Assembly: GCA_950295325.1 (NCBI GenBank)
Contig: OX485806.1
Location: forward strand, 31,434,001 to 31,498,000
DNA length: 64,000 nt
Reading direction: 5' to 3'
Origin: Polytrichum commune
Lineage: Eukaryota > Streptophyta > Polytrichopsida > Polytrichales > Polytrichaceae
A program made the translations under genes and the position numbers. Shown here piece after piece: positions 1-64,000 of the stretch (position 1 is the first letter of the stretch; each line of letters starts with the position of its first letter). Under the pieces are notes generated by a model. The model saw only the letters and a program-made list of their open reading frames with translations, ran no database searches and was not told the origin of the DNA.

Positions 1-1890
1 CCAAGTGGGAGAAATGAAGGTCCTACGGTTGTGGAAAAATCTTTCAAATGATCTTTGTATGATGATGGTGAGGAGCGTAGGGAGCAAATAGAAGATCATT
101 TAGTTGCAAATGAAGATGTAATCGTAATATTTGCGGAGAATGATGGCCACATCGAGAGATTAGGCAAAGGTGGAAGATATTTTATGAGGAAACAACATCT
201 ACGTGGGGGATGTAAGTGGCTGTTCCACACCAAGAGAGATGTATAAGGTGAAATTGTTAGGTATAAGGTGCGGTAAGTCGCAAAAATATATTCTTAAGTG
301 GCTGTGAGCCCAAAATGGTGCCCACATGTGGTGATTAACTCTTCGAAACCAATTTTAGTTTGACTTGGATGTGTTATGATTATTCACAAAACATAAAAAG
401 AGTGAAGTGTGGTTTGGATTTAAGTTTAGGCTTTAGAATGTGTTGTGTGATTATTTCAAGGTTAAATTCAATAAGAGTATGCCTTGATATTGTGAGTAGG
501 GGGTAAGGTGCAACAAGGTGAGCTCCGCGGGTTAAATGCCCACTTTTGGATCCACCTTGGTAGTTTAGGAAGAAGGAAGCTTGGTGGAAGGGGATTAGTC
601 CCTACTTTGAAGGTGAAGGTTAAGGGATTGTGATTGGAGGTGCTAATCCTCTCACCCTATCCTCACCTCTCTCTCCCTCTCCCCCTCTCTCCCTCTTTGC
701 TACTTAAGGTGTTTTTTCTCTCATTTCACTATAAGAAACCCGCGTTTTTGGGGTCGTTTTGGGGAAACGAGTGATGTCTTCCAAGATGTCACTATGTTCG
801 GCAATAAACGCCCACAGAATTGCAGATTTTATTGGATGTTGCGTGAAACATGACAGATCATGGGCCAGGACATGGCGATGTCAGGAAGGATAGCCATGTT
901 CTTGTGGATGTCATTTAAAACATGCTGACGTCCTGCGTCGGGCCGTTTGTAAGGCCGCTAACGCCACGTCATCCCCACAGGTCTATCCACGGCATGTATA
1001 AAGTTGCGGCGGGCAGACTTAAAGTGCTGCCCGGGAAAAAAAGGTTGGAGAATGTTCAACTATGTGTGGTTGGCTATAAAAGACAAACTTGTTCCCAAAA
1101 ATTTGAGGGAATGCCACATAAATTTCTCACGGTGCATCAATATGGTTCTTGGCATGCATGTTATTCTCCCGAATTCCGTTCAAATATTTGTAGCGGATGA
1201 GCCAAAAAACACGGGGGTGGTTGAGTCATACTCTAATTGCCATAAGGTAGACATGCGGGACCACAATTGCATACCGTAGGTTCATATATAGCTGGTTCAA
1301 CACATGTTAGCCGAATAATTAATTAAAGTGGAAAAATACCCTTTGGATTAAAATAGAAAAATTATGAAATTTCAAGTTTTGCTACAAAAGGAATGTTTTC
1401 TCATTCACTTGTTTATAATTTAGTTTGTCATATGTTGATTTTGATTTCAAAGGATTTCAAAGGTTATATGTTTGTACATTTAGACACGAGGAAATCAAGG
1501 GAAGACTTTTGCAAGCAAAATATGGCACTTCATTGCTCTCACAATACCAAAAATACATGCGCCAAACGTGGGAGTGCCCACGTTGGATCTCGTGGCCACA
1601 TTCCACATATAGACGAGCAACTGCTACTGGAAAATCTTAGTGCCTAGAAAATTATGACCATCCGTCTGTTTGAACACAAAGGACGTCTCCGCGGACACCC
1701 GAGTAGACATCAGCCTTGACAGTCGGTTCCTCTCCAACAAGGCGTCCCTTGTGACGCAACCTTATACATTGCATGCCATGTGTGATGTGACGTTGCTGTA
1801 GGTGCTGTAGAAGGCTCGCCGACATTCTCTAAACCCTAAGTGTTGCGGCTTCACCTTTGTACGCTCATTGCTTGAACATCCCTTAGCAGC

Positions 1891-2190
1891 ATGGCGGTGT
1901 CGCGTTCAGCACGAAAGCCTGGTAGGGTTGTCCGTTTTATAGACACGTCACAACATCCGCAAAGGGTGGATGCGGATGACTCCGAGGCCGCTGCAGTGTT
2001 GTCCACTTTGGTGTTTGAATGCGAAGAGAAGAATGCAATGATGTCATCCCAAAAACCCAACATAATTCAAAGAACCCAACGTGCACACCGTCGCCGCCGC
2101 TCACGCTTGCTCAACTTCTTTGGGAGTGAAAATTTCACAACACCCACTGAGTCATCGAGCATCGCTATCAACCCAGTTCCAAAACAAGTA
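1891..2190 (+). CDS. CACTA-1 accessory gene, probable first coding exon
   Basis: An ATG at 1891 opens a basic, Ser/Arg-rich frame with the segments SARKPGRVVRFIDTS and RAHRRRRSRLLNFFGSE. It probably ends near 2190, where an AAGTAAAT donor-like sequence occurs; the open frame itself runs to 2427 but loses coding character. I do not recognise a domain. The position just inside the left end, the same strand and the Arg-rich composition fit the N-terminus of the element's DNA-binding accessory protein, which continues in the exons at 4240-6746. The exon or exons that bridge 2190 and 4240 were not resolved, because the simplest join is out of phase. Confidence 0.5.
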
Positions 2191-3186
2191 AATCTTCCAT
2201 CTCATATGCATGCATCACAATTTAGGTCACGGTCAAGTTCAAATTTTGCTGTGCGGCGAAATTTTTCGAACTCCGACAATGGCACTGGGAAGCCCGCATG
2301 CGGACACGCGGCAGCCCCCGGTTTTAGGTGCCTGTACGGCCTCCAGTGGGTTGGGCATAGGGTCACAGTCGGCCATAGGTCTTCTCCGATGCCGAGGTGC
2401 ATAGATCCTCTTACCTACGTCCGCTAGTCTCCATTGTGGTGTCTGCTGCAACGCCGATGTGTTGCTTTCCCTACGGCGCTGCGCTGCCTTCCCATGCCCT
2501 TGTGTTGCTTTTCCGACGCACTGTGTTGCTTTTGGGTGTCCAAGATGTTGCAGACACGGGATCGCACTGGGAAGCGCAAGGAGATGTCTCCAACAACATT
2601 GGTAGAACACAGGAGCGCAGCTGGAGAGCGGCGATCCAAGGCCAGAGAGGACCCGCGGCATGTGGCTGGGAGGCGTGGCTCCAGGACGTGCCGGAGCAAT
2701 CCTGGAGGTAAGTGGGTCTTTCTCCTCCTTTCCTGACCTCTTCCTGGTGTTGATGCTAGCGTAGAGCACAACCAGTCTTCATCGTCGCGATGTCCGCGCC
2801 TGTTCGACCAGTTCAATTGAGCCGCGTCTAGGCCCATGTGTCACAGTGGATGTCGGTTAGATCTCTGCTGGAATCAGAGTCGGGGCGTGGGCATAATCGG
2901 TATTGCAGTCTGCACAATTAGTAGACGTCACCTGTAGTTGTCCAGGACGCCAAGTTCTAACGTCCACCAGTCGGATGCCAGGAGAGGGATGGGGCAGAAG
3001 AATGCACAATTTTGGATCAATGTAGCAACGCACTATGCTAGACACAGACACAGACACAGACACAGACCACGCCACGCTCCAGCTCCCTGGAGCTCCATGA
3101 ATTTTTTCCTTTATACCTGCAACTTGGGGTTTTGACGACGGTTATGGGACCATGTGCTTTTTGACCACCCTGATCTGCAGTCACTA

Positions 3187-3357
3187 AAAGACTGCAGATT
3201 TGTTTTGTGGGTTTTACAGCTGAAATTTTAAGAATTTGGGGGCATGTTATATACCGTTGGAAAGGTATTGAAAATATCTTTCCAGCGGTATATAACATGC
3301 CCCCAAAGTCTTGAAATTGCAGCTGGAAACCCAAGAAAACAAATCTGCAGTCTTTAA
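3187..3357. repeat. Foldback (MITE-like) inverted repeat inside CACTA-1
   Basis: Two arms of about 80-85 bp are near reverse complements. Both start from AGACTGCAGATTTGTTTT and run inward to GGGGGCATGTTATATACCG before a short loop near 3265-3280. The arms differ at a few positions only. No coding potential is visible. It lies in an intron-like part of the CACTA-1 gene. Its target duplication is not clear to me. Confidence 0.75.
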
Positions 3358-3559
3358 GAACCCATTTCAAGATGGTTTAGGTAGGACGACTCAAACATTA
3401 GACCATGTTGTTGTGGTCCATATATTAATGGGTGACAATAGAAAGTCTCAAATTAACTTATATAGTGATATTAGTGTAATGTTTTATTTCGTGATTGATG
3501 AAAATCTAGTACGATTAGTGAATTAGTTAATTAGTGAATTAGTTAACGAGGGATTTTAG

Positions 3560-3830
3560 TATATTTCCGGGCGGAGAACCGAAAGGGATCGGGTAGGGAA
3601 TCGGGCAACACATCGGGCACGGAATCGGTATCCGGGCAAGGCATCGGGCAAGGCTAATGGAATCGGGCAAGGGGGTAATACCGGGCGGGGGCCGGCCTCG
3701 AAGAGGGGCATGTACCCGAGCTAGTGGGCTCCAACAATATGTCGGGTAAACCCACACTATGCCCGGGGTGCCACCGGTGCAATTATGCCCGGGGCGGTGC
3801 CCGGTCTAGTGGGGATGCTCTTATGGCTTA
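3560..3830. repeat. Short tandem/degenerate repeat with CGGGCA core
   Basis: Many copies of ATCGGGCA or ACCGGGC occur in about 250 bp (for example near 3590, 3602, 3614, 3640, 3665), then TGCCCGGGG twice (3760-3800) and GGGGATGCTCTTA at the right. It may be a decayed MITE or solo LTR. No ORF is supported. Confidence 0.45.
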
Positions 3831-4239
3831 GCTCCTATGGCGCACAACCCCCAATTAGTTGATGGAGCCGACATTAGGGTTGATCCTTCACACGGGTCAA
3901 TGTAATTGGCCGCTTTCGACCTCTCAGCAGTGAATTGGTTATCTCTTAAACTCAACCAGTTCATGTCTATGGGTAATCTTCCTGGACCCTAAACCTATCG
4001 AATGGATATACCCTCTTGGACAACCAGGTCATCTATGATGGGTACTCTTCAGCTACAGCTTGAACATCGTGATTGGTAATCTTCCTGAACTCTGAAGTTG
4101 CTCGTCCATGCTCTTGACTGCGTGTATGATTCATAGGGGCAGTAACTGGTTGCAATGTGGCTGCTCAAGCTCAGTGGGTAGTCGCATATGTGTGCACCTG
4201 GAGATTCCTTGATTGTGGAATGTGGTTGTTGTAGCTGAG

Positions 4240-6746
4240 GATACGCAACCAACTCGGGCACGGAATCAGACGGCGATCAGGAGAACAGTGATGGGATTGA
4301 AACATCACATCCACTACCAACACGTAAGGGAGGGGGGAGCACTGCCTTGAAGAAACGTGTGGAGCTGGATGCGCAAAGGCAGCCTTTTGGCGCCATGAAG
4401 GCTACCCTGTGCGCCGATATCAAGAAGTATGCAAAGGACCTGGATCCCACGACGGGATGGGAAGGCCAGCTACGGCACGAGAGGAAGCGATTATTCAAAC
4501 GCCTATACACAGGTAAGGTTTGCACATCAATTTTTTGGCATGCATGTGTCGCGTTAATTTGCGATGTGAAACCCGAATCTGACATTTTAAGTGCAACCAA
4601 ACATCATTCTGGACATGAGCAACAGGGTGTATGTCTATGTAGGCAGGCATGACATTCTCGCTGACGTCAGGGTGGACATGTATTTAGCACAGAGTGTCAT
4701 GCTGACAATCTGTGAGTGGATGCCGAACAGGACGTCCGTGCGTTTTTGTGGACATGTGTACTGAAACGCTCGACAATCGCTATCGACGTCTATAGGGACG
4801 TCGATGATATCAATTTTCTCTCTTGTGGTGACATACTGGTTTGTACCCTTTCTAACGTGGGTGTAGTGTGGGCACCCAGTGTTGGTCGCTTGTGAAGTGA
4901 ATGTGATGGCATTGACGTGTGTGTCCGGCATGCAGACTGGGAGATGTGCGGGCATTGTGACAAAGTGTGCGAGAAGTGGATGCGGCCTATTATAACAAAG
5001 GTACTCATCAACACCCGGTGGAGGTTAAACCAGCTCATAGACAACAATGCGGGTAAACCAGCCGATGTGGATGTAGAGCATTGGAAAACACTTGTAGGTA
5101 TGCGCACCACCGAGGCTGCGCATTTGAAGTCTCAGCACATGCGCTCAATTTCAAAAGGGAAAGGATCGACCACAGCTCAACTGAAAGCTATTGAAAGGGA
5201 GGTCGTCTCCCGTCTGGTAAGAGTGCCACTATGTCTATGTTGACATGGCTGACAATGTTGCAATTCTCTTTATAAATCTGTGATGGCCCTTATCCCCTAC
5301 AATGTCAATGTCGACAACAGATGTCATCCAACACGTTTACTTAGACGTCCGATGAGCCGGCAATGTAACTCTAGTTGTTTGAGTTGATGTTCGATGTTAA
5401 TCATGGCACTTCCAAAGGCGTCACGGGACCTGCACCTGTTGGAACGCATTGTTGTCGACGTCCCCTTTCATCCGTAATGACTTTAATGTGCCATGCAGGC
5501 GATGTTGAAGAACATGGCACCGTACGATGCGGAGGTTGACGCCGAGGTTGCCAAAGAGTACCAACGCATACAGGAGGAAAAGCGTCGAGCGCATCCCGAT
5601 CATGGCTCGGAAATGGAGTCGATGCGCACTCGAGTGACGGATTTGGAGGGCAGCGTCACACGCCTTGGAGATAATGTGGCAGCCTCAAACAAGCGCATGG
5701 AGGACATGATGCGAATGATTCTTCATAATCAGAGTCAGAAACATCCGACTAACATTGATAGCATGACGGAGCCTTCATCGTCTGCGAAGATGCTCGATAT
5801 TTCGGCATTGACGTCAACGACGGAGGATCTGGTGATGGTGGCACAGAAACAAGCTCCCACCCCAGTTATCAGCGCGGTGGGCGGTGCGGACATGCGTGTG
5901 GCATCCGCGATTCCTGTCCCGAGCGACGTCTCCGAGGATGTTGCGACTGATGCAGTCACAGACGTAGAAGCAGTGCCTCCCAGCTCTGAAACCATTATCG
6001 CGTCTATAATTGAGGACATTCTCGAAGTGCCGAAAAAAACGACACAGACACCTGTAATTGATGACCCTGTAGAACCCACCAACGAGGAAGTGCCAGTGCA
6101 AGCTATGGAGGACGTCGAGGAAGGACACCCTGAGATATCCGGCAATGCGGACGTGCCTGAAGAGATTGCATCTCTGGATCAGGTAACATCAAGTAACACC
6201 CACCCATATTAGACATACTGGAAACCCTCTCATCGTCGTTTAAAAAATTATACCTTCATGTATTTGTCTGGCATGTTCTTCGTGGTGTCATTGAGGATGT
6301 CAACATGTACATTAGGCTGGACGTTTGCCTTGACAGTTTGAATTATCGCAGAACAGAACGACCATAATTTGAAACCTCCGAGTACTAATGCGGAATGCTA
6401 TTATAGGATGAGGTGCCCGTACCGGAGGAGTCAGGTGGCCGACCCCGCCGTGCGGGTAGAAGCGCACAAGCGAAATCCTCAATGGCCAAACTCGGTGCAC
6501 CAAAAGCGGTTGGTTTGCCTAAACCTCCCCAAAATCTTGCGAAGGTGAGGGAACTAGTGTTTGCATGCCTACATTGCTTGCATGATTGCAGGAGGAGTGT
6601 GGAGCACTCGAATATAGTCACGTCGTTCGTGTGAGTCCATTTCATGTTCGGATGACCACTAATGTAATTCATGCGGTTTTGTGAATGGTGGTGGAATGGG
6701 GCAGGTGGGGACTAGTACGAAGGCACAAACACAAAAGAAGAAATGA
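4240..6746 (+). CDS. CACTA-1 accessory (TNPA-like) gene, six 3' exons
   Basis: Six exons join in frame by GT-AG splicing: 4240-4512, 4936-5216, 5499-6182, 6407-6544, 6592-6630 and 6705-6746, ending at TGA 6744-6746. The first two resemble the plant En/Spm accessory-protein region: a short domain around MKATLCADIKKYAK and WEGQLRHERKRLFK, then DVEHWKTLVGMRTTEAAHLK followed by ISKGKGS, like the W-x-x-L ... S-x-x-N-K pattern of Transposase_24-type proteins. Exon 5499-6182 begins with an acidic/basic coiled-coil-like stretch (AKEYQRIQEEKRRA, TDLEGSVTRLGDNVAA) and continues as an acidic Val/Glu/Asp-rich tail. The exon at 6407 is basic (GGRPRRAGRSAQAK). The likely role is binding of element-end repeats, by analogy only. 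Confidence 0.7.
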
Positions 6747-7379
6747 GTGGACGTTCTCAATAACGACGCGGCTCTCCATTCGAGTGCTCATGAATTATCC
6801 ACTTAGTCGTGGAGGTGTAGACTCGCGACTATAGACATGGATGCCTCGATCATGGACAATGTTTAAGTTTTTGGGCAACTAGCGATTGATGTGTAAATGC
6901 AGCCTCTTGGTTGCAATATGTTGTATCAATGAAAACGTTGCATTTACGGAATTGGAAAGCATTGGTGTACATTTGTTCCACGCGATCTTTGTGTCTGTTC
7001 CGACTGTCTGGTGGAACAGTTGACGTCGGTGTTTGTTCTCGTAGATGGCATAAGTGACGTGCATCTGACATTTGGTCCTGCTAATAGCCAAACAACTTGA
7101 TGTCAGTAACGTGTTTGAGAATTTGAGGCAATCAGCCACGTCAAGGCGGGCTAAGTTTGAAAACGGCATCATCACTCCCAAACAAGCTGTGGTTTGGCCA
7201 GAGGACATCCCCATAATTTGTAATGCCCCATTTGATGTCACACATAACATCCCACTGTCAAAAAGGATGTCCAAGAAAACTAAAAGTCACCCCGAAAACA
7301 CCCAAAAAATACATGCATACGTCGAGGAAAATGTCTCATGTGACATTTTCGTGTCGCAAAGGACGTCGGTAACAACACA

Positions 7380-7700
7380 CATCGCCACGTAATGCAATGT
7401 CCACGTCAGCAACAGCGAATGCCACGTCAGTTTTTAATCGCATTCCACGTCATCTCAAGAGGGTCCACGAGGCCATCCACGTCACCGAGGGGGCGGAAAA
7501 AAAAGCGTGCCGACGTGGCACTGCCCGCAAAAAACATGCTTGCGTGGCATGCCGGTGGCGTCCACGTGTCTTCACGTGGACACTATGGAACACCATGTTT
7601 TATGTGACGTCACATAAAAACGTGCTGAAATTCCCCATGTTTTCGCATGTCCACGACGCGTTTTTCTCCTGTCTGACATGACGGATTTTAGGTGACGTCC
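7380..7700. repeat. CACTA-1 right subterminal motif cluster (CCACGTCA)
   Basis: CCACGT(C/G/A)-type motifs recur about ten times in 320 bp (for example 7385, 7400, 7423, 7447, 7477, 7560, 7574, 7649), together with GACGTC/GACGTCA copies. A matching, sparser set lies at 885-985 on the left. Clustered subterminal motifs of this kind are the binding sites of the accessory protein in characterised CACTA elements. Confidence 0.65.
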
Positions 7701-8096
7701 AAGAGAAGAACCTCCATGTCAAAGTGAACGCGCACTCCCGTTTTTTTTTACGTCACAAAAAACAGGATTTTCTTATAGTGTTTTTCTCTCTCTCCATCAA
7801 GCGCTCTCAAGGGAGCAAGCTGTTAAGAGCTTGAGCCACGTGTGTGGGTTATTAGTTGTAGTGAAGACAATTAGTTAAGCTCTCTCTCTCAAGGCCTCCC
7901 AAGTGAGTGCACTCTTAGAGCTTGAGATTACCTAGGAAGATTAGGTAGTTGTTAGTGAAGTTAGTATGGTAGGTTAGTTCATTAGTTAAGGAGAGAAGAA
8001 AGAGAGAAAAAAAAGGAAAGGGAAAAAGAAACAAAAAAGAAGTAGAAATTAAAAAAATGTGTGATTAGTAGATAAGGGGTGTGTTAAGGGCAATTT

Positions 8097-8470
8097 AGTG
8101 GCAGAACTGCCGAGGCTTATTAGTGCAAACCAGTAGCTGCTGGAGGAGGGCAGCCAAAGGCTATGGGCAACAAACTGCCGAGGCTTGTTAGTGCAAACCA
8201 GTAGCTGTTGGAGGAGGGCAGCCGAAGGCTAATGGCAACAGACTGCCGAGGCTTATTAGTGCAAACCAGTAGCTGTTGGAGGAGGGCAGCCGAAGGCTAA
8301 TGGCACAGACTGCCGAGGCTTATTAGTGCAAACAGTAGCTGCTGGAGGAGGGCAGCCGAAGGCTAATGGCACAGACTGCCGAGGCTTATTAGTGCAAACC
8401 AGTAGCTGCTGGAGGAGGGCAGCCGAAGGCTAATGGGCACAGACTGCCGAGGCTTATTAGTGCAAACCAT
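8097..8470 (+). repeat. Tandem repeat in LTR A, unit about 65-70 bp, five to six copies
   Basis: Units contain CTGCCGAGGCTTATTAGTG and GGAGGAGGGCAGCCGAAGG, with small length differences. It lies about 215 bp upstream of the small ORF of LTR A. Other LTRs of this group carry a different tandem repeat in the equivalent position. Confidence 0.9.
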
Positions 8471-8684
8471 TAGGTTGCCTAGGGGTTAGCAAGGCTAAGC
8501 CCAATTAGTGGGTGTTAGCATATAAAAAACTAGATTACATTAGGCCATTTAGGGGTGGCTAAGTAGTTAGACCCACTAGACTAGTTTGTGCCATGTGTGG
8601 GTTTGTATGAGTGTGTTTATCCGTTGAGAAAAGTGTTTTTCAACACTTGAACCTCTCGGTCAAAATAACTCACTTGCATTATTA

Positions 8685-8849
8685 ATGGAGAATGTGGAAG
8701 ATTCTTGCAATGACAAGAAAAAGGGAGTGAAGATTAAACGAACAAGGGGAGTGTCCTTAAGGGCATGTGTGGCTAAAGCCGCGGGGTGGACTCTTGAGAA
8801 GGCCAACTCTAGCATCGGCCAAGAGGCCAACATTAATAAAGTACAATGA
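8685..8849 (+). CDS. LTR-encoded small ORF (54 aa), copy A
   Basis: ATG at 8685, stop TGA at 8847-8849. The core RGVSLRACVAKAAGWTLEKA lies at residues 21-40. It is flanked by a basic N-terminal part (KKKGVKIKRTR) and a short polar C-terminus. No known domain, signal peptide or membrane segment is seen. Copy B (39330-39494) has the same length and the same 129-bp distance from stop codon to LTR end. Within the shared core many codons differ at the third base only. It sits downstream of the likely transcription start, so it would be the first ORF on the element RNA, ahead of gag. It could be a real microprotein or a regulatory upstream ORF; the function is unknown. Confidence 0.6.
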   Translation: MENVEDSCNDKKKGVKIKRTRGVSLRACVAKAAGWTLEKANSSIGQEANINKVQ

Positions 8850-8983
8850 GTGAGACAATACGTGTTCATTCGAACATGAAAATTACCTTGCACATGGTTC
8901 AATGTTGTAATAGATAATGTGATTCTCAAAGTCATCACCCGGACTAGGACGCTTAAGGGTGGTGGATTTGGCCTCACAGTGGC

Positions 8984-10170
8984 GGAAGTGGATTTCAACG
9001 AGATCTTTGCTTTCGTTGCCAAATTTATCACCATTATATGTATTTTTGTAATAAAAGCAGCCATGAATTGGGAGATCCACCAACTGGATAATGATGGCAT
9101 TTTTTAATGGAGTATTGGAGGTGGAGATCTACATTGATCAACCGGAGGGTTTTGTACAAGAGGGAAATGAACACATTGTGTGTAAACTCAAGAAAATTTT
9201 ATATGGCCTCAAGCAATTGCCAACGGCATGGTACCACCATATCGATTTGTTTTTCATCAATGAGGATTTTTGTAGGACCAAATCGGATCACTTGTTGTAT
9301 ATTAAACAAATGGGTAGGTATTTGTTGGTGGGAATTCTTTACGTGGCTAATTTGATCATATTGACAAGCAATGTAATCAAATTGAAATGGTTCAAATCGG
9401 AGCTCGAAAAACAATTAGAAATGAGTGATCCCGGAGAGTTGCATTATTGCCTAGGAGTGGAGTTTCAGAGAAATAGAGAAGCCCATACTAGCACTATGAA
9501 CCAAAGGAGCTATATTGAGGAGGCCCTCAAGCGTTTCAACATGGAATAATGCAATCTGGTTGGATCACCGTTTGATGCAAATTCAAAGTTCTTAAAACTT
9601 TCGGATGAAGAATTAAGGAATGTGTAAAGGGAAATGGAAGGTGTTCCATACAAGGCCAGGGTAGGATCTCTCATGTATGCAATGATGGCCATGACGGGCG
9701 ATATTACATTTGCGGTGATTACGGTGAGCCAATTCATGTCGAAGGCTGGCCCATCACATTAGATGGTCATGAAATGCATCATGAGGTATTTGAAGGGTAC
9801 TTTGGACTTCAAATTATGTCTTGGAGGCAAGGATATTGTCTTGAGAGGATTTTGCAATACAGATTGTGTATTAGATGCAAACAATTGGGGATCCACTATG
9901 GGGTACATGATTTTTTGTTGGCGTCGGAGTCATTTCATAAAAACGGAAGAAACAACCAACCATTGCATTTTCTACGATGAAGGCATAGTACATGGCCACT
10001 AGCCATTGCACGAAGGTGGCGGTTTGGCTTAGGCAACTTTTGGCAAATGTGGGATACATACAAGAAGGAGTGAAATCCATCATGTGCGAGAATCAAGGAT
10101 GCATAACACTTGCGAAGAATCCCGCACACCAGTCTCGCACCAAACATATCGATGTATAACATCACTTCAT
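8984..10170 (+). pseudogene. copia pol remnant: reverse transcriptase and RNase H
   Basis: The longest open piece (9091-9549) holds the reverse transcriptase hallmarks YIDQPEGF, CKLKKILYGLKQ and the region around LLVGILYVANLIILTS, where the catalytic YVDD box of copia elements should sit. Here it reads YVAN, so the active site is lost. GELHYCLGVEF follows. After a stop at 9547 the frame continues through the connection segment (GSLMYA, MRYLKGT) into RNase H (CENQGCITLAKNP, RTKHIDV at about 10083-10157). Several stops and frameshifts are present. It encodes nothing functional; only the domain order supports the call. Confidence 0.88.
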
Positions 10171-10350
10171 TAAAGATAAAGTAAAAAAATCAAGAGATAT
10201 GTATGAAATATTTTCCAACAAAGGATATGATAGTGGGCATAGTATCCAAAGCACTTGCAAAGAATAGGCATCAAGCATTAATAAAGGCAATGGGTTTAGA
10301 AAGCTTTGACCACTTGCAAAGTGCGAGTGTAGAATGTAGAGCATTAGATT

Positions 10351-12417
10351 GCTCATGATCAATAGAAATGTAATGAAAGAGGCAAGAGAAACAATAATGT
10401 TAGAATAAGGTCACAACACTAGTTTGTAAAGGGATCAAAATTATCCTATATTGTTTGTATGAACCAATGAAAAGAAAAGAGCGATAAAAGACTAAGCAAG
10501 AAGAGCATGAAGGCATCTAACTCCAAGCATTGTTCATATACCTTTATGTATCTGAATATGCTTGTGTAATCTTCTCTTTAGTCCTATTGACTTCCTATAA
10601 TTTGTGCATCATCATGAACTTATTGAAATTTATTTGAAGTAATTTGTTTTATGTTTATCAACAAGTTGTATTGGCGTGATCTTGTACAATGTACTTAGTG
10701 TCTATATGTTTTCCTCTCCCTCCTGGTAGATATAAGAACTAAAGTACCTATGCATCATTCCCTCATTGAGAGGAATTTTCATTTGGTTTGCATGCAATTT
10801 TATTTTCTACAAAAAAGTTCAATTTTTGTTGAAATAAAGTTCAATCATGAGGAGTATTTGGAGCTCAAATAGGCCGACTATGTATTTATAGACATAAAAA
10901 ATTGATTATGTTCAAGAAACATGGAGCATCCTTCATTGTGTGTTTGATATATTGGATTGAAATTTGCTATACACATGGTTCACTCCAAAAGGCCAATTGA
11001 AACCAAAGTAAAATTTGGCCTCATGGTCGAAGACACTCTTGATATATTCTTTCAATATCCCAAGTTGGGCCTCTTGCATCAAAACCCAACTTGGTGAAAG
11101 TGATGTGTGATTTTTTGAGGACCTACAACAATAACATGTAGGCTAAAAAAACAATAGTTCATAATAGACGTTGGCAAACATAAGATTTATCCATCTCTTT
11201 CTTCATCTTGAAGGATAATTTAAATGCCATATCTACGTCAATCCTTATCCGTTCTTAAACCTCACATATGCTAGCTATCCCTACTTACATCCAAAATAGC
11301 ATATGCTAGCTATCCCATACCTACTCAAAATTTGTCTAATTAGTGTGGATTACCATGTGGAGTTATGCATTATTAGAACATTTTACTAAGAGTACCTTTT
11401 TTATCCCAAATAACATAAGTAATTAGTATGTACACCGAAGAACATGATATAACTTAGTTGGTAAAAATTGACAATGTTGGTAGAAAGTTATAGCAGCACA
11501 TAACTTCGAATGGTAACCCACACTACTTAGACAAAACAATGAAGTTGGCACCACCTCTTTCCGGCAAGAAATGGAGGTGGCATTTACAAAGCAAAAAAAT
11601 CCATTTTTTTAGCATGCACGTGTGTACATTATCTCACTTCACCGTAGAAAAATGGCTAGTACACTGATTATCCCATTTACTGCATGTGGTACTAATTCGT
11701 GGAACACACTATTTTGCCAAACTTGAAAATTAGTGAGGGCTAATTTTTTTTTATTGAGTGCTAATAAAATTCATGAATACATGCTCATTTACCATAGATT
11801 TCAAGAATATCAGTGCGTGCTCCAAGATGCTTGTAGAGTGGTAAACAAAATTGTACGCAAATACATGCGTGTCAATACAAAGAGCAAAACTATAGAAAAC
11901 TTATCCTCAACTCACCACATATGGATTACATAAGTGGAGCAGCCTAAGTGCTTGGTGTGAACTTTCAAATATGCTCGGTGAAACAAGAACTCTGCTAAAT
12001 ATTTGCACAACCACAACAAATCATCAATACTTTTGCTTACAACATCTAATGATTTTGGCAGGATCCCTCATCTTTCCATCTCGGTGATTACCAAAAACTG
12101 GAGAAAATGTTCAAACCCTAGAAAAATTTGAGATAATGTTTGAAAGTGTTGTCCTTTCTCCTCCTTTCTCCTGGCCTGCACGTTTCTACACATGTTGTAA
12201 TTTTAGCTTCACATCTACACATGAATAAAACCCATGCTATCATTGATCTTATGTTATTCTCTCTACACACCTTAGTAACCTACCCTGGGTCCACTACAAC
12301 CACAACCATACGAATATTTTTGTGTAAATGCACCTTGAGACAAATGTGGTATTAATTCTCATTATGTATAAAATCCATATGCGACAACTCATAACCATAA
12401 TTTGAAGTGATGATCAC
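10351..12417. other. AT-rich stretch without recognisable genes
   Basis: Only short ORFs without family resemblance occur here (for example 11733-11933 and 12140-12355). The first few hundred bases may be the 3' LTR of the copia element, but I cannot prove its ends. Nothing else was recognised. Confidence 0.5.
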
Positions 12418-13034
12418 TGTGAGCCCAAAATGGTGCCCACATGTGGTGATTAACTCTTCGAAACCAATTTTAGTTAGACTTTGAAGTGTTATGATTGTTC
12501 ACAAAAATATAAAAAGAGTGAAGTGTGGTGTGGATTTAACTTTAGACATTAGGGGGTGTTGTGTGGTTGTTTCAAGGTTTAAGTTCAATTAGAGAATGCC
12601 TTGATTATGTGAGTAGGGGGTAAGGTGAGGCAAGGTGAGCTCCGCGGGTTAAATGCCCACATTAGGATCCACCTTGTTAGTTTAGGAAGGGAAAGGCCTT
12701 GTGGATGGGGTGAGTCCCTACTTAGGAGGAAGGGATTAAGGGGTTGTGATTGGAGGTGCTAATCCTCTCACCCTATCCTTACCTCATGACCTCTCTCTCT
12801 CTCTTTGCTACTTAAGGCTTCCCTCTCTCATTTTTGCTCTCTCTCTCAATCTCTCACGTGGAGGGAGCCCTTAGAATTACTAGATAAACACGTGTGATTA
12901 GGGGTTAACTTGATGAAATTAGTAGGATAGGTTAATTATTAGTTAAGAGATTAGAGGAATGTTAGATTAACTACTAGGAGTTGAGAATGGTTTGTAGAAC
13001 TTATTAGACTTCTGTCCAAACACTGTTGGGACCG

Positions 13035-13288
13035 GGTTTAGTCTGCTACTGAAGCAGCTGAGGGGCCGAACTGTTTAGTTGCTACTGGAGCAGCTGAGGG
13101 CCTGGACCTGATTTAGTTGCTACTGGAGCAGCTGAGGGCTGAACTGTTTAGTTGCTACTGGAGCAGCTGAGAGGCCGAACTGTTTAGTTGCTACTGGAGC
13201 AGCTGAGGGCCTGGACCTGATTTAGTTGCTACTGGAGCAGCTGAGGGCCTGGACCTGGTTTAGTTGCTACTGGAGCAGCTGAGGGCCT
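13035..13288 (+). repeat. Tandem repeat in LTR B, unit about 38-41 bp
   Basis: Units share TTTAGTTGCTACTGGAGCAG followed by CTGAGGG. Six to seven copies lie left of CACTA-2, and two more continue to the right of it (39072-39150), so the transposon inserted within the array. The unit differs from the one at the matching place in LTR A. Confidence 0.9.
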
Positions 13289-13554
13289 CACTACAACAGA
13301 TTGGGTATTTTGTGACTGTAATTTATGACTGCCTTAAGTCATAAAATCCCAAAATATGACTGACGAGGCTCCGGATGCGGACGACGCGCGCGGTGACTGG
13401 GTCTAGTCATTACCGACGAGTCGCTTCGGACATGAGTCATATGAATATATACGGTTGTGGAGGCGTATAAAATGACAGATTCTACGATCCCCACTGCACG
13501 TGGGGCATACCTTGACTAGCCTTGGAGTCTGTGCCCTTTTTTGACCTGCCCGGG

Positions 13555-15095
13555 TGTGAGGCCAAACCCCCCACCCTTAAGCGTCCGTAGTCCGAGTAGT
13601 GGGTTTGGGCTCACATTCCTCCGCGGTATTGGATTTGGACTTGGATGAGTCCATAGTGCAAGGTTCACCCTTCAAGTGGTCTTGGATTTAACCAGCTCCT
13701 TCATAAACCCAGCTTCTTAGCTTCTAACTAAACAAACCCAGCTCCTTCATAAACCCAACTCCTTCATGAACCCAGCTCCTTAGCTTCTAACTAAACAAAC
13801 CCAGGTCCTTCATAAACCCAGCTCTTTACTTTCTAACTAAACAAACCCAGCTCCTTCATAAACCCAGCTCCTTCATGAACCCACAACTTTGTAGTTGTAA
13901 TCCCCAACTACCTCACTAATTATTCAAGCCCTTAACTAATCTTCCTACCTAATTTCCCTAATTCTACTAACAACCCCTTTCTAATCACACAATTCTTCTC
14001 TAATCCTAAAATCCTAAAATCCTAGAGAGGAGAGGGGGAGAGAGAATTTCCTAACTTCACTAAGACTAACTAATCCACACAAGTATATTTTTGCACTCAT
14101 CACAACATCAAGTGCTCAACTCTTAAACATGGAACTTACAACCACGTGTATTCAAAACATGAACTTTAAGTACCACAAATTAGAATCATGAATTAACTTT
14201 AAAATCCTTCACGTCAACACTAATTCTACCAAGAGGTCAAGCCCTCTTCAAGGCTAACAAGCCTTGGCTCTCAAACTAAAAACTAAGCACACACATGTGC
14301 TCCAATATGGCTTCCCACACCCACACTTATAACTCGTGGGGTGCCTTGGAGCACAAAGGAAAGAGAGGATGAGTGAGGGAAGAATGAGGGATTATATAGT
14401 AAGCTTGAGGGGGTGAGCACCCTCAAGGCTCACGATAAGCCCTTGAGATTTCCTCCTACTTAGTAGGCGCCAATCCTATCTTCTAAGCCTTCCTCCCTCA
14501 AATGATCAACAAGGATCCTAATTCGAACATTTAACTAGCCTTGGCTTTCTACCTACCACACTTTACCAAACTTGGGATGCTTCAACCCAAACTTAGCCTC
14601 CTTCGCTTTCCGCCGCCATAACTTTCTCCCCTTACTTTCCCAAATCGTCGCTCACCACTTAATTCAAACCACGATGCTTAACTCGTGATTTGATTGGTGC
14701 TTTGAGAATTTGCTTATCCTCCACCTTGCATTCTTCCTTGGGCCTTCCCCATTAAGTGGCCATGATGAGGTGGTCCACTTGTGCGCTCCATGTGATCCTC
14801 CATTCATCCCAATTCGAATGCACTTGCCTCTTGAGTCACTTTGGTTGTCTCCATCCATTTGTACTAGCCTACTAACTACTCAATCCAAGTTCTCCTTACC
14901 TATCCTCATTCATTCAAATCCTTCCGAAGGTAAAAACACAATAACAACTCACATCCTAGCCTCTTACAACATGGTACTTCTAAGACTAACATTTCACTCT
15001 TTTTATATTTTTGTGAAGTAACATGCTACTTCAAAGTGCATCAACTAACGTTTCAAGGGTCTAAGACTAAATGTGGGCACCCTTTTGGGCTCACA
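13555..15095 (-). repeat. 3' LTR of the complete gypsy element
   Basis: Bounded by TG...CA, 1541 bp. It includes tandem copies of a CCCAGCTCCTTCATAAA-type unit (13690-13880). Relative to the related LTR at 58068-60122 it lacks a segment of about 0.5 kb that carries the small ORF. The inner boundary reads CTCACA|TAATTGGCGACC on the plus strand; no purine-rich tract precedes the LTR in element orientation. Confidence 0.95.
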
Positions 15096-15156
15096 TAATT
15101 GGCGACCATCGGGGGATGAATCCAAACATCTCTTGCTCCAAGGGTAAGTTGCCTAG

Positions 15157-18100
15157 TCAAGCTCGGTACTCCTTACATCTACTTCCCGATGTACGGGTAG
15201 GAAAGAGCTCACCATTCAACGTTTCCAATTGAATTGAATTATTAGGAAAGACCTCATAGACAAGGTAAGGTCCTAACCATACCGCATTGAATTTCGCCGG
15301 AAATTCAAGCTTTCGTGCGTCTTGAATCATGACCATCATTCCCGGTGTTAGGGCCCTTCTCTTATGTCGTTTGTCGAAAGTAATCTTTCTCCTTCTTTGG
15401 ATTGCCTCAATATGTTGAGCCGCCATTCTCCTCCCTTCGTCAAGTGCTTCCAAATCGGTTAGTCGATTTCGTAAGGATTGACTTTCGGTAAGTCTCGTAC
15501 TCACGGCCACCCTAAGTGACTCGACTTCATATTCGATTGGTAGTGTCGCTTCAAGACCATAGACTAAGGAAAATGGTGTAGCACGCGTAGTTACCTTATA
15601 GGTTGTACGGTATGCCCAAAGTGCCGCCGTTAGTTTCGTATCCCAATCCCGCTTCGAGTCTATAACCGTCTTGCGTAGTATACTCACCAAAATTCCGTTA
15701 ACCCTTTCCGTTTGTCCATTGGTTTGTGGGTGGTAGGGAGTAGTCTTCCGGTGATCAATTTTAAATTTCTCTGTCATCTCTCGAATCAAGTCATTCAAAA
15801 AGTGAGTACCCCTATCGCTTACTAGGATCTTCGGCACCCCGAACCGCGAAATTATGTTTTCGTACATAAATGTTGCCGCGTGTTCCGCCGTGTCGGTCTT
15901 CACCGCTTTGGCTTCCGCCCACTTGGTGAGGTACTCGGTTGCCACCACAATATATTTCATTCCTTTTGAAGATTGGGGATGGACCTCACCCACATAGTCG
16001 ATGCCCCATTTTTCGAAAGGAATTAAGGGTAATGATACATGTAAAGGCATCTCCATTCTAAGGTCGTCTCGGGCATACCGTTGGCAAGCGTCGCATTTCC
16101 TTACATAGTCATGGGCGTCCTTAAATAGTGTAGGCCAAAAGTAGCCCGCTCTAAGTATTTTTTGCCCGGTGAGTTGACCCGAGAAGTGACCGCCGCAAGC
16201 GCTATCGTGGCAAGCGATTAAAATCGCTTCAACCTCCGTTTTTGACACGCATCGTCGTAAAATACCATCGGACCCCCTTCTAAACAACCTATGGCCCACT
16301 ACAACAAATTGCCTACTATTTACCCTCACCTTCCTTCTCTCTTCTTTTGTCCACTCTTTGGGCAACTTGTGGGTTGTTAGAAATTCCACTATGCCCGCAT
16401 ACCACGCCGGTGTAGAAGTGACCACAAAGAGGCTATCATCTACTAACATATCATTTACCGGATTTTTTCCTATCTCCTCCGACAACCTAGACAAGTGGTC
16501 CGCTTGTAAATGCATACGACCCGGTTTATATTCCACCGTGTAGTCGAATTCTTCTAATAACAAAACCCACCTAGCTAACCTACCACTTAACTCCGCCTTG
16601 TTAATTAGATACTTGATAGCCATGTGGTCAACAAAAAATACAACCGGGTTGCACATGAGGTAATGCCTAAACTTTTTAACGGAAAACACCATGGCTAGGC
16701 ACTCCCTCTCCGTTGTAGAGTAGTTTCTTTCGGCGGGGGTCAATTGCTTACTCGCATAAGCTATGGGTTGATCCTTCTCTTTTTCTCCCGTTGCTTGACA
16801 AAGCGCACTCCCTATTGCCACATTACTAGCATCACAATAGACGTGAAAAGGTTTACCCCAATTGGGTGGTATCAACACCGGATAGGTGCTCAACCTATCC
16901 CGCAATTCCTCAAAGGCTTTTTGACAAGCATCCGTCCACTCGAATTTGACATCCTTTTTGAGCAAATGGGTAATGGGCACCGCTATCTTTGAAAAATTAG
17001 GAATAAGTTCCCGGTACCATCCCACATGTCCTAACAACTTAGAGATCCCCTTGGAATTGGTTGGAGTTGCCAAGTCGCTTATGGCCGCAATCTTATCCGG
17101 ATCGGGTTTTCTACCTTTCTCACTAACAACATAACCCAACAACACTCCCTTATTCACTCCCAAAAATGTCTTATCCGGGTTCAATGCTAACTTCATCTTC
17201 CTACACCTAACCAATGCCTCCCTAACACAATGTAGGTGATCATCCACATTACTTTGTGTGCTAAAATCGTCCACAAAGACGGTCATGGATTTGAACAACA
17301 AGTCGGTGAAGATATACATTACTAATCGTTGGAAAGTAGCCGGGGCATTACATAACCCAAATGGCATCACTACCCACACAAAAGTACCCCAAGGTGTAGT
17401 AAAAGCCGTTTTATGGATATCTTGGAGGGCTATGGAAATTTGATTATAACCCGCATACCCATCCATAAAGGTATATCGCGAATGACCTCCAACCTCCTCA
17501 AGCAACAAGGTGATAAAAGGTAAGGGGAAGTGATCCTTTTGTGTGCACGAATTCAATTTCCTATAGTCGACACAAACCCTTAATTTCCCATTTTTTTTCT
17601 TTACTAAGACCATAGGAGAAACCCAATCCGTGATTTCCACCGGCTTGATAAACCCGGCCTTCAATAACCTTTCCAATTCCGCTTTCACCAACAATTGCAA
17701 TTGAGGATTCATCCTCCTCTCCTTTTGTCTAATTGGCCTCGCCCCCGGAATTAAAGGAATCCGGTGCTCTACCATTTCCCTAGGAATTCCCTTAAGCTCA
17801 TCGTAGGACCATGCAAAAGTATCACTAAACTCATCCACCAAATTGCTATACTCCCTAACCTCTTTCTCCCCCAATTTGGAGCCCATCTTCATTTGTCGGG
17901 TTTTTCCATTCTTTAATTTCACATCCACGTACCGCCAATCCGCTTCCGACACATGTGCTTGTTCCTCTTTGTTCCGATACCAATCGGAAGGCACATTGGG
18001 GTAATCTTTCACATCTTGACCTACAACTATCCCCGTAGACGTGGTCTTGAAATGTAAAGGCTCCTCCAATTTCGATGACTCAATAATCACATCCTCCTCT

Positions 18101-21100
18101 TGAGTCCCATCTACATGAATTAAACTAACCTCACCCTCTTCCACGTCATCTACCCAAGGTGTTAACCCACCGCTAACCCACTCTTCCTCGGTGAGCACCT
18201 CACATGGCTCCAACAATGAGCCCTCTCCTAAACTAACACTAGGAAATTCACTCCCTAAGCCTACTTGGTGAAATGTAACCATTACATCAACCTCGGACTC
18301 GGGGTACTCCCTTAGCCATTGGGCATAATCCCCATTATCCCCATAATTGTAAAAATTAGGACCTAGACTTCCCGAGCCCGAATCTATAACAACCCTTTGA
18401 CCTTCGGGATGGACGACTCCCACCAATGCCTTGCCAATCTCATTCTCGTTTAAGTCATCAATTTCCGTCTCCAATGGCAAATACATCTCCTTCTTCATCC
18501 ATCCTTCTAATGAACCAATGGACACTATGACCCTATTACCCTCCGGACCATAAGTGATGGATGGTTTAGGTCCACCCCAATTGACCATAGCATTCGCCAT
18601 CCGCAACCAAGGCCTACCTAGCAAAATGGGGAAGGTGTCCTTGTTGGAGTGCATTTTAATGACATGGAAGGTGACCAAGTACTCCTCACCTCCCGTAGTC
18701 ATTCTACAATCCTTGATCATCCCCAAAGGCGTAGTCGAACTTTGATTTGCCATATTTATGACCAAAGGTGAAGGCCCCGTGAGTCCAAGTCCCAATTTTT
18801 TCATAGTATCCTCCGGTAGTATATTTAGACTACTCCCTCCGTCGACTAGCACATTAGGAACCACCTTATCTACTATAACAACTTCTATTTCTATAGCTTT
18901 CACGTCTCTTCCACCTTGTGATTGGATCCTAGCGGCTATTTTAGCTTTCACCTTCCTCATCCTCTTGTGTACCGGCATTCCCTCCTTTAATGTTTTCCTT
19001 GCCGTGGGTGAAATTTCCAATAGTTGGCCGAAAGTAATATCCGCCTTGAGTGTACTAAGGTCCGCCCACAAGTCGTACCCGGTAGATCTTTCCACCTTAG
19101 AATTACCCACTACGTCGAATTCGTCTACGGGAACCCCCGGTCCTTCCCATTCACCCACATCGCTATTATCCAAGTCATGTACCGCATTAGTCCTCTCCCT
19201 ATCTTGTAAAATTATATTTTCCCTCTCCACATCCTTAGTAGCTCTTCTAGCTACCCTATCCAACTCGGAGAGATTAATCTCTTCATCCGAAGAGTAATTT
19301 CCTTGCTCTCCTATTCCTACCTCCAACGGGGCATCCCCTCTCCTAGCCCTAGTAGTTACCGCTAGTGCAGGTGCTTCTTCAACCACACCCTTACCCTTCA
19401 CTAACTCATATGTAATAGCATTGGTGTGAGGAGGCCATTGACTTTGCTCCTCTCCAATTCTCGTTGGGAAAGGAAGCATGTCATCACATGTGGCCTCCAA
19501 CACTCCATCCATGAACCTAACATCTTGGGAGTTAGATGGTCCCGGATCCGTTGGAGGCGCTTGTCTCCCGTTACTACCATTAGGTGGAACTCCTTGTCTA
19601 TTTTGTATTGGAATGTAACCGGTTGTAGTTTGCAAGCCCGCCGGTGGATGAAAAGTTTGCCTAGCATTACTATGGTCATAGTATAAGTTAGGTGGCCTAA
19701 GTTCATTGGCCGGTACTCCTTGTGGCCTAGCACCTCGCATATTATCCCTTGCTTGTTGTTGTGGATTAGCCACCGGGTAAGGGACATTAATTATTTTGTC
19801 CGGTTGGCGACACGTATCCGAGGGATGACTTCCTCCACAATTGCTACAATTAAACTCTTGACCTTCGGACCAACATTGTCCTTGAGCGTGCCACCTTCCA
19901 CAAAAGGGATGAAATTCCTTCTTCTCTAAATTTTGGCCACCTTGCCCTCTAGGTTGTGGTCCTCTATTGCTTCCATTTCCATAGTGAGGTGGCGCTTGAC
20001 CTCGTTGATTTTGTTGAGGTGGGTTACCGTTTCCTCTTTGGTCACGGTTTTGTCCACTTCTACAAAATTGACGCGTGTGGCCCGGTTGGCCACATTGGAC
20101 ACACCATAATCCGGAAGAATGCCTACCCGACTCAACCGGGGGTGGAGGCCCCGGTTGTTGACTCCGGATCATTAATGACATTTGATCCGTGAGGCTTTGC
20201 ATTTGTTTTATCATAGCCTCTTGGAATCCTAGTTGGCTAGCACCTAGTCTTCTCTCAACCTCCTCCAAGTGTGGATCCGTTCTAGGGGCCGGTAGTGCCA
20301 AAAGAGGTGCCGGTTCCCTAACCGCTAAAGGTCGGGGACCGGTGTCCACAATGGCATATGGAATTTGGTTCTCATACTTAGCGGGTTCTACCGTTACCAC
20401 CCTAGGGCGTATGGGGATGAATTGTGGGATCAATTCATCCTCCCTTCTCCATAGCCTTTCGTGATCTTTATCCAAGTTTTCAATATCTCTAGCCGCACGC
20501 TTGGCATCCGCCAAGGTCAAGGGATTCCTTTCTAGAACACCCCTAATAGTTCCGGACTTAAAAAACCCTTGAATGAAAAATTGCTTTAGCGTGTCGTCGT
20601 TGAGCATGGTACCCACAAATCTAGTGCACACTAAATCAAACCTCCTAATGTAAGCCGAAATTTCTTCCTCCCTTCCTTGCTTCAATGACGACAATGCCCT
20701 TAATGCGGTACTTTGACCCACTTCCGGCCTAAATTCGTTAAGAAACTCCCTTTGTAATTGTTCCCATCCCCTAAAATGTCCCTCGGCATGATCCCGATAC
20801 CATTCATAGGCTTCCCCCTCTAGAGTGGTAGGAAACCACACTAACCAATAACCCGGGTCGGTTATGAGGAAGCTAGCCAACCGTTCGATATACCGTTCCA
20901 TGTGCCGAGAGGGGTCCTCATCCTTGGTCCCATAAAATTTAGGGAGATGAGATGGCATATCCATCGCCGCTAAATTTTGTGGAACCACAATTGGTAGGCC
21001 TCTTGGCCTAACCAATGGGTCTATTGGAGGTATAGGAGGTATGGGCGGAATTGGGGGTATGGGTGGTGGATCCATCCCCCGTTCCTCGGCCATGGTGACC

Positions 21101-21396
21101 GGTGAACTATTCAACAATCCCCTATCAACTTCTACCGGGAATTCTTCTCTAAGTGTGTAATTTTCCGAAGAAGTTTCACCACTCAATTTGGAGGGAGTGA
21201 TCTCCTCTTCAAGTTGAGCTCCAAGTTCTAAGGTGTCTAGAATTGACCTAGTCCTAGGTTCGACGTTCAAACAACTCTCTATTCTAACATTATCTTGTTC
21301 TAATCTATCACTGATTTTAGAGGACCGCCTCTTTCGAGTAGATTTCTCTAGTCCTACTATCAAACTTGGTTTTTGTGAGCGAGTCCTACCTTGCAT
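15157..21396 (-). CDS. Gypsy gag-pol polyprotein (2079 aa), intact
   Basis: Single frame from ATG 21394-21396. Order: an N-terminal Pro-rich segment with IPPIPPIPP; a retrotransposon gag domain (WFPTTLEGEAYEWY to IRGVLERNPLTLADAKRAA, about residues 180-295); a CCHC zinc knuckle (CVQCGQPGHTRQFC, about 430) and a second Cys/His cluster; aspartic protease with VLVDGGSSLNIL (about 850); reverse transcriptase with the variant catalytic box FVDDF (about 1373); RNase H with YCDASN (about 1518); integrase zinc-binding region (about 1725-1770); and the integrase catalytic core with WGIDYVG, SDRGTHF and TPYHPQTNGQTERVN (about 1885). No chromodomain follows. Gag and pol are fused without a frameshift, so a processing or ratio mechanism must act elsewhere. 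It makes the particle and integration machinery of the element. Confidence 0.96.
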   Translation of the reverse strand: MQGRTRSQKPSLIVGLEKSTRKRRSSKISDRLEQDNVRIESCLNVEPRTRSILDTLELGAQLEEEITPSKLSGETSSENYTLREEFPVEVDRGLLNSSPVTMAEERGMDPPPIPPIPPIPPIPPIDPLVRPRGLPIVVPQNLAAMDMPSHLPKFYGTKDEDPSRHMERYIERLASFLITDPGYWLVWFPTTLEGEAYEWYRDHAEGHFRGWEQLQREFLNEFRPEVGQSTALRALSSLKQGREEEISAYIRRFDLVCTRFVGTMLNDDTLKQFFIQGFFKSGTIRGVLERNPLTLADAKRAARDIENLDKDHERLWRREDELIPQFIPIRPRVVTVEPAKYENQIPYAIVDTGPRPLAVREPAPLLALPAPRTDPHLEEVERRLGASQLGFQEAMIKQMQSLTDQMSLMIRSQQPGPPPPVESGRHSSGLWCVQCGQPGHTRQFCRSGQNRDQRGNGNPPQQNQRGQAPPHYGNGSNRGPQPRGQGGQNLEKKEFHPFCGRWHAQGQCWSEGQEFNCSNCGGSHPSDTCRQPDKIINVPYPVANPQQQARDNMRGARPQGVPANELRPPNLYYDHSNARQTFHPPAGLQTTTGYIPIQNRQGVPPNGSNGRQAPPTDPGPSNSQDVRFMDGVLEATCDDMLPFPTRIGEEQSQWPPHTNAITYELVKGKGVVEEAPALAVTTRARRGDAPLEVGIGEQGNYSSDEEINLSELDRVARRATKDVERENIILQDRERTNAVHDLDNSDVGEWEGPGVPVDEFDVVGNSKVERSTGYDLWADLSTLKADITFGQLLEISPTARKTLKEGMPVHKRMRKVKAKIAARIQSQGGRDVKAIEIEVVIVDKVVPNVLVDGGSSLNILPEDTMKKLGLGLTGPSPLVINMANQSSTTPLGMIKDCRMTTGGEEYLVTFHVIKMHSNKDTFPILLGRPWLRMANAMVNWGGPKPSITYGPEGNRVIVSIGSLEGWMKKEMYLPLETEIDDLNENEIGKALVGVVHPEGQRVVIDSGSGSLGPNFYNYGDNGDYAQWLREYPESEVDVMVTFHQVGLGSEFPSVSLGEGSLLEPCEVLTEEEWVSGGLTPWVDDVEEGEVSLIHVDGTQEEDVIIESSKLEEPLHFKTTSTGIVVGQDVKDYPNVPSDWYRNKEEQAHVSEADWRYVDVKLKNGKTRQMKMGSKLGEKEVREYSNLVDEFSDTFAWSYDELKGIPREMVEHRIPLIPGARPIRQKERRMNPQLQLLVKAELERLLKAGFIKPVEITDWVSPMVLVKKKNGKLRVCVDYRKLNSCTQKDHFPLPFITLLLEEVGGHSRYTFMDGYAGYNQISIALQDIHKTAFTTPWGTFVWVVMPFGLCNAPATFQRLVMYIFTDLLFKSMTVFVDDFSTQSNVDDHLHCVREALVRCRKMKLALNPDKTFLGVNKGVLLGYVVSEKGRKPDPDKIAAISDLATPTNSKGISKLLGHVGWYRELIPNFSKIAVPITHLLKKDVKFEWTDACQKAFEELRDRLSTYPVLIPPNWGKPFHVYCDASNVAIGSALCQATGEKEKDQPIAYASKQLTPAERNYSTTERECLAMVFSVKKFRHYLMCNPVVFFVDHMAIKYLINKAELSGRLARWVLLLEEFDYTVEYKPGRMHLQADHLSRLSEEIGKNPVNDMLVDDSLFVVTSTPAWYAGIVEFLTTHKLPKEWTKEERRKVRVNSRQFVVVGHRLFRRGSDGILRRCVSKTEVEAILIACHDSACGGHFSGQLTGQKILRAGYFWPTLFKDAHDYVRKCDACQRYARDDLRMEMPLHVSLPLIPFEKWGIDYVGEVHPQSSKGMKYIVVATEYLTKWAEAKAVKTDTAEHAATFMYENIISRFGVPKILVSDRGTHFLNDLIREMTEKFKIDHRKTTPYHPQTNGQTERVNGILVSILRKTVIDSKRDWDTKLTAALWAYRTTYKVTTRATPFSLVYGLEATLPIEYEVESLRVAVSTRLTESQSLRNRLTDLEALDEGRRMAAQHIEAIQRRRKITFDKRHKRRALTPGMMVMIQDARKLEFPAKFNAVWLGPYLVYEVFPNNSIQLETLNGELFPTRTSGSRCKEYRA

Positions 21397-22283
21397 TCCA
21401 TAAGAATCGATCGACCCTCACTTGACCACACATAATCCTAGCAATTCCCCTCTTAATATTTTCACTTGTCTTGGTGTGGTTATAATTTTTTTAGGAGGTG
21501 AGGAAAAGAACCTGCAAGCCCACTTAGGTGAAAGAATCCCAATAGGGGATAGGCATGTTCATGTTAATTTTTTGGTTAAGTCGGAGCATCACCTCCGCAC
21601 CTTCCCGCAAATTAACACTCACCACAATACCGATTGTGAGGGGGTGACCTTCCGAGTAGATTATGTTAAAAGTCGAGGCTTCACCCTTCAACTTCTCACA
21701 CCATCCACAATTCGGGAATTACCCTCTACAACGGATAACAACAATCACGAGTACAAAAGGCATTCCTTAATTAGTTAATGAGTTCACTTTGAAGAAATAA
21801 ACATACCTTGAGCAATCGCATCCCCCTGTGAGTTAGCACTCCCCTCAATCGTGACTCAATGTAACAACACCATAAACTTTGCGAAATATTAATTCAATCT
21901 AGAGCATGAAATGACAACTCCCAAAACTTTGAGACTCACCCCGAGGTGAGTGTCAAAGTTCAATGTCCTAAGGTGAATTTACCCTCTAATGTTTTAATGA
22001 GCTACTCGGTTATAGGTTCCTTTTAAGTTCTTAGCAAATCCCCAAAAAGGTTGAGGACGTACCTTCGCCGCGCTCCTTCCTCAAAAATGAATTTGCGTAA
22101 TTGACAATGCAATTCATTCCAAGGAATAGTTGAAATACAATGAATTCAAATGTAACCCAAAGAGAGAATACTTACCGAGTTTCGGGTGCTCCTTCCCTTC
22201 TCTCAAGTTTGTGTCTCCAATTTTTCCTAGTTGCCTCCAAGTCTCCTAGTCGCCTCCAAGTCTTGTAACTACCTTCCGCTTCG

Positions 22284-22301
22284 CTCCCGGCGGACGCACC
22301 A
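22284..22301 (-). promoter_or_regulatory. Probable primer binding site of the gypsy element
   Basis: Four bases after the 5' LTR, the minus strand reads TGGTGCGTCCGCCGGGAG. It starts with the TGG that pairs with a tRNA CCA end, and the rest could pair with a T-arm and acceptor stem. The identical site follows the LTR at 60127-60144. The tRNA species was not identified. Confidence 0.65.
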
Positions 22302-22305
22302 ATTA

Positions 22306-23846
22306 TGTGAGGCCAAACCCCCCACCCTTAAGCGTCCGTAGTCCGAGTAGTGGGTTTGGGCTCACATTCCTCCGCGGTATTGGATTTGGACTTGGATGAG
22401 TCCATAGTGCAAGGTTCACCCTTCAAGTGGTCTTGGATTTAACCAGCTCCTTCATAAACCCAGCTTCTTAGCTTCTAACTAAACAAACCCAGCTCCTTCA
22501 TAAACCCAACTCCTTCATGAACCCAGCTCCTTAGCTTCTAACTAAACAAACCCAGGTCCTTCATAAACCCAGCTCTTTACTTTCTAACTAAACAAACCCA
22601 GCTCCTTCATAAACCCAGCTCCTTCATGAACCCACAACTTTGTAGTTGTAATCCCCAACTACCTCACTAATTATTCAAGCCCTTAACTAATCTTCCTACC
22701 TAATTTCCCTAATTCTACTAACAACCCCTTTCTAATCACACAATTCTTCTCTAATCCTAAAATCCTAAAATCCTAGAGAGGAGAGGGGGAGAGAGAATTT
22801 CCTAACTTCACTAAGACTAACTAATCCACACAAGTATATTTTTGCACTCATCACAACATCAAGTGCTCAACTCTTAAACATGGAACTTACAACCACGTGT
22901 ATTCAAAACATGAACTTTAAGTACCACAAATTAGAATCATGAATTAACTTTAAAATCCTTCACGTCAACACTAATTCTACCAAGAGGTCAAGCCCTCTTC
23001 AAGGCTAACAAGCCTTGGCTCTCAAACTAAAAACTAAGCACACACATGTGCTCCAATATGGCTTCCCACACCCACACTTATAACTCGTGGGGTGCCTTGG
23101 AGCACAAAGGAAAGAGAGGATGAGTGAGGGAAGAATGAGGGATTATATAGTAAGCTTGAGGGGGTGAGCACCCTCAAGGCTCACGATAAGCCCTTGAGAT
23201 TTCCTCCTACTTAGTAGGCGCCAATCCTATCTTCTAAGCCTTCCTCCCTCAAATGATCAACAAGGATCCTAATTCGAACATTTAACTAGCCTTGGCTTTC
23301 TACCTACCACACTTTACCAAACTTGGGATGCTTCAACCCAAACTTAGCCTCCTTCGCTTTCCGCCGCCATAACTTTCTCCCCTTACTTTCCCAAATCGTC
23401 GCTCACCACTTAATTCAAACCACGATGCTTAACTCGTGATTTGATTGGTGCTTTGAGAATTTGCTTATCCTCCACCTTGCATTCTTCCTTGGGCCTTCCC
23501 CATTAAGTGGCCATGATGAGGTGGTCCACTTGTGCGCTCCATGTGATCCTCCATTCATCCCAATTCGAATGCACTTGCCTCTTGAGTCACTTTGGTTGTC
23601 TCCATCCATTTGTACTAGCCTACTAACTACTCAATCCAAGTTCTCCTTACCTATCCTCATTCATTCAAATCCTTCCGAAGGTAAAAACACAATAACAACT
23701 CACATCCTAGCCTCTTACAACATGGTACTTCTAAGACTAACATTTCACTCTTTTTATATTTTTGTGAAGTAACATGCTACTTCAAAGTGCATCAACTAAC
23801 GTTTCAAGGGTCTAAGACTAAATGTGGGCACCCTTTTGGGCTCACA
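22306..23846 (-). repeat. 5' LTR of the complete gypsy element
   Basis: Same length as the partner LTR and apparently identical. In element (minus) orientation it starts TGTGAGCCCAAAAGGG at 23846 and ends GGCCTCACA at 22306. It contains the promoter that would drive gag-pol. Confidence 0.95.
23141..23150 (-). promoter_or_regulatory. Probable LTR TATA box
   Basis: CTATATAATC on the minus strand, followed by a pyrimidine-rich stretch with TTCTTCCCTCACTC. The same box occurs in the other gypsy LTR (14391-14400), near 58768-58777 in LTR D and near 50027-50036 in LTR C. The conservation and orientation support a core promoter. Confidence 0.6.
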
Positions 23847-24404
23847 CCGGGCAGAAAAAATACCAAACCGACGTGGCATGTGACTCCATGTAGTCATGTT
23901 TTCTGCTGACGTGTAATATGACTTGCATGTGTCATAATTTTGCCGACATGGCAGGCCACGTGGAATGTGACTGCCAGTTTTTTGACTGCTTGTAGTCATG
24001 TTTTTTGGGGCGTTGGTCACATTTCCTGTAGGGATGACATTATTATATGACGTTCTGTAGTCATATTCTTAGTAACATGTGATGCACAATGTGACATGAT
24101 GGAGTGATATTCGCGTAGATGGAGAGTCACATTGTGTAGTTCTTTGTGCGTTGTTGTAACTGTATTGAGTTAGATTCGTATTACTTGCAATTCTGAATGT
24201 CAGTCACATTTCGTGGCACATTCCAAGCAATGACGACACATTCAAGTCATGTGCTACATGACTGAGCCAAATAAGAAATTGAGCACACAAATTGAGCAGA
24301 TAAATTTCAATAACTTGAACGATATTATGTAGTCCATGTCTCCAAGCATATCCAAATGTGTTCATCTTTCCTACATGATCCCTAAATGCGTAAACTACCG
24401 AAAT

Positions 24405-27400
24405 CTAAGTGGTTTGTTGAGGTTCCGGCGGGATAGCCTTCAATGCTTCCACATGCCACTTGGTGATGGACTTCAGTGCATCGCCCAGACGCAGCATCGG
24501 AGGATCGTCGTCGTTGTTGCCCTCGTACAGCAACACGGATTCTGCTCCCGGCTCGATTGAGGACACGCAAACTGATACGTTGCCCTCCTCAATGAGGCGC
24601 CCGTGGAGTGAGCCTCCTGCAAGGCTCACGATGATGCCTTGCGCCACTACGTTCGCCTTGGCCTTGTTCTCCTCGTCCAAGTCAAACAATTTGACATTGG
24701 ACCCCGTGGCCAACGGCAAGGGTGCGTCCTCCACCAACGCATTAGCCGTCTCCGACAATACGAGAGTGTCATCTTCTGCTTATGTCTGCAGCAGAAAACG
24801 TAATTATCAACAATCAAAACAATCCGCGTGGAGTTACTGGAGCTTCAATATTCAAAATATGACCTTACACTAGGCTATGATTGTATAATATGACAGGACA
24901 TACTCATATAACGCACCGTAGTCATCAGATATGACAATAATGAATAATATAATTACGACCTATAACTGACCATAGTCATACAACCCATGACTAGCCATAG
25001 TCATATGAATGAACATAGTCATATTTCCTATGACTGACCATAGTCATATGACTGGACATAGTCATATTGTATGACCACAATAAGTTACATATTCACCTAG
25101 GGTCCTCATATTACTTCGTGGAGTGACATACCTATGCGGACATATGTTATCAGCATCTTACTTGTTTGCGATTGGAGTGAGAACCAAATAGAAACAAAAA
25201 ATATCCAAGAGCAGCTTACCTGTGTCGATGAACCTACCAGGTTCGTAGGTACCGACGCTAGATGGACCTCCTTGGTCAGATACGCCAAGCAATATTCAAT
25301 ATCGGATTGTTTGCGGGCCAATGCTTCGAATGGCCCGCAGATTCTGCGGAGGAAGTCATCGTTGGGGTTTAGGGGATCCCAAACCGGAAAGTTTAGGACA
25401 TTTGAGGGGGGGGGAACGCGCCGTCGCCGTTGTATCCCAATCGATTTGGAGACATCGTGTTGAGCCGTGCGTGGGGTCCGGAATCATATCAAATAGATTG
25501 CGGAGGTCTCTTATTGGGTTCTGCAGGGGGTAAGTCCGACCCCACAGAAAGCTCCATTGAGCTGTCGTTCCCGATGCAAGAAATGCACCTACAACCTCTA
25601 GTACGTTCTGCTCTACGGGGGACCATATCCCGACATCAAAATTAGAGAACAACATCGACAAAAACTTGTCGCAGTCGGTCTTTTTATTTATTTTTACATT
25701 CAGGTCCTTTGCGTGGTGGATCACTAGATCCGGGCCCCACTCTCTCCTATCGTGCAGAGGTCTGATATCGCAAAGAAGCCCTACAACATTCAACACTATA
25801 ATTTTCCTACGCCCGGAGTCCGACACTCTTACCAAGGGGACCTTCGCAGCTAACGGCTGGAACTTCGGAGCATTGCCAGCCTTCTTCTTCTTCTTCTGTG
25901 GACTGCCTCCTTTATGTGCCCGTTTTGCCGGCCTCTTCGTCGCAGGCTCCTCATGGTCTTCGTCCTCCTGCAAGTCCACGGGTTGATCCTGACTCGCTCC
26001 AACCGTCATAACCTGGAAGGCCACGACCCAGTAACACTCTTGCGTTAGATTATGACTCGGCCCTGTCATACATGATTGCTTGTGATAACCTCATGTCATG
26101 TTATATGACTGCTACTTCTCATGTTTTATGACTGAAGTGAGTCATATAGTATGACCGCCTATAGTCGTATAACATGACTGCCTAGAGTCATATTATATGA
26201 CTGCCTACAGTCATATTATGTGACATAGTCATATGACTGTCCAATGTTGATGCCAAATTAAAGACATAAAGCTTGCACGTAAGTATAACTATCTGACAAG
26301 TATAATGTGCATATGACATGAATGCCAACCTCTTTCTGTCGAGCCATTGCACGCCGGGTAGGCCGTGCATCGCGTTCCGCCAATAGCTTCTCCGCTTCGC
26401 CCTTCCTCTTCTTGGCTATGGGTTTCTTCTTTTGAATGACGGGTTGGCAACCCATATCTGCTAGGGTGTTACGCAGGGGCTCCGATGCCGCAGTCGACCC
26501 AGTATGCCCGGATTCCGCCGACTTCCCAGTTGCCTGCATGTTCTAATGATCTACATGAGGCGTGTATTAGTGAACGATCTTCATGCATGACATACAACAT
26601 TGCTGAAGCAAAGGTGTTCCATACATGTACTCGAAGCGAGTACTAGAGGGTATACAGACGCAACCTTTTCGGCGGTTACTTGGATCACGTCGACTCCCGC
26701 TTCCGCCGTGGCTGGCGGTTCCATGTCCGTGGCCGTCGTTCGCTTCTGCACCTCCAGCAGCAGCTGCTTCACCATAGCCTTCATATCTTCCATCTCCCCC
26801 TTCATGCTATCCTGGAAGTCGTGCAGCTCGCTCCGCGTAACAAAGAGGGCTCTATCTCCCGCTCTTGCATTTGGGAGTGGCCCTCTGGACGACGATGACC
26901 GGCCCCGTCCTGATTTCCCGGGTGTCGCTAGCTCGGTCTCCACCTCCAGCTGCGTCGGGGGCCGCTCTAAATCTGCGGCCTGTGAGCAACTGTGGATCCA
27001 TGAAAAATACGTAAACATACTAAATATGACTAGGTAAAGTCATATGACTAAGAATATGACTAGGTAAAGTCATATGACTCAGAATATGACTAGCTAAAGT
27101 CATATTACTCATAATATGACTACCTGAAGTCATATTACTCAACATATGACTAGGTGAAGTCATATGACTCACAATATGACTAGGTGAAGCCATATGTGTC
27201 TGAATATGAATAGGTGAAGTCATATTCAGGTCACATGTGACTATCTATGGCCATATGACTCATGGTATGACTATGTAAAGTGATATCATTCATTATATGA
27301 CCGAATTGTATGACTGCAGGTTGTCACCTATTTATGTTTGAATGACTTGCACACAAAATCACTTACCAGTCTAGAGCGCACCTCTCCCTCGGACCTTCCA

Positions 27401-29873
27401 GAATACGACAAGGTCTGCACGGTCTGCCGTGCGGCTTTCATGCGCGTAGCTTCCGCGATTTTGTCCGTCCGGGCAATTAAGCGCTTGAAGTTGTCGACGT
27501 GCGCCTTCTTCACATACGGTGGGAGCGGGCCACAACTCTCTATGAGTTTCTTCATGTTCGACCTGCGAGTCCGCATCTGCTAGCGCAAAATCTGAAGAAA
27601 AAAAACAGCTTCAGGCACGTCTCCGAGTCCACCACGGTACTCGAACTGTGCGGCCATCTTGTCTTTAATCGCCAACAACAAGGGCCGTGGGTGTGCCCTG
27701 AAGTTGTCAACGCTCCAGTCGAGGTCGCGAGAGTACCCGCGTAGTCGCGTCAGCCAGTCAGGCCTGTGTATCCCTGTCGGGCACCCGGCCTTGTCAACGT
27801 CGACCCACAAACGTTGACCACCACTGGAAGTGTGCAGCTCGTCACTCTTCTTCAAGGACCGCCTAAGGTTCTTCAACTTCGACTGTCGATGCTGCGCGTT
27901 TCCGTCGTCGCCTTGAACCTCTGCAGTCCGGCCAAGGCAACGCACCTTCTCGCGAAGTTGTGTTGGATCGGCTCCTTTTTGAGCCATACGCCGCAAAATG
28001 CTTACTTCCCGGAGCTCCAACTCGTCAAGGAGCTCGTTACGATGCCCTGCGCCATCCTCTTCCTCCTCGTTGTCCGCCGATGCGTCGTCGGCGTCCATCT
28101 CGCAAGCCCGGAGAGTATCTTGCATGTCTTGGGACAGCAGGATATCCTCCTCATCGACCGCCTTGCCCTTCTTTCCACTGGATTGCAACGGCCATGACCT
28201 GGGTTCATTTGCATTTCCCTACACACCCAGACGTACAATACATTATATGACTGCATGACTATACTAAGTTACATAATATGACTGGATAAAGTCATATGAC
28301 TACCTATAATCATGTAACGCGAACGACTGAATGCGGAAGCAAATGCAAGAAACTACGGAGATGTATGTTTTTACCTTCCGCCTCCTTGGTTTGGGCCGCT
28401 CGTCCTCAGAAGTCTCCTCTTCGTCCTCTTCGTCCTCGTCATCATCGAGGTCCGTTTCAGGAAGTTGTTTTTTTCCCTTCGCTCGAGTGGTCACACCCCA
28501 GCCACCACCCTGCTCTACAGATGGGCCCGGCTCTCCCACAGGCACGCCACGGCTGCTCTCAAAAACACGCGCAACCTCATTCCCCACTCTCTCCAAAACC
28601 GGCAGTGAAATTGCCGGGAAACTAGCAATTGTGCGAAATACTTCCACTTGCATGCCATCAGGCAGATTAGCTATTTTTGTTATCAAATTGACTAGTACAT
28701 TGTTCATTTCGGCATTTTTGGTGGAAGTCGCGGGAACCACACTGTTCAGTACGAGCGGGGGTTATTAGACGGACATTACATCTTACAAAAATTGTGACTC
28801 CAACACATGCCAATGCTAAAACATGACTCAAATGAGTCATGTGGGTGAAAATTAGTATGACTGGGAGGAGTCATAATCATGAAATTGTTCACAACATGTA
28901 ATGAGGATGGTTGAAAATAAAAATTGAAATTGAATGTCTATTACTGGAACTCAGTTCAGGATTCCATTGTAATTGTTAGAACCTATTGCAGAGTTGACAA
29001 CACATACACATTGTCAACACATACACCTACACATACACAACACATACACGTACACATACACATACACAACACATACACATTGTCAACACATAAAATTGAG
29101 CTTGAACCTTTGTGAATTCATCTTACGAAAGGAATATGTAACAAACACATACACGTGCTCTAGCTAGTATTAATTGAGTTCCAATAATTCAAACTTTCAT
29201 TATCATCACGGGCACCAACCAATCATGCATGTGAGCAGCTTAGTTAGCCCCCACTACATTGTTCCTCAATATGACACCCGAATTATTTAGCCTATGCATT
29301 ATGGTTTCAATTCCCTTTCAAATTTGGTAACTCTGGACTGTTGGGTAGTATGGAATTATTCATTCATTATGTGATGTCAAAAAAAAACATTGTTCATACA
29401 CATGATCATAAATGCACGATCGTAGAAAACCAATAGAAGCCACATATGATGCACAACAACAAAGTTGTGGGAAGAAGTTACAATATTTTTAGGACTGGGA
29501 GGAGTCATAATCACAAAAATGTGACTGGACTGTGTCATAATGACCTTAAAGTATGACTACAGTGAGTCATAATATTTTGAACTATGACTACAGGGAGTCA
29601 TAATACTATGAACTATGATTGCAAACAGTCATGTCTTCAGCAAGTTGTATGCAATTTATGACTACAAGGACTCTTAAAAGTTTCAAAATTCATAAGCAAC
29701 CCTAGCTGTAGCGGGTCCGTTGTATTAGGGTTTGGTCATACATACCCGGGGTCCTCAGGTCTCTTGAAATGAGAAGTCCCAATCGGTGACAGACCCAGTT
29801 CCCGCAGCTTCTGGTTGTTGGCCTCGATGTTTTTCTTCCGCATCCTCTCATACTCCGGAATTTCCTCCTCCAT
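24405..29873 (-). CDS. CACTA-2 accessory (TNPA-like) multi-exon gene
   Basis: ATG at 29873. Exon 1 (29746-29873; EYERMRKKNIEANNQKLREL, a motif common in plant transposon-associated proteins) joins exon 2 (28375-28741) in frame. Then come coding blocks at about 27580-28188 (acidic, then YVKKAH-type basic helices), 27367-27576, 26665-26979, 26330-26533 and 25220-26012, and a last block from about 24785 to the stop at 24405. The joins of the blocks at 27367, 26665, 26330 and 26012 are all phase 0. The donors at 26664 and 26329 begin GTTG, which is unusual. The block at 25220-26012 changes frame by one base at a run of nine G (25406-25414), so it is either a mutation or a homopolymer error. Joins around the third and last blocks are unresolved. 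No catalytic domain was recognised; binding to the TATGACT repeats is inferred from En/Spm TNPA. Confidence 0.65.
27010..27240. repeat. TATGACT/AGTCATA inverted-motif array in CACTA-2
   Basis: About a dozen copies of the pair TATGACT...AGTCATA lie at roughly 36-bp spacing, for example AATATGACTAGGTAAAGTCAT. It occupies an intron of the accessory gene. Further clusters lie at 24890-25080, 26090-26240, 28240-28320, 29490-29650, 34100-34160, 36190-36300 and near both element ends. Confidence 0.9.
28985..29095 (+). repeat. ACACATACAC microsatellite
   Basis: A low-complexity run of ACACATACA units with interspersed TTGTCA. It lies in the first intron of the CACTA-2 accessory gene. The ORFs across it are repeat artefacts. 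Confidence 0.9.
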
Positions 29874-30689
29874 GATTCTACAATACCCAAATGCACATTA
29901 GTGTTCATTGAGGACAATTAGGCTGTCCCCATTGCTGCCGTTCCAGCTACACCGTGAGCGGAGGAGGTGGAGAACAACCAGCACCTCCACAACTGAGCGA
30001 CACGGAAGTTGCGAATTCAAGTGAGCTCACCTTTCTCCTCTTCGTATTACTTTATGTGTGTGGGGTATTAGTATGAGGTGTCTAAAGGAATCCAATAGGA
30101 AACCACATTTAGTGTCCGAATTATGATTGATCATTTCACAATTTACATTGTCGTCTTTCAAAGTACAAGTTCTGAGATTTTTGAAGTGTTAATATTTAAC
30201 CTAAAATCTTAACCTTGGAGATGAGAGAGTGCACAACCTTGGAGAGTGAGACAATCTCGAACAGAGAGAGAGACGCCCAAGAGAGAGATTTAGTGTCCGA
30301 ATTAGGGTTACCCTCAGCCCAAAAAGTTAAGTGGTGCTGCCGAAGGATCAAAGTGCACCCAGCTCTCTTTATGCACCGAAGTAGAAGAATCTGGTAGAAG
30401 CAACGAACCCAGCACCGAACTTAGATTACAACCCAGCACCCTGCACTTTGAAAAGTAATCCAACCCAGCACCGAACCCCAGCACTCTCCCACTCAGCTCC
30501 CGGGGACCCTGCACCTCGGAACCCTGCACCGAGCACTCTCCCACTCAGCTCCCGGGGACCCTGCATCGAGGACCCTATATCCCTTCGCCGACCCTGTATC
30601 CCTTCACCCTCGGAAGAACACCGACACCCTGTTCGCCTTCGAGGGAGATGAGTTCAGAAGGCGGGAGCTTTAGGTCGAAAAGAGAAAAC

Positions 30690-31045
30690 AGATGTCCGAG
30701 GGAGGGAGGAAGGGAGAGAGCGCGGGGATGGAGGGGGGGGGGCCAGAGAGAGAGAGAGATAGATAGAGAGGTCCGAGGGAGGGAGGAAGGGAGAGAGCGC
30801 GGGGAGGGAGGTAGGGGGGGCAGAGAGAGAGAGAGAGAGGTCCGAGGGAGGGAGGGAGGGCGGGCACAGAGAGAGAGAGAGGTCCGAGGGAGGGAGGAAG
30901 GGAGGGGGGGCACAGAGAGAGCGAGAGAGGTCGGAGGGAGGGAGGAAGGGAGAGAGCGCGGGGAGGGAGGGAGGGGGGGCAGAGAGAGGTCGGGGTCCGA
31001 GTGAGGGAGGAAAGGAGGGAGGGGGGGCAAAGAGAGATATGTGAC
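30690..31045 (+). repeat. Purine-rich minisatellite (GGGAGGGAGG)
   Basis: Units of about 60-70 bp built from GTCCGAGGGAGGGAGGAAGG followed by GAGAGCGCGGGGAGG. Nearly all purines lie on the plus strand for 350 bp. Such tracts can form triplex or quadruplex structures. Confidence 0.9.
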
Positions 31046-32919
31046 TGAGAGAGAGGGGCAGTCACAAATTAAAAAAATGGAATGTGGCTTCAAAATAGAT
31101 CATGAATTTTAATTTGCACCTAAAAAGTTGAATTTTTAGATTTATTTATAGTAATAAATATTGCGCTATGAAAAAATGACTGTCAAATAAGTGATTGTTA
31201 TTGGAACACCATAAATCTATAATCACCCAGAAAAAAGTGAAAAGTGAAAAGTGAAAAAAGTGTGAAAAGTGTTCTCATTTTCAATAACAGGGTAAAAAAG
31301 GGTCCGATCATGGATTTACTTAGGGCCCCATTGAAATTACTTTTACAAAAAAAATATGGGTTTCATCACACTTATATGGGTTTTATCCATATACAAAAAA
31401 AGTATGGGTTTTATCCATGTGATTTTTTATACCAATATAAATTTATCTCTATCAAATGAAGAATTATCCAGTAGGTCAAATATTCATTTTTTCTAAGGGG
31501 ATTCTAGCTCTTCTCCCTAATTTACTTTATAAGGCATGAACTTGACGAGGGATTTGTGGTGTCTATGTAAACTCATCCATTATGAAGGAGGAAACGTAGT
31601 GAATTGTAGTATAACTTGTATTTGACTCCAAAAATAACATCAAAGACCCTGAATTAATCTTATGGAGTCTAGTTGGAATAAATCGACCCTCAACCTTGAC
31701 GGGGACCTTTTTTAAACTAAATCCCCTTCATCCACATTGGATGACTTGACACAGACGCCACAGATCCGAAGCGAGGCATGAACTACACATGCCTCCAACA
31801 CAGCACATAATAGTGGTCAATTATTGCTTAATATAATACCTATGTGTCCTTTGAGCTTGTATTTGGTACCTTCTTAATATTTAAGTGTTTTGTTAACAAA
31901 TGAAACCCATCTATCAGGTCGGTGTTCATTGAGTCTGCTTTGCACTTCTAGGACGAGTTTTCATTTAGAAGCGAAAAGAAATGTTGATGTTGAATTGGTC
32001 CCTTGGTACCACCTTTTCTAAGTATGTAAGGTAGATGGGCTTAAGTGGCTCACTTCTTTAATCGGACTTAAAGATATGATTGATAATTGGTTCGGTGAGG
32101 ATCAAAAAGAAAATATCATAAAGACATATGTTTAGAAAAGATTGGAATACGTCTTCAAATTTCAAAGAACTACTCTACATTCAACAATGAACACAATTGG
32201 GAGAACCCGCGTATTTAGTTAAGAAATCAACAAATGTTATGCATTTCTCATAACTATAATTAAATCAAATGAAACTAATGCTTGGTGTTTGCTCGGCTTT
32301 GAAAATAGGAAACTTTAGCTCACTATGTGTGAGCCCCCATATATAATTGTGTACACTCAATGACCAAGAAGATACATATTGTGCACAATGGTCCATAAGG
32401 TCACATTAGTGGTCACTAAAGTAAGTGGGTCTTGAATAAACACAACTCTCTTTAAACCCTCTTCTCATAGGATGTGAAATACGCAATTAGTGCAAAATGA
32501 TTAGCAAATCCAAATTGTGCCCATAGCCATTTTCCTAAGTATGCTTTACAACATGTCCCATGATCAAGGCTTTAAAAAGTGACGTGAATATCTATTGGTC
32601 GTGGTTTTTGGACAATGAGACATCCTAATTTTCTTTCCTCGCAGCCCTTGATCTCATATTGAAAACAACCCTTATCCAACTCAAAGAGAATAAGCTACTT
32701 AGTTTATGACTTGTCGAGTCTTCTCAACCAACTCAACTAGGATACTTTAATTTAAATCATACAATCATATGCCATGATTTATCAAACACGTTCATGACTG
32801 TTGTAAAAGAAGATTCATACAAAGTGGATTGGGTTCATGATGTTTCATAATATTCCTTCAAGTTGCTTCACGACTTAGGTGAGAGTATTTTCACGCCTTC
32901 TAGTCATGAGCTGATGACA

Positions 32920-33065
32920 GTCATGTCTTATATGACTGGCATGTGTTATATGACTCCCGCGTGTTATATGACTGCCATGTCTTATATGACTCCCTTGTGT
33001 TATATGACTGTCATGTCTTATATGACTCCCCTGTGTTATATGACTGCCTTGGGTTATTTGACTCC
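32920..33065 (+). promoter_or_regulatory. TATGACT tandem array upstream of the transposase start
   Basis: Eight or so copies of TTATATGACT alternate with short spacers (GCCATGTC, CCCTTGTG) at about 19-bp intervals. The array ends about 115 bp before the transposase ATG. The regular spacing and shared motif make it a candidate operator or enhancer bound by the element's accessory protein. In En/Spm the accessory protein also acts on the element promoter; the link here is inference. Confidence 0.55.
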
Positions 33066-33178
33066 CCAACCGTATTAATCCACATAGATACGTGACTGCG
33101 TGCATATGAGCACTTCCTCCTTGTAAGGTATTCCCATATCACAAATTGACCCAGCGCGTATGCCGTGCACACCACAGG

Positions 33179-34077
33179 ATGGCAGGAGGGGAGGTCGAAA
33201 GCTTGAAGCATTTACAGTTATGGCAAGAAGAAGAGGTCCAAGCAGATGCAATGCGGCTATCCAAGTACCCATGCCCATGCATGGAGTGTGCAGGAGGGAA
33301 AGTCCTCGATCGAGCCACAATTCGAAAGCATCTTCGCAGCAAAAAAAGGGACCCTGTGTTTACAGCCTCTATCTTGGTGAGTCATTCCATGAAACGACTT
33401 TTGAATGAGCGTAAGCGGGTGGTCCTGAACTGAGCGAGTTTTCATCTTTGTGTACATGAATTTTGTAGGTCCGATGGAGACCCATTGTAAAAGCTGCTTG
33501 CAAGACATCCCTGAGAAAGTTTCTAAGAGGACACGAAATGCCTTCACAGTCAATGCCAAACACAACGTCTGCAAGAGTACGAGCCTTGCAGACATGGGGG
33601 TCAAACGTGTATGACGGACAGTGGTGTGACGGGCCCATCCCAAAACTTATAAAGTTTTCATATTGGAATAGAGAATGGGAAGTAAGGGTGTCCAACTTCC
33701 CATTCATGGGTTGGGGTCTCTTTGCACTTCAACCCGCCAAAGAGGGAGAGGAACTGCTGCCATTTGTAGGACCACAATACACCTTGGGAGAATACAGATC
33801 TTTGAAGAAGGCACAACCTCGAGTGAAGTCATATGCGATGCAAGTTGAGCCGGACTTGTACATCGATGGAGATGTAATGAAGGGGAATGTCGCTGGTTTC
33901 ATAAATAGTTCCATAGGACGCAAAGAAATAGGAAATGTGGTGTGGGAATTTCGCATGTTGCCAAAACCCTGGAACAAACAGGAATGGGGGTATGTAATCA
34001 CCATAGCCACAAAGGACATTTTGGTCGGAGAAGAGTTGTATGCACACTACTCTTTGAACCCGCACACCGCATTGTAG
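33179..34077 (+). CDS. Transpos_assoc-SET fusion protein (268 aa), alternative product of the transposase gene
   Basis: Exon 33179-33376 has a GTGAGT donor at 33377. A TTTTGTAG acceptor precedes 33469, from which the frame is open to TAG 34075-34077. Both exon ends are phase 0, so the join is in frame. Residues 1-66 carry the Transpos_assoc zinc-binding motif. The SET domain follows: GWGLFA at about 147-152, a YAMQV strand, GNVAGFINSS at about 205-214 and GEELYAHY at about 253-260. SET proteins transfer methyl groups to lysine, mostly on histones. The usual RFxNHS pentapeptide is GFINSS here, while Asn and the final Tyr remain, so activity is possible but uncertain. No pre-SET or post-SET cysteines were seen. 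The product could also start at ATG 33538. Expression and splicing are untested. Confidence 0.75.
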
Positions 34078-37000
34078 ACTAACACCCATTAGTCCACATT
34101 CGGGATGACTAAAGTGAGTCATGTGTTCACTAACATGACTACACGAAGTCATATTTTGTTTTGACAAAATTTTGTATACATGTCCGGACCACGGTATACA
34201 TGCATACGTGGAACATGACCATTTTTTTACATCCAATGCTTGTATTTGTATGGTGCATGAAATTTCTTTCACCTGACACACTCTTGTCTTCATAATCGAT
34301 GAACATCCCCCCACCCCCCACGCATGTTACACATTCATGTTATATTCGGCGTTTTATGATTGCCCCTCGTTAGATACAACGCGCATTTTATGACATAATC
34401 ATGTAACACAGGAGTCACAAATTTATGACTCATCCATGTGGCACAAAACTATTTGTGATTGCTCCTTGTCGTTTTTATACATTTGTATATAATATGTGCA
34501 TGTTATATACAATCCGTGTTCTGTGATTGTTAATGTTATGAGTCCTTGTCGTATGTTTCTGCCAAAGCGAAAATATGTAACGTGCGCACAAATTTATCAC
34601 TCTCTGCAGGACGAGTACAGCCCGATTGACTTGTTCTCCCATGCACCCCGGACTGGGCAAAGAAGCCAAACATACCCTAACACAAACGATGGACAAGATG
34701 GAGAAGTTGAGGTGCTACGTATGGTGGCAGAGTGCTTTGGCAAGTACGATGGCCTCAAATTTGACGGACACGAAACCGAAGCCACCATACATGAGGGACT
34801 CGGGGATGCATTGGTTGAAGACGATGAAGGGGAGGATGGTTTCACAACGAAGGACAGTGAAGGTAGCGAGGGGGAAAGGGAAGAAACGAATGACCCCATG
34901 GAAACAAGAGGGAGTACCATGAACAGTGAGGACCCCAGTGGGGTAGACCACCAGAAGCTCTTATGCGAAGCTGGAACTCCACTGTATGAGGGAAGCCCCT
35001 CGAACCGTCTCACATCGACACTCTTGATACTATTGTGTTGCACCACCTTCGCTGTACCAAACAACTTTGTGGATGAGTTGTTGAAGTTGTTGAAGGAGAC
35101 AATTTTACCCAAGGACAACACACTACCGAAATCATTTAACGAGGCGAAAGGCTTGTTGATGAAGTTGGGGTTGTCCTACAACTCAATACATGCGTGTAGA
35201 GATGGATGTTGTTTGTTTCGGAAAGAATTGGAGAATGCAACGGAGTGCCCAACATGCCACAAATCGCGCTTTGTTGAGAACTCCAGTACAATTCCAGTCA
35301 AAGTTTTGAGACATTTTCCTTTGATTCCTCGTTTGCGAAGGATGTACAGCTGCACACGGATCGCGGAGCTAATGAAGTGGCATGTAGGTGGGAAAAGTAA
35401 GGACAAGGTGATGAGGTCCGTGGTGGACTCGAAGGCTTGGGACCACGTAAATAATAGGTGGCCGTGGTTTGCGGAAGATGAACGGAACGTTAGGCTTGGC
35501 CTTGCACTGGATGGCGTAAATCCATTTAGGAACCAAAGTCTCAGCCACTCTACTTGGCCCGTGGTCATGCTAAACTACAATCTCCCCCCTTGGTTAGTGA
35601 CCAAAAACTTCTTCATGATGCTTGCGCTAATCATACTCGGAAAAGAGAGTGTAAGGGACAGGAACGTGGATGTGTACATGGCACCGTTGATTGAGGAGCT
35701 CCAAGAGCTTTGGAAAGGGATCGAATGCTTGGACGGATCGCAAGGAAACTCCAAAAAGAAAACATTTAAGCTACATGGCATGCTTTTGTGGACGGTGAAT
35801 GACTTCCCGGTGTACGGTTTGATTTCGGGGCAAGTAACAAAAGGACATAGGGCTTGCCCCGTATGTGGCCCCAACGTGGCAACACGGCGTTCCAAAGCGT
35901 TGAAAAAAAATGTTTACCTTGGGCATAGACGACAACTGCCAATGACCCACCAATGGAGACGACAAAGGTCCAATTTTGATGGGCACCCGGAGATGAGACC
36001 ACCGCCAAGAAGGATGAGTGGTCGAGAGCAATTGCGATATGCGAACGAGCGAGAAGAGTGGACGAAAAAACACTACAGAAACCAAACTGGGCAGACGACA
36101 GACCCCGTACACGAACATGGAGTGAAGAGGAGGACATGTCTATATGACCTTCCATACTGGAAAGTACGTGTATATTATTATGAGAATTAAGGGAGTGGAC
36201 GTAGTAACATGATTGCATATAGTAATATTGTTTATGAGTATTATGTGAGTAGACGTAGTCATGTACAGTCACATGATTGCACGTAGTGATATTGTGATTC
36301 GTTCCGGAAAATTTCTCACTGGGTCGAGTCATTGTGCAGGATCTTCTAATTCGCACACATTGGATGTTATGCACTGTGAGAAAAACATCGCTGAGAATGT
36401 GATGAAAACCATATTTGGAGAGAAGGATACACTTGGAGTTCGTCTGGACATGAAGGAGGCGGGTATACGCCCACATCTTTGGCCCGTAGCAGGAACAAAA
36501 CCCGGTAGCGTGATTCTACCTCGGTCCTCGTACGTTATGACGAAAGAAGAGCGTGAAGTCTTTGTGGAGCAAGTGCGTGCACTGCGAACCCCCACTCACT
36601 ATGTGGGACAGTTGAAGAAGCGCGTAAACGTGGATGGGAGCATAAAAGGCCTGAAATCCCATGACTACCATGTCCTCATGCAGCAAGTGTTGGCACTATG
36701 TGTGCGCTGCACAATGGAAAAGGAAGTGCGGACATCCATAATAATGTTGAGCCGTGTATTCAGGAGGATGTGTGCTAAGTCCATTGATCCTGCAACAATA
36801 CAGGAGATGAGGTGTGAAGCGGCCATAGCACTATGCATGTTGGAAAAAGAATTCCCGCCATCATTTTTTGACATCATGACCCATTTGGTCCTGCATCTCG
36901 TGGAAGAAGTGGAAATTTGTGGACCTGTACATACACGTTGGATGTACCCTATCGAGAGGTACCTGAAGACTCTAAAAGGGTATGTCCGAAACCGTACTCG

Positions 37001-38409
37001 ACCAGAGGGTTGCATGGCTGAAGGCTACGCCATAGTAGAGGCATTGGGATTTTGTACGGAGTATATGCAAGAATATACAGTCACCACTCGAAGAGTGTGG
37101 GATGACAAAGAAGACCCATCAATGTATGATGAGATCCTCGAAGGTGGCGGGCGGGCGCGTCATCTCCCATCCGACCTTCGACAATGGATACATGAGTTCG
37201 TGGTGAACAATGCGGCACCACTGGAGGAGTGGAGGAGGTGAGTTCACTGTTTACTGGAAGAACCTTAAATGCACCACCTTTGTTAGAACAGCAGTCCAGA
37301 CCATACGAACTACAACAAAACACATCTTTTGTGACCTTATAATCATGACTGCACTCAGTCATATTTTGGGATTTATGACTGAGTACAATCACAAAATGTA
37401 GTAGTAAAATATGCATTTTGTTGTAGTTATCGCGACACACTACGACTACTGTTGTACGCAAATATGACTGCCCTTAGTGATTTCAGCAAGTCCCGGGTAA
37501 TGATGTCATGGGCTGTATCCAAAATGCAGGAAACACGAGGATGACATGTCACAGCGGGAATGTGAGCGGCACGAATATAGGCGCAAGAAGCGGAAGGCGC
37601 GGGTAATGTACCCAGCGGAGCTGCGCGACGAAGATTTCCACATTTGGTTTCCAAAAGCAGTGATGCGCGCCATAGAAGAAGGCACTGAGGAGGTACAAGA
37701 AGACGTTAGGGCCTTGATGTTACCTCCATCGGATGCAGCGAAGTCGTATCGATCCATGTATGCGTTTGGAAACCACATCCGTGTCCGAAGCGCACAGGCG
37801 CAATTGACAACAATGGACTCAGGGGTGGCCGCCACATTTCGACAATTATGTCGCTCGGGCCTAAAGGACACAAATCCAAAGGCAGCGGAGTTGGAGTATG
37901 TGGGTTGGGTGGAGGAAATCCTATCGGTGGACTATGGATTCTTCGAGGTGGTGGTCCTCTATTGCAATTGGGTCGTTGCAAACATTAAGGGAGATGGGGC
38001 GACGATGAAGCGCGACGACTATGGATTCACCATTGTAAACTTTGACAGATTGATTCCGTTCTCAGCACAATCATTTGCATTTCCTCTCCACATCGAACAA
38101 GTTTTTTTTGCACCTGACGTAGCGAAGTGTGGATGGGAAGTTGTTTTGCGCAAGGAACCGAGAGGGGTTCGGGTATTCTCCAAACAACAAAGAACGGATG
38201 AAGTACAATGCATAGCACTAGGTAGGACTTCTGATTTTCCCGGATTACAAGTGACGGCGTTTCATGACGATATCGTACCGAAAACACCCATATTGGGCGA
38301 TGCAGTGGAAGTAGGGCCAGGAGTGGTTGCCAAGGCATTAGAATGTTTAGAGGGACCGGATGACGCATCGGTAGATGACTCCGAGCACTGTGACTCGGAC
38401 GGTGATTGA
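33179..38409 (+). CDS. CACTA-2 transposase (TNPD-like), four-exon model, 1177 aa
   Basis: Exons 33179-33376, 34610-36167, 36340-37237 and 37530-38409 sum to 3534 bp with no internal stop. The first holds a Transpos_assoc domain (MRLSKYPCPCMECAGG, IRKHLR). The second holds Transposase_21: a Cys/His patch (CRDGCCLF, CPTCHKSRF), RLGLALDGVNPF (Asp 367) and RNVDVYMAPLIEEL (Asp 420), then HGMLLWTVNDFPVYG. The third has LDVMHCEKN (Asp 594, Glu 599) and DUF4218 (GLKSHDYHVLMQQVL). The fourth has DUF4216 (ELEYVGWVEEIL, VNFDRLIPF). The second intron uses a donor at 36168 (GTGTAT). A better-looking donor four bases upstream (GTACGT) would break the frame. It should catalyse cut-and-paste transposition in the nucleus. 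It is complete and probably functional if the model is right. Confidence 0.88.
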
Positions 38410-39068
38410 CTTCCCGTCCGAGCAAAAAGTTGTTTTGGTGAAACTTAGGTGGGTATATATTTAAGTTCAATTATATACATGTTCAATTAGTCTTTTGGCA
38501 ATAGTAAAAATCAAATTTCCTCCCCAATTTCCCCCCTATACTCCCTAAAACATCAATCAATTAATTATTCGATCAATAAATAAACATGGGCCATTCCCAA
38601 TTTTCATTGTTGTTCATACTATAACACACAAAGTACTTAATTTTGACCATTATCTGTCATTATTAAATAAATACTCCAAACCATAATACTAGATAATGAG
38701 TCATGGGGCAAAAACACAAGAGGCCCATCTAGGGCAGCCTGAATTATCAAGGGCTGCCCAAAAAAAGTAAAAAAAGGGTCCTAGTCAGAATGTGACTGAA
38801 GAATATGACTCGCAGAAAAATGTGACTGGCACATATGACTGGGCGTCCACCATACACGTTCCCCGTCGTTCCCTATAAAGGCAGTCGTCGTTCCCATACG
38901 TCGTATATAGTACATTTGCCGAATACGACAGTAAAATATGACTGCGAGTCATATTTTTGAATTTCGTACCCACCAAAGGTCGAGGCCTGGGAAAATGTGA
39001 CTGCATGTAGTCACCAGTCATCCCCAGTCATATTTCCCTAGTCACAAAATACCCAATCTGTTGTAGTG
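38410..39068. repeat. CACTA-2 right subterminal region
   Basis: Non-coding. The first half is AT-rich. From 38785 to the end it has dense TATGACT, TGTGACTG and AGTCATA motifs, mirroring 13310-13500 on the left. It ends in the terminal inverted repeat. Confidence 0.85.
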
Positions 39069-39329
39069 CCTGGACCTAGTTTAGTTGCTACTGGAGCAGC
39101 TGAGGGGCCGAACTGATTTAGTTGCTACTGGAGCAGCTTAAGGGCTTAAAACTAAGCATAGGTCAAGTTATGCATTTTAGATTATTCTAGCATGTATGTA
39201 AGTGTTAGATTTATTAGGCTAGTTAGCGTGAGGTGTGGCTTGCTAGTAAATGTAATTGGGGTGGATCATCAAGAACAGTGTTTTTAAACACTTGCATCTT
39301 CTTGGTCAAAATAAGTTACTTGTTCAAGA

Positions 39330-39494
39330 ATGGAGAATGTGGTTGATCCTAGCAATGGCACGGCAAAGGAAGTAAAGATTAAGGGTGCTAGGGGGATGTC
39401 TTTAGGGGGATGCGTGGCCAAAGCCGCGGGATGGACCTTTGAGAAGGCTAATGCCTCATCTGTTCAAGAAACAAGTATTAATAAAACATCATGA
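39330..39494 (+). CDS. LTR-encoded small ORF (54 aa), copy B
   Basis: ATG at 39330, TGA at 39492-39494. Core RGMSLGGCVAKAAGWTFEKA at residues 21-40, the same position as in copy A, and the same start MENV. Alignment with copy A needs no gap, and the stop lies 129 bp before the LTR end in both. The two ORFs differ at many third codon positions inside the conserved core. It is separated from the rest of LTR B by CACTA-2 and so is not expected to be expressed from its own LTR promoter now. Confidence 0.6.
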   Translation: MENVVDPSNGTAKEVKIKGARGMSLGGCVAKAAGWTFEKANASSVQETSINKTS

Positions 39495-39734
39495 ATTTTA
39501 GAACTAGAAAGTTCACTGAGATGAAGGATATTTCTTATATCATTGAGATTTGATACTACACATGTGATTCACAAACCCATCATCCGGACTAGGACGCTTA
39601 AGGGTGGTGGGTTTGGCCTCACAATCACCCCAATGCAAGTAAAGGAAATTTTAGTACTTATCAGCTAGAGCCTTTCCGGAAATACAAAGATTGACTACAA
39701 GCAATCTAATGCTCCACCTTCAATAGTCAAAGTT

Positions 39735-40955
39735 CCGCAATCCCTCCCATATTGTTGTCAAACTCGTACATCATTTGAATCGCAAGGTTGTCAAAGAGCT
39801 TGAGTTCCTCAATTTGTTTGGTATTGTCCATGTCAAGCTCTCACAACATCCTAACTTAAGGGTATCAAAGAAGTCAAGTTTCCCAATTCCTCTGGTTTTG
39901 TTGTCACACTCATACACCATCTTAAATCCATGGTGGTCAATGAAAGCAAGTTCACTCATCCATTTGGTAGTGTTGTCAACCTCTCATACAATGTCAAATC
40001 CTACGGTTGTGAAGACAAATAGGTTCCCAATCCCTCTGATACCATTGTCAAGCTCGTACACCATCTCAAATCCATGGTTGCCAAAATAGTCAACTTCCCC
40101 AATCCTTCATGTCTCTTTGCCAAATGTAGGATTGTCAACGAATTTGACTTCCCCACTCCTTCCGATATCATTGTCAAGCTCTTACAAAAGCGCAAATCCA
40201 AGGTTGTCAAAGGCATCACGCTCCCCAATCCCTCTAGTATTGTTGTCAAACTTATAGACTCTCTCAAATCCAGGATTGTCAAAGAACTCCAAGTTTCCCA
40301 ATCCCTCTGGTAACTTTTTCAAGTTCTTCCAAAACATCAAAACTAAGGTTGTTGAGGAAGCCACATTCCGCAATCCTTCCGGGATTGTTGTCAAGCTTGT
40401 ACACCATCTCATATCCAAGGTTATCAAAGAAGACAAGTTCCCATATGCCTCTAGTATCTTTGTCAAGGTTGTACACCCTCCCAATTCAAAGGTTGTCAAA
40501 GAAATCAAGTTTCCCAATCCCTCCGGTATCGTTGTCAACCTCACACACCCTTTATAATCAAGGGTTGTCAAAGAACACAAATTTCCCAATTCCCCCAATA
40601 GCACAGTCAAGCTCATACACCATCCCAGTTCAAGGGTTGGCAAAGAATTAAGTTCCCCAATCCCTACAGTATAATTTTCAAGCTCGTACACTCTTTCAAA
40701 TCAAGGGTTGTTGGAGAACTAAAGTTCTACAATACTTCCGGTATCGTTCTTAAGTTTGTACACCCTTGATAATCAAAGGTTGTCAAAGAAGTCAAGTTCC
40801 CCAATCCCTCATGTATCACTGTCAAACTCTTACACAAGCTCAGATCAAGGGTTGTCAAAGAAGTCAAATTCTTCAATCCCTCAGGTTTAGTTCTCAATCT
40901 CGTACACCCTCTCAAACCTAGGGTTTTCAAAGAAGTCAGTTTCACCATTGAAATC
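39735..40955 (-). pseudogene. Leucine-rich repeat gene fragment, decayed
   Basis: About 1.2 kb of 72-bp (24-residue) repeats on the minus strand, of the type SLTTLDLxxCxSLT followed by IPEGLGNL. Best open pieces are 40727-40948, 40182-40691 and 40001-40282. Stops and frame changes between them show it is broken. Such LRRs form the ligand-sensing part of NLR-type immune receptors and related proteins, but no NB-ARC, TIR or kinase domain is present here. It begins about 110 bp outside LTR B. The 24-residue repeat with a conserved Cys is a type I associate with mosses and lycophytes. Confidence 0.8.
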
Positions 40956-41119
40956 TACATTAGTCTCCTAACACTATATTCATTAAATTGAGACTTTTTG
41001 GGCATTTTGAGACATTCACAGAAATAAGAAGAAGGAGAAATGGAACACATATGGGAGAAAGTTGTAAGATGCGAACACTTTGAAGCGGGTGTTTAGACCA
41101 AGAACCCCATTAATAACTC

Positions 41120-41345
41120 ATATTTGTGATGGTTTAGGGTGGGCAATCCAAACCTTAGACCAAATTGAAGGGGAAACATTCATATTATTGCACACAAAAT
41201 ATGAGAGCTTGTATGAATATGGTTTAGGTACGGCAATCCAAACCATAGATCTTACTGAAGGGGAAATATGTTTACCAATATAATATTGCATACAAAATAT
41301 TCCAAACTCGTATTTGTGATGGTTTAGGTAGGGCAATCCAAACCT
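41120..41345 (+). repeat. Threefold repeat of about 100 bp
   Basis: Three copies of a unit with ATGGTTTAGG(T)(A)GGCAATCCAAACC and GGAAGGGGAAA, followed by TATTATTGCA, at about 41127, 41219 and 41319. A single relative of the first part lies at 3371 inside CACTA-1. No function is evident. Confidence 0.7.
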
Positions 41346-41509
41346 TAGACCATATGGAAGGCGAAATCATGTGACACTTATATTATTGCAAAAAAAAACA
41401 TACAAAGTATGGCATGTAAAATGCATAGCATGCTAACACCACACATCCGTTGGATAGTGCGACCCAAAATCATCTTGCCTATGGCCCAAAACCCTACGCC
41501 TACTATGGC

Positions 41510-42280
41510 CTATCTAGCCTTGGAGACTGCCTTTTTTTCTTTTGCATCTTTTGCTCGTATCGCTTCAACATTTCTGAAAATCTCCACCCCGCGACTATAG
41601 CCAAGGTTGGGGTGACCGCCCACCATAACACATTTTGGATTCCGTCGGCCGCCCGAATTATACGACGATGAATTCGAATACGATGAAGTGGACTGTCTTG
41701 CATTTCTGGTCATGGAGTAGAAACGCTCCAACTCGATGGACGCACTAGACCGCATAGGTTTACAGGTGGGAGCAACCTGCAACGCGTCAAAGCAAGAACA
41801 CATGTGTTAGTTTAGGGAGGAAGACCCAAACGTGTCACACGTTCATTTTTAAAGTGCAAATTGATTGTAATGCGCGGTTAACCATGTTTGGGGGGGGGGG
41901 GTTCACCTTGTCACCGGGGGTATTCCCGTCGGAGTTGGCGAGGAGGGGCAAGGCGTCCCGCAAAGGAATAGGAAGGGTGCCACTCTTCGTAGGCCGAGCG
42001 TCCATCCGCAGCCGCCGTTGAGGTGTAATACTGCCGCCGGGCCGAGAGGGGGATGCCTGGACGCATTTGCGATCTATGCCCTTGAGCGGCGACGGGGACG
42101 GAGATCGCTGGAAGATTTGCTTGGGTGGGGGCTATCGACGACGCCGGTGTCAATAGGCTCCTTGGAGTAGTCGATGGTGGACGCGGCATCGTAGACGGTC
42201 TCGTAGAAGAAGCTGCCCAAGTTTGATTCGCTGACGATCTCAATCGACGGCTCCAAACGTTGATGGCAAAATAAAAACAG
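41510..42280 (-). CDS. Hypothetical two-exon coding region
   Basis: Two minus-strand stretches have coding-like composition: about 42280-42074 (segments SIEIVSESNLGSFFYETVYD and ASTIDYSKEPIDTGVVDSP) and about 41777-41510 (SSASIELERFYSMTRNARQS, ending EKKAVSKAR and a stop). The second begins just after a CAACCTGCAACG-type acceptor context. The exon joins and the start were not resolved. No domain is recognised. It lies downstream of, and on the same strand as, the FCP1-like gene, so it could be a neighbouring gene or the remains of one. Confidence 0.35.
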
Positions 42281-42370
42281 ACAAAACGCAAGGGGAGGGG
42301 GGGAGCATGTGAAAATCGATATACAATTGAGGCATAATATATCACACACAATGGCACACCATGTAGTATC

Positions 42371-43123
42371 TCAAATGAGTTTATTATATTTCGCGTGAGC
42401 GTACAACTCTCTGTACATATAGTCCTTCGGATCCATGTATCGTTCGCCTATCGGATTACAACTAAGGAACCGGGGCACGGGTAGTTCGCTCCCCACGAGC
42501 GTTTGAATGTACTTAAGTTGGTCTAACAAAAAGCGGTCTCGGACCTTCTCGACCGTCCACGTAGGGCAAACTATGAAGTTCGAGGTCGGGTTCAAAATGT
42601 TTTTGGAAGCGCTGTCGTCCACCATCAATGTGTTGTCACGGGTGGGGTGAACGTCGTAGGGACAGCCGACCATGTTGGGACGCTGGTCCCATACGACTGG
42701 CTTCAAGACCTTAAGAAATTGGTTTACAGCGGGGTTGTTGGGCTTCTTCACAACCCTGCCCTCGGGGGTGTATAACGTTCTACAAGAATCCTGTCCTAGG
42801 ACCAAGCACGGGGGTTGGAGTCCCTTGAAGATGAACTCCGCGACCGCCTGGGTGTTCTCCGACTTCATGGAGCTCCACACGATCACCCACCATTTGGATA
42901 AGGCGACCTGCAGGAAGCGCCGAAGCCACGGGCGGAGGTACACTAGCTTGCTTTTGATGTACGCGGGGGGTCCATCGTAGTTGGCGTCCTCGGGCTTGCA
43001 GAAAGGCACCGTGGGGACCCTCAGACAATGCACGCACTGGACAAGGACCCCGTTGAGGTCTAGCACCAGGAACCGGGACTTGGGAGGCGAAGGTGGCGAG
43101 GGCAAAATCAGGGTGACCACCAT
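42371..43123 (-). CDS. FCP1/NIF-like (HAD superfamily) phosphatase domain protein, 250 aa
   Basis: I chose the ATG at 43123; the frame is open further upstream (to 43180) but without an ATG. The catalytic loop is LDLNGVLV (Asp 21). The second acid of the usual DxDx(T/V) motif is Asn 23, as in several plant NLI-interacting-factor-like proteins, so phosphatase activity may be lost or altered. VIVWSS (79-84) fits HAD motif II and DNTLMVDDS (162-170, paired Asp 168-169) fits motif IV. NIF-like phosphatases usually act on phosphoserine, for instance in the RNA polymerase II C-terminal domain. The protein is nearly all domain. It is the best candidate for a host gene in the window, although carriage by a transposon cannot be excluded. 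Confidence 0.75.
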   Translation of the reverse strand: MVVTLILPSPPSPPKSRFLVLDLNGVLVQCVHCLRVPTVPFCKPEDANYDGPPAYIKSKLVYLRPWLRRFLQVALSKWWVIVWSSMKSENTQAVAEFIFKGLQPPCLVLGQDSCRTLYTPEGRVVKKPNNPAVNQFLKVLKPVVWDQRPNMVGCPYDVHPTRDNTLMVDDSASKNILNPTSNFIVCPTWTVEKVRDRFLLDQLKYIQTLVGSELPVPRFLSCNPIGERYMDPKDYMYRELYAHAKYNKLI

Positions 43124-43199
43124 GATGTCTTCCACACTCCTCGGAGAGGACCGGTGGGGAGCCGCGACGCTATGCTCCAATCCCTGCGGCGACGAGCGA

Positions 43200-44109
43200 G
43201 AGAAGGCGGCGAGGACTATGTTATGCTATGTCCATTTCAAGTAGAACGTAAATTTTGTGCAAACACAAGAACAATTGGACCATTGGTGGCAACAAAAACA
43301 TACAAGGAGAACAACATACATTGGGACACGGATGCAAACATATGGGCGCCAAAAATAATAATTTTATTTTTACAAATCTCTATATACAATTTGATGGGGG
43401 GGGGGGGACCGCGGTGAACGAGGGCATTCACACTATCCTAATTCTACATCTACAAAATTGGTTGCGCGCCGCCAAGGTCGAGCGTAGTCGAGTGCAGGTG
43501 AGACGAAGGGGATCGCGGGGGGCACGTTGGGGGAGGGGGGGCAAGAGTTGAGCATGGGGGGGGGGGGGGCAGGGGTGGTGCATTTCCTCCTAGCAAGGGG
43601 GACACGACCACGCCAACAAGACAGTGACCCAGGAAGTTTGGGTCGGTCGACCCAAACTGGGAGGGCTTAGTGTATTACCTCGCCCTGGTCATGTCTCGAC
43701 GATGTGGAAGCCTCCACCGTCCCCGCTGCCCCGCCTCTTTTGCCACCGCCTTCTCCGACCACGTCAGGAACCTTCTCCTGCAAACGATCGGCATCAGGCC
43801 CTTGTCCTAAACCAATCTCCGCATGTGCATCATGCATGGGTTCATCGATTTGGTTAGGAGTAGAGGTATCACGAGGCCCTTGCACGCCTTCAACATCTAG
43901 CATGGCCGTGTCTAGTTGACACCCATGTTGGTCAAGGGAGGACTGCGCTGCAACGGGGTTTGGGTCGCCCGACCCAAACTGTCCTGCATTTGGAGAGGTG
44001 CCTTCGGACACTACAATGGATGGTGGGTTTGGGTCGGTCGACCCAAACATCCTGGGGTCGTCCAATTGGTGAGGGGGCGCCATGATTATGGGGGGCCGAA
44101 GTGGTGGAA
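43200..44109. other. G-rich tracts and GGGTCGGTCGACCC repeats, weak minus-strand ORF
   Basis: G runs of ten or more occur at 43396-43407 and 43556-43569. The motif GGGTCG(G/C)(T/C)CGACCCAAAC occurs at about 43641, 43964 and 44031. A minus-strand frame from an ATG near 44083 (MAPPHQLDDP) to 43667 starts about 27 bp outside the palindrome end at 44110. It is Pro/Gly/Asp-rich and contains the GSTDPNP-type repeats. It could be the start of a gag-like ORF of an inverted element, but no domain is visible. Confidence 0.4.
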
Positions 44110-46170
44110 TGTCGCAACCCTTGCTAGGTCCCTTAATAATGTTGCCAATTTTCCTTTCTAGCAAAGGTTACGAGCGCTAACCCTTCGCATACCGCCATGC
44201 TAATGGTTAGCTCCTCTTACCCCGGACCACATAGTTCATAGAAGGGGAACCAACCCTCCTACTTTGCTTTCGGGACTCACCCCTTAATCGGTAACCCATT
44301 TCTTTGATGTGGACTTCCATCCATGGAAGTCCAATCCTATGTTGATCATCGTGTTGCCGGAGCAACACTACAACAACCCGAACCATACTAGGCAACTATG
44401 GCCTCACAATGGGCCAATGCCCATGGAGGCCGTGCCGTTCGGCCTCGGGTGGGTGAGGCCACACCACCTCACCCATATAAGCCTCTAGGACTCTATGCGG
44501 GGCCCCTACCCCACCGTCAACCAACCTCTTGTCTCTCTACCAAGAGTTGGGGCCAAGTGGACATTTTCCCTTAGCCGCTGGGCCTAGAAGCCCCCACAGC
44601 TTCAGACCATCATAACTTCCTTGTATGATGTCTGATCATAACAACCAACCACTCCATCCTCATCTACGCTTCACGTAGATGCCGATGGACTCCTCACTTG
44701 CCCCATTCGGGCAAGTGGTGAGGAAGTTATGCCTGTTTGAACCTTGGCAGTCCCGGGAATCACTCCCAGGCACTGCTGTACCAGGGCGCTGTCCCGGGAC
44801 GCGCCCCACTCAAATGGCCATAACTCCTAGCTCACACCTCCGATTGAGGTGTTCTTGAGCATTCTAGAATCACCACGCCATGAGCTACGCATATCTCATG
44901 GCCTTACCCTTGTGCCTCCTAGTCTCCGTGGGTGGGAGGCGTTCCCAACGCCCGGGGCCCTCACCCACACTAGGATCACTTGGGCCCTCTCACCAATGGC
45001 GCCACAAGTCCCGGGTGTCACTCCGGGGTCCCCCTTGTGCCCATGGTGTTTCGGGCACTCCTCATGGAGAGGTGCGCAACATGGAGGGCCTAAAGGGGAG
45101 GAGGCTCCAGAGACGCGCCAGATGTTGGGGTCATCCACTTGCTGGACCGGCGCGTACGGAACTTGGTGGGGCCGCATCAAGTGCTGGAAGCTGAAGGACT
45201 GTCGCGCACCTCTCCATGAGGAGTGCCCGAAACACCATGGGCACAAGGGGGTCCCCGGAGTGACACCCGGGACTTGTGGCGCCGTTGGTGAGAGGGCCCA
45301 AGTGATCCTAGTGTGGGTGAGGGCCCCGGGCATTGGGAACGCCTCCCACCCACGGAGACTAGGAGGCATGAGGGTAAGGCCATGAGCTATGCTTAGCTCA
45401 TGGCGTGGTGATTCTAGAATGCTCAAGAACACCTCAAGCGGAGGTGTGAGCTAAGAGTTATGGCCATTTGAGTGGGGCGCTGTCCCGGGACAGCGCCCTG
45501 GTACAGCAGTGCCTGGGAGTGATTCCCGGGACTGCCAAGGTTCAAACAGGCATAACTTCCTCAAGACTTGCCCGAATGGGGCAAGTGAGGAGTCCAGCGG
45601 CATCTACGTGAAGCGTAGATGAAGATGGAGTGGTTGCTTGTTAGTATCAGACATCATACAAGGAAGTTATGATGGTCTGAAGCTGCTGGGGGCTTCTAGG
45701 CCCAGCTGCTAAAGGAAAGTGTCCACTTGGCCCAACTCTTGGTGGAGAGACAAGAGGTTGGTTGACGGTGGGGTAGGGGCCCCGCGTAGAGTCCTAGAGG
45801 CTTATATGGGTGAGGTGGTGTGGCCTCACCCACCCGAGGCCGAACGGCACGGCCTCCATGGGCATTGGCCCATTGTGAGGCCATAGTTGCCTAGTATGGT
45901 TCGGGTTGTTGTAGTGTTGCTCCGGCAACGCGATGATCAACATGGGATTGGACTTCCATGGATGGAAGTCCACATCAAAGAAATGGGTTACCGATTAAGG
46001 GGTGAGTCCCGAAAACAAAGTAGGAGGGTTGGTTCCCTCCTATGAACTATTGGTCCGGGGTAAGAGGAGCTATCCATTAGCATGGCGGAATGCGAAGGGT
46101 TAGCGCTCGTAACCTTTGCTAGAAACGAAAATTGGCAAGATTGTTAAGGGACCTAGCAAGGGTTGCGACA
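44110..46170. repeat. Near-perfect long inverted repeat (two arms of about 967 bp)
   Basis: Arms 44110-45077 and 45204-46170 are near-perfect reverse complements around a 126-bp spacer. The outer ends read TGTCGCAACCC and GGGTTGCGACA. A primer site for tRNA-iMet begins two bases after the right end, so the whole 2061-bp block may be one LTR that is internally palindromic. Alternatively it is two LTR copies joined head to head. The mirrored 178-codon ORFs on both strands follow from the symmetry and are not genes. RNA from it would fold into a long hairpin. Confidence 0.92.
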
Positions 46171-46172
46171 CT

Positions 46173-46184
46173 TGGTATCAGAGC
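46173..46184 (+). promoter_or_regulatory. tRNA-iMet primer binding site
   Basis: TGGTATCAGAGC lies two bases after the palindromic LTR-like block. This is the standard initiator-methionine tRNA primer site of many plant gypsy and copia elements. It fixes the orientation of the adjoining element as plus. Confidence 0.85.
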
Positions 46185-47734
46185 ATGGTTCCAATATTTG
46201 AGCTAGCACTTTGAGGGAGACATGGCTATCAAACCTGAGGGTTATTATGGTGAGCGCAGGGTTTCCAAAAGATTGTGAGGCTCAAATTGGAACAAAGATC
46301 ATGTGTAAATGGAATTTGACCATACCATTAGTTCTAATGACAATGGTGGGCATGATGGTGGATTCAGTAAGGAAAATGGTGGAGTCCTTTGAAAGGGCTC
46401 CCATACACCAAAAAAAAAAAAACATTTGGGGCCTAGAATACCGAATGCACCCAAAACCTTGGAGGGCATTAATGTTGGATTGAAATTCCAATTCCAAATG
46501 CTTGGAAGGTATTGATGTTGGAATGAATTTGGTGGAAATGAGGCGTCCGGGCCTCTTAAGGCGTATATGCGCGCATTTCACACCCAAATGAATTGTACAT
46601 CTTAGATGAACGAGCTTTCTAAGAAATGCATCGTTTTAGGTGGGTTTCAAAAGCGGGTGGTGAATACCAAGTTCAAATTTCCAAAGTTTATTGAGGTTGT
46701 GGCGGGGATCATCAAAATTGCCATGAGCATCAAGGCCGATGACCCCATTAAGCAATTTGGCGGTGCGTTACAACAATGGACGTTGAGGGGAGATAGGTAT
46801 CCCGCCAAATAATACTTGTGCCACGAACCGAATGTAAGACGATGGCATTGTGGCCAAGGCTAGTAGCCTTAAGCCGAGGCCAAGTCTTTTGTACCTTGAG
46901 GCTCAAATGAATGGGAGAAATGTCTCATGTATTGACAAAGAGGCTACCACTTCTTCTTGAGCCCAAAACTCATAAGGGAGTTGGGGCTTGCCGATTGGTA
47001 GAGCGGGAAGCCCACCAAGGTGCGGTTTGGAAAGGGCGAACCGCATGAGACAAAGGAGGCCACGATGTATGTAACCTTTCAATGTGGGACATTGAATTTT
47101 TGTCAAAATTTCACACCAAGTGAAATAGATGAAATGCATGTCATTGTGAAGGCCGCCTTCTTTGAAACTCACATGATAGATGTGAGGTGCAAGCCGGTGT
47201 GCTTGCGGTGCATTATGATGTGTCATAATGACAAAGAATTGAAGTTCAAATTAACAATGACTCTTATGGTAGGAGGACCTAAGTTGAATTTGGTCTTAAT
47301 GGACCGAATGAAAATAAAAAATAAAAAATAAAAAATAAAAAATAATAATAAAAAATAAATATATATAATGGTCGTGGTTCAATTGGAGCATCTCCAAGGA
47401 ACGTATGGGGAGGCTAGGAAAGATGGGCCTCCCCCAAACAACATTGGTGTGATGTTGGTGAGATACAAGGATGTATTCACCAATGTGTTGCCCAAAAAAA
47501 AAATTACAGCCAAAGAGTAAAAAAAAAACTTTGCTCAACGAGAGATTGAGTTCTTGAGGTATGTGGTGACAAAGGAAGTTGGTGGACAAACATGAAGAAT
47601 GTCAAGGCAATCCAAAAGGAGAATTGGGCCTTGATTCAAAAAGGGCTTAGGTCATTGGTTGGCCTAGCCAATTAATATCACAACTTCATTCGAGAGTTTT
47701 CTAAGGTTGCTAGGACCTTATTCAACTTATTGAG

Positions 47735-48345
47735 GAAAATGGCTATCCCAAGAGTGGGATGAGCCTTGTCACCAAGCCTTTGGGGGGCTCAAAAACAAGT
47801 TCTCTTCACCGCCCGTGCTTAAGTTCGCGGACTTTGACAAACCTTTTGAGGTGCATACGGGGGCGAGTGACTTTAGCATTGGCGGATGTTGAGGCAAAAT
47901 GGATGGCCATTGCATATAAGAGCATGAAGCTCGATGGTTGTCCAACCTTGTCCAACTTATGCAAGAAATGGCTATCCCAAAAGTGGGATGAGCCTTGCCC
48001 CAAAGTCTTTGGGGAGCTTAAGACCAAGTTGTCTTTGCCACCCGTGTTCAAGTTCGCGGAGCTTGACAAACCTTTTGAGGTGCATACGGGGGGGGCGAGT
48101 GACTTTGCCATTGGCGGATGGTTAACGTAACATGAATGGCCATTGCTATGAGAGCATTAAGCTTGATGGTTATCCGACCTCATCCGACTTGTGGAAGAAA
48201 TGGCTATCCCAAAAGTGGGATGAGCCTTGCCACCAAGTCTTTGGGGAGCTTGAGAGCAAGTGTTCTTAGACGCCCGTGCTCAAGTTCGTGGAGCTTGACA
48301 AACCTTTTGAGGTGCATACGGGGGTGAATAACTTTGCCAATGGTG
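47735..48345 (+). repeat. Tandem triplication of a gypsy RNase H segment, unit about 205 bp
   Basis: Three copies start near 47738, 47966 and 48198, each with ATGGCTATCCCAA(A)AGTGGGA and then CTTTTGAGGTGCATACGGGG. The copies have diverged in sequence and length. The repeat unit matches part of pol, so it arose after the element lost function, or by slippage. Confidence 0.85.
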
Positions 48346-48702
48346 GATTATGTGTAATTGGATGGCCATTGCATATGGGAGCATGAAGCTCGATGGTTGT
48401 CAAAGAAGACAACCAATTCATGACAAAAAACTTCTTTGCCGTAGTGCATTGCTTGAAGATGTGGTGACACTATTTGGGGTCGCACAAAGCAAAGGTCTAC
48501 ATGGACACCAAATCTGATACTCCATTACACGAACACCCACATCCGATTCTGGTGGTGAGCCGGTGAGTGTCATCCCGGGTGTATGCGGTTCGCCACTACC
48601 TGGTGTAAGCCCAGTAGGTTCTGCACATGACAACGGAGACCCTTGCTCCATATGCTCCTCTACACTAAGGGATGACCCAACGCCAATGCGAACCCCAACA
48701 TC

Positions 48703-50378
48703 TGTCACCAAAAAGCCTCCACCTTTCAATTTCATCCTAGCCCGAATGGAGAAGTTTATAATGACATGTAGAGATTTCTCTCTTTGTAACACAATGTATG
48801 ATTCCAATCTATCGTTGGAATATACACAACTTAGCCAAGTCTATACTATGTCTTCTTACACTCCTTAACCTCGGATAATGTCACATCGTTGTACTTCTCT
48901 AAAGTCCACCCGGCCGCTTTGGCCACGCATGCCTTCAAAGATATCCCTCTTGTGAAGCGAGTCCTTGCCGTCGACTCCACACTACTACATGAGTTCTCGC
49001 TTCTTGATTCCATGAATTACACAAGTTTAAGTATTGATAAATACCTGTCACTTATTGTAGTTTTCTCCTCACGCTTCAACCACTATATTGGTTTAATGAA
49101 CTAATGGTTATCCCTAATGGAACCAAACAAACTTCCTTTGTTCCCCTAGACTTTACTAGCTAATAGTGTAACTTTCCCATTACTTCTCGGAATGTCTTGA
49201 AATTTTATCTGTAACTAGGGAGACAAAGCAAAAAAACATCTCACCAATTTGTGAGCCTATTCCATTTTCTGACCGACAGTTATGACCATTTTAGTGTGTC
49301 AGTCTACCCAGATTTCAGAATGTCATAACTTCCTCTCACAGGCTCCAAAGAACTTCAAATTTTGGGAGCAATTACAAAAACTTAATTTTTTATGACCCCC
49401 TGAAATTTCAAACTATTTTCATTTTCTACCAAAACGTTATGGCCTTTTTAGTCTGCAACTCTTGAAAACACTTCAGAATGATATATCTCCTTCTCATCTA
49501 CTCGGAATGACTTGAAATTTGTACCACAACTAGGAAACCTAAGAACAACGCATCCTTCAAAATTTCATGCGTTTCCAAGCCTCTGTCCAGGAGTTATGCC
49601 CATTTCAGCTTGAAAATGTAGGCGAAGTTCAGAATGTCATAACTGCTGCTCCAGTACTCCAAACATCCTCAGATTTTGACCATGTTCATATAAACAAGTT
49701 GTTTACTAACCCTCTAAATTTCAACGAAGTATCTTTTTTTGCTCGGAAGTTATGCCCCTTACAACCTAGACTACTCAAGAAATACCCAAGAAATATGAAC
49801 TCAAATACTACAACTTGAAGCCATAAAATATCTTAAAATTATTCACACCAAAACTAATTCTAACAAGAGGTCAAGCCCTCTTCAAGGCCAACTAGCCTTG
49901 GCTCTCCAACTAAAAACTAAGCACACACATGTGCTCCAATCTTGCTTCCAACACACCCACACTTATAACACGTGGGGTGCCTTGGAGCACGAAGGGAAGA
50001 GTGGATGAGTGAGGGAAGAATGAGGGATTATATAGTGAGTTTGAGGGGGTGAGCACCCTCAAGGCTCACGATAAGCCCTTGAGATCTCCTCGTACTTTGT
50101 AGGCTCTAATCCTATCTCCTAAGCCTTCCTCCTTCAAATGATCAACAAGGATCCTAATTCAAACATTTAACTAACCTTGGCTTTCTACCTACCACACTTT
50201 ACCAAGGTTTGTCCTTCTCCTACTTAAATCCACTCCACAAAAGCCTAATGCCTCAAACTAAGCTTTCTTCAAGCTTCACTCTTTTTATATTTTTGTGAAT
50301 AATCATAAATTACCAAAACACCACTTGTAATGTTTTACAAGTGTTAACAACCATTGTGGGCATCAATTTGGGCTTATA
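48703..50378 (-). mobile_element. Solo LTR C (same LTR group, older)
   Basis: In minus orientation it begins TATAAGCCCAAATTGATGCC, corresponding to TGTGAGCCC with two G-to-A changes, and ends GGTGACA. ACATC flanks both sides (48698-48702, 50379-50383). Length is 1676 bp. It shares long stretches with the gypsy LTRs (for example 49860-50200 and 14230-14560), including the TATA box region and the ATATAAAAAGAGTGAAG segment near the start. The mutated terminal bases make it older than LTR A and B. It carries small-ORF copy C. Confidence 0.9.
48846..49013 (-). CDS. LTR-encoded small ORF (55 aa), copy C
   Basis: ATG at 49013, stop TAG at 48846-48848. Core RGISLKACVAKAAGWTLEKY at residues 22-41. 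The N-terminal part contains SVESTARTRF, close to SIESTARTPF in copy D, whereas copies A and B share a different N-terminus (MENV). The core nevertheless keeps its amino acids with different codons. The frame has stayed open even though this LTR has decayed terminal bases. Confidence 0.6.
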   Translation of the reverse strand: MESRSENSCSSVESTARTRFTRGISLKACVAKAAGWTLEKYNDVTLSEVKECKKT

Positions 50379-50383
50379 ACATC

Positions 50384-51850
50384 CAATGACTCTCCATCCG
50401 CAACCATCTCAACAATCTCCTGAGAATCAATTACTTGCCAACATAAGAACCAATAGGATGAACAATGCCACCCAATATTCACATGATAATACGACCAAAC
50501 TCACCTCAGCCTCATTTGGAGCTTTCGGCCACCCACAAAATCCACCTACCTCTAACCTTAGCCTCCTTGTGAGCTTTCGGCTACCTCCAAAATCCACCCG
50601 AAATCAGATTATATGCTAGCAAATATGCCCTGTTTCTTTCAAATATAATTTGACCTCTAAATCCCCCCCTAGCTATCAATTCGAACCACACTAAGAGCAT
50701 CTAAACATGACTAAACCCTCACTAATGTGCACAATCCCCCATTAAATACCTGCCCGAAATAGCATCTGGCCTACCAAAAAGTCCAACAAAAATCAAATTT
50801 TGGATGCACATTTCTGCCCCCAGGGGACTGTTGGATCCGACAGTGCCCTTGGGCTTCCATATCATACCTCACAAGCTAAAGCCAGCCACAAATATTCAGG
50901 TGCTAACAAACACATTTCAGACCCCTACCTCTAACCTTAGCCTCATTGGGAGCTTTCGGCCACCCACATAATCTACCAGAATTCACATAATATGCTAGCA
51001 AATCTGCCCTGTTTCTCTCAACTATAATCTGACCTCTAGTTTGTGCCCCCCCCTTAGCTATCAAATCGAACCACATTAAGAGCATCCCAAACCCTTAAAG
51101 GCCAAACAGATTATAGAGCACCTCTAAATCCCCCCCCTAGCTATCAATTCGAACCACACTAAGAGCATCTAAACATGACTAAACCCTCACTAACATGCAT
51201 TAACCCCCAACTAATACCTGTCCAAATGAGCATCTTGCCTACCAAAAAGTCCAACAAAAATAAAAAATTCGGGTGCACATTTCTGCCCCAAGGGGACTGT
51301 CGGATCCGACAGTGCCCCTAGCTCTCACCTCTAACCTCATAAAGACCATCCAGCCACCCTAGGAAGCCACTAAAAATCAGATTATAACCTCACATTTCTG
51401 CCCCCAGCTCTCACCTTGACCATCCCGAAAATCAAAACCGAGGTGCCCATATCTGCCCCTAGGGGTCTGTCGAATCCGATAGTGCCTCTAGCTCTAACCT
51501 CTAACCTCACTAAGGACCATCCAACCACCCTAGGAAGCCACCAAAAATCAGATAATAACCTCACAATTCTGCCCCAGCTCTCACCTCTAACCTCTCGAAA
51601 ATCAAAACCGAGGTGCCCATATCTGCCCCTAGGGGTCTGTCGGATCCGACAGTGCCTCTAGCTCTAACCTCTAATCTCACTAAGGACCATCCAACCACCC
51701 TAGGAAGCCACCAAAAATCAGATTATAACCTCACATTTCTGCCCCCAGCTCTCACCTTGAACCTCCCGAAAATCAAAACCGAGGTGCCCATATCTGCCCC
51801 TAGGGGTCTGTTGGATCCGACAATGCTCCTAGCTCGGACGAGACTTGTAT
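50384..51850 (+). repeat. Repeat region with about 170-bp units around a CTGTCGGATCCGACAG palindrome
   Basis: The palindrome or a one- to three-base variant occurs near 50829, 51298, 51467, 51637 and 51808; the last four are spaced 169-171 bp apart. Each unit also contains CTAACCTC and GCCCATATCTGCCCCTAGGG and an ACCACCCTAGGAAGCCAC segment. Upstream (50384-51250), longer duplicated pieces (TAACCTTAGCCTC, GAGCTTTCGGC, TATCAATTCGAACCACAC) recur two or three times. No coding sequence is supported. Confidence 0.85.
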
Positions 51851-52416
51851 GTGAGCGGTGAGCGGAGAGCGGAGAGCGGAGAGTGGAGAGCGGAGAGTGG
51901 CGATTTGGAGAGCGGAGAGCAGAAACGGTGTAAAAATAGGAAAGATTCTATATTAAATTTAGAATTCCCTAAAATAGTACAAGAATATACTTAGAATATG
52001 CCAGATTCTGCCAGAAATAGAAAATTTTGGGACCTATTTCCGTGGAATGTGTAGGCACTAAATAGAATAAATGCCCTGAATTTGAAATGGTTTGATTTAT
52101 TTTGGGAACCGTGAAGTGCAAAAATGATAGTAAAATTGTGATATAATAAATAAGTAGATGATGAAAACCAATGATGATCCCAATATGTATAGAGACACAT
52201 GATACGGTTGAATATTGTAATCCAACTTTTTGAGCTGAATAAAAATAATCCATGCGATTATATTTATTATATTATTGAGCTGACAATCTTAAATTATTCA
52301 ATGAAAATCTTATATCACTTAGTCTATGTCGTACTCGATTAGAAACATGGATGAATAGGCACTACTTCATCGATCTATCATGTTGATGGGAGAAAGGGAC
52401 ACTCCTAGAGTGAATC
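51851..52416. other. GAGAGCG minisatellite and AT-rich gene-free stretch
   Basis: 51855-51930 is a short array of GGAGAGCGGAGAGTGGA-type units. From 51930 to 52416 the sequence is AT-rich with no supported feature. It is the 3' flank of the MULE-like gene. Confidence 0.6.
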
Positions 52417-55268
52417 CTAGGTCCGATCTAAAGGGTGAGTTAAAATTCCACTCTCGAGAATTACTTTGACCTCGTTGAAGCTGAAGGTTGGCGCGTGGAT
52501 GAAAAGGTCTACATCAGGATTGCGATGGCAGACCTTTAAAAAAATATAGTAAACATGCTTGCAATACGAGAATTGACTCCGCCCTCGAAAGTTGGTCATT
52601 GTCTTCTTGAATGCAGGGCAGTTGCAACCCGGGAGGGAACTGATGGTGATGTGGTATTGTGTCACGTCGGGTGGCGTCATCGAGTCTAGCGCAATGATGC
52701 ACCCATGGCCAGGGTGAGGAATCATCGTCACCGAGCGGAGTTGAGCTTTGAGGGAGTCCGCAGAGCCCATGGATAACCGCTGCTGAGGGTTTGGACGGGT
52801 TGCGGTGCGCTTAACGAGCTTCCCTTCTCTCTTCCCAGGATACCTGTCTGCATCTGCTGGCACCGGCACGGAGTCTAAATTTGCCGGAGATGGTGCAGTG
52901 GAAAATAGCCTTCTGGATGAGACTGGCACTTTCTGCGGCAGTTGGAATCCGGCCGCCTCGAGGGCCAGGATCTCACATTGCTTGAGGTTAGTCCCAAGTT
53001 TCACTGGCCAAACATCCGGAATGCTTGGTCTCTCCTGTTCCGCAAAGTATTGAACAACCCATTTGCGCCTGCTACCCTTAGTGCACCTATGGATATCATC
53101 TGAGCAGAAGAAAAACTCTGTGGTCTCTTTCACATTCCTCCTAGTGTTGTGCCATAGACCGGTGTACGTAGGGGCAGGGGTTGATTTTGCACCCCTTACG
53201 ATTCTCTCAGTACACTTCTTTTTGGTGACAGCTCTCTGTGCCCAACAACATTTGGCAGAAGTCTTTGGCAACCGAGCGATGTGCCACTCCTTCACGTTCA
53301 CCCTAGTCTCCTCGACGGCAGTGACGTGGCTGATCCGTCCCTCGGGGATGTGGGACGGGACAACATTGTCGGCATGTGGCGCCAGGGGTGCAACTTCCGG
53401 GACATTGGAATCATCCTCTTCAATAATTATGGGCATGTTAGTGGAACGAGTCCGGACAGCCCTACCAGAGCCACGGGGATGTGAGAAGTTGACCTTATTC
53501 GGTGTGTGCGACTCCTCTTCTGCTCCAAGAGGTAGATCTGCTTTCCGTTTCGTGGACCCGAATACCTCTTCCCCAGCCATACAACGCACCCGGGTACAGA
53601 ACTCTTCTGCTCCAGGCATGTTCATCATGGGGTCTTCGAGGACTAAAGGATTACCCGTTTGCTTCGCCCTGCGCTCTGCCAACCTTAGCTTGAGCTCTTT
53701 CTTTGTAGGGCCTGTACCGCCGACATCACCTTTCAGGAACTGGTAGTAATTGACAACCTGAAGGAAGCCTCGAACGAAGTCGTCCACTGTAGCAACATAG
53801 AGGTTGCCGCCGCTGTTTCCAGACGCTTGAAGCCATTTGTTGTGTATTGATTCGGCAAGATTACATGAAGGCATTTCTGCTAGTTCTCCTTCTGTAAATT
53901 TCTACGTGCACATAGTGGAAGCAATTATAAATTGGAGAAGAGTTGTGAAAATTACAGTGAAAGAAAAAAAAAAAACAAGTTTTGGGAGAACATACCCCGG
54001 TCATGAAGCCTCCCCATTGGCGATAACGGAAATGCCAGAATGCAAGCCAGAGCTCGAGTTTGTCAAGTGCCTTCTCTGTCACTGCCCCGGCGGATACCCA
54101 CCATGCACGTAGCCCGTGGTACAGGTTTTCCGCTTCGTCCATGGTCCTGGCGGTCCTATATTGGTGGCACATCTTCTTGTGCTGCTCCCAGAGTTCTTCG
54201 GGAATGTATTTCTCGGTATACTTAACCATAGATTGGGTCCAGTGAAACTGACAGGTTCTCTCCCGGTCATCCATGCGGTCCTCCTTCTCGTTGCCATATA
54301 TGACCCGAACTTCATTCCAATTGGCCTGGGCGCTGTCGGCCATGAAACCCTTGAAGTTGGTATCGACAACACCATTCCTCTCCATCACAGCATTGAGATT
54401 CTTCCAAAAAACGATCTGGGCATCACAGTCCTCCGATTGCATGTCACAGCTTGCAATGGTCATGACACGACAATACGTGGAGTCATACATGTGGCATGCC
54501 ATTGTGGTCCATTGTCTAACCCGTTTCACATGGTCGAACATAATCCAAGCATTCTCCAGATCTTCGCCGGGCTGCATACGCTTCACCAAGTCTACCCCAC
54601 TACTAGGCCCGACTTCCGACATCTTGAAGACAAAAACCTTGTCAAGATCAGCCCCTTGACCAGGGAATTTGTTCTCCTGAACAAAGGCCCATAAACTGAT
54701 TCCACGGAGTTTGGTGATAGAGTCCATGACACCATACCAGAGCCCTACATCGGGCGCCCATACCCATGCCCATGCCCATACCCACCCATGCCCATGGGTT
54801 TTGGGTGGGCATGGTGCAATATTATTGTTCATGGGCGGGCATGGGTGGGCATGGCTGCACTATTATTGTTCATGGGCGGGCATGGGCGGGCATGGGTGGG
54901 CATGGGTGGGCACATGTCATGCTATGTGTGGGCATGGGTGGGCATGGGTGCGCACATGTCATGCTATGGGTGGGCATGGGTGGGCATAGGTCGTTGCTGA
55001 TGGGCATGGTCTGGGTATGGGTGCAATTAGAAAGGAAAATGTTGGGCTCTGCACCATACCTTCTGAGGTATCGGAAGCTCATGACCTTGTTGCGGATGTT
55101 CGGGGAAGCCATGTCCTTGCACCGGTCGAATACAGGAACAAGTTCCTCCAGAGTGAGCTTCTTTGGTGGCGCGTCATCGGATTGAAGAAGATAGTTGCCA
55201 ATTAGAACTTTGCTAGCCTCCAACTGCACTCTTGGTAGCTTGAGGAGTCTTCTTGATCTGTTCTTCAA
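52417..55268 (-). CDS. MULE-like transposase with C-terminal SWIM zinc finger
   Basis: Three coding blocks on the minus strand. About 55268-55056 is the N-terminal part, ending at a GAAG|GTATGG donor. About 54764-53997 is the transposase core, with CDMQSEDCDAQIVFW and GFMADSAQANWNEV (candidate catalytic Asp), then CQFHWTQSMVKY (the C..H motif of MULE transposases). Block 53874-52417 starts MPSCNLAESIHNKW (candidate catalytic Glu in the N-x-x-E pattern of MULE and FAR1 proteins) and ends in a SWIM finger (CNCPAF ... CKHVYYIFL). Between these in the last block lies a long polar linker (about residues 75-290). The splice joins I tried are out of phase by one base, so either a boundary is missed or the gene is mildly damaged. 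Terminal inverted repeats were not found. It could be a transposon or a domesticated gene. Confidence 0.72.
54765..55010 (+). repeat. GGGCATGGGT minisatellite
   Basis: Units GGGTGGGCATGG and GGGCGGGCATGG, with a larger block containing TATTATTGTTCATGGGCGGG repeated twice. It lies in the presumed first intron of the MULE-like gene. ORFs over it are artefacts. Confidence 0.9.
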
Positions 55269-55269
55269 T

Positions 55270-56001
55270 TAGGCCACTGATCTCAGCCTTAGTGTCTCTG
55301 TAGTCGCCCACCTTGACAGGGTGATCGTGAGTTCTGTGGGAGTCCAAATTCGACGGAAATACGGAAATACGGAAATACGGATTCAATTTCCGTATTTTAC
55401 CTTGCTTATCTGAGGATAATAGGGTCTATTAGGACAAAATTAATGGTACTAGGAAATAGAGTAGTCTAACCCCGCCTTGTGCGGTAAAACGACTCTAAAT
55501 AAGTACTATGACCGGTCCGTCAAATAGGATGGGCGGACCATGCAATCATGGTCCAAACCCTTGGTCCGGACCAAGTGACGGACGCGCCAAGATTACCCAA
55601 CGGCCCGGAAGTGGCGGTTACAACGGGCCTTATGGCGGTTGGGGGAAAAGAGAGCCGTTGGTGAAAATGTTAGTAAAACCGTTGGTGGGAACCGCCGGAA
55701 AACGGTTGGTAACCGTTTTCCGTTAAACCGAACGGTAACAGGGGAAGGAAGAGGGAGGAAGGATATTTAAGGGTCCCTTCCTTCTCCCTCACACTCTTTT
55801 CTGGAAAAAGGCAACCTGTTGAGAGAACGAGTGGTGAGGTGTTCCTTCTTTCGAGCCGCCAGCAGTTGGATTGCTGGGACTCAGCACTTTTCAGTCACCG
55901 GCAGTGGGCTTGCCGGGACTTTGTGGCACTTAGACGGAAGAGAAGGACTCCGGAAGAGAGAGGGAGAGGTTGCAAGCCAGAAAGGGTGAGAGGAGAGGAA
56001 A
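55270..56001. other. Upstream region of the frameshifted ORF; no gene recognised
   Basis: It contains three copies of GGAAATAC near 55356-55380 opposed by CCGTATTT (55398-55406), a possible small stem-loop. From about 55740 a pyrimidine-rich leader-like sequence leads to the ATG at 56002. It may be the 5' end of the element that encodes the next ORF, but no LTR partner is in the window. Confidence 0.4.
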
Positions 56002-58072
56002 ATGCCGGAAGCACGGGAAGAGGATCAGCGGGAACCCATCCCGATTCCGCTGAAAGCCCTCACCCCTGCAATTCCGAGGGAGGATAGAGAGCTGCAGGAG
56101 CTCGCGGAGGATCTCAGGGTCATGGGTTGTGCGGGATTGCTCTCCAAACCCTGGAATCTCAGAGCAGAAGATACCCTCCGCGAGTTTAAATTCGAGAGGG
56201 GAAATCAGTGGCTAGGCACAAAGAGGAGGGATCCGGAACATTGGACTCCGGATACGTGGAACAGGGTCTACGGGTTTCCCAAGGGAATCACGGAGGGGTG
56301 GGCCGGCCGCCGCGACGGCCTGTTCGCCGGGAAATTCAGAGGGGACGCGGATCCAAAGGACGGGTTTCACCCAGGGAACTGCCGGAATATTGGGAGCGGA
56401 GAGTGCTAGAGTTTCTCCTGCCCATTCTCAATCCGGACAAGCCGAAGCGGATTAGCCTCACCATGGCTAACACGCTGTTTGGTGCAATGTCCGGAGTCCG
56501 GCCGGTGAATTGGGGCCTGATCATCCAGGAGATAGTCGGACGGGCCCTCCCCCATATTGGCCGGAAACCCTCCTTCCTCTTCCCCTTCATTTTGCACCTC
56601 TACAGCATTTCGACTGCATCACGGCAGAGGAGGAGGACCTGCTCACAATAGCGGCGGATGAGGTCACCTACAAGCTGCTCCCGGAAGCCGGAGACGTCGA
56701 GACGGAGACCTCCAGCGACCCTATTCTTCCGGAAGCACCTCCCTCGTCACCCGGAAGCCCGCCACCAACCGTCTCGAGGCCACTCTCTCCCCCTCCCCCG
56801 CACCAACATCCGGAAGCCGGACCCAGCCGGGAGACCCCATGGCGAAATGTGGACCTATCCGCTTGGGACTTCCCGGAGAATCCATTCAAGCGGTTCCAGG
56901 AGGGGATGGAGGACCTCAAGACCCAGTACTACCGACTGGAGCACATCGTCAAGGGGGCGAACCATGCTCTGGACGACTGCGGACCCAGAAACATTCTCCG
57001 GGAATTGGCAAAGAGGGCGGACCGGAAGGAGCTGGAGCAGGCCAAGACGGAGAACGCCCACCTCACCGCACAGGTAGCGGCTATGACCCAGGAGCTGAGT
57101 CAGAAGAGTGAGGAGATCCGGAAGTATCATGCGGAGCAAGCAGTGTTCTTCAGCCGGATCCGGGAGCTGGTGGGTCATCCGGCGGAGATCGTGAACAAGG
57201 CACATCTCTACGACCGGATGATGGAGTCAGGAGAACCGGCTTCCGCCAGGCAGACCCTCCCCATCCTCGTGAAGTATTCACGGACGATGAAGGATCTCCT
57301 GGCGGAAATCCAGAGGGTGGTCCTGCCAAGCGGAACACCGCGGAGAGTGCTCTATCCGGGTCCACCAGGGTCACCAACCGGGACCCTCTACGAGGTGGTT
57401 GGTGAAGTAGCCCTGGTTCAGAATCCGCCGGCCTCTGCAGGACCCAGCCAGCAAGGAGGCGGCTCTCGGCCTGGTCATTCCGGAGGGGCTCCGGAAAGGG
57501 TCCATTCTCCCCAGGTGAGGCGGAAGAGCACCGGGTCGGTCCGATCCGGAAGGGGCTAGTCCCCTGTTCCGCGGAATTCGGATAGGTCCCGGACTCCGGA
57601 TAGGGCTCGGACGCCGATCCGGCACCAGACTTCCGATCGGGAGGCCACTCCGAGTAGGGGCAAGGCTCCTATGACCCACGCCTCGCCATCGTCTCCACGG
57701 GACTGCCAAGTGGTGAGTCCATTTCCTCCGCCACACTCGAGAGCGGCCTCCAACAGGGATCCGCGGACGGCTTCACTCTCGGGTGGACGGAATTCGGAGC
57801 AGGGCACCGGAAGCGATCCTTCTCCAGTCCGAAGCATCCGGATGGGGACAGCTTCCGGAACCCCAGGGACAGTCTCCGGGACACCAGGGACCGTTACCCC
57901 ACGGACCGAGAGGGCAGCGGATTCGGAGGACGAGGTTGCTCCGTCTCCGAACATGAGGAGGATGCTCACGCGGCTGCAGAAGGCGTCGCCGGCCGGGGGC
58001 TCATCCGCCGTCAGCGGATTAGGGAGTCACTCCAAGGAGGGATTGGCTCCGAAGAAGCACCGGTCTTTGTGA
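56002..58072 (+). pseudogene. Transposon-type ORF with two frameshifts, one stop and a gypsy insertion
   Basis: The frame opens at ATG 56002 (MPEAREEDQREPIPIP). Coding character moves to the third frame at about 56375 (PEYWERRVLEFLLPILNPD to FLFPFILHLY) and then to the second at about 56605 (FDCITAEEEDLLTIAADE). That frame continues to an in-frame TAG at 57557-57559 and on, still open, until the gypsy LTR at 58068. The middle part (WDFPENPFKRFQEG to LLAEIQRVV) is a probable coiled coil; the tail is Pro/Ser/Arg-rich. The FPFILHLY region recalls the putative plant transposon protein domain of some gypsy (Tat-type) elements, which is my tentative assignment. GC content is clearly higher than in the flanking LTR. 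Confidence 0.55.
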
Positions 58073-60122
58073 GCCCAAAAGGGTGCCCACATTTAGTCTT
58101 AGACCCTTGAAACGTTAGTTGATGCACTTTGAAGTAGCATGTTACTTCACAAAAATATAAAAAGAGTGAAATGTTAGTCTTAGAAGTACCATGTTGTAAG
58201 AGGCTAGGATGTGAGTTGTTATTGTGTTTTTACCTTCGGAAGGATTTGAATGAATGAGGATAGGTAAGGAGAACTTGGATTGAGTAGTTAGTGAGTAGGC
58301 TAGTACAAATGGATGGAGACAACCAAAGTGACTCAAGAGGCAAGTGCATTCGAATTGGGATGAATGGAGGATCACATGGAGCGCACAAGTGGACCACCTC
58401 ATCATGGCCACTTAATGGGGAAGGCCCAAGGAAGAATGCAAGGTGGAGGATAAGCAAATTCTCAAAGCACCAATCAAATCACGAGTTAAGCATCGTGGTT
58501 TGAATTAAGTGGTGAGCGACGATTTGGGAAAGTAAGGGGAGAAAGTTATGGCGGCGGAAAGCGAAGGAGGCTAAGTTTGGGTTGAAGCATCCCAAGTTTG
58601 GTAAAGTGTGGTAGATAGAAAGCCAAGGCTAGTTAAATGTTCGAATTAGGATCCTTGTTGATCATTTGAGGGAGGAAGGCTTAGAAGATAGGATTGGCGC
58701 CTACTAAGTAGGAGGAAATCTCAAGGGCTTATCGTGAGCCTTGAGGGTGCTCACCCCCTCAAGCTTACTATATAATCCCTCATTCTTCCCTCACTCATCC
58801 TCTCTTTCCTTTGTGCTCCAAGGCACCCCACGAGTTATAAGTGTGGGTGTGGGAAGCCATATTGGAGCACATGTGTGTGCTTAGTTTTTAGTTTGAGAGC
58901 CAAGGCTTGTTAGCCTTGAAGAGGGCTTGACCTCTTGGTAGAATTAGTGTTGACGTGAAGGATTTTAAAGTTAATTCATGATTCCAATTTGTGGTACTTA
59001 AAGTTCATGTTTTGAATACACGTGGTTGCAAGTTCCATGTTTAAGAGTTGAGCACTTGATGTTGTGATGAGTGCAAAAATATACTTGTGTGGATTAGTTA
59101 GTCTTAGTGAAGTTAGGAAATTCTCTCTCCCCCTCTCCTCTCTAGGATTTTAGGATTTTAGGATTAGAGAAGAATTGTGTGATTAGAAAGGGGTTGTTAG
59201 TAGAATTAGGGAAATTAGGTAGGAAGATTAGTTAAGGGCTTGAATAATTAGTGAGGTAGTTGGGGATTACAACTACAAAGTTGTGGGTTCATGAAGGACC
59301 TGGGTTTATGAAGGACCTGGGTTTGTTTAGTTAGAAGCTAAGGAGCTGGGTTCATGAAGGAGCTGGGTTTATGAAGGAGCTAGGTTTATGTAATTAGAAA
59401 GTAAAGAGATGGGTTCATGAAGGAGCTTAGTAGATAGCCTACCTAATTAGCTCATAGACAAGTAGTTAGTTACATTATGCTAGTTAGTGTTATGTGTGGC
59501 TTTCACAAGTAAATGTATTTGAGATTGACTATAGAGAATAGTGTTTTTTTAACACTTGCATCCTCTCTTTAAAAATAAACCACGTGCACAAATTAATGGA
59601 GAATGTGGAGCACTCTCGCGATGGCAAGACAAAGGAAGCAAAGACCAAAGGTGCGAGGGAGAGATTGACATAAGTCACATAAGTATTTCTTAATACTTAA
59701 AGGCTTATGTACGGTATGGAGACACCAAGTGAGACCTCTTATAGTAGCGATACGGAATACACAAGTGATAGTTCAAGTGGTAGTATAGAGTCAACGGCAC
59801 GGACTCCATTTAGGAGAGGGATATCCTTAAGGGCTTGTGTAGCTAAAGCAGCCGGATGGACGTTAGAAGCAAACAAAGACAAAATAGCACCCGAGCATAA
59901 GGAGGTTAAAATAACATAGTTAACTTGTGCATTCTCCACATACGTATTGAAATCGTACATTGAGTTGTTAAAAGTGAAATTCCAGTTAAATCCAAGACCA
60001 CTTGAAGGGTGAACCTTGCACTATGGACTCATCCAAGTCCAAATCCAATACCGCGGAGGAATGTGAGCCCAAACCCACTACTCGGACTACGGACGCTTAA
60101 GGGTGGGGGGTTTGGCCTCACA
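58068..60122 (+). repeat. LTR D (5' LTR of the second gypsy copy), 2055 bp
   Basis: It begins TGTGAGCCCAAAAGGG and ends GGCCTCACA. The first 1.35 kb or so and the last 130 bp match the 1541-bp LTRs. The segment of about 0.5 kb between (about 59420-59990) is absent there and contains small-ORF copy D. Tandem CTGGGTTTATGAAGGA units lie at 59285-59430, just upstream of that segment. Confidence 0.93.
59707..59919 (+). CDS. LTR-encoded small ORF (70 aa), copy D
   Basis: ATG at 59707, TAG at 59917-59919. A Ser/Thr/Glu-rich N-terminus (SSDTEYTSDSSSGS) precedes STARTPFRRGISLRACVAKA and GWTLEA, with the conserved core at about residues 36-53. The C-terminus EHKEVKIT resembles LSEVKECKKT of copy C. 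An upstream ORF fragment starting MENVE at 59598 ends early, so this LTR holds traces of both N-terminal types. It is in the youngest LTR that still has the ORF, downstream of the TATA box at about 58770 and upstream of gag. Confidence 0.62.
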   Translation: MYGMETPSETSYSSDTEYTSDSSSGSIESTARTPFRRGISLRACVAKAAGWTLEANKDKIAPEHKEVKIT

Positions 60123-60126
60123 TAAT

Positions 60127-60144
60127 TGGTGCGTCCGCCGGGAG
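60127..60144 (+). promoter_or_regulatory. Primer binding site of the second gypsy copy
   Basis: TGGTGCGTCCGCCGGGAG lies four bases after the LTR end, identical to the site at 22284-22301 on the minus strand. Confidence 0.65.
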
Positions 60145-60164
60145 CGAAGCGGAAGGTAGTTACA

Positions 60165-60278
60165 AGACTTGGAGGCGACTAGGAGACTTGGAGGCGACTA
60201 GGAGACTTGGAGGCGACTAGGAGACTTGGAGGCGACTAGGAGACTTGGAGGCGACTAGGAGACTTGGAGGCAACTAGG
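60165..60278 (+). repeat. 19-bp tandem repeat in the gypsy leader, six copies
   Basis: The unit GACTTGGAGGCGACTAGGA is repeated six times, the last slightly changed. The complete element has only two copies at the same place (22230-22265, minus). It lies directly after the primer site, in the untranslated leader. Confidence 0.95.
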
Positions 60279-61107
60279 AAAAATTGGAGACACAAACTTG
60301 AGAGAAGGGAAGGAGCACCCGAAACTCGGTAAGTATTCTCTCTTTGGGTTACATTTGAATTCATTGTATTTCAACTATTCCTTGGAATGAATTGCATTGT
60401 CAATTACGCAAATTCATTTTTGAGGAAGGAGCGCGGCGAAGGTACGTCCTCAACCTTTTTGGGGATTTGCTAAGAACTTAAAAGGAACCTATAACCGAGT
60501 AGCTCATTAAAACATTAGAGGGTAAATTCACCTTAGGACATTGAACTTTGACACTCACCTCGGGGTGAGTCTCAAAGTTTTGGGAGTTGTCATTTCATGC
60601 TCTAGATTGAATTAATATTTCGCAAAGTTTATGGTGTTGTTACATTGAGTCACGATTGAGGGGAGTGCTAACTCACAGGGGGATGCGATTGCTCAAGGTA
60701 TGTTTATTTCTTCAAAGTGAACTCATTAACTAATTAAGGAATGCCTTTTGTACTCGTGATTGTTGTTATCCGTTGTAGAGGGTAATTCCCGAATTGTGGA
60801 TGGTGTGAGAAGTTGAAGGGTGAAGCCTCGACTTTTAACATAATATACTCGGAAGGTCACCCCCTCACAATCGGTATTGTGGTGAGTGTTAATTTGCGGG
60901 AAGGTGCGGAGGTGATGCTCCGACTTAACCAAAAAATTAACATGAACATGCCTATCCCCTATTGGGATTCTTTCACCTAAGTGGGCTTGCAGGTTCTTTT
61001 CCTCACCTCCTAAAAAAATTATAACCACACCAAGACAAGTGAAAATATTAAGAGGGGAATTGCTAGGATTATGTGTGGTCAAGTGAGGGTCGATCGATTC
61101 TTATGGA

Positions 61108-64000
61108 ATGCAAGGTAGGACTCGCTCACAAAAACCAAGTTTGATAGTAGGACTAGAGAAATCTACTCGAAAGAGGCGGTCCTCTAAAATCAGTGATAGA
61201 TTAGAACAAGATAATGTTAGAATAGAGAGTTGTTTGAACGTCGAACCTAGGACTAGGTCAATTCTAGACACCTTAGAACTTGGAGCTCAACTTGAAGAGG
61301 AGATCACTCCCTCCAAATTGAGTGGTGAAACTTCTTCGGAAAATTACACACTTAGAGAAGAATTCCCGGTAGAAGTTGATAGGGGATTGTTGAATAGTTC
61401 ACCGGTCACCATGGCCGAGGAACGGGGGATGGATCCACCACCCATACCCCCAATTCCGCCCATACCTCCTATACCTCCAATAGACCCATTGGTTAGGCCA
61501 AGAGGCCTACCAATTGTGGTTCCACAAAATTTAGCGGCGATGGATATGCCATCTCATCTCCCTAAATTTTATGGGACCAAGGATGAGGACCCCTCTCGGC
61601 ACATGGAACGGTATATCGAACGGTTGGCTAGCTTCCTCATAACCGACCCGGGTTATTGGTTAGTGTGGTTTCCTACCACTCTAGAGGGGGAAGCCTATGA
61701 ATGGTATCGGGATCATGCCGAGGGACATTTTAGGGGATGGGAACAATTACAAAGGGAGTTTCTTAACGAATTTAGGCCGGAAGTGGGTCAAAGTACCGCA
61801 TTAAGGGCATTGTCGTCATTGAAGCAAGGAAGGGAGGAAGAAATTTCGGCTTACATTAGGAGGTTTGATTTAGTGTGCACTAGATTTGTGGGTACCATGC
61901 TCAACGACGACACGCTAAAGCAATTTTTCATTCAAGGGTTTTTTAAGTCCGGAACTATTAGGGGTGTTCTAGAAAGGAATCCCTTGACCTTGGCGGATGC
62001 CAAGCGTGCGGCTAGAGATATTGAAAACTTGGATAAAGATCACGAAAGGCTATGGAGAAGGGAGGATGAATTGATCCCACAATTCATCCCCATACGCCCT
62101 AGGGTGGTAACGGTAGAACCCGCTAAGTATGAGAACCAAATTCCATATGCCATTGTGGACACCGGTCCCCGACCTTTAGCGGTTAGGGAACCGGCACCTC
62201 TTTTGGCACTACCGGCCCCTAGAACGGATCCACACTTGGAGGAGGTTGAGAGAAGACTAGGTGCTAGCCAACTAGGATTCCAAGAGGCTATGATAAAACA
62301 AATGCAAAGCCTCACGGATCAAATGTCATTAATGATCCGGAGTCAACAACCGGGGCCTCCACCCCCGGTTGAGTCGGGTAGGCATTCTTCCGGATTATGG
62401 TGTGTCCAATGTGGCCAACCGGGCCACACGCGTCAATTTTGTAGAAGTGGACAAAACCGTGACCAAAGAGGAAACGGTAACCCACCTCAACAAAATCAAC
62501 GAGGTCAAGCGCCACCTCACTATGGAAATGGAAGCAATAGAGGACCACAACCTAGAGGGCAAGGTGGCCAAAATTTAGAGAAGAAGGAATTTCATCCCTT
62601 TTGTGGAAGGTGGCACGCTCAAGGACAATGTTGGTCCGAAGGTCAAGAGTTTAATTGTAGCAATTGTGGAGGAAGTCATCCCTCGGATACGTGTCGCCAA
62701 CCGGACAAAATAATTAATGTCCCTTACCCGGTGGCTAATCCACAACAACAAGCAAGGGATAATATGCGAGGTGCTAGGCCACAAGGAGTACCGGCCAATG
62801 AACTTAGGCCACCTAACTTATACTATGACCATAGTAATGCTAGGCAAACTTTTCATCCACCGGCGGGCTTGCAAACTACAACCGGTTACATTCCAATACA
62901 AAATAGACAAGGAGTTCCACCTAATGGTAGTAACGGGAGACAAGCGCCTCCAACGGATCCGGGACCATCTAACTCCCAAGATGTTAGGTTCATGGATGGA
63001 GTGTTGGAGGCCACATGTGATGACATGCTTCCTCTCCCAACGAGAATTGGAGAGGAGCAAAGTCAATGGCCTCCTCACACCAATGCTATTACATATGAGT
63101 TAGTGAAGGGTAAGGGTGTGGTTGAAGAAGCACCTGCACTAGCGGTAACTACTAGGGCTAGGAGAGGGGATGCCCCGTTGGAGGTAGGAATAGGAGAGCA
63201 AGGAAATTACTCTTCGGATGAAGAGATTAATCTCTCCGAGTTGGATAGGGTAGCTAGAAGAGCTACTAAGGATGTGGAGAGGGAAAATATAATTTTACAA
63301 GATAGGGAGAGGACTAATGCGGTACATGACTTGGATAATAGCGATGTGGGTGAATGGGAAGGACCGGGGGTTCCCGTAGACGAATTCGACGTAGTGGGTA
63401 ATTCTAAGGTGGAAAGATCTACCGGGTACGACTTGTGGGCGGACCTTAGTACACTCAAGGCGGATATTACTTTCGGCCAACTATTGGAAATTTCACCCAC
63501 GGCAAGGAAAACATTAAAGGAGGGAATGCCGGTACACAAGAGGATGAGGAAGGTGAAAGCTAAAATAGCCGCTAGGATCCAATCACAAGGTGGAAGAGAC
63601 GTGAAAGCTATAGAAATAGAAGTTGTTATAGTAGATAAGGTGGTTCCTAATGTGCTAGTCGACGGAGGGAGTAGTCTAAATATACTACCGGAGGATACTA
63701 TGAAAAAATTGGGACTTGGACTCACGGGGCCTTCACCTTTGGTCATAAATATGGCAAATCAAAGTTCGACTACGCCTTTGGGGATGATCAAGGATTGTAG
63801 AATGACTACGGGAGGTGAGGAGTACTTGGTCACCTTCCATGTCATTAAAATGCACTCCAACAAGGACACCTTCCCCATTTTGCTAGGTAGGCCTTGGTTG
63901 CGGATGGCGAATGCTATGGTCAATTGGGGTGGACCTAAACCATCCATCACTTATGGTCCGGAGGGTAATAGGGTCATAGTGTCCATTGGTTCATTAGAAG
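61108..64000 (+). CDS. Gypsy gag-pol, 5' part (964 codons to the window edge)
   Basis: ATG at 61108-61110. The frame is open to the end of the window, covering gag, the zinc knuckle (CVQCGQPGHTRQFC, near 62400) and the protease (VLVDGGSSLNIL, near 63650). It corresponds to residues 1-964 of the 2079-residue polyprotein of the complete element, with no coding difference noticed. Whether the rest is intact cannot be seen. Confidence 0.93.
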   Translation, partial: MQGRTRSQKPSLIVGLEKSTRKRRSSKISDRLEQDNVRIESCLNVEPRTRSILDTLELGAQLEEEITPSKLSGETSSENYTLREEFPVEVDRGLLNSSPVTMAEERGMDPPPIPPIPPIPPIPPIDPLVRPRGLPIVVPQNLAAMDMPSHLPKFYGTKDEDPSRHMERYIERLASFLITDPGYWLVWFPTTLEGEAYEWYRDHAEGHFRGWEQLQREFLNEFRPEVGQSTALRALSSLKQGREEEISAYIRRFDLVCTRFVGTMLNDDTLKQFFIQGFFKSGTIRGVLERNPLTLADAKRAARDIENLDKDHERLWRREDELIPQFIPIRPRVVTVEPAKYENQIPYAIVDTGPRPLAVREPAPLLALPAPRTDPHLEEVERRLGASQLGFQEAMIKQMQSLTDQMSLMIRSQQPGPPPPVESGRHSSGLWCVQCGQPGHTRQFCRSGQNRDQRGNGNPPQQNQRGQAPPHYGNGSNRGPQPRGQGGQNLEKKEFHPFCGRWHAQGQCWSEGQEFNCSNCGGSHPSDTCRQPDKIINVPYPVANPQQQARDNMRGARPQGVPANELRPPNLYYDHSNARQTFHPPAGLQTTTGYIPIQNRQGVPPNGSNGRQAPPTDPGPSNSQDVRFMDGVLEATCDDMLPLPTRIGEEQSQWPPHTNAITYELVKGKGVVEEAPALAVTTRARRGDAPLEVGIGEQGNYSSDEEINLSELDRVARRATKDVERENIILQDRERTNAVHDLDNSDVGEWEGPGVPVDEFDVVGNSKVERSTGYDLWADLSTLKADITFGQLLEISPTARKTLKEGMPVHKRMRKVKAKIAARIQSQGGRDVKAIEIEVVIVDKVVPNVLVDGGSSLNILPEDTMKKLGLGLTGPSPLVINMANQSSTTPLGMIKDCRMTTGGEEYLVTFHVIKMHSNKDTFPILLGRPWLRMANAMVNWGGPKPSITYGPEGNRVIVSIGSLE

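Follow-up and report, generated by a model that had tools for sequence, protein, structure and literature searches.

A long-standing SET-domain exon in the transposase gene of a CACTA transposon family of Polytrichum commune

A CACTA element with a nested retrotransposon

The window analysed here is a stretch of 64,000 nucleotides from Polytrichum commune (C4:31434001–31498000 of the 407.8-Mb assembly). It contains a whole CACTA element at positions 13289–39068, which measures 25,780 bp including a nested retrotransposon and about 15.5 kb without it. The element is bounded by facing, identical terminal inverted repeats (TIRs) of 29 bp, namely CACTACAACAGATTGGGTATTTTGTGACT on the plus strand (13289–13317) and its inverted copy on the minus strand (39040–39068), and is flanked on both sides by the target site duplication (TSD) CCT (13286–13288 and 39069–39071). 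Its assignment follows the usual features of the CACTA/EnSpm superfamily. The TIRs begin with CACTACAACA, the TSD is 3 bp long (CCT in the window and TGT in a second copy), and the transposase is of the TNP2 type, with a Transposase_21 match of 243.7 bits against a cut-off of 28.6. The second copy is located at C5:44114968–44130648 and is 15,681 bp long. Genome-wide, the TIR matches 114 places at up to two mismatches, compared with none for a reversed-pattern control. The right-hand TIRs of L025, L028 and six copies outside the clade of the window (L014, L016, L017, L022, L024 and L026) have differing flanking DNA, as expected for mobile elements. A candidate subterminal short repeat, TATGACT, clusters at 23–39 kb and near the left TIR.

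The nested insertion is a Gypsy-type LTR retrotransposon on the minus strand (13555–23846; LTRs at 13555–15095 and 22306–23846; TSD CCGGG), which does not belong to the CACTA element proper and is missing at the corresponding site of the C5 copy. Its two 1541-bp LTRs are identical and it holds an open frame of 2086 aa, which suggests a very recent insertion. A partial copy of the same retrotransposon, 97–98% identical, occupies 58068–64000. Two other features lie to the right of the CACTA element. The region 39727–40947 on the minus strand is an array of 72-bp units that encode LRR-like repeats (xLTTLDLxxCxSLTxIPEGLGNL) and is possibly the end of an NBS-LRR gene. The region 44110–46170 is a long, foldback-like inverted repeat with arms of about 970 bp that are 96% identical and with CACTACAACA ends at 44366 and 45916; its end also occurs in L020 and L010.

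Within the CACTA element, open frames on the minus strand at 24405–28761 mark a probable second gene, divergent from the SET/transposase gene described below. It has no Pfam match over the cut-off. Four of the six frames tested (24408–24779, 25359–26090, 26584–27039 and 27583–28218) are also stop-free in the C5 copy, and the frame at 28303–28761 is not. An excess of silent changes is clear for 25359–26090 (p 5e-4), slight for 27583–28218 (p 0.02) and absent in the remaining frames tested. This gene is a candidate for a TnpA-like partner of the transposase.

Exons and junctions of the SET/transposase gene

On the plus strand, the gene begins with exon N (33179–33376; 66 codons), which encodes the N-terminal, Transpos_assoc-like domain of the transposase and ends in TTG/GTGAGT, with the donor GTGAGT at 33377. 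A 92-nt intron (33377–33468) separates it from the SET exon (33469–34077), whose frame opens directly after ...TTTTGTAG and runs for 202 codons to a TAG stop at 34075–34077; it is a probable alternative terminal exon. Exon T1 (34610–36167), which carries the Transposase_21 domain, opens directly after CTCTCTGCAG; its donor, predicted from the phase, is GTGTAT at 36168, with GTACGT at 36164 as the alternative. It is followed by exon T2 (36340–37237, boundaries predicted), which matches DUF4218 with 129.4 bits, and by exon T3 (37530–38409), which contains the stop and matches DUF4216 with 26.5 bits, below the cut-off of 30.6. The T2–T3 intron also holds a short MITE-like inverted pair, AACTACAACA...TGTTGTAGTT (37308–37428), that resembles imperfect CACTA ends.

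An earlier note on this DNA had described a SET block wired into a transposase gene, with phases that permit both an N-SET and an N-transposase product. Its three junctions were re-read from the sequence and are exact: the N donor after 33376, the SET acceptor before 33469 and the T1 acceptor before 34610 are all in phase 0. The SET identification, which the note had staked on a profile match, holds as well, since the block matches PF00856 with 39.0 bits (cut-off 22.4; E 1.2e-9) over profile positions 1–104 of 105. The note also assigned exon N to Transpos_assoc. The 66-aa exon of the window scores 21.3 bits, under the cut-off of 27.7 (and 23.1 bits against U-box, cut-off 21.4), whereas the homologous region of the relative L032, where it forms one piece with the transposase, exceeds that Transpos_assoc cut-off at 36.2 bits.

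Copies of the SET exon across the genome

Searched with the Pfam SET profile, the whole assembly gave 119 matches, 90 of which have the length of the element's domain (325–360 bp). A scored Transposase_21 match is located 0.9–2.4 kb downstream on the same strand for 64 of these 90, and no pair in another order or orientation appears among the scored matches. Because the Transposase_21 search scored 150 of 643 candidates, the 64 SET-paired matches among those 150 should not be read as a real proportion, and unscored partners may exist for the 26 element-length SET matches that lack a scored one. A search with the SET protein gave at least 150 matching stretches (150 of 205 candidates scored), some of which belong to a single copy. 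Of the rows examined, which cover 88 of the 90 element-length matches, 49 keep a stop-free frame of at least 196 aa.

Among 32 facing TIR pairs of the window's subfamily, counted from 100 of the 114 TIRs and from the first 39 SET places of the protein search (broken ones included), 25 have between them an intact or broken SET that belongs to the same clade as that of the window. The length of 21 of these 25 pairs is 14–17.5 kb; the seven pairs without SET comprise six of 5.8–7.5 kb and one of 17.6 kb. A one-off insertion of the SET block, which the earlier note had suggested would leave other copies of the family without it, is ruled out by this family-wide presence, both in the pairing with Transposase_21 and in the TIR pairs. 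Members that lack SET do occur, as the seven TIR pairs and the locus L030 demonstrate, and SET is broken in L033 and L034.

Conserved architecture and relatives without SET

To compare copies, 20 loci were fetched by SET score, a choice that biases intactness upward; L012 and L015 are other SET genes and were dropped from the element counts. N, SET and T1 follow in that order on one strand in all 18 family loci, and within 10 kb T2 is seen in 17 of them and T3 in 16. The SET domains of some clades among these loci are 47–58% identical to that of the window, and clades with transposases that are 39–59% identical repeat the N-SET-transposase order together with its phase-0 junctions. All 19 copies, counting that of the window, have a GT donor and an AG acceptor at the N-SET junction; the intron measures 256 nt in L010, L011 and L013. 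The phase-0 acceptor of T1 falls into three sequence classes and is AG in 16 of the 17 copies listed by motif (AA in L026); L022 and L027, which the motif missed, both show AG. An in-frame TAG abuts the T1 acceptor in L014 and L024, which indicates that the first codons of T1 can be read there only after splicing at that site. The shared junctions are more than chance, because they are shared by copies that are saturated at synonymous sites relative to the window. The same arrangement is found again in the far more distant clade F (L036 and L037), with phases 0/0/0 and a T1 that is 37–40% identical to the seven others compared; its N matches Transpos_assoc weakly (19.6 bits, below the cut-off). 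L036 and L037 are 99.8% identical over 5.5 kb and lie on different chromosomes, which suggests recent movement of the clade F lineage too.

Six further transposase loci were examined. Four of them (L030, L031, L032 and L035) have no SET match at E 0.1 within 4.7 kb, and the other two (L033 and L034), fetched as SET-less, are clade A copies with a broken SET and an open T1 frame. N and T1 form one open frame in L031 and L032, are parted by a 203-nt phase-0 intron in L030, and are separated by a gap in L035. The fused or singly split gene of these relatives indicates that N is the transposase's own N-terminus and that SET sits in the N–T1 intron. In the Transposase_21 search, the alignments of the 13 best-scoring matches begin at profile position 8 or 9, and none of the 13 has a SET match; of these, L030 was examined.

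The sharing of N is not the only way to read this gene. Two features count against it, as T1 might start without N: T1 has a conserved Met close to its beginning, in an xRM motif, and some copies carry an in-frame ATG ahead of the T1 acceptor. The locus could then consist of two tandem genes: N-SET, self-sufficient through its splice and the SET stop, and a transposase that starts in T1, either from its own 5´ exon or from the internal Met, with N unshared. We regard this arrangement as quite improbable, given that N and T1 are one polypeptide or one split gene in the SET-less relatives and that a phase-0 T1 acceptor matching the N donor is kept in every clade examined.

The end of the SET frame bears on another reading, in which the exon is fully included and an N-SET-transposase fusion is made through a donor close to the stop. 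A phase-0 GTGAAT is present just before the stop in the copies shown of clades B, C and D, and GTAAAT or GTAAAA in two of clade E. However, the three clade A copies compared, that of the window among them, have no such donor, and the TCC or CCC that precedes GTGAAT in clades B–D provides a weak donor context. The fusion is disfavoured on both counts and appears very unlikely.

Selection and phylogeny of the SET exon

Between clades B and D, the SET exon has a dN of 0.11 and a dS of 0.65 (ratio 0.17; T1, 0.16), and silent changes are in excess with p about 1e-12 (simple binomial). The exon is under purifying selection between clades. The closer clades B and C give a dN/dS of 0.36 for SET versus 0.18 for T1, and the values for SET are 0.38, 0.51 and 0.97 within clade A and 0.75 for L016–L021; recent constraint on SET is weakly supported.

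The trees of SET, T1, T2 and T3 agree on the main clades; the SET exon and the transposase have been inherited together. In the T1 tree, the SET-less L030 is placed inside the group of clades A–D (94% support; 38% for the exact place), and the SET-less L031, L032 and L035 group with the SET-bearing clade F, apart from A–E (98%). On these placements, either SET would be ancestral, with repeated losses, or modules would have been exchanged between lineages. The SET-less L030 lineage within A–D, together with the broken SETs beside open T1 frames in L033 and L034, indicates that SET is not needed for spread. Judged from these comparisons, the N-SET-transposase arrangement is old.

CACTA elements are known to carry fragments of host genes (a soybean example is cited in the literature), and a Pack-type captured fragment has a close host paralogue and no constraint. 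The SET exon could accordingly be read as a fragment of a host SET gene, recently captured and devoid of a role. Neither mark is found here: no close host SET gene appears among the eight host loci compared (best 14.4 bits against the family profile), and the B–D ratio denotes constraint. SET is moreover present in clades with saturated dS, and its tree is congruent with those of the transposase exons. Recent capture is contradicted by this family-wide conservation, and we consider it hardly credible.

Motifs of the SET domain and their bearing on activity

A profile built from the SET alignment matches solved structures of SET1, ASH1L and MLL-type methyltransferases (best E 1.7e-5). Single members match as well: all 10 aligned copies have a SET match at E up to 1, the best at 1e-11, and clade F has one of 23.1 bits. 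G81 and G83 of the GxG motif and the final tyrosine, Y194, are invariant in alignments A1 (10 rows) and A2 (5 rows). Both GxG and the final Tyr, which is catalytic, are features of canonical SET lysine methyltransferases. The Y-D and N-V..I-N positions are invariant too in these alignments, and GWGLFA, PFVGP, YIDG, GNVAGFIN and GEEL-A-Y are common to clades A–E with few exceptions. The canonical NHS motif was not found: it is replaced by NSS in 18 of 18 aligned copies (L026 is too short to include) and by NST in clade F. All aligned copies have Ala two residues before the last Tyr, a position that is usually Phe or Tyr. PR-type SET domains lack NHS and can be active; a PR-domain profile (PRDM2_PR) matches one of 10 members weakly, with E 0.009. 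As to protein P0002, a structure prediction of the protein alone has a mean pLDDT of 30.9, no match was obtained in phage records at E 0.01, and 27 stretches of viral contigs fitted a pattern, none of them a relative.

The two substitutions, in every aligned copy, raise the main rival to the mechanism proposed below, a non-enzymatic regulator of the transposase. The SET exon might be a 'poison' exon with a regulatory effect, or its domain might be catalytically dead, and N-SET, which has N in common with the transposase, might serve the transposase as a dominant-negative or recruiting partner. On the other side, the GxG, Y-D, N-V..I-N and final Tyr positions are invariant, SET matches the transposase in its low dN/dS between clades B and D, and activity in PR-type domains does not depend on NHS. 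On balance we judge a non-enzymatic role less likely than not.

A proposed mechanism of alternative splicing

We propose that SET is a long-standing, selected exon of this CACTA family, seated in the N–T1 intron and most likely used by alternative choice of the 3´ splice site, and we hold this account with fair confidence. One pre-mRNA would share exon N and offer two acceptors. Use of the far acceptor would join N to T1-T2-T3 and yield the transposase, and use of the near one would join N to the SET exon with its own stop and yield a protein of about 268 residues, composed of a putative DNA-binding N domain and SET. Through the shared N domain, the N-SET protein may be drawn to the DNA of the element itself and could there modify or occupy nucleosomes, thereby opposing host silencing or adjusting the access of the transposase. 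From its coding sequence, the element is probably able to make a chromatin-acting protein besides its transposase. A more specific version is that an ancient CACTA lineage encodes, through alternative splicing from exon N, a self-targeted lysine methyltransferase with an unusual, NHS-less active site, which sets the chromatin of its own copies and in this way counters host silencing, with the SET-less descendants as natural deletions of this function; we put it forward tentatively, as a possibility that remains more doubtful than not.

Comparison with known systems

SET-bearing, SET-broken and SET-less relatives coexist in one genome and can be compared with each other. If the N-SET protein is made, one DNA-recognition module would serve both cutting and chromatin modification, and the family would offer a natural setting in which to ask whether the histone marks on copies of a mobile element are steered by the element itself. 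The self-regulating proteins of plant Vandal elements, named VANC, are not known to be SET proteins. Such Vandal proteins act on the silencing of their own element (excerpts of PMC12730594), but the element is a MuDR rather than a CACTA transposon.

The earlier note knew of no CACTA transposase gene with a SET exon built into it. Our search of the openly accessible literature found no description of one, and excerpts of a paper on CACTA transposase introns (PMC4158355) contain no statement on a SET domain. The claim of novelty is weakened by two precedents. In Phytophthora, genes for SET histone methyltransferases are present in HarbingerS and MuDR elements (excerpts of PMC12730594, citing Kojima and Jurka 2014), and two proteins made from one CACTA element through alternative splicing are known from the classical Spm/En case (excerpts of PMC2613891). 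The present family places a conserved chromatin gene within the transposase gene of a CACTA element; the cases found reported in the literature covered are those of Harbinger and MuDR. The Phytophthora elements are likewise DNA transposons with a SET histone-methyltransferase gene; they belong to other superfamilies. No Harbinger family is present among the matches of the window's transposase up to E 10.

Epigenetic enzymes are also borne by fungal DNA transposons, in which TET/JBP genes occur in EnSpm, Plavaka, Zisupton and others (excerpts of PMC12730594). These include CACTA-related elements, as here, but their enzyme is a dioxygenase acting on 5mC in fungi, in contrast to a SET protein. 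The composition proposed for N-SET, with its putative DNA-binding N domain, resembles that of SETMAR, in which SET is coupled to a DNA-binding domain that derives from a transposon and has its sites scattered over the genome (excerpts of PMC8616336). SETMAR differs in that it is a host fusion gene with a mariner transposase and is not borne by a mobile element.

The proposed mode of expression resembles that of maize Spm/En, in which alternative splicing of a single element produces both the tnpA and the tnpD transcripts, with the tnpD frame supplied by the intron-1 region (excerpts of PMC2613891). This precedent of two proteins from one CACTA element counts in favour of the shared-exon model. 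Both are CACTA elements with a coding block within intron 1; alternative splicing yields two proteins in Spm/En and would do so here. The block in intron 1 of Spm/En is the transposase, whereas in the present family parts of the transposase gene flank a SET exon on either side.
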